Virus record (IMG/VR): IMGVR_UViG_3300031758_000210
Coordinates: 1-38,406 of that record
From: a virus
Length of the DNA: 38,406 nt
Reading direction: 5' to 3' (one strand)
Below, piece by piece: positions 1-38,406 of this stretch. Positions within the stretch are counted from its first letter, which is position 1. Every line of letters starts with the position of its first letter. Under the pieces are notes generated by a model. It saw only the letters and a program-made list of their open reading frames with translations, did not search any database and was not told where the DNA came from. The translations under genes were made by a program, and so were the position numbers.

Positions 1-118
1 TCTTTCCATTTTTCCCACCCTATTTCCCACCGTTCTTTCCATTTTTCCCACCCTATTTCCCACCGTTCTTTCCATTTTTCCCACCCTATTTCCCACCGTT
101 CTTTCCATTTTTCCCACC
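1..118 (+). repeat. 33-bp perfect tandem repeat (3.6 copies), coding
   Basis: Three identical 33-bp units (1-33, 34-66, 67-99) and a 19-bp partial unit (100-118) follow one another without mismatch. The unit is 11 codons and stays in frame with the Hint gene downstream, encoding repeats of FPFFPPYFPPF. The + strand is almost purely pyrimidine. The window begins inside the array, so the true copy number is unknown and could have been collapsed by assembly. Confidence 0.95.
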
Positions 119-659
119 AAGATTTGCCCCAGTGGGTCCTTATTTCCCAGCATGCCTAGATGAAAACACTTTAGTGTTAACTAACGAAGGAATGAAGCCA
201 GCTAAAGATATTAAGGTCGGGGATACATTATTAACAGTTGATGCATTAGGATTGTCTAATCAACCAAATGCAACCCCACTTGAAATTAATGTTAAAAATC
301 TTAATATAACAAACTTAAGATCTACACAGGTTACAAATGTAATTGTTTCTGATAAAACAGATAGAGTCTATTTTAATGAAAATACAGAAATTCAATTTAC
401 TGAAACTCACCCAATATTCGTAAAACGAAATAATGAATATCGTGTAGTAGAAGCGGGATCAGTTCAAGAGGGAGATATCATTATAATTATAAATATAAGT
501 CTCTTAAAAGAACAAATAAATATATCAGAAGTAATAACTGAAACTGTAATAAATAAAGTTGAAAAGAAAACTTTAGATGTTGCAAAAAATGTATATACGT
601 TTAGCTGTGATCCATATAATTGGTATTTTGCTGGAAATATATTAACTCACAATAAGTAG
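3..659 (+). CDS. Pro/Phe-rich repeat protein with C-terminal Hint (intein-like) domain, 5' partial
   Basis: The frame is open from base 3, so the gene starts before the window; the in-frame GTG at 132 is not a convincing start. The visible N-terminal part is FPFFPPYFPPF repeats, then RFAPVGPYFPA. A Hint domain of about 168 residues begins at Cys (codon 153-155). It shows splicing block A (CLDENTLVLTNEGMKPAKDIKVGDT in pieces: Cys1, then KVGD), block B (TETHPIF, with the TxxH motif) and blocks F/G (YNWYFAGNILTHN). The protein ends HNK-stop. Cys1, block B His and the terminal His-Asn are all kept, but there is no Cys/Ser/Thr after Asn and no real C-extein. It therefore resembles bacterial intein-like or Hedgehog-like autoprocessing domains more than a splicing intein. 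There is no room for a homing endonuclease. It lies next to a LamG gene and the portal, so a virion surface role is inferred. Confidence 0.8.
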   Translation, partial: FPFFPPYFPPFFPFFPPYFPPFFPFFPPYFPPFFPFFPPRFAPVGPYFPACLDENTLVLTNEGMKPAKDIKVGDTLLTVDALGLSNQPNATPLEINVKNLNITNLRSTQVTNVIVSDKTDRVYFNENTEIQFTETHPIFVKRNNEYRVVEAGSVQEGDIIIIINISLLKEQINISEVITETVINKVEKKTLDVAKNVYTFSCDPYNWYFAGNILTHNK

Positions 660-677
660 ATTGGAGGTTGTCAATAA

Positions 678-2528
678 ATGTCATATAAACTTAAAATATT
701 AAAAGACCATCCTATTGGATTTTGGCAACTTGATGATGTGGCTACAAATCCTACTTTTGACTTTACTGATATTTTAGAAAAATATGATACCTATCAAGAT
801 TTATTAGATGCATATGAAGACTATGCAAATATAAACTATTTTGCAGAAGATAGTTCTGGATGCTCTAATACTGGACTGTATGTCGGAACTTTTGATACTA
901 ATAAAAAATATTTTCCTTTATCTCCAGGAGGAAGATATTCTATAGATATAACATCATCTAAAAGTATAGATTTCCCAATAATTAATAGTTACTATAAAAA
1001 TAATGCACCTGGCGGTTTTGCTACAAGAGATTATGGAGATAATGATTTTACACTAGAATGCTGGATCTACCCAGAAATAACCACTAATTCTTTAACAACA
1101 ATATTTGCCGATAGTAGTAAAAATGTTGGCATATTTTACCAAAATGGAAATATCATTTTTAAATTAGATCAAGAACTTTTAGAATATACATTACCAATTA
1201 TAAATAAATCAATGCATATAGTTGCAGTATATTTAGTAACAGAAGCTCATTTATATATAGATGGCAAACTATCCATTAGTAAAACAATATCTTCTAATCC
1301 ATTTACCAATACTGAAATTTTATTAACCTCTGGGCCCACATCAAATTTAAACGATAAATTTTTAATAGACGATATAGCAGTATATAGATATGGTCTATCT
1401 AATATAAAAATATTAGATCATTATTATAATGATAGCTATACAAATCCATCTCAAATAATACAAGTAGACAATGGAGAAATTTTTGAATTTTACGATACAG
1501 ATATAAGTAAAGTTTTTTCTTATTCATATCCTTTAAATAGGCCCTGGCAAGAAGTCGTGACAGAAGATTTATATTATGACCAAACAAATCAATATATACA
1601 AATTAAAAAAAGTGGCGTACAAGAGTCTAAGTCTATTGTAATAGAAGATACAATATACTTACCAGCAGCAACTTCTATAAATTCTTCAAAAATAGATTGG
1701 TTTGGAGATAATGGAATTACTGTTGAAACTAGTATTAATGGAGAAGATTATGAATTGTGTATCAACGGACAGTCTATACCACAATACACCTCATTAAATT
1801 TTAACAATAGTAGAGTTTTAAATATAAAAATAACAATAGGCTCAACGGACATTTCTAAATATTTACCAAAATTATATAATTTAAATATTAGTTTTTATAA
1901 TAATCAAATTATGTATTCAAAAAATGGAACAAGCTATTTGTCAAAAATTGAAAATAAAGACTATTATTTAGGAGAAAATAAATACCCAATTTTATCTAGG
2001 GATCCAAGAAATGGAATATTGTGTCCAAGTAACTCTGGATTTAATATTAATTTATTTCAATTAAAACAATCAATAGAATTTTTTTATACACCATATAGTT
2101 TAAATAAAGGTCTACTAATTAGCTCAATTATAGATGAAGACGGGGCAGCCAGCGAATATTCATGGAATACAGATGGATCAATTAATCAAACTAACATAGA
2201 GTCTATTTATGTCAATGGTATAGATGTTTCTCTAGAAGATGACATATCTAATATATTTACATTAAACGATATACATCACGTTGTGATTAATTTTACAGAC
2301 CCTATATATGGGCTAGCAACAATCAACTACAAGTCATCTGGTTCAACAAAAGCCCTATATCAATATATGTCATTTTACCAGAATTCATTAAGTTATAATA
2401 CTATAATTAATCATTATCGTTTATATACCTCTAGAGACCTATATCAAACAAGTTATTCTTCCATGTTTATGTCAGAAAACTCAGTTAATCTATATAATAA
2501 TGACTGGATTGTGGTACAAAACTCATAA
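678..2528 (+). CDS. LamG/concanavalin-like minor tail or fibre protein
   Basis: This 616-residue protein starts at ATG 678 behind GGAGG at 663-667. Residues about 100-250 look like a LamG/concanavalin-type jelly roll: the segment DNDFTLECWIYPE, a strand with LYIDGKL, and the closing FLIDDIAVYRYGLSNIKILDHYY are typical. A second, weaker copy seems to occupy about residues 450-605, with SIEFFYTP, IHHVVINF and a closing INHYRLYTSRDLYQ. Such domains bind glycans and are common in phage tail fibres and minor tail proteins. It sits between the Hint protein and the portal gene, an unusual place for a fibre gene. Receptor or glycan binding is inferred from the fold only. Confidence 0.7.
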   Translation: MSYKLKILKDHPIGFWQLDDVATNPTFDFTDILEKYDTYQDLLDAYEDYANINYFAEDSSGCSNTGLYVGTFDTNKKYFPLSPGGRYSIDITSSKSIDFPIINSYYKNNAPGGFATRDYGDNDFTLECWIYPEITTNSLTTIFADSSKNVGIFYQNGNIIFKLDQELLEYTLPIINKSMHIVAVYLVTEAHLYIDGKLSISKTISSNPFTNTEILLTSGPTSNLNDKFLIDDIAVYRYGLSNIKILDHYYNDSYTNPSQIIQVDNGEIFEFYDTDISKVFSYSYPLNRPWQEVVTEDLYYDQTNQYIQIKKSGVQESKSIVIEDTIYLPAATSINSSKIDWFGDNGITVETSINGEDYELCINGQSIPQYTSLNFNNSRVLNIKITIGSTDISKYLPKLYNLNISFYNNQIMYSKNGTSYLSKIENKDYYLGENKYPILSRDPRNGILCPSNSGFNINLFQLKQSIEFFYTPYSLNKGLLISSIIDEDGAASEYSWNTDGSINQTNIESIYVNGIDVSLEDDISNIFTLNDIHHVVINFTDPIYGLATINYKSSGSTKALYQYMSFYQNSLSYNTIINHYRLYTSRDLYQTSYSSMFMSENSVNLYNNDWIVVQNS

Positions 2529-2531
2529 TTA

Positions 2532-2548
2532 TGTCAACTGTCTTGACA
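2532..2548. promoter_or_regulatory. Perfect inverted repeat TGTCAA-N5-TTGACA, possible operator or -35
   Basis: In the 63-bp gap before the portal operon, TGTCAA and TTGACA form a perfect 6-bp dyad with a 5-bp centre. The right arm equals the consensus -35 hexamer. I see no good -10 at 16-18 bp (the best is TAAGTA at 2567), so a promoter is not established. A repressor site or a small RNA hairpin are the alternatives. Confidence 0.35.
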
Positions 2549-2591
2549 ATATATGGACTTTAACCGTAAGTAATGGTAGAATTGAGACCTA

Positions 2592-2927
2592 ATGGATATT
2601 AAAAATGTTAATCAAAAAGTAATAGAGGAAACAACTCTAGGAATATATGTGTGGGAAATGCCAGACGGAAGATGGATTGGCGATGACGATGGCAATTTTC
2701 TATCAATAACATCTAAAAAAGGCAACCGCTCAAAAATGGACACATTAGCAAAAGCCGTAAGATCTTATGGAATTTATGAGGGACAGCCTAAATTTTTATC
2801 AGGCAGACGTAAAATTGATGATGAAGAATTTGAATATCAAAAACAAAGATTAGATTGGGGACTAACACCAGACCCACTAGATATTGGTGTATATAAAGAT
2901 TCAATTAAAAATGGAGGAAGACCATAA
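2592..2927 (+). CDS. Hypothetical protein immediately upstream of portal
   Basis: A 111-residue, highly charged, soluble protein with no signal peptide or membrane segment. The N-terminal half has strand-like stretches (IYVWEMPDGRWIGDDDGNF) and the C-terminal half is rich in Lys, Arg, Asp and Glu. No Shine-Dalgarno of note precedes the ATG. Its stop overlaps the portal start by one base (TAATG), so the two are translationally coupled. I do not recognise the family. Its position suggests a packaging or portal-associated accessory role, but nothing in the sequence proves this. Confidence 0.7.
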   Translation: MDIKNVNQKVIEETTLGIYVWEMPDGRWIGDDDGNFLSITSKKGNRSKMDTLAKAVRSYGIYEGQPKFLSGRRKIDDEEFEYQKQRLDWGLTPDPLDIGVYKDSIKNGGRP

Positions 2928-4513
2928 TGGAGTTCATTAACGACGACACAGATCCTACACAAAATATAGATATATCAAACTCTGCCGACTGGATGAGATT
3001 TAACAGCAAAGAAGTTGTAGTAGACAATGATCCATTTAGTATTGGAGAAGCAGAGTTAAAAAAAGTTAATGGTCTTGGAACAAGTTTTCGTAGAAAGATG
3101 TCTAGAGAATTTTCTAAAAGATTTATCGGTCAAGATGGAACTGGAACACAGCAGAATTTATTGCAGCAGGCAGTTACGGGATATGCAATGTTCGATCTCG
3201 TTCAACCAGTATACAACCTAGAATATCTATCAAAGATTTATGAAATATCTCCTTATAATTACGCAGCAATTAATGCAAAAGTTGCAAATATTGTAGGGCT
3301 TGGGTATACGTTCGTAGAAACAAAAAAAGCAAATGATGCACTAGACAATATTTCAGATGAAAAACAATTAGATAGGGCACGTAGAAAATTAAATAAGCTT
3401 CGTCAAGATTTAGATTATTGGCTAGAAGAAACAAACGAAGAAGAAACATTTACAGAAACATTAATTAAAGCCTATACAGATTTAGAAGCTACTGGTAATG
3501 GCTTTATTGAAATTGGTAGAACCACTGCTGGCAATATAGGATACATAGGACATATCCCAGCAAAGACTATGCGTGTTCGTCGTTTGCGTGATGGATTTAT
3601 TCAATTGCTATATGGTAAGGCTGTATATTTTAGAAACTTTGGAGATCAAGAAACCCCTAATCCAATAGCGGATGGAACAGATAGACCAAATGAAATTATT
3701 CATTTAAAGAAATATACTCCAATGAATAATTACTACGGGCTACCAGATATAGTTGCAGCACAAACATCAATGGCTGGAAATGAATTTGCTGGTAAATATA
3801 ATTTAGACTATTTTGAAAATAAAGCAGTTCCACGATATGTTATTACTGTAAAGGGAGCAAAGCTTTCCCCAGAATCCGAAAGAAAATTATTAGAATTTTT
3901 CCAGGTAGGATTAAAAGGTAAAAATCATAGATCGTTATATGTACCGCTTCCACCAGACAGCCCAGACTCAAAGGTTGAATTTAAAATGGAGCCTATTGAG
4001 GCAAGCTCTCAAGAGTCTTCATTTAATGTTTACCGAAAGGCAAATAGAGACGAAATATTATTAGCTCACAGAGTTCCTATTAATAAAATAGGAGTTCCAG
4101 AAGGAATTAGTCTAGCATCTGCAAGAGACGCAGATAAAATGTTCAAAGAGCAGGTATGTCGTCCAGCACAGGATATTTTAGAGAAGAAATTAAATAGAAT
4201 TATTTCTGAAAAAACAGATGCCTTAATTCTTAAATTTAATGAATTAACCCTAACTGACGAAGATACTCAATCTAAAATTGATGAACGTTATTTAAGAATG
4301 CAGGTAATTACTCCAAATGAAGTTAGAATTAGAAAGGGTATGGTGCCTAGGGATGGCGGAGATAATGTTGTTGATTTAAAAGCTCAAGGGGCAGCCGAAC
4401 AAACCGCTCAAGCAATGAATTCTAGAAATAGGACTCAGGAGAGATCTGCAAATTCACCAGATATTTCTGGGGAGGCCAGAAATCCAAAAGGTGAGGGTCG
4501 AACCACTGCTTAA
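2927..4513 (+). CDS. Phage portal protein
   Basis: This 528-residue protein has the features of the PBSX/HK97-like portal family, which forms the dodecameric ring for DNA entry and connector attachment. The core runs from about residue 75 (YEISPYNYAAINAKVANIV) through DLEATGNGFIEIGR, IGHIPAKTMRV and IIHLKKYTPMNNYYGLPDI. It continues to ANRDEILLAHRVPINKIGV near residue 385, the clip/wing-to-stem pattern seen in portals. The last 40 residues (from about 485) are low in complexity, rich in Gln, Arg, Asn and Gly, and probably disordered. The gene overlaps its upstream neighbour by one base and precedes the protease gene, the standard order. The terminase that normally precedes a portal gene is not directly upstream; fibre-like genes occupy that position. 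Confidence 0.93.
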   Translation: MEFINDDTDPTQNIDISNSADWMRFNSKEVVVDNDPFSIGEAELKKVNGLGTSFRRKMSREFSKRFIGQDGTGTQQNLLQQAVTGYAMFDLVQPVYNLEYLSKIYEISPYNYAAINAKVANIVGLGYTFVETKKANDALDNISDEKQLDRARRKLNKLRQDLDYWLEETNEEETFTETLIKAYTDLEATGNGFIEIGRTTAGNIGYIGHIPAKTMRVRRLRDGFIQLLYGKAVYFRNFGDQETPNPIADGTDRPNEIIHLKKYTPMNNYYGLPDIVAAQTSMAGNEFAGKYNLDYFENKAVPRYVITVKGAKLSPESERKLLEFFQVGLKGKNHRSLYVPLPPDSPDSKVEFKMEPIEASSQESSFNVYRKANRDEILLAHRVPINKIGVPEGISLASARDADKMFKEQVCRPAQDILEKKLNRIISEKTDALILKFNELTLTDEDTQSKIDERYLRMQVITPNEVRIRKGMVPRDGGDNVVDLKAQGAAEQTAQAMNSRNRTQERSANSPDISGEARNPKGEGRTTA

Positions 4514-4568
4514 TTATTAGGCAACTAGTTATTTGCCTTTTTATATATACAAAGATAAAATTAAGCAT

Positions 4569-5876
4569 ATGAATATTGAAAAATCTTATTGGTCCAGCAA
4601 TGGCGATGATATCAGTTTATCTATTCCTTTCACAAAAGTCAATCGTGAAAAGAGAACTGTCTCTGGTTTTGCGACACTAGACAACATTGATCAAACAGGA
4701 GATGTTGTAACTGCAGAGGCCAGCTTAAAAGCTTTTGAAAACTTTAGAGGAAATATCCGTGAGATGCACGGATCAAATGCAGTCGGTAAAATGGTTTCAT
4801 TTAAACCAGAAACTTACTATGACCCAAAGTCAGGTGAATTTTTTAACGGAGTATATGTAGACGCATATATCTCAAAGGGCGCACAAGACACCTGGGAAAA
4901 AGTTTTAGACGGAACACTACAAGGATTTTCAATTGGCGGAAAAATTGTGGATTCAGAGAATGAAGTAAATAAGTCTACAGGAAATCCAGTAAGATTTATT
5001 AAAGAGTATTCATTGATTGAGCTATCAGTAGTAGACTCACCAGCAAATGAATTATGTAATATTTTATCTATTCAAAAAATGAATGGACAATTAATTTTTA
5101 AAGGAATAGCAGCAGATACTGTTACGGAAAATATTTTTTATTGTGAAGATAGCGATTCCGTATTCATGTCAACAGACGCAACTTATACCTCACCAGTAAC
5201 TGGTAAATTAGCAAGTTTAATTGGTTGGGTAGAAAGTAACGATGTTAATAAAGCAAAAGAAATAGAAAAGATTCTTGCTTCATTCAAGAAGTCAAGATTA
5301 ACGTTGCCTGAAACACAAATAGCAAAACAGGCAAACGCAGAAGGAGGTAATGAAGTGTCAGAAAACACAGAAACAGTAGCAGTAGAAGAAACTGCTCCAG
5401 TAGAAGTTTCAAGCGCTGCAGAGGCAGTAATTGAAAAAGCTGTTACAGAAGATGTAGTAGCCGAAGATACTTCTGCCGAAACCGTTGAAAAAGCAGCAGA
5501 CGTCTCAGAAGTCGTCGTTGATGAACCTGATTTTGCAAAAATGTTAGGTGACCTAAAAGGCTTTTTCTCAGAAACTCTAAGCAAAGCTTCAGAAGCAAAT
5601 GCAGCACAAGTTACAACTATTAAAGAAACAGTTGAATCTTTTAGCAAGAGCGTAGAAACTAGAATTTCAGAGTTGGCAGAACAACACTCAGAACTCAGCA
5701 AAACTGTTGAGAACATCAAGAACACGATTGATGGTGTAGAAAAGCGTGTCGATGCAGTAGAATCAGAGACTGCAATTAAGAAGTCCTCAGACCTTGGCGG
5801 GTCTAGGGAAGTAAAAATCCAAAAATCAAAATGGAACGGTTCTTTCCTCGGTTCCGTAAACGAACTATTTAAATAA
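4569..5876 (+). CDS. XkdF-like prohead protease fused to scaffold-like C-terminus
   Basis: The N-terminal ~165 residues match the XkdF/prohead serine protease type. They include VSGFATLDNIDQTGDVV, a His in REMHGSNAVGK, LQGFSIGG with the candidate nucleophile Ser, and YSLIELSVVDSPAN. After a linker, the part from about residue 260 is very acidic, rich in Glu, Val and Ala, then coiled-coil (about 335-410), ending in a basic tail (KSKWNGSFLGSVNELFK), like a scaffolding protein. The ORF can be extended to a TTG at 4533, but ATG 4569 begins a more family-like sequence; neither has a strong ribosome site, so the start is uncertain. The protease would cleave scaffold and capsid N-termini during head maturation. 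Portal lies upstream and capsid downstream. Confidence 0.88.
   Translation: MNIEKSYWSSNGDDISLSIPFTKVNREKRTVSGFATLDNIDQTGDVVTAEASLKAFENFRGNIREMHGSNAVGKMVSFKPETYYDPKSGEFFNGVYVDAYISKGAQDTWEKVLDGTLQGFSIGGKIVDSENEVNKSTGNPVRFIKEYSLIELSVVDSPANELCNILSIQKMNGQLIFKGIAADTVTENIFYCEDSDSVFMSTDATYTSPVTGKLASLIGWVESNDVNKAKEIEKILASFKKSRLTLPETQIAKQANAEGGNEVSENTETVAVEETAPVEVSSAAEAVIEKAVTEDVVAEDTSAETVEKAADVSEVVVDEPDFAKMLGDLKGFFSETLSKASEANAAQVTTIKETVESFSKSVETRISELAEQHSELSKTVENIKNTIDGVEKRVDAVESETAIKKSSDLGGSREVKIQKSKWNGSFLGSVNELFK
5343..5348 (+). promoter_or_regulatory. Strong internal Shine-Dalgarno inside protease gene
   Basis: AAGGAGGT spans 5341-5348, seven bases before an in-frame GTG at 5355. It is one of the best ribosome sites in the window, better than those of most gene starts, although it lies mid-gene. 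The encoded residues (Glu-Gly-Gly) could place it there by chance, but the spacing and frame favour a real internal start. Confidence 0.7.
5355..5876 (+). CDS. Nested in-frame scaffolding protein
   Basis: Initiation at GTG 5355 would make a 173-residue protein identical to the C-terminal part of the protease ORF (residue 263 onward). Its sequence is scaffold-like: an acidic low-complexity N-terminus (SENTETVAVEETAPVEV), a helical coiled-coil segment and a short basic, aromatic C-terminus that could bind capsid protein. This copies the known lambda C/Nu3 arrangement, where scaffold is translated from an internal start in the protease gene. The start is supported by AAGGAGGT at 7-base spacing. 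No separate scaffold gene exists between protease and capsid, which fits this reading. Independent expression is inferred. Confidence 0.7.
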   Translation: MSENTETVAVEETAPVEVSSAAEAVIEKAVTEDVVAEDTSAETVEKAADVSEVVVDEPDFAKMLGDLKGFFSETLSKASEANAAQVTTIKETVESFSKSVETRISELAEQHSELSKTVENIKNTIDGVEKRVDAVESETAIKKSSDLGGSREVKIQKSKWNGSFLGSVNELFK

Positions 5877-5896
5877 AGGGTAGGTGAAATAAATAA

Positions 5897-6949
5897 ATGA
5901 GCAATGAATTATTAGAAAAAGCAGTAGCTGCCGATACGACAGTAACTGGTACATTTGCTTCAGCAACTGGAGGAGAAGGAATCCACACAGGGTCAGAAAA
6001 TGGCAACGGTGGTCTTCTTAATCCAGAACAGTCAGCTCGATTCCTAGACTATATGTTCGACGCAACCGTAATTGGTAAAGTCGCACGTACCGTCAGAATG
6101 AAGTCTGATACAACTGAAATTGATCGCATGGGCGTAGGCGAAAAGCTTATGAAACTTGCGACAGAAGGAGATAACACAAACAGCGACAACGCTGCAGTGA
6201 CATTCTCAAAGATTTCTTTGACAACAAAGAAGTTACGTCTAGATTGGGAACTTTCAACTGAGTCTCTAGAAGACAATATTGAGGGTGCAGATCTAGAAGA
6301 TCACATTGCACGTCTAATGGCAACACAAGCTGGTAACGACATTGAAGATTTGGTTCTTAACGGAAACACATCTCTATCATCTGATCAGCTTTACAAGGCA
6401 TTTGACGGAGCAGTTAAGCTTTCAAAGACAAACGGTCACGTAGTTGACGCAGGTGGAGATACAATCTCCCGTGCAGTATTTAATGATGCGCTTAAGGCTC
6501 TTCCACGTAAATACAAGCAACGCCGTACAGACCTACGTTTCTTGTCAGGTTCAAACTTGATTCAAGATTACTTATATGCAACTTCACAAAATATCCAAAA
6601 CGTTAACCCACAAGATATTGCTTCTGGCATTATTCGTGGTGAGGTAGCACCTGTATCTGGCCCAGCTGGATATGTAGCTCCATACGCATTTGGTATTCCA
6701 ATCGTTGAAGTTCCATTACTAAATGAGACACAAACTGGCTCATACTCAGGAGCAACAGGATCACACGGTGACGTCCACTTGACATTCCCAAATAACGTAG
6801 TTATTGGTATCAAGCGTGATGTAACTGTATACCGATTCTTCTGGCCAAAGAAGGACTCAATCGAGTACACAATGTATACTCGTGTTGGCGTTCAAATTGA
6901 GCAAGCAGATGCTTGGGTAGTAGTAAAGAACGTAAAGGTTGCTTCTTAA
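5897..6949 (+). CDS. Major capsid protein (HK97 fold)
   Basis: A 350-residue protein after the protease/scaffold gene, with the layout of an HK97-type capsid protein. A flexible N-terminus is followed by LNPEQSARFLDYMFDATVIGKVARTVRM (N-arm to E-loop), LDWELSTESLEDNIEGADLEDHIARLMA (spine helix) and late P-domain strands ending in YTMYTRVGVQIEQADAWVVVKNVKV (in pieces). ATG 5897 is preceded by TAGGTGA at 5881-5887. Arg is mostly CGT/CGC here, unlike the AGA-rich neighbours, as expected for a very highly expressed gene. An intrinsic terminator follows directly, so the gene ends its transcription unit. Cleavage of the N-terminus by the upstream protease is plausible but no site is evident. Confidence 0.92.
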   Translation: MSNELLEKAVAADTTVTGTFASATGGEGIHTGSENGNGGLLNPEQSARFLDYMFDATVIGKVARTVRMKSDTTEIDRMGVGEKLMKLATEGDNTNSDNAAVTFSKISLTTKKLRLDWELSTESLEDNIEGADLEDHIARLMATQAGNDIEDLVLNGNTSLSSDQLYKAFDGAVKLSKTNGHVVDAGGDTISRAVFNDALKALPRKYKQRRTDLRFLSGSNLIQDYLYATSQNIQNVNPQDIASGIIRGEVAPVSGPAGYVAPYAFGIPIVEVPLLNETQTGSYSGATGSHGDVHLTFPNNVVIGIKRDVTVYRFFWPKKDSIEYTMYTRVGVQIEQADAWVVVKNVKVAS

Positions 6950-6968
6950 TTAAGAATTAACCATATTG

Positions 6969-6997
6969 AAGGCCCCCAATTAATTTTGGGGGCTTTT
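6969..6997 (+). terminator. Rho-independent terminator after capsid gene
   Basis: GCCCCCAA (6972-6979) pairs with TTGGGGGC (6986-6993) around a TTAATT loop, followed by TTTT. Flanking A/T bases extend the stem by two pairs. It ends the head operon and overlaps the next promoter's -35. Confidence 0.92.
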
Positions 6998-7022
6998 CAT
7001 TTAAATTTAGTAATGATATAAT
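6994..7022 (+). promoter_or_regulatory. Extended -10 promoter for connector operon
   Basis: TGATATAAT at 7014-7022 is a perfect extended -10 (TGn plus TATAAT). TTTTCA at 6994-6999 is a 4/6 match to the -35 at 17-bp spacing. The predicted start near 7029 leaves a short leader with AAGGAG before ATG 7048. The 12-base core TAATGATATAAT recurs at 36012, before the SSB gene. Confidence 0.7.
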
Positions 7023-7047
7023 TAAAGAACTAGACTAAGGAGAATAT

Positions 7048-7443
7048 ATGTCATTTGAGACATTAAAACTATCTGAAATTAAAAAAGTAGCCGAAGACTT
7101 TGGCGTAGATATAGAAGCACTAAAAAGCAAGAACGATATTATTGCAGCATTAGCTGAAGAAGGCGTAACCTGGTCAATATATCAAAAGACAATTAAAGAT
7201 ATAGCAGATGCCACAGAAGAGATTGAGGTTTTACCAAGGTTTGATGCTAAAAAGAATCAAGACAAAGATTCAGTTTTAGTTAGAATGGAAAGAGCAAATC
7301 ATAGATATGATACTATGGGATTTACATTTACAAGTACACACCCATTTGTAGCAATGTCTGAGGAACAAGCTCAAGAAATTTTTGATAGGGAGGAAGGTTT
7401 TAGATTAGCCACACCAAAGGAAGTTCAAGACTTCTATAACTAA
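7048..7443 (+). CDS. Small head-associated protein with SAP/HeH-like N-terminus
   Basis: A 131-residue protein, first in the connector operon, with an AAGGAG ribosome site just upstream. The N-terminal ~38 residues (LKLSEIKKVAEDFGVDIEAL, then SKNDIIAALAEEGV) form the helix-extended-helix pattern of SAP/HeH/Rho-N domains, common in phage structural genes after the capsid. The C-terminal half ends in FTSTHPFVAMSEEQAQEIFD and GFRLATPKEVQDFY, which reads as a small folded domain. Position and domain suggest a virion or head-completion accessory. Nucleic-acid binding by the SAP-like part is possible but not shown. Confidence 0.72.
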   Translation: MSFETLKLSEIKKVAEDFGVDIEALKSKNDIIAALAEEGVTWSIYQKTIKDIADATEEIEVLPRFDAKKNQDKDSVLVRMERANHRYDTMGFTFTSTHPFVAMSEEQAQEIFDREEGFRLATPKEVQDFYN

Positions 7444-7457
7444 TCTAAGCCTATAAT

Positions 7458-8441
7458 ATGGCTGAAGTATATGTAGATAGCAATTCAATAACATCAACTA
7501 AAATTATTTATGGGGGAGAAATTGTAGATGCTGATGGTGCTGTAATGGTAACTGTATTTGATATTACAGAAGACCCTGCCGTAACTCCTGCAGTTGATCC
7601 TGGCACCTCAGTATACACAACTCAAGCAACAAAAACGGAAACTGACATTGGGTCATATAAAATTAATATACCGTATTCTTTAGCAAACAGAAGTAAAAAT
7701 TTTAAAATAAGATGGAATTATTCTATCAATGGACAGGCGCACCAACACTACACTACATTAGATGTAGTAAAGCCATATTGTAATTTAGCAGAAGCAATTG
7801 ATGATTTAGGTTTAGGAACAGACCCATCTGATCCAAATTACAAGTCATACCATGAGTTAGTAATGGCTGAAAAATATGCAAGAAAAATAATTGATGAATT
7901 TACTGGACAAAAATTTGCAACATACGACGACGTACACATAGTGTATGGATCAGGATCAGACATTCTTCCTTTACCATATAAATTAAATACATTGCATGAA
8001 CTATATCAAAATGATGTGCTAATTGTAGATACAATAAATGAAATTAATAATTGGAATTTTACAACAAGAATTTCAGAAACTGGATTTGGATTAAGAGTCG
8101 ATAGACAAAGTACTCTAGACAACACAGTTTATTCAGCTAATGGAATGGTGCCTCCATCTATTAATGATTCTTATAATGGAGCTTTTATTAAAGACTATAC
8201 ATATCGTGTACAAGGAAGGTTTGGTTGGGACGTGGTACCAGATCAAGTTGAACAGGCCTGTATACAATTAATGGGACAATATTTTGCTAAAGATAGATTG
8301 TGGACAGATAGATACTTGAAGAGCGTTTCAACATTTGATTGGGACTTTGAGTACGCAGACGCAGCATTTACTGGTACTGGTTCTTCATATGTAGACAAAT
8401 TACTTTCCCCATATGTTTTAACAAATATGGTGATTATTTAA
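7458..8441 (+). CDS. Head-tail adaptor with N-terminal Ig-like domain
   Basis: A 327-residue protein. Residues 1-110 are strand-rich and Ig/BIg-like, from VYVDSNSITSTKIIYGGEIV to a TTLDVVKPYCNLAEA junction. From about 110 the helical part (YKSYHELVMAEKYARKIIDEFTG) followed by strands resembles gp6/gp15-type connector proteins that dock under the portal. Residues near 40-50 contain DPAVTPAVDPGT, echoing the TPAV repeats in the fibre at 26186. ATG 7458 lacks a clear ribosome site. The stop overlaps the next start (TAATG). The adaptor assignment rests on order and helix pattern, not on a diagnostic motif. Confidence 0.7.
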   Translation: MAEVYVDSNSITSTKIIYGGEIVDADGAVMVTVFDITEDPAVTPAVDPGTSVYTTQATKTETDIGSYKINIPYSLANRSKNFKIRWNYSINGQAHQHYTTLDVVKPYCNLAEAIDDLGLGTDPSDPNYKSYHELVMAEKYARKIIDEFTGQKFATYDDVHIVYGSGSDILPLPYKLNTLHELYQNDVLIVDTINEINNWNFTTRISETGFGLRVDRQSTLDNTVYSANGMVPPSINDSYNGAFIKDYTYRVQGRFGWDVVPDQVEQACIQLMGQYFAKDRLWTDRYLKSVSTFDWDFEYADAAFTGTGSSYVDKLLSPYVLTNMVII

Positions 8442-8869
8442 TGTTTGATATCATGGAAGCAGTGCTATCCATGAAAATGGATATATATAAACAGTTTGAT
8501 ATACAAAATCCAGACACTGGCGCTATAGTAAAAGAATGGAACTACTATAAAACATTGAACTGTCATGCAAAAGGAGTAATAACAAACTCTGCAACAACAA
8601 GATCTGGTGACAAGCAAATACTTGGAAACAAATATACTAATGAACAGGTTATCCAAGTTCGTACTTCAGATAGACTTACGGCTAGAGAAAAAATTACTAA
8701 TATTAGAGATAGCAATGAAAAAACAATTTGGACAGAATTAAATTATCCATCTGACACCCCAACCGTTTTTGAAGTCATTGGAACAACTCCAATAACAGAT
8801 CCATTTGGACAAGTTTTAGCATATAATTCAACACTAAAAAGATCGGAGAATCAGCAAATTGGAATCTAA
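8441..8869 (+). CDS. Head closure-type protein
   Basis: A 142-residue, mostly beta protein coupled by TAATG to the adaptor gene. Stretches such as MDIYKQFDIQNPDTGAIVKE and a strand-rich middle (YTNEQVIQVRTS) match the small beta-barrel head-closure/stopper proteins (SPP1 gp16 type) in size and position. Its order after the adaptor and before the tail-completion genes supports this. There is no diagnostic catalytic motif, so the name is by synteny. Confidence 0.62.
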   Translation: MFDIMEAVLSMKMDIYKQFDIQNPDTGAIVKEWNYYKTLNCHAKGVITNSATTRSGDKQILGNKYTNEQVIQVRTSDRLTAREKITNIRDSNEKTIWTELNYPSDTPTVFEVIGTTPITDPFGQVLAYNSTLKRSENQQIGI

Positions 8870-9647
8870 CGTAATGCTTCTACAAGCTGCCTCTGGTCTT
8901 GAAAGACTAATGTATAATAAAAATCCCAAAGGTGCTATTAATGATAGCAACGTGGCCCAAATATCAGCAGCCCTATATTATCAGGCCAATGTAATATCCA
9001 AATTAAGCAATAGCAAAAAGTTTAAAAATTCTTTTAAGAAAATAATATTTACTCAGATAGAAAAAGATTTTGGTAATTATATAGATGCTCAAGCAAGGTC
9101 AAAGCCTAAATCATTTCACCATGTATATGAATGGAAAAAGTCTGGAAATAAGAATGCTAGATTATTTAAATTAACATCTATGGATTCTGAGGGAATATCA
9201 TTTAAAATTGATTTTGAATTTATATTATCTAAATCATTAGTTCCATCATCAAATAGTAAGCGTAGGCATACATTTGCAATGAAAGCTTCTGTGATGGAGG
9301 CAGGAATGCCCCTTAAAATTGCTCCACGCCATTCTGAGAGGCTAGTATTTGAAGTTGATGGTAATACAGTGTTTATGCCCAAAGGGGCCGCAGTGACCGT
9401 TAAAAGGCCAGGAGGAACTAGTGTCAAAAATCAATTTACATTACAATATTCAAGATTCTTTAGTGGAGAATTAATAAATAACTCTATTAAAAAATCTGGG
9501 TTCAAAGAATTATTTAATTCAGAGTCATTAAAGGCTCTAAGAATCCCAGCTTCAATTAGAACAATTAAATATTCATTCTCTCCAAATTTAATTAGATCAA
9601 TGGCGGATGCAGCATCAGAAAAAGCATTTGGAGGGTACATGTTATGA
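8859..9647 (+). CDS. Tail completion / neck protein
   Basis: A 262-residue protein starting at TTG 8859 behind CGGAGA (8844-8849), overlapping the previous gene by 11 bases; ATG 8874 is an alternative start. It is basic, with a helical N-terminal third and a strand-rich C-terminal half (LVFEVDGNTVFMPKGAAVTV). Position between head closure and tail terminator is that of HK97 gp10-like neck proteins, though it is about twice their usual length. Identification is by gene order. It overlaps the next gene by four bases (ATGA). Confidence 0.55.
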   Translation: MESNVMLLQAASGLERLMYNKNPKGAINDSNVAQISAALYYQANVISKLSNSKKFKNSFKKIIFTQIEKDFGNYIDAQARSKPKSFHHVYEWKKSGNKNARLFKLTSMDSEGISFKIDFEFILSKSLVPSSNSKRRHTFAMKASVMEAGMPLKIAPRHSERLVFEVDGNTVFMPKGAAVTVKRPGGTSVKNQFTLQYSRFFSGELINNSIKKSGFKELFNSESLKALRIPASIRTIKYSFSPNLIRSMADAASEKAFGGYML

Positions 9648-10156
9648 CAGCTGATTTTAAATTAGATGCTATGCTAGAAATTAGAAAGTTCCTCTGGTCA
9701 GAATTAGTAGAAGCAGGCATATTCGACTCAGATGAGTATTATAGCGATAATATAGGAAAATCCGTAGTCCCTATAATCCCAGTTCAGCAGGCCCCAGAAA
9801 TGAACCAATTCTTAAGTGGAAAAAAGCATATAATTTATGACAAGATAGGTCTTTCATATGAGGACAATTGGTTGATATGCTGTGAGCAAGTTCTTTTTAC
9901 TGTATATTCCATAGATGTATCAGAGATCAATGAAATAAGAAATTTTATGACTGATCTATTTAGGAGAATGGACGACTCTGCAAAAGATATCAATAGATTT
10001 CAAAAATTAAATAATAAGTTTAAATTCCATAGTATTTTTATAGCCGACATATCTCCCACAGAGCCCTCTGAAGAACTACAGGGCTTTCTTTCAACAGACA
10101 TTATTCTAGAGGTCAAATATTCAAGAATAACAGACTCAGTAGGCCGATTCCTCTAA
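9644..10156 (+). CDS. Tail terminator-like protein
   Basis: A 170-residue protein coupled by an ATGA overlap. The alternating helix/strand pattern, with a middle segment NWLICCEQVLFTVYSIDVSE followed by a helix (INEIRNFMTDLFRRMDD) and a final beta strand pair, fits tail-terminator proteins. These cap the tail tube at the neck and set its end. It is the last gene before the tail tube gene, the expected site. No sequence signature proves it. Confidence 0.6.
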   Translation: MTADFKLDAMLEIRKFLWSELVEAGIFDSDEYYSDNIGKSVVPIIPVQQAPEMNQFLSGKKHIIYDKIGLSYEDNWLICCEQVLFTVYSIDVSEINEIRNFMTDLFRRMDDSAKDINRFQKLNNKFKFHSIFIADISPTEPSEELQGFLSTDIILEVKYSRITDSVGRFL

Positions 10157-10163
10157 ATTGCTT

Positions 10164-10221
10164 TAGGCTTTGATATGCCGTATCATAGGACATGAGGAAA
10201 GAAGCCTAGCCAGCTTTGGTT
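10164..10221 (+). other. Structured leader upstream of tail tube gene
   Basis: The 114-bp gap contains a long-range stem, TAGGCTT (10164-10170) with AAGCCTA (10202-10208). It encloses a hairpin, TGATA (10171-10175) with TATCA (10181-10185). A weak third hairpin, CCA/TGG at 10210-10219, is followed by TTTTT. This would give a branched RNA in the leader of a highly expressed gene. An (AT)n run (10228-10242) follows. I do not recognise a known riboswitch or ncRNA family; mRNA stabilisation, attenuation or chance remain open. Confidence 0.4.
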
Positions 10222-10270
10222 TTTAAAATATATATATATATAGTTTAAAACACAGGAGGTAACAAATACT

Positions 10271-10981
10271 ATGGCACAATCCGTAGGTAATGCTAAAAAT
10301 ATTCTTGTTGGTGCGTCACCGCTGTTTTTATCAACAGTAGACGTAAACGACTCAGATTATATCGCTAACGCAGAAGCAGGAGTAGCAATTGCATCAGGTT
10401 CAGGCAATGTAGCAATTCCAGCTTTCGCAACAGGTGTATCATACACAACTTCACTAAATGCAGTAAATCAGGAAGAAGGTAAGTTTGGATATCGTAACGT
10501 TGGTTTTACTAACAACGGTCTTCAAATCACTTACAATCCAACATACGATTCAGTAACTGTTGACCAATTGCTAGATACAGCTAAGCTGTTCAAATCTGCA
10601 ATGGAGGTTATGATTGCAACAGAAATGTCAGAAGGTACTCTAGAAAATATCGTAGCAGTATTCGGACAATCAGCATCATCACTATCAGACAATGGTTTGA
10701 CTGGACAGTCAAACAAGAAAGAGTTAGGTCTAGAAGCAGGTGCACTTGGTGCAGCTCCAACAGAGCGTCAGCTAATTGCAGTAGGACAAGCTCCAACTGC
10801 TAGTGCAACAGCAACAGAGCGTGTATATTATGCACGTCGAGTATTGTCTGTACAACAGTCACAATTCTCACTTGCTCGTACAACTCCAACCACGTTCCCA
10901 GTAACATTCCGTCTTCTACCAGATGCTAACTACTCTGGCTCAGAATACGGCAAGATTATTGACCGTGTATTGACAGCATAA
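10271..10981 (+). CDS. Major tail (tube) protein
   Basis: A 236-residue protein behind a strong AGGAGGT (10254-10260). It is strand-rich with Ala, Ser and Thr-rich loops, follows the tail terminator and precedes the frameshifted chaperones, which is the diagnostic place of the tail tube gene. Segments such as GKFGYRNVGFTNNGLQITYNP (in pieces) and a closing FPVTFRLLPDANYSGSEYGK fit tube proteins. Like the capsid gene it prefers CGT for Arg, consistent with high expression. It has its own leader and a terminator directly after its stop. Confidence 0.82.
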   Translation: MAQSVGNAKNILVGASPLFLSTVDVNDSDYIANAEAGVAIASGSGNVAIPAFATGVSYTTSLNAVNQEEGKFGYRNVGFTNNGLQITYNPTYDSVTVDQLLDTAKLFKSAMEVMIATEMSEGTLENIVAVFGQSASSLSDNGLTGQSNKKELGLEAGALGAAPTERQLIAVGQAPTASATATERVYYARRVLSVQQSQFSLARTTPTTFPVTFRLLPDANYSGSEYGKIIDRVLTA

Positions 10982-11002
10982 ATTTAATTAATTTAAATTA
11001 TA

Positions 11003-11030
11003 GAAGCCCCCATTAATTTGGGGGTCTTTC
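11003..11030 (+). terminator. Rho-independent terminator after tail tube gene
   Basis: GCCCCCA (11006-11012) pairs with TGGGGGT (11019-11025) around TTAATT, then CTTTCT. The loop and stem core match the capsid terminator at 6972, so the two may share an origin or a common host-tuned design. Confidence 0.88.
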
Positions 11031-11033
11031 TAT

Positions 11034-11062
11034 TTGTGGTGATAATACCATTATGTTATAAT
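11034..11062 (+). promoter_or_regulatory. Extended -10 promoter for chaperone/tape measure operon
   Basis: TGTTATAAT (11054-11062) is a perfect extended -10; the -35 TTGTGG at 17 bp is poor (3/6). The 16-base string ATTATGTTATAATAAT (11050-11065) recurs exactly at 30248-30263 before the small coiled-coil gene. Confidence 0.68.
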
Positions 11063-11088
11063 AATTAAGACAATCCTAGGAGGATAAA

Positions 11089-11427
11089 TTGGCTACAACA
11101 GTATACGACGTAGAAGAAATTGAACTTCAAAATGGCTCAAAGGTTAAGCTAAAACCATTGACTATCAAAGCCTTAAGAAAGTTCATGACAGAAATCAAAA
11201 AGACAGAAAATTCTTCTGGCGAAGATGAAACTCTTACAATTCTAATTACAGCATGTGGAATTGCAATTGAGTCTCAGGTGCCAGAATTAGTAGCAGATAA
11301 AGATAAATTAGAAGAGGCATTAGATATGCCAACCATTAATCGCATTCTAGAAGTATGTGGTGGAATAAAACTTGACGACCCAAACCTTCTAGCGGCAGCG
11401 GTTCTGGCTGGGCAGAACTCGATTTAG
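11089..11427 (+). CDS. Tail assembly chaperone, short form (gpG-like)
   Basis: A 112-residue protein starting at TTG 11089 with TAGGAGG (11078-11083 region) five bases away. The compact start ATTVYDVEEIELQNGSKVKLKPL and the helical body suit tail assembly chaperones, which bind the tape measure during tail assembly and are absent from the virion. It lies between tail tube and tape measure and ends shortly after a slippery site, as gpG does in lambda. Most ribosomes would make this form. Confidence 0.85.
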   Translation: MATTVYDVEEIELQNGSKVKLKPLTIKALRKFMTEIKKTENSSGEDETLTILITACGIAIESQVPELVADKDKLEEALDMPTINRILEVCGGIKLDDPNLLAAAVLAGQNSI

Positions 11428-11747
11428 CCGCTTTGTTAGGAGAAGTTTTTCTTTTAGGTAATTGGAAAAATTACGAAGAACTAGAAGAAAGCCTCTCAAT
11501 GCCAGAACTGATACAAACATTTAAGTCAATGCAAAAAACTGAAGATGAAAAAAGAAAATTCCTAGCATCACTTCAGGGAGTAAACTTAAATAGCGAAGAA
11601 GAAAAAGAAGGTCCTACCTTTGATGATATTCGAAGAAAGGCACTTGGAGTAAATGCAAAAGGTGACGATGTATTATCACTACAAGGCAGTTTTGCTTCAG
11701 AAGCTGGATTCGGAATAGGAGCAGGTTTAGGATACTCTAAGGAGTAA
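11089..11747 (+). CDS. Tail assembly chaperone, -1 frameshift fusion (gpGT-like)
   Basis: A -1 shift on CCCAAAC (11379-11385) joins codons 11089-11385 to 11385-11747, giving about 219 residues. The fusion reads ...LDDPN then PSSGSGSGWAELDLAALLGEVF, so the junction is a Ser/Gly linker, as in many gpG-gpT pairs. The downstream part is acidic and helical (YEELEESLSMPELIQTF). The frame after the shift is open from 11376, with no convincing start of its own. The product would couple the chaperone domain to a domain contacting tail tube or tape measure. Confidence 0.85.
11379..11385 (+). other. Programmed -1 ribosomal frameshift site CCCAAAC
   Basis: C CCA AAC fits the X_XXY_YYZ heptamer in the gpG-like reading frame (Pro-Asn codons). 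It lies 40 bases before the zero-frame stop TAG at 11425, with the -1 frame open throughout the overlap. Confidence 0.85.
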
Positions 11748-11758
11748 AATTATAGTAA

Positions 11759-14700
11759 ATGGCTGAAGAACAGATAGTCACCCGAATAGTCGCTACGTCC
11801 GACTTTTCAAACCTTATTGCAGATCTCGGTAAGGTTTCTTCAGCCTTAACTACTTTACAATCAAAGCTAAACGCAACAAACAAAAATTTATCATCACAAG
11901 TTGCTGTGATGAATCGTTCTTTTGCCGAAACACTTAGAAGCACTGGTCAATTTTCTAGCCACTTTGTAAACCTACAATCAGATGTAGAAAAATTTGGAAC
12001 TCAATTAGATAAAGGCCAAATTAAATTAAAACAATTTTTTCAAGTATATCAAAGTCATTTAAAGACTAATGGCGGATTAATTAGACAACTTGCAACTCAA
12101 CAAGTTCAATTACAAAATGCAATATTACAACCTCTTGGCAAAAACGCAGAAGGTTTGATGCAGTACAATGTGCATATACCAGCTGGCCTAGATAGGGTAA
12201 AAAGCAGAACAGCTTTAGCAAGACAAGAATTGCAGATTATGAATCGTGTAATTCAAGAAGGTGCAAACTCATTAATTAATTGGGGTAAAAATACACAGTG
12301 GGCTGGACGTCAATTAACAGTAGGATTAACTGTACCGCTTGCAGCATTTGGAGCAGCATCTGCAAAAGCATTTAGAGAAGCAGATCAAGAATTAACACGT
12401 TTAACTAAGGTTTACGGAGGACTTGCTGCAACCTCTGCTTCTGATTTAGGAAAGATAAGAAAACAAGTTACCGACACAGCATCAGAACTTTCAAAATCTT
12501 ATGGCGCATCATTTAAAGAAACAATTGCTTTAGGTGCAGATATTGCTGCCACTGGCAAACAGGGTAATGAGTTATTAGGGTCCATTAAAGAAACAACCCG
12601 ATTAGCAGTTCTCGGAGAAGTTGATAGACAAGATGCAATGAAAGCAACATTAGCAATTCAATCTGCATTTAAACAAAATACAGACGAGTTAGCAGAATCA
12701 ATTAACTTTTTAAACGCAGTTGAAAACCAGACATCAACAACGCTTAACGATCTTGTAGAAGCAATTCCAAAAGCTGGTCCAATTATTAAAGGTCTTGGAG
12801 GAAGCGTAGAAGATTTAGCCCTTTATCTCACTGCAATGAGAGAAGGTGGAATTAATGCATCAGAAGGAGCTAACGCATTAAAGTCAGGACTTGCATCTTT
12901 AATTAATCCAACAAAGGTTGCAAAAGAAATGTTTGCGGGATTTGGAATATCCTTAACAGATATTGTACAAAAAAATGCTGGCAATACAACTGAAACTTTA
13001 CTAGCACTGCAAGCAGCATTAGACTCTTTAAACCCATTACAAAAACAACAAGCATTAGAACAGTTATTTGGTAAATTCCAATTTGCTCGTATGAATGCTT
13101 TATTTGAAAACCTTGGAAAACAAGGAAGCCAGACTTTGCAGGTAATGGATTTAATGAAAGCAAGCTCAGAAGACCTAGCAAATATTGCAGGTCGAGAGTT
13201 AAGTATGGTAACAGAGTCTGCTTCTGGTAAATATCGTAGAGCTTTAGAAGGATTAAAAGCCGATCTTGCAGAAGTAGGAGAACAATTCTTAACAATCAAT
13301 ACTCATTTAATTAATATTGTTAGTGGAATATTAAAATTTATTGATAAACTTCCTGGACCAATTAAAACAATCTTAGCATTTTTTGGAGGACTAACAGCAG
13401 TTGCAGGACCATTAATTATGTTAACTGGTGTTCTTGCAAACTTCTTTGGATATGTAATTAAAGGAGCTTCACATTTTAGATCTATGTTTAAAGGTGGAGA
13501 AGGATGGAGATTATTAACTCCAGAAATTCTTGCAGCCAATAAAGCTGGATCTTTAGTAGAACAAACATTTTATAGCGATGCAAAAGCGGCAGAAATATTA
13601 AAAACAGCAGTAGATAGATTATCCGCCTCTTATCAAAAACTAGCAGCAGATGCAAATAGTGCAAGAATTGTAACAAACCCTGGAGTTTCTACAGTAGGTG
13701 GAACACAGATAATTGCTGCAGGTGGACCAAGAATTGTTGATCCAAAACATCCCTTAGTTGGAGATATGGGAACAAGAGCTGGGGCACATCATAATCCAAG
13801 ATCTCTAATGTCTATTAATCAAAGAAATGCTACAACTATACATGGAATTACTCCACAAGCTATTCCAGTAAACGGAGGCATTGGTGCAGTTCCTCAAATA
13901 TTTATGAATAAGGATCTTCCAAGAATTGAAGGCCTAACAACATCTAGGGGAATTTCAACTGGAATAGTTGCTGGCGAAGCGGCAAAATGGCATGCCCTTA
14001 TGGGAACACTTTCTATGTTATCAAAGAGAGAAGTTGCAGATCTACAAAAAGAAATTGCCAGAACAGGAACTTTTAGTACAGAAATAAGTGCTACATTTTC
14101 ACAATTATTGCCTCACATGACTAAGATAACATCTAATGCTGCGGCACAATCTGCAAAAATTGTTGCAGAACTTCAAGCAAATAAAATAACTTTAGATGCT
14201 GCAAGAGCTAAAATTATTGCTTTAAATACACAAATAGAAACAATGATGGTTCAAACTACACAACAGGTAGCAGCATCCCTTAGCAGAAATGCCGCTGTTA
14301 CACAAGTTCCTTTGCTTAATCAACCAATAGTAAATGCTAAAGGTAAAGCAAACATTAGAGAAATATTTAGACCCGAAAGACCAGTTGCAAAGATAATTGA
14401 TAAAATTGCAAGAGGTTTGGGAGTAAGAACTTCTGGAGCTGGATATTCTATAGAAACAACAAAACCAAAGAATTTTGCTACTGGAGGAAGAGTATTTGAT
14501 GGACCTAGGTCAGACACAACAGATACACAGTTTGAATACTTACCAGAAGGATCTTTTGTATTAAATAGAAAAGCTTCTGATAATTTATTAGGATTTAATA
14601 AAGGCGGAATGGTACCAGCAATGGTTACCCCTGGAGAAATTTTAATTGAAAATCCTACATCAGACGAATTGGATATGCTTGAAGCATATAATAATCAATT

Positions 14701-17700
14701 TGCCGCTGGCGGAAAAGTTGTTAAATCACAAAATAATTATGGAATACCTACAACAAGCTTACTTAAACTATTAAGTGCAAATCAAATGAAAAAATTAGTT
14801 CCTGGATTTTCTGGATCTCAAAGATATTATCAAGCTAAAGGAACTGCTGGAGTTTTTATTGGAGACATATCAGATCCAAAAATACTTAAAAAATATTCAC
14901 ATCTTGTAAATAAAAATGGAGTCATAAGTAGAACAACTATTAATAGCTTAGGAACAAATTATAAGATTCCAGGAGATTTATTTAAAGCTGCAATTAAAGC
15001 AAGGCCAAAGGGAGTTAATCTAGGATCTGCAGATAACTTTTTAGATACACTTGCAAAAAATGGAATAGTAGATCCAAAACAAGCTAAAAATATTAGAGAT
15101 GCAATAGAAGCAAAATATTTTGATTATTTAAGTAAAAATAAAGTATGGGATACAAATAACGAATATTGGAAAGTTGTAAATTCAATACTTTCTAAAGAAT
15201 TAGTTGGTAACTCAAATGCAAAGAATTTATGGAAACAATACTCAAGTACAGTTGCAGTGCACACAGGATCAAATACAGCAAAACGTGGAAAATCTGGAGC
15301 GTCTACTAGCCCTCAAACAATAAAAATTAGAGATAAAGATGGTAAAGTAATAAATTTTGGAACCCTAGAGGGAGATTTAAAACAAGGTTATTTATTTGCA
15401 CATACTAAAACGCCAGACCCATTAAGAAAAATGGCATTACAAAAACTTAACATGGGCGGAGTAGTAGGAGGAAGAGTAAGACGTGGAAAAAATAATTATG
15501 GAATTCCAGGATTAAATACTTCTGGATTAAATCAACCACCATTGATTCAACAAATGGGACTTCAGTCTCCAACACAAATGCAACCAGACGAGCAAATGCC
15601 AAAACAAAGAGGAATGCTAACTGGAAATTTAATTGGCATGGCTGGCTCTATGGGAGGATATTCTTTAGGAAGTAAATTTGGTGGACAACTTGGGGGTTTT
15701 GCTGGCATGATGCTCGTGCCAGCCCTTTTAGATAAAGTTATATCTAAAATGGGAGTTTTAGGAAAAACATCTACTGGAACAGCTAGTATTGCTGGAAGAC
15801 TTGGCCCTATTTTGGCAAATCCATACGTAGCATTTGGAGCAGCAATTGTTGGCGCAACTGCAGTATTGCTTAAGCTAAATGCTAAAATAGAAGAAACAAG
15901 AAGAATTAATAGACTTGCATTTTCTGGCGGAGTAAAACCTATTAAAGATTTTGATTCAGAATTGAAACAAGTTAAAGAAAATATTGAAAATACAAGGGCT
16001 GCATCAGAATTATTGCATGCTCAAATGAATTCTGCTGGAATATCTGGACTAACTATAACTATAAAAGAATTTGCAGATTTAAGAGAAAAAATTAAATCAA
16101 CTCACCCAGAATTAATAAAGTTATTTAATCAAACTCCAAATGATAAGTTGAGTAAAGTTGCAGAAGGATTAAAATCACAATTTGTGGCAGCAGGAGATTC
16201 TGCCGCACAAGCAAATACAAAAATAGCAGCTTTAATGGCTGAAACAGGAAAGACTGGATTTATACAATCTGTTTTAGGATCTGAAGGAGTTAAAGGAATA
16301 GTAGACGCAAAAACTGCAATATCTTCTATGTTAAAAGCCCTAGAAGGATTTATGACTAGCAAAGATAAAGCAGCTGGAATTCTTCAAGTATTTAGTTCAA
16401 TGTCAGACTATATAGCAAAATCAAATGATAAGGGCGCAGCATTAAAAGAACAGTTTGATCTTATTGCTAAATCTGGTCAGGCAAATGTTCAAATAACTCA
16501 AGATCAAATAGTAGAATTATCAAAAACTGATCCTATACTAGCTGGAATATTAGATAGAACAGATACGGTTGGAAAGGCTTTAGCAAAATGGAGATTAGCT
16601 GTAGCTGGAGTAAATAAAGAATTAGACGGATCAGAAGCACAGTTAATGCAATATGCAATAGCGGCAGAAGGAATTGACTCATATTATAAGAAATTGTTAG
16701 ACGTATCTAGCAAAGAAGCTCAAAGCAATAAAATGACTGGTCAATGGGCAAAAGATATTGATGCATTTGAAAAGAAACAGGTTACTGCAAGTAAAACTGC
16801 TATCCAAAATCTTGAAAAACAAATTGATTTAAAAAATAAACAAATAGATCAAATTAAAAAAGAAGCTGATGCAAGAAAGAAAGCACTAAGAGATCAACAA
16901 CAAATTGAAGATGTAAGATTACAGATACAGCAAGAACAATTAAGTTATCAAATGGCTTTGGCTGCTGGAGACATGTCATCTGCAGCACAAGCGCAAATTA
17001 ATATTCAAAGACTTGTTGGCCAACAACAATTAAAAACCGCAGAGGATGCAATAGATTCAGCAGCACAAGCAAAAATAGATGCTCTTCAGGCACAAATAGA
17101 CGTTCTTAATAAAAAATCAACTGCTGTAAGTAATGCTGCCAGCACAGCTAAGCCAGCACAGTCCCCATCAAGACCAACATATGAAGCAATTCAATCAGTA
17201 TATAAACAATATTCTTTGGGCAATATAGATGAAGCAACCGCCGCAAGTCAACTTAATGATTTAGTTAGAAAATTAGAACAAACAGAAGGCGGAGACAAAT
17301 ATATTAAAGATCTTGGACTTTCAAAATCAGCAAGCAATTTTGTAAGAGAAGATAGGGAAACAAGAAAAGTTAATCTTGATTTAACATCTGGAGTTGGACT
17401 AGAGTTAAAGAATGCTTTAAATAAAGGTACAGACACTCTTGTTAAAGCAGCAATTGATAAATCTAATACTTACTTACAAGAAATTAGAAATAAGTTAGTT
17501 AATGATACAGACCCCGCTCCAGTTTCAACAGGAGGAGGAGCAGGATCAAGAAGCGGAAGACCAGGACCAGCAGATAATACTCCTAATTCTGGCTGGGGAG
17601 GGTATGCTGATGCTGTTAACAAAAAGCCAGGAAGACTTTATACTCCACCTGGTGCATCTAGATATATTATGGATCCTGCAGGAAATGCAGTATACGAAGA

Positions 17701-18142
17701 TTTAAGTCCAAAAGAATTTAAAGAAATTGCAAAACAATATGGCACAAAACTTGCAATGGGTGGCTTTATTAAAAAATATGCTCAAGCAGGTGTGGTGGTA
17801 GGACCAGGAACTGGAACTTCCGATTCAATTCCAGCAATGCTTTCAAACGGTGAATATGTAATAAGAGCAGCTTCCGTACAAGCAGTCGGAACATCTTTCT
17901 TAGACGGAATTAATAAAATGTCAGCAGGCGGAATTGCAACAAAATATAGTATTCCTAAAATGAGTATGGGCGGACGAGTAAATATGTCTAACGCTGGACA
18001 TGCTTCTACATCAAATGCTTTGTATAATATAAATGTTACACTTAATGGAACAGAATTAACAGCAGACGATGTTGCAAGAACTATAGAGGAAAGAATGAGA
18101 AGAATGCAGTCAAAAGAGGGGTTAAATAGAGTATACTCATGA
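11759..18142 (+). CDS. Tail tape measure protein (TP901 type)
   Basis: At 2127 residues it is the longest gene, predicting a tail of roughly 300 nm by the usual 0.15 nm per residue rule. Residues about 160-570 carry the TP901 tape-measure core (ALGADIAATGKQGNELLGSI, AVENQTSTTLNDLVEAIPKA), ending in a hydrophobic stretch (about 537-567). A second hydrophobic region lies near 1290-1370 and a long coiled coil near 1680-1790. GG(K/R)V-type motifs recur, and near 2010-2035 is GTSDSIPAMLSNGEYVIRA, a motif common in actinophage-type tape measures. A 253-residue segment (992-1244) lies between two GGxVxxxxNNYGIP copies and looks inserted. AAGGAG sits 14 bases before ATG 11759. The stop overlaps the next start by four bases (ATGA). 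Confidence 0.95.
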   Translation: MAEEQIVTRIVATSDFSNLIADLGKVSSALTTLQSKLNATNKNLSSQVAVMNRSFAETLRSTGQFSSHFVNLQSDVEKFGTQLDKGQIKLKQFFQVYQSHLKTNGGLIRQLATQQVQLQNAILQPLGKNAEGLMQYNVHIPAGLDRVKSRTALARQELQIMNRVIQEGANSLINWGKNTQWAGRQLTVGLTVPLAAFGAASAKAFREADQELTRLTKVYGGLAATSASDLGKIRKQVTDTASELSKSYGASFKETIALGADIAATGKQGNELLGSIKETTRLAVLGEVDRQDAMKATLAIQSAFKQNTDELAESINFLNAVENQTSTTLNDLVEAIPKAGPIIKGLGGSVEDLALYLTAMREGGINASEGANALKSGLASLINPTKVAKEMFAGFGISLTDIVQKNAGNTTETLLALQAALDSLNPLQKQQALEQLFGKFQFARMNALFENLGKQGSQTLQVMDLMKASSEDLANIAGRELSMVTESASGKYRRALEGLKADLAEVGEQFLTINTHLINIVSGILKFIDKLPGPIKTILAFFGGLTAVAGPLIMLTGVLANFFGYVIKGASHFRSMFKGGEGWRLLTPEILAANKAGSLVEQTFYSDAKAAEILKTAVDRLSASYQKLAADANSARIVTNPGVSTVGGTQIIAAGGPRIVDPKHPLVGDMGTRAGAHHNPRSLMSINQRNATTIHGITPQAIPVNGGIGAVPQIFMNKDLPRIEGLTTSRGISTGIVAGEAAKWHALMGTLSMLSKREVADLQKEIARTGTFSTEISATFSQLLPHMTKITSNAAAQSAKIVAELQANKITLDAARAKIIALNTQIETMMVQTTQQVAASLSRNAAVTQVPLLNQPIVNAKGKANIREIFRPERPVAKIIDKIARGLGVRTSGAGYSIETTKPKNFATGGRVFDGPRSDTTDTQFEYLPEGSFVLNRKASDNLLGFNKGGMVPAMVTPGEILIENPTSDELDMLEAYNNQFAAGGKVVKSQNNYGIPTTSLLKLLSANQMKKLVPGFSGSQRYYQAKGTAGVFIGDISDPKILKKYSHLVNKNGVISRTTINSLGTNYKIPGDLFKAAIKARPKGVNLGSADNFLDTLAKNGIVDPKQAKNIRDAIEAKYFDYLSKNKVWDTNNEYWKVVNSILSKELVGNSNAKNLWKQYSSTVAVHTGSNTAKRGKSGASTSPQTIKIRDKDGKVINFGTLEGDLKQGYLFAHTKTPDPLRKMALQKLNMGGVVGGRVRRGKNNYGIPGLNTSGLNQPPLIQQMGLQSPTQMQPDEQMPKQRGMLTGNLIGMAGSMGGYSLGSKFGGQLGGFAGMMLVPALLDKVISKMGVLGKTSTGTASIAGRLGPILANPYVAFGAAIVGATAVLLKLNAKIEETRRINRLAFSGGVKPIKDFDSELKQVKENIENTRAASELLHAQMNSAGISGLTITIKEFADLREKIKSTHPELIKLFNQTPNDKLSKVAEGLKSQFVAAGDSAAQANTKIAALMAETGKTGFIQSVLGSEGVKGIVDAKTAISSMLKALEGFMTSKDKAAGILQVFSSMSDYIAKSNDKGAALKEQFDLIAKSGQANVQITQDQIVELSKTDPILAGILDRTDTVGKALAKWRLAVAGVNKELDGSEAQLMQYAIAAEGIDSYYKKLLDVSSKEAQSNKMTGQWAKDIDAFEKKQVTASKTAIQNLEKQIDLKNKQIDQIKKEADARKKALRDQQQIEDVRLQIQQEQLSYQMALAAGDMSSAAQAQINIQRLVGQQQLKTAEDAIDSAAQAKIDALQAQIDVLNKKSTAVSNAASTAKPAQSPSRPTYEAIQSVYKQYSLGNIDEATAASQLNDLVRKLEQTEGGDKYIKDLGLSKSASNFVREDRETRKVNLDLTSGVGLELKNALNKGTDTLVKAAIDKSNTYLQEIRNKLVNDTDPAPVSTGGGAGSRSGRPGPADNTPNSGWGGYADAVNKKPGRLYTPPGASRYIMDPAGNAVYEDLSPKEFKEIAKQYGTKLAMGGFIKKYAQAGVVVGPGTGTSDSIPAMLSNGEYVIRAASVQAVGTSFLDGINKMSAGGIATKYSIPKMSMGGRVNMSNAGHASTSNALYNINVTLNGTELTADDVARTIEERMRRMQSKEGLNRVYS

Positions 18143-18612
18143 GTACAGTATCAATGCCAAGAGGATCTATATTACAAATAAGAGCATATGACTTATCCCT
18201 TAATGGTGGAAATGGCACATTTAAATATAATAAAGTTACAGAACATAACAGATCTGCATTTGATATTAGCAATGAAAGAATTGAAAAAAGCACTAGAATG
18301 TCTAACGGATCATTAAGAAAATATTTTATTGCAGATAAAAAAACATTTTCTTTATCTTGGGACATGCTTCCCTCATATAGAACATTAACTGTAGATGGAG
18401 CATGGGGAGCAGAAGACTTAAGATCATTTTATAATAGTGCAGAAGGACAATCTTCTTTTAATATAAGAGTTAATTTAGCAAAAAATGGTTCAAGTCAAGA
18501 ATCTTCTGGATATGAAGAGTATACGGTTGTCTTTGGAGATTGCAATTTCTCTGTATTAAAAAGAGGACTTCAGCCATTTTGGAGTGTATCGTTAACCCTG
18601 GTAGAGGTATAA
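18139..18612 (+). CDS. Small distal tail protein
   Basis: A 157-residue beta-rich protein coupled to the tape measure by ATGA. The middle motif FIADKKTFSLSWDMLPS followed by WGAEDLRSFYNSAEGQSSFN resembles small tail proteins found after tape measures in actinobacterial and related siphophages. These probably sit at the tail tip between tube and hub. The assignment comes from position and general character. There is no membrane segment or signal peptide. Confidence 0.65.
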   Translation: MSTVSMPRGSILQIRAYDLSLNGGNGTFKYNKVTEHNRSAFDISNERIEKSTRMSNGSLRKYFIADKKTFSLSWDMLPSYRTLTVDGAWGAEDLRSFYNSAEGQSSFNIRVNLAKNGSSQESSGYEEYTVVFGDCNFSVLKRGLQPFWSVSLTLVEV

Positions 18613-20655
18613 ATGATATCAGCACCTGCAAATTTAAAAACTTTATTATATAACAATACAAATATTAAAATTAACTCTGGTTGTTATATTGAGTACAACA
18701 TGAACACAATGCTAGACGGAGTATCGGCATCTACTAATATAACGGATACATCGTATACATCACAAATTGTAGATATAATTGGGCAGCCAACTTGGCCAAA
18801 TGGCAGACCAAATCCATATAAAAAACTATTTCCAGTAGATTCAATTATTAAGCCATTTAGACCATTAGCCTCTGGAATTAAATATTTTATTTTAGAAAAA
18901 CCAGTTGCAAATGGTGGACCAACCGAAACACAAAAAAATACTTTTTCTAACTATAGATCAGTTTTATATCCAGAGACACAACCAAGAATATATTATCCAG
19001 GGGCAAACACATATTATAAATACTGGGTAACACCTAAAGACACTGGAGTAAATATTACTGTTAACTATTTAACAAATTTAACTCAATATGCATTAACTAA
19101 TAAAATAGTTTTAAAATTTGAAAGCACACACAGTCTTCCAGGAACCTATACAGTTAAAATTACAAAATCAAATAATACAGAAGAAACTATTGCAAATGCC
19201 TTAGCAACACCATTAAGTGGACTTATTGAATTATATTACAATGGAACATCATGGTCTACGTCAGCACCCTCAGAACCACAATCATTTTCAGATCCAATAT
19301 CAATTAAATCAATAACGGTTACTACTCCAAGTGCTGGTACAAATAGAATAATTGGTGTAACTGAAATTTCTGCAAGATGGATAAAAGATATTTCCTCAGA
19401 CGTAGTTTCATTTGATATAAGTAAAGAATCGTCATCTAGCTCAGAAGAGTTGTTGCCAATAGGTAAAATAACAGCAAATAGTATTAATTTAAATTTAGTT
19501 AAATATAACCAAAGCACACTTCAATATGTTTCATACAATAGAAATATTGCTTTAAACTCTTCATTAACCTATATGACAAAAAATGCAAAAGTAATTCCAT
19601 TTTTTAAAATATATCATCAGGATGGTTTAATATCAGAAGGATCAAGTAAATATGATAAAGTTAATCAGGGATATTTTTATATAAATGAATGGAACATTTC
19701 TAGTTACGGAGAAGTATCACTCAGCGCCCTCGATTCAGCAAAATATTTAATGGAAGTGGTGTGCCCAGATATACTATGTGAAGCATATCCAGTAACTGCA
19801 ATTATTAGAAGATTGCTAGATTCAGTAGGATACACTAATTATAAATTTAATTTATCATCTAACTCGGATTCTTCTGTTCCATTAATTAATTATTTTTGGA
19901 CAGATGGTTCTAAAACTGTTTGGGAATACCTACAAGAATTATGTAGAGATATTCAAATGAATGCAATTATTGATGAAAATGATATACTTCAATTTTATAG
20001 TAGAAATTATATGTATTCACGAACAACAAAAGATTGGAACTTTTATCAAGAAGTAGAGGGAAGCGCTTTACCAAATATTATTGAATTTTCTAAAAAAGAA
20101 ATGCCGTCTGCCAATCAAGTAAAAGTAAGGTGGAGTACACCAACAACCAGCGAATACCTACAGTCCTCAGATCCATTGTGGCAGTCTTCTCAATCATTTA
20201 TAGTGGCTGGCGGACTTACAGAATCATTAGGAGTTTCTGGAAATAATAATATTGCAATTGATTTATCTGGACCTAGTGTATATAACAAATTAATATCTGG
20301 ATTTAATTTTGAAGGGTATTTTTTGGTGGATTCAGAAATTATTGAATACGATGCAATGGGGTATCAATACATACCAGCAGAAACAACAAACAATACTGTT
20401 ACAGATGCAATTAACGGAACTGTTTTGAATAATGGTACTAATCCAATAAATATATGGATAGAGTCTTCTGCAGATTTGAGCAAATATACTGCCTTGTCTA
20501 AACCGCCAACTGGTACAACTCTTCAAATAAATATAAAGCCAAATGGTAGATACAGAATTAAAACAAGAGGTGCTTTAGGAACTACCGCTGCTGCTCATAA
20601 TTATAGCGGTGCACCGTCCTCACAGTATGCTTGGACGGGAGTTTTAATAGGATGA
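18613..20655 (+). CDS. Tail hub / minor tail protein, N-terminal part
   Basis: A 680-residue protein starting at ATG 18613 with GAGG 18604-18607. Residues about 350-520 have a hub-like region: SSYGEVSLSALDSAKYLMEV, the helix TAIIRRLLDSVGYTN, then DGSKTVWEYLQELCRDIQMN and DENDILQFYSRNYMY. This pattern is typical of gpD/gp27-like baseplate hub or tail-associated proteins of siphophages. The typical hub C-terminus (loading GNPL-VGD) is not here but in the next gene, overlapping by ATGA. The two genes therefore probably make one hub as two chains. Confidence 0.68.
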   Translation: MISAPANLKTLLYNNTNIKINSGCYIEYNMNTMLDGVSASTNITDTSYTSQIVDIIGQPTWPNGRPNPYKKLFPVDSIIKPFRPLASGIKYFILEKPVANGGPTETQKNTFSNYRSVLYPETQPRIYYPGANTYYKYWVTPKDTGVNITVNYLTNLTQYALTNKIVLKFESTHSLPGTYTVKITKSNNTEETIANALATPLSGLIELYYNGTSWSTSAPSEPQSFSDPISIKSITVTTPSAGTNRIIGVTEISARWIKDISSDVVSFDISKESSSSSEELLPIGKITANSINLNLVKYNQSTLQYVSYNRNIALNSSLTYMTKNAKVIPFFKIYHQDGLISEGSSKYDKVNQGYFYINEWNISSYGEVSLSALDSAKYLMEVVCPDILCEAYPVTAIIRRLLDSVGYTNYKFNLSSNSDSSVPLINYFWTDGSKTVWEYLQELCRDIQMNAIIDENDILQFYSRNYMYSRTTKDWNFYQEVEGSALPNIIEFSKKEMPSANQVKVRWSTPTTSEYLQSSDPLWQSSQSFIVAGGLTESLGVSGNNNIAIDLSGPSVYNKLISGFNFEGYFLVDSEIIEYDAMGYQYIPAETTNNTVTDAINGTVLNNGTNPINIWIESSADLSKYTALSKPPTGTTLQINIKPNGRYRIKTRGALGTTAAAHNYSGAPSSQYAWTGVLIG

Positions 20656-22328
20656 GTACATTTACAATCATTAAAGATTTAGTTGTAAATCCTAGTGAAA
20701 ATGGAGCAATAATAGTTGTAGACACATATGATGGATATGATGCTCCTACTAATTATAATGTTGTAATAAATGAAATATTAGATAGCGGGCAAGTTATCAT
20801 TCAAGATTTTAATGTTAGTCCAAATCCACCAACACTAACTACATCAATTACAGTAAGTGGTTTAAAAAGTGGAACTTCGTATGAGGCTGTTGTAATACCA
20901 ACTTTAAATGGAGTATTTGCCCCAATGAGACCTCGTTGGACAAAAAAGTTTAGCACTATATCTAGTTATGGTGGGCAAACAGTTTCTTCAACAAGACAAG
21001 ATTTTAAAGTTAGTAAATCATATCTGCAGTTAGCAGTAACTGCTGCACAATATAAGAATAAACAGTCTGCAGTTTTTTATAGAAATTTTGATTCTATAAC
21101 AATACCAACTACTAAAACTGTATCGCAAACAAATGGAAATTCATATAACACTGGATACTTTTCTTTTGGAACAAGTTTAATAATGAAAGATACTTTAGAA
21201 AATACATTGCATGCTGGCGGTATAGGATTCTTTTTAAATGAGACAGGAACAAGTGGGTACTATATTGTAATGGAATCAACTGCCTCAGCATCAGCAATAT
21301 TAGATAAAAAATCAGTAAGAATTGAAAAATGGGTAGGCAGCAATAAGATACCACTTAAAGAAGTTGGAACAAGAACTGAGTCTAATATAGAAGGAATATT
21401 TGGAGGAAGAACATACAATATTGATGTTAAGGTTAAAATAGATAATCAAACAGTTATTATTAATGCCTTTATAAATGGTTACGGAATAACAGCAGTAGAT
21501 ACTACTTATAAAATTAATAATAAAGTTCAAATTAAATCAACAATTTTGCCTCCCACCAAAAAAATAGGTTTAGCGTGTACTAGAGGAGAAGTAGCTTTTG
21601 ATTATGGATATGGATATTCAATAACAGAAAATCAATACAACGACAGACTTTCAGAGTTAAATATGTATCAAGGTCAATTTAATAATGATTTAATAAATGC
21701 ATCATATGGAGATTTAATCTATATGGCAAATTATCAAGCAGATGAAATATCTATGAATAATAAAAAAGAAATAGCAATAGATGAATTTGGAACAGTAGTA
21801 AGAGAAATTATTAAAAAAGATGTAACGTTTAATAAAAGGCCAGCATACCCAGTAATGTGGAGCACTGGTATAAATCCTTTTGCAAAAATACTTGGGGAAA
21901 AAATTTCTAATTTTGGATCACAAGTTTTTGTCATGAATAATACATCTCAAACAATTCCATTATCAAATGGAGCAGAAGCATCATTTTTATTATTAGGAAA
22001 TAGCTTAGGAAATTCAGGAGACCTAGAGTATTCTACTGATGAATTAAATGACTACGTAAATAAAGAGCCAGCAATATTTATTTCTAGTTGGCTACAGAAT
22101 GAGTCGGATGTCAAATCTCTTGCTACTTGGATTAAATCTAATATAGTAAATAAAGGTAAAATTGTAAATATGACAATTTTTGGAAATCCTCTTATTTCTG
22201 TAGGAGATATTATTTCAATAAAGCATACATATCAAGGTCTTGCAGGGACAGAAAACTTTATTGTAACTGAAGTAAAACAATCATTTTCTGAAGGATTGGA
22301 GACATCAATTACCTGTAGAACTTTATAG
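20652..22328 (+). CDS. Tail hub / minor tail protein, C-terminal part
   Basis: I chose ATG 20652, which overlaps the previous stop (ATGA); the TTG at 20631 would only add seven residues. The N-terminus has an FnIII-like fold (VSGLKSGTSYEAVVIPTLNG). Residues about 150-320 look like a LamG-type jelly roll (YFSFGTSLIMKDTLENTLHA, GGIGFFLNETGTSGYYIVME). The C-terminal 90 residues, with WLQNESDVKSLATWIKSNIV then IFGNPLISVGDIISIKH, are the canonical end of hub/Tal proteins. This is the last gene before the first near-leaderless promoter, so it probably ends the long tail operon, though no terminator is visible. Confidence 0.68.
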   Translation: MSTFTIIKDLVVNPSENGAIIVVDTYDGYDAPTNYNVVINEILDSGQVIIQDFNVSPNPPTLTTSITVSGLKSGTSYEAVVIPTLNGVFAPMRPRWTKKFSTISSYGGQTVSSTRQDFKVSKSYLQLAVTAAQYKNKQSAVFYRNFDSITIPTTKTVSQTNGNSYNTGYFSFGTSLIMKDTLENTLHAGGIGFFLNETGTSGYYIVMESTASASAILDKKSVRIEKWVGSNKIPLKEVGTRTESNIEGIFGGRTYNIDVKVKIDNQTVIINAFINGYGITAVDTTYKINNKVQIKSTILPPTKKIGLACTRGEVAFDYGYGYSITENQYNDRLSELNMYQGQFNNDLINASYGDLIYMANYQADEISMNNKKEIAIDEFGTVVREIIKKDVTFNKRPAYPVMWSTGINPFAKILGEKISNFGSQVFVMNNTSQTIPLSNGAEASFLLLGNSLGNSGDLEYSTDELNDYVNKEPAIFISSWLQNESDVKSLATWIKSNIVNKGKIVNMTIFGNPLISVGDIISIKHTYQGLAGTENFIVTEVKQSFSEGLETSITCRTL

Positions 22329-22336
22329 TTTTAAAA

Positions 22337-22345
22337 TGGTATAAT
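22337..22345 (+). promoter_or_regulatory. Extended -10, near-leaderless promoter
   Basis: TGGTATAAT (22337-22345) is a perfect extended -10 only eight bases before ATG 22354. Transcription should start within one or two bases of the start codon, so the mRNA would be nearly leaderless. No Shine-Dalgarno is present. Confidence 0.6.
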
Positions 22346-22353
22346 AAAAATAT

Positions 22354-23154
22354 ATGAATAATCCAAATAAAAGATTAAGTTTAAGCGACCTTAATAGAGG
22401 ACAAGTTTTTGTTTTAACTGAGGGAAGTCCAGAAACCATAGTTTCTTTCCCAGGAACATATTTAATATTAAAAGGTGGCTCAATAGATTATTCTAAATAT
22501 TTATCTGCCAGTCTATATTCGGCGGGATCTGGTAGCGGATTATATGTAAATGAAGATGGGGAAGTTAATACTAATCTGCCAAGTCTAGAAGATCTATTAG
22601 ATATTCCAGAGTTATCGGATATAGAAAGTATAACTTATGAGCCATACTATGACATTGCAACAAAGGTACAAAAAGTAAGGGCTATATTAAAAATTAGAAA
22701 TTCAAGTCAAAATAAAATTAATGTAGACGGAGTAGACGCTAGAATATTTAATCCCACCACAATTGTTCAGGTTGCAAGCAAAACATCTACATCCGTACAA
22801 TTTATTACTCCAACTCCTGGAGTTCCTGCTGTTTATTTTAAGAGAGACAGCACAGAAATTTTTTGGGGATGGAATAACGTTTCTGGACTTGGGTCATATT
22901 CAAGTGTAAGATATGATTGGATAATAAGCTCATCAAGTTCGTCTACCGCCACGGCATTAAACAGCGGGTCAGAAGTTTATTCCACATCTGCTTCAAATGG
23001 TATTGGTAGTAGCGGAGTAATGAAAACTTATAGAGTAAGTTCAAGGGATGGAGATACAGCAGCAACATCTTCATTTAGATGGCTTAGAGTAAAAACTGTA
23101 GTAACAGGAACAAATGGAATAGAGTATTCATCTTCATACTCTACACCAATTTAG
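22354..23154 (+). CDS. Tail fibre/tip structural protein
   Basis: A 266-residue protein with an N-terminal segment RLSLSDLNRGQVFVLTEGSP, a Gly/Ser-rich linker (about 50-60), a helical acidic stretch (LPSLEDLLDIPELSDIESI) and a C-terminal beta domain. The latter (from about 140) has FnIII-like strands and a Ser-rich loop (SSSSSSTATALNSGS). It is expressed from its own near-leaderless promoter and heads a block of four fibre genes. Function as an adhesin or fibre adaptor is inferred. Confidence 0.6.
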   Translation: MNNPNKRLSLSDLNRGQVFVLTEGSPETIVSFPGTYLILKGGSIDYSKYLSASLYSAGSGSGLYVNEDGEVNTNLPSLEDLLDIPELSDIESITYEPYYDIATKVQKVRAILKIRNSSQNKINVDGVDARIFNPTTIVQVASKTSTSVQFITPTPGVPAVYFKRDSTEIFWGWNNVSGLGSYSSVRYDWIISSSSSSTATALNSGSEVYSTSASNGIGSSGVMKTYRVSSRDGDTAATSSFRWLRVKTVVTGTNGIEYSSSYSTPI

Positions 23155-23161
23155 GAGAAAA

Positions 23162-24289
23162 ATGATTAAAGGAACATATATATATTATCAAGACGGAAAA
23201 GAAATTGCCCGTTCTTCAAATGTTATTACAAAATTTGGAAAAAGATTTTTAACAAATACAATAGCTGGAAACGTATCTAATTTAAAAAAAGACATAGCAA
23301 TAGGAATAGACTACACTACTGCCGCAGAAAATGACACAAGATTAGGTTTTGAGTTTTATAGAGTACCAGTATTTTTTGGATCATCTGACATACAGACAGT
23401 TGACGGTACATCAACATATTCTGCAATTTTTAAAACATCAATACCGCAAGATGTAGAGGGACATATTAATGAGATAGGACTCTACCCATCGGACAGAACT
23501 TCAATTAATAATTATGATAGTAAATTTTTAACAGATTTTTCTAGCTACTTAGACTGGACAGATGAAGATTTATTTAAAGCAGACTATTCTACTAACAATC
23601 CAAGAATTGGTAACAATTTAGTAGTAATGCAGTCAGACGGGCCAGATGCTAATGAATATTTTTATAACATTACACCAATTGATTTATCTGGATACAGCGT
23701 AAACGACACTTTAAGATTAGCATATAATAAATTAGATCAAGAACTGGAATCTATTAAAATTAAATTGTATAGCTCAGATACTCAATATTTTGAATATGAA
23801 ATAATGCCATCTCAAGAGTTAGGACATGCAATTACAAATGATATATTAATGTCATTAGTATATGCTGGAACAAGTGCTGTTTCCCCAGACAAAAAATTAA
23901 TTAATAAAATTGGAATAACAATTACACCATCTGGAAGCAATACTACATATGTTGGCTTTGATGGATTAAGAATTAATGATGAAGATACATTTGATCCATT
24001 TTTTGGATTAATCAGTAGATCTGTTGTAAACAATACAACATCAATATCTGGAACATCGGGACAAAATACAATAACAGTTGGATCAATAAATAATCTGTTT
24101 GTAGGTCAACCAGTTGTTGGAACTGGAATAGCGTCTGGTTCTCTAATAACTGATATTTCAAATAATACAGTAACACTTTCAAAAAATAATACTGGAACAG
24201 TATCTGGTGCTGGATCTTTTTATGGCATTAAAAAAATTGCTGGTAGGTCTTTGGATATAGAATATAAATTAGACCTAGACTGGAACTAA
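23162..24289 (+). CDS. Tail fibre-type protein
   Basis: A 375-residue protein with AGGAG five bases before ATG 23162. The N-terminal third has the pattern of small fibre or collar proteins: a start like ARSSNVITKFGKRFLTNTIA, then IAIGIDYTTAAENDTRLGFE and a conserved-type GHINEIGLYPS. The middle is a jelly-roll-like beta domain. Residues about 295-360 contain TVGSINNLFVGQPVVGTGIA then LITDISNNTVTLSKNN, a small beta repeat found in many phage and surface fibres. Host-range function is likely but not shown. Confidence 0.62.
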   Translation: MIKGTYIYYQDGKEIARSSNVITKFGKRFLTNTIAGNVSNLKKDIAIGIDYTTAAENDTRLGFEFYRVPVFFGSSDIQTVDGTSTYSAIFKTSIPQDVEGHINEIGLYPSDRTSINNYDSKFLTDFSSYLDWTDEDLFKADYSTNNPRIGNNLVVMQSDGPDANEYFYNITPIDLSGYSVNDTLRLAYNKLDQELESIKIKLYSSDTQYFEYEIMPSQELGHAITNDILMSLVYAGTSAVSPDKKLINKIGITITPSGSNTTYVGFDGLRINDEDTFDPFFGLISRSVVNNTTSISGTSGQNTITVGSINNLFVGQPVVGTGIASGSLITDISNNTVTLSKNNTGTVSGAGSFYGIKKIAGRSLDIEYKLDLDWN

Positions 24290-24290
24290 A

Positions 24291-26186
24291 ATGTCAGCAT
24301 ATCAAGATCTGCTAAAAGACACATCGGTTGCTGTTGAAGACGGCAACTATTTTATAGTAACAGTCGCAGATCTAAATTTAAATACAACATATCCAATTCA
24401 ATTTAGATGGAAATATAAAGATGGCACATATGGGCTATGGGGTGCTACTAAAATAATAACAACAACTGGAGAAATTGTGCCAGGCAGACCAAATCTTGGA
24501 GTTTCTGATGTTGTTGGAGATAAAGGGTTTATTAAAGTTACTTGGAATGGAAATGATAGTTCTGGGAAACCAATAACAAACATAGATAGAGTTGATATAT
24601 ATATAGATGGTTCTCCATTTAATGGATTAAAACCAGCTGGTAGCTTTAAAACTTCAGGAACACAAACAATTGCCGCACCAGCAGGACAATACATAGTTGC
24701 CTTGTATGCAGTAACTAATTATGGAAGTACGTCTCCTGTAAGCACTTCAAGAACAGTAACTGTGGCTGATGCTGGACAGACAATAATTAGTCCAGAAAAC
24801 CCAGATGTTCCAACATTAACTGCAGGGCTAGCATCAATTATTGTTTCTTGGAATGGTAAAAAATTAGTCGATGGCGTTGCCAGCAATTTTTCTGAAGGGG
24901 CTTTTGCAAGCGCTAAGGTTTATGTAGGAACCTCGGCTGAGTTTGTTACAAGTGATAATAATTGGGTTCATTCATTAAACTTTGCAAACGGAACTAATCA
25001 AGTATCAATTGGAGTTGGAACTGTAATTGATAAATCGCTTGGGACAAAATTAGAATATGGTGTGCCATATTACGTTAAGATTAAAACTGTAAATGCTGCA
25101 GTACCACCAGTTGAAACATCAACAGCAGTTTCTTCTAGCCCAACAAATATTACAGTTGATAAGGTAGCAGCAAGCGAAATTAAAACAGGATTCCTTTCAG
25201 CAGATGCACAAATACTTGCTGGAATTAGTGGCGGAGCAAGAGTAGAATTATCAGGATCTACAACACCATTTGTAATATATGGAACTGGCGGACAAGAGTT
25301 ATTAAAATTTATTTCAAGCCCAACCCCAAGCTTAACAGTTAATGGAGGAGGAATATTTACTGGAGATCTTTCAGCAGGATCAGGGACTTCAATATTTAAA
25401 TCAGATTCAAGCGGAATATATTTAGGAAATGAAACATTTGGATTAGCCCCATTTAGTGTATCTAGAAACGGTACATTGAAAGCACAATCTGGAACAATTG
25501 GTGGATGGCAAATATCAGGAAGCTATTTACAGAATACTACTGGCACATTTCAGATAAATAGTAATGACTCCGCTATGTATTTAGGAAGTCCAGATTCAAG
25601 TCATATAAGATTTACTCCTTCTCAAATTGCACACTATAACGGATCGGGATCTCCTAGTGGTAAATTTACTTTAACAACATCTAATGGGGCTTTAACCCTA
25701 TCAGGAGATATTGTTGGATCTAGTATATTCGGATCTACGGTAACATCTTCATCTTCTGCCAGCGGAAGAAGAACAGTGTTAGATTCTTCAACAAATGCTA
25801 TTTCTTTTTATGACTCTGACTCACAAGCAATAGCACATATATCACCACTAGACTCACACAACGGGCTTCTTATTTCAACTGGAGGGGCACCGTCATCCAC
25901 ATTTATCAATGGATCTTCTCCAAAAATTGGACTTTGGAAATATGGCACAGGTGGATACCTTAACATTCAATTAAGTGATCAATTTGATGGTCTTACTATA
26001 AGTGGAAGTGACGGTTACACAGAATTAACTACAGGTAAAACCAATGTTGCGGACAGTGTAATAAATGCACAATCGCTAAGACCAATTGCAGCTATATCAA
26101 ATTCAGTTTTTGGAGGAGCATCAACAATTAATCAATCCTGGCCTGCTAATCAAGAAGGCCTTATCATGTTAGTATACAATCCATAA
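24291..26186 (+). CDS. FnIII-containing tail fibre protein
   Basis: A 631-residue protein one base after the previous stop. It has at least two fibronectin-III-like domains (about 40-155 and 160-290; GRPNLGVSDVVGDKGFIKVTW, SPVSTSRTVTV). A beta-repeat shaft follows, with segments SGTIGGWQISGSYLQNTTGT and MYLGSPDSSHIRFTP typical of host-specificity or central fibre shafts. The C-terminus (ATINQSWPANQEGLIMLVY-like) may be the tip. It overlaps the next start by one base, TAATG. Confidence 0.7.
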   Translation: MSAYQDLLKDTSVAVEDGNYFIVTVADLNLNTTYPIQFRWKYKDGTYGLWGATKIITTTGEIVPGRPNLGVSDVVGDKGFIKVTWNGNDSSGKPITNIDRVDIYIDGSPFNGLKPAGSFKTSGTQTIAAPAGQYIVALYAVTNYGSTSPVSTSRTVTVADAGQTIISPENPDVPTLTAGLASIIVSWNGKKLVDGVASNFSEGAFASAKVYVGTSAEFVTSDNNWVHSLNFANGTNQVSIGVGTVIDKSLGTKLEYGVPYYVKIKTVNAAVPPVETSTAVSSSPTNITVDKVAASEIKTGFLSADAQILAGISGGARVELSGSTTPFVIYGTGGQELLKFISSPTPSLTVNGGGIFTGDLSAGSGTSIFKSDSSGIYLGNETFGLAPFSVSRNGTLKAQSGTIGGWQISGSYLQNTTGTFQINSNDSAMYLGSPDSSHIRFTPSQIAHYNGSGSPSGKFTLTTSNGALTLSGDIVGSSIFGSTVTSSSSASGRRTVLDSSTNAISFYDSDSQAIAHISPLDSHNGLLISTGGAPSSTFINGSSPKIGLWKYGTGGYLNIQLSDQFDGLTISGSDGYTELTTGKTNVADSVINAQSLRPIAAISNSVFGGASTINQSWPANQEGLIMLVYNP

Positions 26187-28441
26187 TGCCTCAATTTATT
26201 AATAAGGGTGGTTCATGGAAAACAATAATTGATGGATATATCAATTTAAATGGTTCATGGAAAAAAATTATAAATGGATTTATAAATGTATCTGGATCAT
26301 GGAAATCATTTTGGTCAGCTGGGCTAGTTCCAGTAATTTCTGAACAGGTTGAAATTATCAAAACAACTAATGCAAATGGCACTATAAGATTAACTGGTAG
26401 AAACTATAATTGGACAAATTTTAATAGTGGAATTTATTTATTTCAAAAATATAATTTAGATTTTACAACATGGGTTGTTCCTGAAATGGATTCAGGTAAC
26501 ATTACAAATCCATCTGTTGGATCAGTAAATACTAAAACGTACGACGTACCTCAGTCTAATATGTACCCAAATAAACAAAATCAATTTAGATTTTCAGTTA
26601 CAGCAACATCATCAAACAATAATTCAACAACCTCAGATTCTGACCCAATAACATTTGAAATGCCAAGAGATATTACTAACTTAACATATAGTCAAAGTGA
26701 GTATAATGCAGTCACGGATAACTATTCAATAAGTTTTACATGGACCCCATCACAACATTCTGGATCTCAAGTAATACAATATAAACAATCCTCAAGTAGT
26801 ACATGGCTAGACTGGGTAACAGTAGATGGTTCAACTGGATCTGGAGGAGTTGGAGCATTAAATGAAGGAACACAATATGATTTTAGAATACTTCCGTGGA
26901 CAGGAACATCTGCAAATGGATATTATGGTAACTTTTCAAATCAAATAAGTGGAACTACATTAACTTCTAATAAACCAGGAAAACCAATTAACTTATCTGT
27001 AAGTAATATTACAACAAATAGTTTAACATTTAGTTGGCAGGCTAACCCAATTGGCGGGGTACCAACAGGATACATTTGGGCAATTACTACAAGCAACGCT
27101 CCTCCAGATGGAGGCAATTACCCTTCAGGAGGATACAGTTCAACTAGCACAGAAGTTACTGGATTACTTCAAAATACACTTTATTATTTATGGGTTGGTG
27201 CTGATAACTATTTTGGATTTTCTGGTTTTGAATCCACAACTGCACAAACTCTAACGGCAACAATAACACCAGGAACTCCACAAAATTTAAGTCATACAAA
27301 AGACTATTCAAATCAAAGAATAAGTACTAGCCTTGAAGCAATTTCCACAAGTTATAAAATACAAAGATGGACTTGGGGCGCAGATGCTAATTATTATCTA
27401 ACCTGGTCGGCTGCATCAGATGCTTCATTTTATGAAATATCATATAATACTACAGACTCAAACACAGGAATTGCTTCTTACACATCAAATACTACAAGCC
27501 TAACAGACACTAACGGTCTTTTAACTAACAACCCTATAACACGTTATTATTGGGTTAGAGCGGTATCTTCGGACGGCACAAGAGGATCCTGGAGCTCTAG
27601 TACTGGAAGCACAGCAGTATTAACTAATTCAACAAATGCAACAATTAGATTGTATCGGTGTGATGGAAGCGCATTTAGCTCCAATACAGTTCCGTTACTT
27701 GATCAGGGTTATGAATGGACTGGAGTAAATACTTCATTTACTCATTATGCTTATATATCTGCAACGGTAGGCGGAGTAGCAGTTAACTTTAGCTCTACAA
27801 TCTGTGTACCAGAAGGAGGTACAGTTACTCCAGCCGTTACCCCAGCGGTTACCCCAGCGGTCACTCCAGCGGTATCACCAGTTTCACCTCCTACAATTAC
27901 GTCACTAACTGCATCAGCACCTACGACATCATCTACACAATTAGTAACAGTATCAGTAAGTTGGTCTTCTACAAGTCAAGCGTCATATTTCTTAAATGTA
28001 TTGCAACCATTTGTTGCTAATTATTTAGACTATGGAACTACTGAAACTAGTTCTTCTGTATCTGATTCGGGATCATCGTTTCAGGTTTATTCGGGAGCTG
28101 AAGTTTCTATTTCATTAACAGTATATAATGGAGCAAATCAAACAGGAGGTTCTGCTTCAAGTTCAATATCATATACACCACCAATTTCTGCATCAGTCAC
28201 TCCAGCAGTTACTCCAGCCGTTACTCCAGCCGTTACTCCAGCCGTTACTCCAGCGGTTACTCCAGCCGTTACTCCAGCCGTTACTCCATCGGTATGTATA
28301 GAATATAGATATACATGTAAGAGTTACGATGTAACAAACCCTGCAAGTAATAATTATTATACATGTTTTTCACCAGGAGCATGTGATGCGTATAATAACT
28401 CAGACGGATCCAGGGCAATATGTTGTGCTCAATATTCATGA
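26186..28441 (+). CDS. FnIII fibre with GSWK repeats, TPAV repeats and Cys-rich tip
   Basis: A 751-residue modular protein. Residues 1-45 hold three GSWK repeats (NKGGSWKTIIDGYINLNGSW, then IINGFINVSGSWKSFW), a docking-like motif. FnIII-like domains follow (about 65-165, 165-265, 270-355, 360-490). Residues 547-562 and 671-702 are TPAV repeat linkers flanking an Ig-like domain (TITSLTASAPTTSSTQLVTV). The C-terminal 48 residues have six cysteines and may form a disulfide-knot tip. The 12-bp DNA repeats could change copy number, altering linker length. It is the last and most variable-looking fibre gene, a candidate receptor-binding protein, followed closely by oxygenase genes. Confidence 0.75.
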   Translation: MPQFINKGGSWKTIIDGYINLNGSWKKIINGFINVSGSWKSFWSAGLVPVISEQVEIIKTTNANGTIRLTGRNYNWTNFNSGIYLFQKYNLDFTTWVVPEMDSGNITNPSVGSVNTKTYDVPQSNMYPNKQNQFRFSVTATSSNNNSTTSDSDPITFEMPRDITNLTYSQSEYNAVTDNYSISFTWTPSQHSGSQVIQYKQSSSSTWLDWVTVDGSTGSGGVGALNEGTQYDFRILPWTGTSANGYYGNFSNQISGTTLTSNKPGKPINLSVSNITTNSLTFSWQANPIGGVPTGYIWAITTSNAPPDGGNYPSGGYSSTSTEVTGLLQNTLYYLWVGADNYFGFSGFESTTAQTLTATITPGTPQNLSHTKDYSNQRISTSLEAISTSYKIQRWTWGADANYYLTWSAASDASFYEISYNTTDSNTGIASYTSNTTSLTDTNGLLTNNPITRYYWVRAVSSDGTRGSWSSSTGSTAVLTNSTNATIRLYRCDGSAFSSNTVPLLDQGYEWTGVNTSFTHYAYISATVGGVAVNFSSTICVPEGGTVTPAVTPAVTPAVTPAVSPVSPPTITSLTASAPTTSSTQLVTVSVSWSSTSQASYFLNVLQPFVANYLDYGTTETSSSVSDSGSSFQVYSGAEVSISLTVYNGANQTGGSASSSISYTPPISASVTPAVTPAVTPAVTPAVTPAVTPAVTPAVTPSVCIEYRYTCKSYDVTNPASNNYYTCFSPGACDAYNNSDGSRAICCAQYS
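27824..27871 (+). repeat. 12-bp TPAV-coding repeat, first block
   Basis: Four 12-bp units (GTTACTCCAGCC-type, with one to three changes) encode VTPA each; a fifth degenerate unit (27872-27883, VSPV) follows. Confidence 0.9.
28196..28291 (+). repeat. 12-bp TPAV-coding repeat, second block
   Basis: Eight 12-bp units encode seven VTPA and one final VTPS. Several units are identical and others differ only at GCC/GCG/GCA, so the block looks recently expanded. Confidence 0.93.
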
Positions 28442-28473
28442 TAAATATACTATTTACAAAATTTATTAGAAAA

Positions 28474-28481
28474 GGTATAAT
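28474..28481 (+). promoter_or_regulatory. Near-leaderless promoter before accessory operon
   Basis: GGTATAAT (28474-28481) carries a perfect TATAAT six bases before ATG 28488, so transcription should begin at or next to the start codon. The layout (AAAA-GGTATAAT-...-TATATGA) copies that at 22337. No good -35 or Shine-Dalgarno is visible. Confidence 0.5.
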
Positions 28482-28487
28482 TTATAT

Positions 28488-28871
28488 ATGATTAATTTAC
28501 AACAAGAAGACTGGTTTATTCCAGGAGTAAAACAAGTTAAAATAGAACTAGGTGAATTGGCAAAACAAATTGCTATAATCCTTGATGGAGAAATAGCTTT
28601 TTTTATCGGGGTAAAAGAAGAAATTGCAGAAAAAATTATTAATGGAACAGGTTTTTCTGAGTGTGGTATGATAAATGGCTTATTTTGTTTATCATTTACA
28701 TATAACGGAACAGCAGATCAAATTTTGTGTAATGAAATGACTCAGGCAGCTTTTTTGTCTAACCCTCAATTTATATATGTTGACAAAGCAGTCCAAAGAC
28801 ATGCCGAGTTGGCAGAGGCTGGCTGGCTGTACGTAGATGGGCAGTTCATAATTCCAGGAGAATATGAATGA
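28488..28871 (+). CDS. Hypothetical protein
   Basis: A 127-residue soluble protein that I do not recognise. It begins MINLQQEDWFIPGVKQVKIE, has a hydrophobic helix-like middle and three cysteines, and ends with WLYVDGQFIIPGEYE. It opens the accessory operon from a leaderless-type promoter and overlaps the zinc-ribbon gene by four bases (ATGA), so the two are coupled. Location after the fibres suggests tail or fibre accessory, but there is no direct evidence. Confidence 0.6.
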   Translation: MINLQQEDWFIPGVKQVKIELGELAKQIAIILDGEIAFFIGVKEEIAEKIINGTGFSECGMINGLFCLSFTYNGTADQILCNEMTQAAFLSNPQFIYVDKAVQRHAELAEAGWLYVDGQFIIPGEYE

Positions 28872-29101
28872 CAGAAAAAAGTAAATGGCAACAATATAAA
28901 GAAAAAAATGGCACAACTCCATTAGACCTTTTAAATCCACACGTTAAAATTGCCACAGACGATATTAAAAATAATAGAATGCAAATATGTTACTCATGCC
29001 CAGAATTAATAAAATTAACAACACAATGCAAACAATGTGGATGCCTTATGAAATTAAAAACTAAACTAGAAGAATCAAAATGCCCAATAGGTAAATGGTA
29101 A
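28868..29101 (+). CDS. Small zinc-ribbon-like protein (DUF6171-like)
   Basis: A 77-residue protein with a clear C-terminal cysteine pattern: ICYSCPELIKLTTQCKQCGC then KTKLEESKCPIGKW. The CxxC, CxxCxC and final CP-x-GKW correspond to a small family of phage and bacterial proteins that I associate with DUF6171. Metal binding is likely; the molecular role is unknown. It is coupled to both neighbours (ATGA upstream, TAATG with the oxygenase downstream), so it may serve the oxygenase operon. Confidence 0.75.
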   Translation: MTEKSKWQQYKEKNGTTPLDLLNPHVKIATDDIKNNRMQICYSCPELIKLTTQCKQCGCLMKLKTKLEESKCPIGKW

Positions 29102-29706
29102 TGTTTGAAAAAGAAGAAATTGCTCCTGGTATTGTAATATATAGAAACATAAAAAACTCATATTTAAATTTTATAGAAGATATAGAAGAGTCTTTATCGT
29201 TAAATGAAACAGGATTAAATTGGATTGAGCCACATATTTTAAAAGATGGAAAAGATGTTATAGATTATAGCGTAAGGAATTTACATGTATTTCATTGTTC
29301 TTACCCAAAATTAAAAAAGATAGAGCCAGAAAATGTTAAAGAAATATTTGATTATAATTTAGGAAAAAAACTTTATGAATTTATGCACCCAGTTGAAGAA
29401 GACTATAAATCAATGTACGGAGTTAAAACAAAAACACATGACTCTTATCAATTATTAAAATATGGAGAAGGACATTTTTTTTCAAATCATTTAGATGATG
29501 ATTTAACATATCCAAGAACAATTTCAACCGCATGGTATATAAACGATAACTATAAAGGAGGAGAAATCAATTTCCCAAGATTTAATTTATCTTATAAGCC
29601 AGAAAAAAATTCTATGTTGATATTTCCATCAACTTATGTATACAATCATTCAGTAAATAAAGTATATAACGGCACAAGGTATGCCGTAGTTAGCTGGCTT
29701 GATTAA
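29101..29706 (+). CDS. 2-oxoglutarate/Fe(II) oxygenase, prolyl-4-hydroxylase-like
   Basis: I chose ATG 29101 (TAATG overlap); an in-frame ATG at 29095 is possible. The C-terminal half has the double-stranded beta-helix signature: YQLLKYGEGHFFSNHLDD with the iron ligands H130 and D132, distal ligand H183 in YVYNHSV, and the 2-oxoglutarate Arg at about 193 in GTRYAVVSW. The segment AWYINDNYKGGEINFP is typical of the prolyl-4-hydroxylase family. It would hydroxylate a protein, using 2-oxoglutarate and oxygen. Pro-rich repeats in the fibre directly upstream (VTPA) are possible substrates, which is inference. Confidence 0.85.
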   Translation: MFEKEEIAPGIVIYRNIKNSYLNFIEDIEESLSLNETGLNWIEPHILKDGKDVIDYSVRNLHVFHCSYPKLKKIEPENVKEIFDYNLGKKLYEFMHPVEEDYKSMYGVKTKTHDSYQLLKYGEGHFFSNHLDDDLTYPRTISTAWYINDNYKGGEINFPRFNLSYKPEKNSMLIFPSTYVYNHSVNKVYNGTRYAVVSWLD

Positions 29707-30224
29707 TGGACTGGATAAAAAATCTTATTGAGTTAAAAGAAAATAATAAAATTGGCTTTATAGAATCTAAAATTGATTTTAAAGAATCATGGGAAGATTT
29801 TTTAAATTATCGCAAAGAGGCAAATTATGGAAGACCTACTAGATGGGAAAATAATAATTTGTCAATAGCTTTTGAAACTACAGGGTCTCCTTTAATGAAA
29901 AAATTTGACGGATTTAATATTTTAAGAAATGGTCTTTATAAAATATGGGGGGACCTTGTTTGGGACGAACCAGCAGTTATTATGTCAGATACACTTGGAC
30001 CCACCAGCGGATTAAAAGAGCATCAAGACTCTTGTCAACAAATACATTTAAATTGTTTAGGATCTGCAGAATGGAAAATTAAAAAGGGAGACGGGTCTTT
30101 AATTAAAAAGATATTAAATTCAGGAGACATGGTTTACTTGCCAACAGGAACTCCGCATGAAGTAACAACAGTTTCTGCTCCAAGGGTAGGAATTGCGTAT
30201 TCTATTAGAAATAAATATGTTTAA
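29706..30224 (+). CDS. Cupin-type 2OG/Fe(II) dioxygenase-like protein
   Basis: A 172-residue protein joined to the previous oxygenase by a TAATG overlap. The metal triad is visible: H106 and D108 in LKEHQDSCQQIHLN, and a distal H151 in DMVYLPTGTPHEV. The strand-loop pattern IHLNCLGSAEWKI, then GDMVYLP, is that of cupin/JmjC-like hydroxylases. It lacks obvious sequence similarity to the neighbouring P4H-like protein, so a tandem duplication is unlikely. Substrate unknown; a protein in the virion, or a small molecule of the host, are the main options. Confidence 0.7.
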   Translation: MDWIKNLIELKENNKIGFIESKIDFKESWEDFLNYRKEANYGRPTRWENNNLSIAFETTGSPLMKKFDGFNILRNGLYKIWGDLVWDEPAVIMSDTLGPTSGLKEHQDSCQQIHLNCLGSAEWKIKKGDGSLIKKILNSGDMVYLPTGTPHEVTTVSAPRVGIAYSIRNKYV

Positions 30225-30247
30225 ATTAGGCTGGTTAAAAAAGTCTA

Positions 30248-30263
30248 ATTATGTTATAATAAT
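30248..30263 (+). promoter_or_regulatory. Extended -10 promoter for coiled-coil gene
   Basis: TGTTATAAT (30252-30260) lies within the 16-base string ATTATGTTATAATAAT, identical to 11050-11065. There is no convincing -35. The strong AGGAGGT at 30266-30272 lies five bases before ATG 30278, so the predicted transcript start would fall inside or next to the ribosome site; a short-leader mRNA is possible. Confidence 0.6.
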
Positions 30264-30277
30264 AAAGGAGGTAAAAA

Positions 30278-30490
30278 ATGCAACTTACTAAAGAAGAAAA
30301 AATAGCTATTATTGGACAGCATATTAAAAATTTAGAAAATAGCAAATACAATATTGAATTATCTATTGTTGAAGAAAGCTCTATTACAAGTCCTAACTTA
30401 GCAGCTCTATCTAATTTAAACGATGAGATAGAGAAAATTGTTACAAAAATTTCAGCTTTAAATTCAGAAAAAACAAAACTAGAAGCATAG
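30278..30490 (+). CDS. Small coiled-coil protein
   Basis: A 70-residue helical protein with heptad-like stretches (EKIAIIGQHIKNLENSKYNI and LNDEIEKIVTKISALNSEKT). It has the best ribosome site of the accessory region (AGGAGGT) and its own promoter. No membrane segment. Size and position match small coiled-coil proteins next to phage tail genes, but I cannot name a role. Confidence 0.75.
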   Translation: MQLTKEEKIAIIGQHIKNLENSKYNIELSIVEESSITSPNLAALSNLNDEIEKIVTKISALNSEKTKLEA

Positions 30491-30496
30491 GTTAAA

Positions 30497-30670
30497 ATGG
30501 AAAAAGCAGAATTAATTATCACGGCTCTACAGCAACGAATGGGTGAACTGGTATCAAATTATGAAACTCAAATTGCAATATTACGTGCAGAGATTACACA
30601 GCTTATGGAAAAGGAAAATGCTAAAGCTAAAGAAGAATACTCAGAGCATCTTAATAACCTCTCCGACTGA
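30497..30670 (+). CDS. Small coiled-coil protein (57 residues)
   Basis: ATG 30497, six bases after the previous stop, opens a 57-residue ORF: MEKAELIITALQQRMGELVS, NYETQIAILRAEITQLMEKE, then a charged tail ending HLNNLSD. Strong heptad-like spacing of hydrophobics makes it a clear coiled coil. It continues the preceding coiled-coil gene and overlaps the next gene in another frame by about 50 bases. The two small coiled-coil proteins could pair; this is inference. Confidence 0.72.
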   Translation: MEKAELIITALQQRMGELVSNYETQIAILRAEITQLMEKENAKAKEEYSEHLNNLSD

Positions 30671-31016
30671 TTTTCCTTCAGGCATTGCTGTTAAAACAGA
30701 CAAGGGCACCTACTGGATTAAAGATGGGAAAAGGTATAAATTGATATCTAAGAGAGCAGAAGAGTCTTGGTCTTTTACTACAGTAAATGCTACAGAATCA
30801 GCATTATCTTTGATTAAGCAGTCTGGCAAATTAGGATTTAGAGATGGCGCTTTGATCAAGAACATTGCAGATGGTAAAATGTATTTAATATCGCAAAATA
30901 AAAAGCGTCATATTGTGGACCCAGATTCATTCTCTAAATATGGACTTAATAGGTCTAAGGTAGTAGAGGTCAGTGAGTCAGAGATAAATTCACATGAATT
31001 AGGAGAAAATTTATAA
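30618..31016 (+). CDS. Surface-type repeat protein, hypothetical
   Basis: The likely start is ATG 30618 (MLKLKKNTQSILITSPTDFP); the longer GTG form at 30543 would duplicate sequence already used by the 57-residue gene in another frame. The body contains two related beta segments, GIAVKTDKGTYWIKDGKRYK and GALIKNIADGKMYLISQNKK followed by RHIVDPDSFSKYGL. This resembles small repeats of bacterial extracellular proteins of the DGxLI...VYxI.xGxKR type. A virion or cell-wall-related role is suggested. The gene is followed by a TAATG overlap. Confidence 0.6.
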   Translation: MLKLKKNTQSILITSPTDFPSGIAVKTDKGTYWIKDGKRYKLISKRAEESWSFTTVNATESALSLIKQSGKLGFRDGALIKNIADGKMYLISQNKKRHIVDPDSFSKYGLNRSKVVEVSESEINSHELGENL

Positions 31017-31444
31017 TGGCAGCAAATTGGAAAGTTGTAACATTTAATGAGGGTGCCCCATTTGACCCTAATGATTTAAATCAATTACAGTCAAATTTAA
31101 CAGACGTTTTTACAAAATCTACAAGTTTATTAAATGCTACAAAAGATGCTAGCGGTCAAAATAGAGTAGCAGTTTCTGATCAAGGATCAGAATCAGTAAC
31201 ATTAAAAGGAACAACTCCCGTATCCGTAGCAGTAACATTTACACCATCTTTTATTGCTGGATCAGAAACTGGATTTGTTGCCTCTATGGGACAAGCGTTA
31301 ACTGCATCAACAGGTGTTGTTTCAGTCGCTACAGTACTAAATGCAGATAAAACAGGTGGAACAATATATGCCGTAAGCAATAACTCCAAAGCTACAATGT
31401 TAGTAAATATTAATTGGATGGCCACACAACTTAAAAATATTTAA
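31016..31444 (+). CDS. Small structural (tail/fibre-tip-like) protein
   Basis: A 142-residue beta-rich protein. The N-terminus NWKVVTFNEGAPFDPNDLNQ, then LQSNLTDVFTKST, resembles the start of small phage fibre or tip proteins with an N-terminal helix before a beta domain. The C-terminal part is Thr/Ser/Ala-rich beta. It is coupled by TAATG to the upstream gene and closes the accessory operon. A promoter-terminator unit follows immediately. Assignment is from style, not from a diagnostic motif. Confidence 0.6.
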   Translation: MAANWKVVTFNEGAPFDPNDLNQLQSNLTDVFTKSTSLLNATKDASGQNRVAVSDQGSESVTLKGTTPVSVAVTFTPSFIAGSETGFVASMGQALTASTGVVSVATVLNADKTGGTIYAVSNNSKATMLVNINWMATQLKNI

Positions 31445-31447
31445 TGC

Positions 31448-31475
31448 TTGACAGATCAAAAGAATATGTTAAAAT
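31448..31475 (+). promoter_or_regulatory. Near-consensus promoter
   Basis: TTGACA (31448-31453) is a perfect -35, with 16-bp spacing to TAAAAT (31470-31475), itself preceded by TGT, an extended -10. The -35 overlaps a small dyad, TTGA-N4-TCAA (31448-31459). This is the strongest promoter by consensus in the window; transcription should begin near 31482. Confidence 0.75.
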
Positions 31476-31490
31476 ATAGCATGTTCTATA

Positions 31491-31514
31491 AAGTCACGAA
31501 ACCGTGACTTTTTT
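31491..31514 (+). terminator. Intrinsic terminator just downstream of promoter
   Basis: AAGTCACG (31491-31498) pairs perfectly with CGTGACTT (31503-31510), loop AAAC, followed by a run of T through 31514. Only about 9 bases separate the predicted transcript start from the stem. Confidence 0.88.
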
Positions 31515-31530
31515 AATTTAAGGATATTAG

Positions 31531-32346
31531 ATGTCTAATGATTTAAAGTGGATGCTGTCTTCAGATCAACAATTTCCATATCAAGATAATAAAGCAATTG
31601 AGCTTTGGTTTAAGGTAATGAAATGGTTTAAGCCAGATGTCGTAGACTATCTTGGAGATACAGATGATCAGGCATGCTACAGTAAATATACAGATGGCAA
31701 GCCAACAGAGTTTATTAAAGCATATAAAGATGATAACGTAACAAATGATTTAGAGTTAATGCTTAAAGACATGAAATTAGAGGCAAGTGGTGCTCGTGAA
31801 TTTTATGCTAGAACAAGAAAGATGCTCCCAGACGCACAATTATTTTCTGCATTAGGAAATCATGATATTAGAATTTTTGATTATTTAGATAAAAAAATCC
31901 CAGAGTATGCAAAGCATGTAACACCAGAAGCCTTGTGGAGTTTAGATTCTTTAGGGTATGACTATATTTATTATAATGAATTGCCTAAGCGTAGATTTGG
32001 AGATATCCACGTACACCACGGCATGTCAGTTTCAGCCACTGGTGCAATTAGAAAAGATATGGAAGACCTTCAGATCTCATTAATTCGTGGACACTCACAT
32101 AGAATTGCTTCACATATGGTAACATATGAATTAAGAAACAAGGGTAAAGGTGAAACAATTAGAGGCTATGAAATTGGACACATGTGTGACGAAAAGGGTC
32201 CAGGTATGAAGTATACTCAACACCATGATTGGCAAAAAGGATTTGCTGTTGCTCATATTGAGAATGGAAAATACCCTCACGTTAATATGATACATATATC
32301 ACCAGACTACACATGCGTTGTTGATGGAAAGCTGTTTACTTTATAA
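31531..32346 (+). CDS. Calcineurin-like metallophosphoesterase
   Basis: A 271-residue protein with the metallophosphoesterase motifs in order. SSDQQFP replaces the usual DxH, and is followed by VVDYLGDTDD (GDxxD), SALGNHDIR (GNHD), VHHGMS and RGHSHR (GHxH). These residues bind two divalent metals. Phage members hydrolyse phosphoesters, including nucleic acids or nucleotides; the actual substrate is not evident. It begins behind AAGGA (31520-31524) after the promoter-terminator unit and heads the replication-side genes. It overlaps the zinc-ribbon gene by one base (TAATG). Confidence 0.85.
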   Translation: MSNDLKWMLSSDQQFPYQDNKAIELWFKVMKWFKPDVVDYLGDTDDQACYSKYTDGKPTEFIKAYKDDNVTNDLELMLKDMKLEASGAREFYARTRKMLPDAQLFSALGNHDIRIFDYLDKKIPEYAKHVTPEALWSLDSLGYDYIYYNELPKRRFGDIHVHHGMSVSATGAIRKDMEDLQISLIRGHSHRIASHMVTYELRNKGKGETIRGYEIGHMCDEKGPGMKYTQHHDWQKGFAVAHIENGKYPHVNMIHISPDYTCVVDGKLFTL

Positions 32347-32531
32347 TGTGGTGCGGTAAATGTTCTGGAAGAGTATTCGTAGATAGAGTTTTTTCTCAAA
32401 AACTTCATGTAGAACTATTTTGTATTCTATGCGGAAAACGATGGATGATTAATAAAGAAACGAATAGATTTGGAAAATGGTTAGAAAAAAAGGATCGAGA
32501 GTACGCAAAAAATTTCTCTATTTCTTCTTAA
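32346..32531 (+). CDS. Small zinc-ribbon protein
   Basis: A 61-residue protein with two CxxC pairs, WCGKCSGRVF and FCILCGKRW, spaced 22 residues apart, as in a treble-clef or zinc-ribbon fold. The C-terminal third is basic and helical. It is coupled to the phosphoesterase gene and overlaps the next gene by 55 bases. Zinc binding is likely; the partner (DNA, RNA or protein) is not visible. Confidence 0.75.
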   Translation: MWCGKCSGRVFVDRVFSQKLHVELFCILCGKRWMINKETNRFGKWLEKKDREYAKNFSISS

Positions 32532-32956
32532 ATAATAAATTACATAAAGTAATTAGATTATCTAGAGCTAAAGATGAAGTTGTTGCATGGTGCTACCCAG
32601 ACAAAAAAAGAGTTATGTACTCGTATTCAGATGCAGAAAAGAATATGGAGACTGCTTATACAATTAAGCAAACAGGACAAATACTTGGTAGACATAAAGT
32701 TACAATTGAAGAATATATACTTCAAGGTAAAATTTCTATACCACAAAAGGTTTATCCTATAAGTAATCCAGAAAGCTCATGGTATAAATTTATGCTTAGT
32801 GAATCTGATATATTTAAATTACATGAATATATACTAGAGGCTGGGTACACAAAGGATTTACCTTCAAAAGCAGAATTACGGGCACTTCTCAAAAACAACA
32901 TTATATTGTATACTAAGACCGATTCTGGATTTGTACCAGTATGGAAGGCGGAGTAG
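32477..32956 (+). CDS. Helix-turn-helix DNA-binding protein (MerR/excisionase-like)
   Basis: A 159-residue basic protein. Residues about 55-85 (TAYTIKQTGQILGRHKVTIE, then EYILQGKI) form a winged HTH of the HTH_17/MerR type, in which a Tyr/Thr-rich helix is followed by a recognition helix. The first 40 residues are basic (VRKKGSRVRKK, VIRLSRAKDE). The 55-base overlap with the preceding gene is unusual but the start MVRKK... is backed by continuous, charged sequence; an alternative start is the Met near residue 47. It is the best candidate for a phage transcription regulator in the window; the operators are unknown. Confidence 0.68.
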   Translation: MVRKKGSRVRKKFLYFFLNNKLHKVIRLSRAKDEVVAWCYPDKKRVMYSYSDAEKNMETAYTIKQTGQILGRHKVTIEEYILQGKISIPQKVYPISNPESSWYKFMLSESDIFKLHEYILEAGYTKDLPSKAELRALLKNNIILYTKTDSGFVPVWKAE

Positions 32957-33066
32957 TGTCTAGCAGATTTGTTGTATGTGATATTTGCAACAAAGAGATA
33001 GAATTGCGCTGGGCTATTTTTGGAAGCGATACTTTAAGTAGGCATAGAAAGGCGGAGCACAAGTGA
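32956..33066 (+). CDS. 36-residue C2H2-like zinc finger protein
   Basis: GTG 32956 overlaps the preceding stop by one base (TAGTG), with GGAG four bases upstream. The 36-residue product has VCDICNKEIELRW followed by TLSRHRKAEHK, a CxxC...HxxxxH pattern like a classical C2H2 finger. The stop overlaps the next gene's GTG (GTGA). The tight coupling on both sides supports a real gene. Nucleic-acid binding is a plausible role. Confidence 0.68.
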   Translation: MSSRFVVCDICNKEIELRWAIFGSDTLSRHRKAEHK

Positions 33067-33266
33067 CAACAGTTGTTAAAATCGACTTATCATTTACTAG
33101 AAATCTTGGTAATTTTGAAAGTATTAAAATTGGAGTTGGGGTAGAAGACTCTGTCAGAGATGGAGAAACTGTTAATGATGCTACAGAAAGAGTATATAAA
33201 TTTGTTGAAGATAAGCTAATAGAAAAAACTCAAGAAGTCGAGAAAGAGTTAAAGAGTGGCAAATAG
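33063..33266 (+). CDS. Small hypothetical protein
   Basis: A 67-residue protein starting at GTG 33063 inside the preceding stop (GTGA). The N-terminal part is a beta hairpin-like segment (VVKIDLSFTRNLGNFESIKI); the C-terminal half is an amphipathic helix (ERVYKFVEDKLIEKTQEVEK). I have no recognised family name. It sits in the replication operon and overlaps the next gene by 11 bases. Confidence 0.65.
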   Translation: MTTVVKIDLSFTRNLGNFESIKIGVGVEDSVRDGETVNDATERVYKFVEDKLIEKTQEVEKELKSGK

Positions 33267-33576
33267 TAAAGAGCCCTATATTCTATTAAGCATATATCAA
33301 AATATGTATCAGAATAAATATGGCAAAATGCCATCTCTAAATAAATATAGAGAAAAATGGGCCATGCAAGATGTTATTGATAGCATAGGATATAGTCGTG
33401 CAAAAGAATTAATAGAGTACTATTTTACTACAGGTAAAAATGGCCACCCATTACAATTTTTCTTTTTTAACTTTGATAAAATTGATATAATGGAAAAAGA
33501 AATTAAGAAGGATAAAACAAATCGTCGCATTCTTCAAGAAGCAACCAAAAAATTAGTAGAAGGCGAAAATGAGTGA
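33256..33576 (+). CDS. Replication accessory protein, possibly helicase loader-like
   Basis: A 106-residue helical, basic protein, starting at GTG 33256 inside the previous gene. It has a Tyr/Phe-rich centre (KELIEYYFTTGKNGHPLQFF) and a charged C-terminal helix (MEKEIKKDKTNRRILQEATK). It precedes and overlaps the DnaB-like helicase gene by four bases (GTGA), a place where phages often put helicase loaders or replication-initiation helpers. This is only positional evidence. Confidence 0.6.
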   Translation: MANSKEPYILLSIYQNMYQNKYGKMPSLNKYREKWAMQDVIDSIGYSRAKELIEYYFTTGKNGHPLQFFFFNFDKIDIMEKEIKKDKTNRRILQEATKKLVEGENE

Positions 33577-34811
33577 ATACTGAATCAACACTAATATCAG
33601 CAGTATGTAAAAACAAAGACATCAGCACATTACTTGCAGATAACGTAGATGACCTGTTTACATCTCATCGAGATATCTGGGAAGGTTTAAAGTTATATTA
33701 TTATAAGTTTAAAGCAGTACCTGAAGTTGGTGTGTTGCAAGAAAAATTTAAAGACTTTGAACCAGACACTAATGTAAAAGCAGAAACTGGATATTATTTA
33801 GATAAATTAAAAAATGAATATTTATCTTCTAGACTAAAAGGTATTATTCTTCAAAGCGGATCAGCACTAAAAGAAGATGCAGCATCTAGAGTTTTAGCCG
33901 ATATGCAAAGCAAGCTTGCTAGTTTATCTAGATTTACAAATAACGTAAGAGACTTAGATGTAACAGACTTAGATGCAGCAGAAAGACATTTTATGTCTGT
34001 TAAAGATAGATCATTAGCAATGGGTGGAAGTCCAGGAATTAAAACAGGATTTCAAGCAATTGATACAGCATACCCAACTGGAATGGCCCCAGGGCATTTA
34101 ATTGTTGCAATTGGTTGGCCAGGTAAAGGTAAAACATGGTTTACTTCATACCTTGCATGTAAAGCTTGGGAGCAAGGATTTAAACCAATGATTATATCTC
34201 TAGAAATGTCTCCTGAAAATATGCGTGATCGTATTTATACAATGCTTGGATCAGGTTTGTTTAAGGCTAGCGATTTATCAAAAGGTGATATTAATATAGA
34301 TGATTTTAAATCATGGGGTCAAAAAAAGTTTGAGGGTAAAAATAGTTTTGTTCTGGTATCAAATGAAGGAGCAGGGGACGTTACTCCAGCAACCATTCAA
34401 GGAAAGATTGATCAGCATAAACCAGACTTAGTTATTTTAGATTATCATCAATTGTTTAATGATAATAAAAGAAGTAATTCTGAAGTAGAAAGAAATAGAA
34501 ACGTATCTCGTGAATTTAAATTGTTAGCTGTAACTAATAATATTCCAGTTATTGATATCACCGCAGCAACTGCAGATGACATTTCTGATCAAGATAATCC
34601 CCCAATGATGTCACAGGTTGCTTGGTCTAAGGCAATTGAATATGATGCTGATATGGCTATGGCTATTCATAGATATCCAGGAACTAATTTAATTGAAGTG
34701 GTTTCAAGAAAGAATCGTCATGGACATGAATTTGATTTCCATTTAGATTGGGATATCAATAGAGGTATTATTAAAGAACTATATGATTATGTACCACCAC
34801 AAGCCAATTAA
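33573..34811 (+). CDS. Replicative DNA helicase (DnaB-like)
   Basis: A 412-residue RecA-fold helicase. The N-terminal third is a helical DnaB-type domain. The motor begins near residue 150 (GIKTGFQAIDTAYPTGMAPG). Walker A is GWPGKGKTW at about 181-189, Walker B is LVILDYHQL at about 287-295, and the arginine-finger region is RKNRHGH. Start GTG 33573 overlaps the upstream stop by four bases. It unwinds DNA ahead of the phage polymerase, together with the primase encoded just downstream. It shares 29 bases with the next gene. Length is a bit shorter than host DnaB (about 450-470). Confidence 0.92.
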   Translation: MNTESTLISAVCKNKDISTLLADNVDDLFTSHRDIWEGLKLYYYKFKAVPEVGVLQEKFKDFEPDTNVKAETGYYLDKLKNEYLSSRLKGIILQSGSALKEDAASRVLADMQSKLASLSRFTNNVRDLDVTDLDAAERHFMSVKDRSLAMGGSPGIKTGFQAIDTAYPTGMAPGHLIVAIGWPGKGKTWFTSYLACKAWEQGFKPMIISLEMSPENMRDRIYTMLGSGLFKASDLSKGDINIDDFKSWGQKKFEGKNSFVLVSNEGAGDVTPATIQGKIDQHKPDLVILDYHQLFNDNKRSNSEVERNRNVSREFKLLAVTNNIPVIDITAATADDISDQDNPPMMSQVAWSKAIEYDADMAMAIHRYPGTNLIEVVSRKNRHGHEFDFHLDWDINRGIIKELYDYVPPQAN

Positions 34812-35082
34812 AAGATTTCAAATTGATGTACAGTTTAAGGACGATTCAGATCTAATTAGACTTAGAAATCAATATGAAAATATGTTAACTCATCAAATGA
34901 GAGACAAAGGATATTCAAGGGTACTTGACATAGACACTGCATTTTCAGTAGAATTTACAGGAGAAACATGGAGATTTTTAATGACTCTACATGGGATACA
35001 TACAGGAAGGCGGAAAGCATGGGAATCAGAGGGAATAACACAAGGGAAGTTAGTTCCACGCAATATGCACCAAACCATATAA
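34783..35082 (+). CDS. Small conserved-type hypothetical protein
   Basis: A 99-residue protein overlapping the helicase end by 29 bases and the primase start by about 64. ATG 34783 or ATG 34789 may serve as start. The strand-helix pattern (RFQIDVQFKDDSDLIRLRNQ, YENMLTHQMRDKGYSRVLDI, then FSVEFTGETWRFLMTL) is that of a folded protein, not a shadow frame. Both overlaps place it tightly inside the helicase-primase cassette. I do not recognise the family. Confidence 0.62.
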   Translation: MIMYHHKPIKRFQIDVQFKDDSDLIRLRNQYENMLTHQMRDKGYSRVLDIDTAFSVEFTGETWRFLMTLHGIHTGRRKAWESEGITQGKLVPRNMHQTI

Positions 35083-36014
35083 AAGCAGTAGTAAAAGAAA
35101 TTGGTTTAAGGATAATTAGTGAATCAAATAATAACCTAGTTATATATTGTCCATTCCATAATAATACACATAGCCCTAGTTTTTATATTAGCGAAGAAAA
35201 TGGTGCATGGCTATGCTTTAATCCAGCCTGCGGAGAAACTGGAAACATAATTCAATTAATTAAAAAGGTTACTGGTAAAAATGACTTTGAATCTATTAGG
35301 CTAATATCATCAAAAGAATCCGAAGGTCTAGATGATTTTGATGAAGCTTTAAATCAAATGTTTGAAGAAAAACCTGACTTTATAGAATTTGATCAAAAGA
35401 AATTAGATGACTTAACGATTGAACTTACATTAAATAAGCAAGCAAGAGACTATTTTGAATCTCGTGGAATCAATCAAGCATCAATGACCTATTTTAAATT
35501 AGGATATTCTGAAGCACAAAACATGGTAATTGTCCCAGTCCATAGTCCAGACGGAATTCCAGTTGGTTTAGTGGGTAGATCAATTACAGAAAAGAAATTT
35601 AAAAATAGCACAAACCTTCCCAAGAATAAAACTTTGTTTAATATACATCGTGCTAAAAAAATTGGCGATCATGTCATAATTGTAGAATCAAGTTTTGATG
35701 CAATCCGTGTGCATCAATCTGGTTTCCCAAACGTGGTCGCCACTCTTGGCGGACATATATCCTCAGACAATATTAATTTATTAAATAGATACTTTAACAA
35801 AATTACTATTATGACGGACGCAGACGAAGCTGGAAGAGCATTAGGTTTATCAATTTCTAATAAATTAAAAAATAAAGATATCTTGTGGGCATCTTATTCT
35901 TATGGTAAGATATATCCTCACAATGCAAAAGATTCAGGAGACATGACCGAAGAAGAAATCCAATCTTGTATTAAGAATTCGGTTTCTGATGTAGAATACA
36001 AATCCTGGAATTAA
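35019..36014 (+). CDS. DnaG-like DNA primase (CHC2 + Toprim)
   Basis: I chose ATG 35019, with AGGAAGG (35004-35010) eight bases before; an in-frame ATG at 34968 would add 17 residues overlapping the neighbour. Residues 44-71 form a CHC2 zinc finger (YCPFHNNTHSPSF ... CFNPACG; C44, H47, C66, C71), with C-x4-C rather than the usual C-x2-C. A Toprim-type domain follows at about 215-290 with IIVESSFDAI and MTDADEAG, the acidic catalytic set. It makes RNA primers for the phage replisome next to the helicase. It lacks a recognisable helicase-binding C-terminal domain (331 residues versus about 580 in E. coli). Confidence 0.9.
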   Translation: MGIRGNNTREVSSTQYAPNHIKAVVKEIGLRIISESNNNLVIYCPFHNNTHSPSFYISEENGAWLCFNPACGETGNIIQLIKKVTGKNDFESIRLISSKESEGLDDFDEALNQMFEEKPDFIEFDQKKLDDLTIELTLNKQARDYFESRGINQASMTYFKLGYSEAQNMVIVPVHSPDGIPVGLVGRSITEKKFKNSTNLPKNKTLFNIHRAKKIGDHVIIVESSFDAIRVHQSGFPNVVATLGGHISSDNINLLNRYFNKITIMTDADEAGRALGLSISNKLKNKDILWASYSYGKIYPHNAKDSGDMTEEEIQSCIKNSVSDVEYKSWN

Positions 36015-36023
36015 TGATATAAT
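36012..36023 (+). promoter_or_regulatory. Extended -10 promoter before SSB gene
   Basis: TAATGATATAAT (36012-36023) repeats the 12-base core at 7011-7022 exactly and includes a perfect TG-N-TATAAT. AATACA at 35995 is a weak -35. The predicted start is near 36030; AAGGAG then lies five to seven bases before ATG 36065. Confidence 0.68.
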
Positions 36024-36032
36024 GACCATACA

Positions 36033-36049
36033 GATGGATATATACCATC
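36033..36049. promoter_or_regulatory. Inverted repeat in SSB leader
   Basis: GATGG (36033-36037) and CCATC (36045-36049) frame ATATATA, forming a 17-bp palindrome starting about three bases after the predicted transcript start. It could be an operator, a 5' mRNA hairpin, or a translational control site for an autogenously regulated SSB. Confidence 0.4.
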
Positions 36050-36064
36050 ACCAAAGGAGAAAAA

Positions 36065-36733
36065 ATGAGTATAGTAAAGGGTCTAAAAGACCTAAATAAA
36101 GCACTAGACAAGCCTGTATATTCAGGTGGAGAAGAAAATAAAGGTCGTTGGTTAAAGATTGAAGACGGAGAAAGCGTAAAAGTTAGATTTCTCCAAGAGT
36201 TGGATGCAGATTCTCCCAACTATAACGATAAACTTGGATGTGGATTTATTGCTTTAGAGCACACTAATCCAAAAGACTACAGACGTAAAGCCTTAGACAC
36301 AATGGAAACAGAAGGTCGTGACTGGGCAAATGAACAACATCGCAAAGATCCAAAAGCTGGCTGGAAAGCTAGAACACGTATTTATATAAATGTATTAGTT
36401 GATGATGGAAAAAATGAACCATATGTTGCAATATTATCTCAAGGAACCAGTGGAAAAACAATTACTCCTACCCTTATTGAGTATGCTGGCGAAATGGGAA
36501 GCATTACAAACTTAATGTGGCGCATTAAAAGAAATGGCAGCAAAACGGATACAAGCTATACAATTATCCCATTGGCAAAAGATGAAACACCTTTTGATTT
36601 TTCAGGATTAGAGTTATTTGATCTTGAAAAAACTGCCGTAAGGCATGTTCCATATGCAGAGCAAGAAGCTTTCTATATGGGCGACAGTAACAATGAAGAG
36701 ACTCACGCCTCAGCAGGCAGCGTAGAGTGGTAA
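36065..36733 (+). CDS. Single-stranded DNA-binding protein (gp32-like)
   Basis: A 222-residue protein behind AAGGAG. An N-terminal region (KPVYSGGEENKGRWLKIEDG, ESVKVRFLQELD) leads into an OB-fold-like core with aromatic and basic strands (ARTRIYINVLVDDGKNEPYV), and the C-terminus is acidic (SNNEETHASAGSVEW). Location beside primase and polymerase and the acidic tail fit a phage ssDNA-binding protein of gp32-like type. Its own promoter and a strong terminator make it a single-gene unit, which suits a protein needed in large amounts. Confidence 0.78.
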   Translation: MSIVKGLKDLNKALDKPVYSGGEENKGRWLKIEDGESVKVRFLQELDADSPNYNDKLGCGFIALEHTNPKDYRRKALDTMETEGRDWANEQHRKDPKAGWKARTRIYINVLVDDGKNEPYVAILSQGTSGKTITPTLIEYAGEMGSITNLMWRIKRNGSKTDTSYTIIPLAKDETPFDFSGLELFDLEKTAVRHVPYAEQEAFYMGDSNNEETHASAGSVEW

Positions 36734-36743
36734 TTTAATAATC

Positions 36744-36777
36744 TGAGGGGTGGCTATTGCCATCCCTCATTTTATTT
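36744..36777 (+). terminator. Strong intrinsic terminator after SSB gene
   Basis: TGAGGGGTGGC (36744-36754) pairs over 11 positions with GCCATCCCTCA (36759-36769), one G-U, loop TATT, followed by TTTTATTT. It isolates SSB from the polymerase operon. Confidence 0.93.
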
Positions 36778-36779
36778 AG

Positions 36780-36785
36780 TAGAAT
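36780..36785 (+). promoter_or_regulatory. Possible near-leaderless -10 before polymerase operon
   Basis: TAGAAT (36780-36785; 5/6 match) lies six bases before ATG 36792, the same spacing as at 28476. There is no clear -35. Some promoter is needed here because a strong terminator stands directly upstream. Confidence 0.35.
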
Positions 36786-36791
36786 CAATAC

Positions 36792-36998
36792 ATGCAAACT
36801 TATGAGATACCAGATCCATTTATGGAATTTGTTAGAAACAGAAACCTTAAACTATCTGGAGCTATATATGATTATTTTGCCAAAGAGTGGAGTTATAAAT
36901 GCAGTACTTGCCTAGAGGTATTGTATGCTCCAAGTAAAAAAATAATAACAAAAACTAGGCTAAGTCATACACGAAATATTTGTTTAGGCGGTTATTAA
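36792..36998 (+). CDS. Small zinc-binding-type protein
   Basis: A 68-residue protein with YKCSTCLEVLY (CxxC), then LSHTRNICLGG, giving a possible C-C-H-C metal site. The N-terminal half is helical (FMEFVRNRNLKLSGAIYDYF). It begins the polymerase transcription unit, a few bases after the terminator, and overlaps the polymerase start by one base (TAATG). It might be a polymerase accessory; this is inference. Confidence 0.68.
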   Translation: MQTYEIPDPFMEFVRNRNLKLSGAIYDYFAKEWSYKCSTCLEVLYAPSKKIITKTRLSHTRNICLGGY

Positions 36999-38406
36999 TG
37001 AGTTTTACACACTTACACGTACATAGTTACTACAGCCTAATGGATGGCCTTAACTCTCCACTAGAACTAGCACAGGCTGCAAAAGATGCTGGACAGACAT
37101 CTATTGCCATAACAGATCATGGTACACTTTCATCACATAGAGAAATGCAATTGGCCTGTAAAGAAATTGGAATTAAACCAATTCTTGGAGTAGAGGCTTA
37201 CATATCACCAACAGATAGATTTGATAGGTCATCAAAAACAGATAAAAGTATTCAGGCATATAATCACATTATCTTATTGGCTAAAAATCAAAATGGATTA
37301 AGTAATATAAATAGACTTCAAGAGTTAGCTTGGAATGAAGGTTTTTATCATAAGCCTAGAATTGACAGGGAGGTTCTAAAAGAATATGCAGAAGATATTA
37401 TTGTTCTTTCTGGATGCCTTAATGGGCTTATTAGTAAGTGCATTGAAAAAGGAAACCTTGAGGAAGCGGAAATTCTACTTAAAGATTTTAAGAAAACTTT
37501 TGGCGAAGATTTTTACATTGAAGTACAATCTCATAACCCCAAAGAAATAAATAGCAATTTATTAGATCTAGCAGATAAATTAAATATAAAGCCAGTAGCA
37601 ACTGGAGATGCTCATTTTGCTAAAGGAGAAGATAAAATACTAGAAGAAGCAATGCTTATTCTATCTACATCTCCTAAATCAGATAAAGAAGCAGATTTTG
37701 AAATGTCCAAGAATATGAATAATATGCTGGATAGATTTAATTACCTGTACCCAGACAGAAGAATATCATTTCAAGACTATAATTTATTTATTCAATCAAG
37801 GTCTGAAATTGAGGCTGACTTTAATAAGGCTGGAATTACTCGTACGGATATATATGATAATACTATTGAGATATCTGAAAAAATTGGAGAATACGATTTT
37901 AACAGGGGTTTAGATCTCCTCCCAGTACCTAAGACAGATGCCGATGAAAAGTTGTCCCAAATGGCCTTTAAAGGCCTAGAAACACTACGCCTGACCTCGT
38001 CATGGCTTGGAAATGACGGATATGAACAAAGATTAATTGAAGAATTAGAAATTATTAAAGATAAAAGCTTTGCATCATATTTCCTAGTAGTAGCAGACAT
38101 GATTAATTGGGCTAAAGAAAATAATATTATGGTAGGGCCAGGTCGTGGTTCTGCTGCAGGATCTTTAGTTTGTTATGCTCTTGGAATTACAGATGTAGAC
38201 CCAATTGAATATGACTTGCTGTTCTTCCGATTTATTAATCCTGAGCGTAATGACTTTCCAGATATTGATACAGACTTTGAAGACCGTCGTCGTAAAGAGG
38301 TTAAAGATTATTTAAAGAAGAAGTTTAAGCATGTTGCTTCTATTTCCACCTACACTTATTTTAAAGACAAGGGTGTAATTAGAGATGCTGCTCGTGTATT
38401 TATGGT
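36998..38406 (+). CDS. dnaE: DNA polymerase III alpha subunit (DnaE-like), 3' partial
   Basis: The frame is open from ATG 36998 to the window end (469 codons). The PHP domain is at the N-terminus with its metal-site motifs: FTHLHVHSYYSLMDG, ITDHGTL, LGVEAY, NHIILLA, LSGCLNG and GDAHF. All appear intact, so PHP may be active. The catalytic palm begins near residue 375 with GPGRGSAAGSLV and PDIDTDFEDRR (D424 and D426). The thumb, rest of palm and fingers lie beyond the window. This is the replicative polymerase of the phage, supplied with the helicase, primase and SSB just upstream. Confidence 0.95.
   Translation, partial: MSFTHLHVHSYYSLMDGLNSPLELAQAAKDAGQTSIAITDHGTLSSHREMQLACKEIGIKPILGVEAYISPTDRFDRSSKTDKSIQAYNHIILLAKNQNGLSNINRLQELAWNEGFYHKPRIDREVLKEYAEDIIVLSGCLNGLISKCIEKGNLEEAEILLKDFKKTFGEDFYIEVQSHNPKEINSNLLDLADKLNIKPVATGDAHFAKGEDKILEEAMLILSTSPKSDKEADFEMSKNMNNMLDRFNYLYPDRRISFQDYNLFIQSRSEIEADFNKAGITRTDIYDNTIEISEKIGEYDFNRGLDLLPVPKTDADEKLSQMAFKGLETLRLTSSWLGNDGYEQRLIEELEIIKDKSFASYFLVVADMINWAKENNIMVGPGRGSAAGSLVCYALGITDVDPIEYDLLFFRFINPERNDFPDIDTDFEDRRRKEVKDYLKKKFKHVASISTYTYFKDKGVIRDAARVFM

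Follow-up and report, generated by a model that had tools for sequence, protein, structure and literature searches.

What does a Hint domain do at the very end of a phage repeat protein, where a single lysine is all that follows its terminal His-Asn? The question is raised by the first open reading frame (positions 3-659, plus strand) of a 38,406-nucleotide stretch of viral DNA, hereafter the window, from IMG/VR record IMGVR_UViG_3300031758_000210. The frame is open at its 5' end and encodes 218 amino acids ending in NILTHNK and a stop codon. An initial annotation had proposed a Hint autoprocessing domain on a Pro/Phe/Tyr-rich repeat protein, an observation that profile, sequence and fold comparisons confirm. 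In the translation, Cys1 is residue 51 of the protein (P0001; codon TGC at 153-155, followed by LDENT), and the block B motif TETH and the terminal His-Asn-Lys are all present. Positions 3-152 encode the 3' part of a repeat stalk and a linker ending in RFAPVGPYFPA, the 50 residues upstream of Cys1 being FPFFPPYFPPF repeats plus that short linker, PRFAPVGPYFPA; the Hint domain, from Cys1 to Asn, and the single Lys occupy 153-656, and the stop codon TAG lies directly behind HNK at 657-659. Here we argue that this domain may act in the manner of A-type bacterial intein-like (BIL) domains, as a C-terminal autoprocessing module that releases a stalk of the phage surface or tail-fiber type, a reading to which we give roughly an even chance.

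The remainder of the gene, whose recovery had been recommended, was found on an overlapping IMG/VR contig of 76,885 bases (G001), which matches the window without a single mismatch across 19,656 bases and with 2 mismatches across the rest (18,750 bases); the window represents a fragment of the same viral genome. The complete gene (L097:89-1003) encodes 304 amino acids in the order MPKRNRG leader, PASTA domain (PF03793, E 1.7e-5, exceeding its cut-off), (FPFFPPYFPPF)n repeat with linker, Hint domain and HNK-stop, the leader and PASTA domain lying outside the window. On the overlapping contig the repeat DNA is a 33-nt tandem array of 3.9 copies with 100% matches. Repeat and linker together comprise 56 residues (24 P, 23 F and 4 Y); the 'long' segment first described is short in this gene. 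The gene make-up as seen from the window was likewise incomplete, with neither the PASTA domain nor the second, Fn3-type gene discussed below. The neighborhood was described correctly: the next gene (678-2528, plus strand) encodes a LamG-like (concanavalin A-like) protein (Laminin_G_3, PF13385, E 1.7e-10), and is followed on the same strand by genes for the portal protein (2927-4513; Phage_portal, PF04860, E 1.1e-33) and the major capsid protein (5897-6949).

A profile search against Hint families, the check proposed at the outset, returned matches, although every score of the window protein falls below the curated Pfam or NCBIfam cut-off, a point against the autoprocessing reading: Intein_splicing (PF14890) gives E 9.4e-7 and 29.2 bits against a cut-off of 35.8 bits, Hint (PF01079) E 0.0024 and TIGR01445 (intein_Nterm) E 0.0035. 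Among 16 related records, the PF14890 match exceeds the cut-off in 4. In a PDB search, a profile built from 26 relatives gave a Clostridium thermocellum BIL domain as its first match (E 1.5e-4). An AlphaFold2 model (mean pLDDT 86.7, pTM 0.82) was placed by Foldseek closest to 2lwy, the C. thermocellum BIL domain that we take to be A-type (E 5.4e-8), 6y75 (BIL2) and the gp41-1 intein, and a second structural aligner (VIA) gave Z-scores of 17.4 for BIL2, 17.2 for the RecA intein and 17.1 each for 2lwy and Hedgehog, which amount to ties. The likeness to Hedgehog and BIL proteins claimed earlier is thus borne out, with BIL domains the nearest folds and inteins and Hedgehog tied with them on structural Z. 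Together with this homology, the autoprocessing reading draws support from the register of the domain ends: in the alignment to the RecA intein, the first pair joins model residue 14 (Cys1) to position 1, and the last joins residue 180 (Asn) to position 440, presumably the last residue of that intein.

The window protein has the features of the Hint superfamily, namely the fold, the block A Cys/Ser, the block B TxxH and the terminal His-Asn; we assume that the block labels A, B, F and G carry over to these Hints. In block F, the usual Asp appears, on the same assumption, to be replaced by Thr (VYTFSC), a change that might weaken the chemistry and that counts to that extent against autoprocessing. 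Within the superfamily, a class 1 intein lies between two exteins with C/S/T at +1, whereas one Lys and a stop follow the Hint domain at all 45 loci described below; a Hedgehog-type (Hog) domain has an acceptor-recognizing region C-terminal of the Hint, and here the chain ends at HNK. A-type BIL domains are defined by a C-terminal His-Asn and by placement in variable regions of non-conserved proteins (PMC7765530). His-Asn is found in 26 of the 26 rows of our alignment A3 and is absent from two sequences outside it (L147 and L149). The usual C/S/T nucleophile at +1 is lacking, as had been noted, Lys standing in its place in all 26 rows while the core catalytic residues of the window Hint are kept, and the C-terminal module differs among 48 Fn3-type loci.

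A stop so close behind the domain could have arisen by sequencing error. A pattern scan of viral_contigs gave 55 matches, 45 of which encode relatives, and a second scan with alignment A1 recovered 45 loci on the same contigs. The C-terminal end is HNK-stop at 45 of 45 loci (TAA in 29, TAG in 16), including two that are truncated on their N side (L045 and L046). Because G001 agrees with the window and all 45 loci end alike, the stop is real and the error that had been envisaged is ruled out. The same constancy bears on two other possible origins: a selfish intein left behind at the end of a gene, and a true intein in which a premature stop conceals the C-extein. Phages often carry inteins, and examples occur among the fold matches; yet 168 residues from Cys1 to Lys are too few to accommodate a homing endonuclease, the stop keeps its position (45/45), the next gene has its own start, and Hint-less relatives show no continuing C-extein. 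We regard either origin as very improbable. An intein with a lost C-extein was rejected on the constant stop and the normal start of the next gene, and a split intein with the LamG gene as partner was rejected too, the LamG protein starting with MSYKLK and giving no Pfam Hint match at E values up to 1.

Relatives of the domain were confined to viral sequences in our scans: among stretches of genome_contigs matching an A1-derived pattern, 0 of 217 were cellular relatives, and for the capsid protein the count was 0 of 22. A divergent lineage (L047, L053 and L054; 30-41% identical) also ends in HNK-stop, and one further locus (L124) ends in HNKKGF. A scan with the L047 Hint found 3 loci including L047 itself, and one with the L124 Hint found its own contig only. 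Against named phages, tblastn of the L124 Hint returned Phage NCTB only, and neither the Fn3 part nor the PASTA part found anything by the same method.

Codon-level conservation was analyzed at 41 of the 45 loci, excluding L004 and L045-L047; these yield 22 distinct Hint alleles. Cys1, the block B Thr and His, a block F Cys, the terminal His and Asn, and Lys +1 are invariant in 22/22, and codons vary synonymously at every one of these positions except Asn, which is always AAT. The median pairwise dN/dS of the domain is 0.21 (226 usable of 231 pairs), which together with the invariant residues argues for the autoprocessing reading. On a 25-row tree, parsimony gives at least 5 synonymous changes and 0 replacements at the Lys codon, and 4 changes of type with 0 shifts of place at the stop codon. 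Under neutral substitution, the chance of 5 synonymous changes out of 5 would be roughly 0.00003 to 0.0012 for kappa from 1 to 6, a figure derived from changes counted by parsimony on a tree of weak resolution, 6 of whose 22 inner branches are starred. Since the codons for Lys and for the stop vary but the Lys itself never does, the one-residue tail is probably under selection.

An invariant Lys with a stop fixed behind it is also what could be expected if the domain splices a single residue, Lys +1 taking up the thioester through its alpha amine after Asn cyclization, or through its epsilon amine before, to leave the stalk joined to Lys directly or by an isopeptide link. The HNK-stop of L047, L053 and L054 and the HNKKGF of L124 fit such a reaction, and ligation has reportedly been seen for a BIL domain without nucleophilic side chains. 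The gain from one added Lys is not obvious, however, and 7 of the 8 jumbo-phage Hints read have T, V or A at position +1, followed by 6 to 9 more residues; we hold one-residue splicing to be decidedly unlikely.

The domain is not tied to one carrier. Searched with A1, 10 of 25 records have two copies and 15 have one. The ten two-copy records encode open frames of 410-449 and 307-329 amino acids, some 8 to 9 kb apart, which the loci read identify as an Fn3 form (fn3, PF00041, E 3.8e-10 in L005) and a PASTA form; the second gene of these related phages thus combines Fn3 domains, repeat and Hint-HNK. Parsimony on the Hint tree, with rows L047, L053 and L054 labeled Fn3 by default, gives three changes of carrier between PASTA and Fn3. 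Because well-supported branches force only one of these, the Hint may have moved between the two genes.

The C-terminal ends of these proteins differ widely. A search with the Fn3 part returned 48 loci, many on contigs that also bear one of the 45 HNK loci: 17 end in Hint-HNK, 1 in Hint-HNKKGF and 2 in degenerate Hint-like tails (L147 and L149) that lack Cys1, have His-Asp instead of His-Asn and are probably inactive; 16 have Cys-rich tails instead of a Hint (L128, L130-L138, L140, L142, L144-L146 and L148), 10 stop within the repeat or directly behind it, and 2 are truncated by a contig end. YCWxC is common to 9 of 10 distinct Cys-tailed Fn3-repeat proteins. A scan with the Hint-less PASTA part of L101 found 2 loci, including the query, and both PASTA genes consist of stalk and Cys-rich tail without a Hint. 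As the Fn3-type ends differ and PASTA genes without a Hint exist, the Hint is one of several exchangeable, separable C-terminal modules, and Hint-less stalks occur naturally; this separability counts in favor of the autoprocessing reading. In the phage carrying the L101 gene (L101:17229-17675), the Fn3 copy retains its Hint. The window itself encodes, at 26186-28441, a 751-amino-acid protein with PAVTPAVTP repeats followed by a Cys-rich C-terminal end, a plan like that of repeat plus Cys tail.

Some relatives suggest that the domain could be a structural or assembly part of the virion, with no chemistry at all. SLEQ replaces TxxH, so that the block B His is missing, in 4 of the 26 A3 rows (L047, L053, L054 and L124; the L124 row begins after Cys1, which was taken from a reading of the locus), and L147 and L149 lack both Cys1 and the terminal Asn. 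These six sequences weigh against autoprocessing: since they retain the domain, a Hint can outlast full catalysis, and since other relatives end Hint-less or Cys-rich, the chemistry is dispensable in the wider protein family. In the clade of the window, by contrast, purifying selection has preserved the core residues in all 22 alleles, and we hold a purely structural role to be unlikely.

Our preferred reading is autoprocessing, and would run as follows. A virion or tail-fiber stalk protein, made up of PASTA domain and Pro/Phe repeat, would bear at its C terminus a module of the A-type BIL sort. From the computed fold, residues, conservation and modularity we infer an N-S acyl shift, release or transfer of the stalk, and Asn cyclization. 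Cys1 would attack at the Ala-Cys junction (often Arg-Cys in relatives) to form a thioester; hydrolysis would be the simplest way to resolve it and would separate the stalk from the Hint domain, and Asn cyclization could remove the Lys at the end. Processing would leave a mature chain with the repeat at its C terminus, as in some of the natural Hint-less relatives. BIL domains are described as lacking the +1 nucleophile and as mostly cleaving (PMC7664689), in line with release.

As the initial annotation had proposed, the thioester could instead react with a nucleophile, for example an amine, of another molecule such as a virion protein, a neighboring stalk or a cell-surface component, so that the stalk would become covalently attached. 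Hedgehog and BIL chemistry offer precedents, BIL2, one of the nearest folds, is described as forming an isopeptide bond to a Lys amine via a thioester (PMC8616854), and the Cys-rich tails that relatives carry at 16 of 48 loci could also cross-link. No acceptor site or acceptor-recognition region is visible, however, Lys and a stop following directly on the Hint, and we consider such transfer somewhat unlikely. Rather more doubtful on our assessment is a built-in acceptor, in which the amine of the invariant Lys would allow the Hint to cap or cross-link the C terminus of a Pro/Phe stalk that is possibly prolyl-hydroxylated.

Hydroxylation enters the picture through the gene content of these phages. 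Matches to 2OG-Fe(II) oxygenases (PF13640) number 9 in G001, 7 of them between its two Hint genes, and because they cluster there the prolines of the stalk may be hydroxylated. This run lies at L096:12447-18976 (G001 30447-36976), and another match is found at 29095-29706 of the window. All 14 records with repeat proteins that were examined have PF13640 matches, from 3 to 11 in each. Four other phage records served as a control, small and uneven as it is: three had none, and Phage NCTB had two, one above the cut-off.

Upstream of the Fn3-Hint gene, G001 encodes tail-fiber-like proteins (PHROG tail families). Its gene order of glycosyltransferase, ribonucleotide reductase, LamG-like protein, small gene, portal, protease and capsid is that of the Stanwilliamsviridae phages Gilson and Comrade, the two Streptomyces phages read, the glycosyltransferase and reductase having been named by eye; the window preserves the part from LamG-like protein to capsid (678-6949), and in both phages a LamG-like homologue occupies the same position near the portal gene. 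The interval between reductase and LamG holds an endolysin gene alone in Gilson and Comrade, and tail-fiber-like, Hint and oxygenase genes in G001. The best-ranked named relatives of the capsid protein, at about 58% identity, are from Streptomyces phages (6 of 214 records fall in the 60-80% band), a match that makes an actinobacterium a plausible host.

Terminal Hints and BIL chemistry are already known. Our searches of the open literature found no description of a terminal Hint on phage PASTA or Fn3 repeat proteins, of a tail of one Lys, of Pro/Phe stalks with PASTA or Fn3 domains as carriers, of tails exchangeable for one another, or of the oxygenase cluster. If the domain is active, intein-type chemistry would here serve the maturation or covalent attachment of a virion surface and not selfish insertion, and protein ligation would benefit from a Hint that is short, self-contained and equipped with a Lys acceptor. 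Were the Lys-acceptor reading true, it would represent a new virion-maturation chemistry, with Hint and Cys-rich tails as interchangeable coupling modules. A clean comparative system is offered by the conservation of the one-residue tail together with relatives that naturally lack the Hint or bear a Cys-rich tail.

Among known systems, the C. thermocellum BIL domain resembles the window Hint most closely, as the top match in both profile and Foldseek searches (VIA Z 17.1) and in its terminal His-Asn; the window Hint, without C/S/T at +1, differs from BIL domains in a C-flank of one invariant Lys plus stop and in its carrier, a phage PASTA or Fn3 protein with a Pro/Phe repeat. Tetrahymena BUBL1 BIL2 (6y75, 6tmm) has the highest structural Z, tied with the others within 1, and sits between two ubiquitin-like domains, whereas nothing follows Lys in the window protein. 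The Hedgehog Hog Hint (1at0) shares the C-terminal place, and its product is the N-terminal part, but the window Hint lacks a sterol-recognition region and retains the terminal HN. Two UniProt entries from uncultured Caudovirales phage, A0A6J5NY54 (PASTA_pknB, 301 aa) and A0A6J5MFV5 (Fibronectin type III, 424 aa), carry the same domain names at similar lengths and match the Hint by fold (E 2.3e-11 and 5.2e-12); their names are silent on a Hint, and the comparison is one of name, length and fold match.

Finally, tblastn of the window Hint returned 56 named records, 7 of which were read. The Hint of a Ruminococcus phage (L051) was considered as polymorphic-toxin-like; it has 126 residues after HN and a different make-up, and is of another kind. 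The other six (Dickeya AD1; Erwinia Y3, SNUABM_5 and Alexandra; Yersinia fHe-Yen9-02; Phage NCTB) each encode a collagen-like protein whose terminal Hint is extended by a short tail behind HN, and two of them are annotated 'contains intein domain'. Phage NCTB has two further Hint proteins nearby, one large and not collagen-like, the other a stand-alone Hint ending in HNKVD (L049:6483-6944), the exception among the eight jumbo-phage Hints read, whose gene lies between the collagen-like-Hint gene and a collagen-like tail fiber gene. Dickeya AD1 is described as having a 'hairy Myoviridae' form (PMC6143709); any connection of this form to the collagen-like Hint proteins would be speculation on our part. 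These jumbo-phage Hints are only about 19-29% identical to that of the window and follow collagen-like instead of Pro/Phe repeats, yet they present the same overall design, a repeat-bearing virion or tail protein that ends in a Hint domain, its His-Asn and a short tail.
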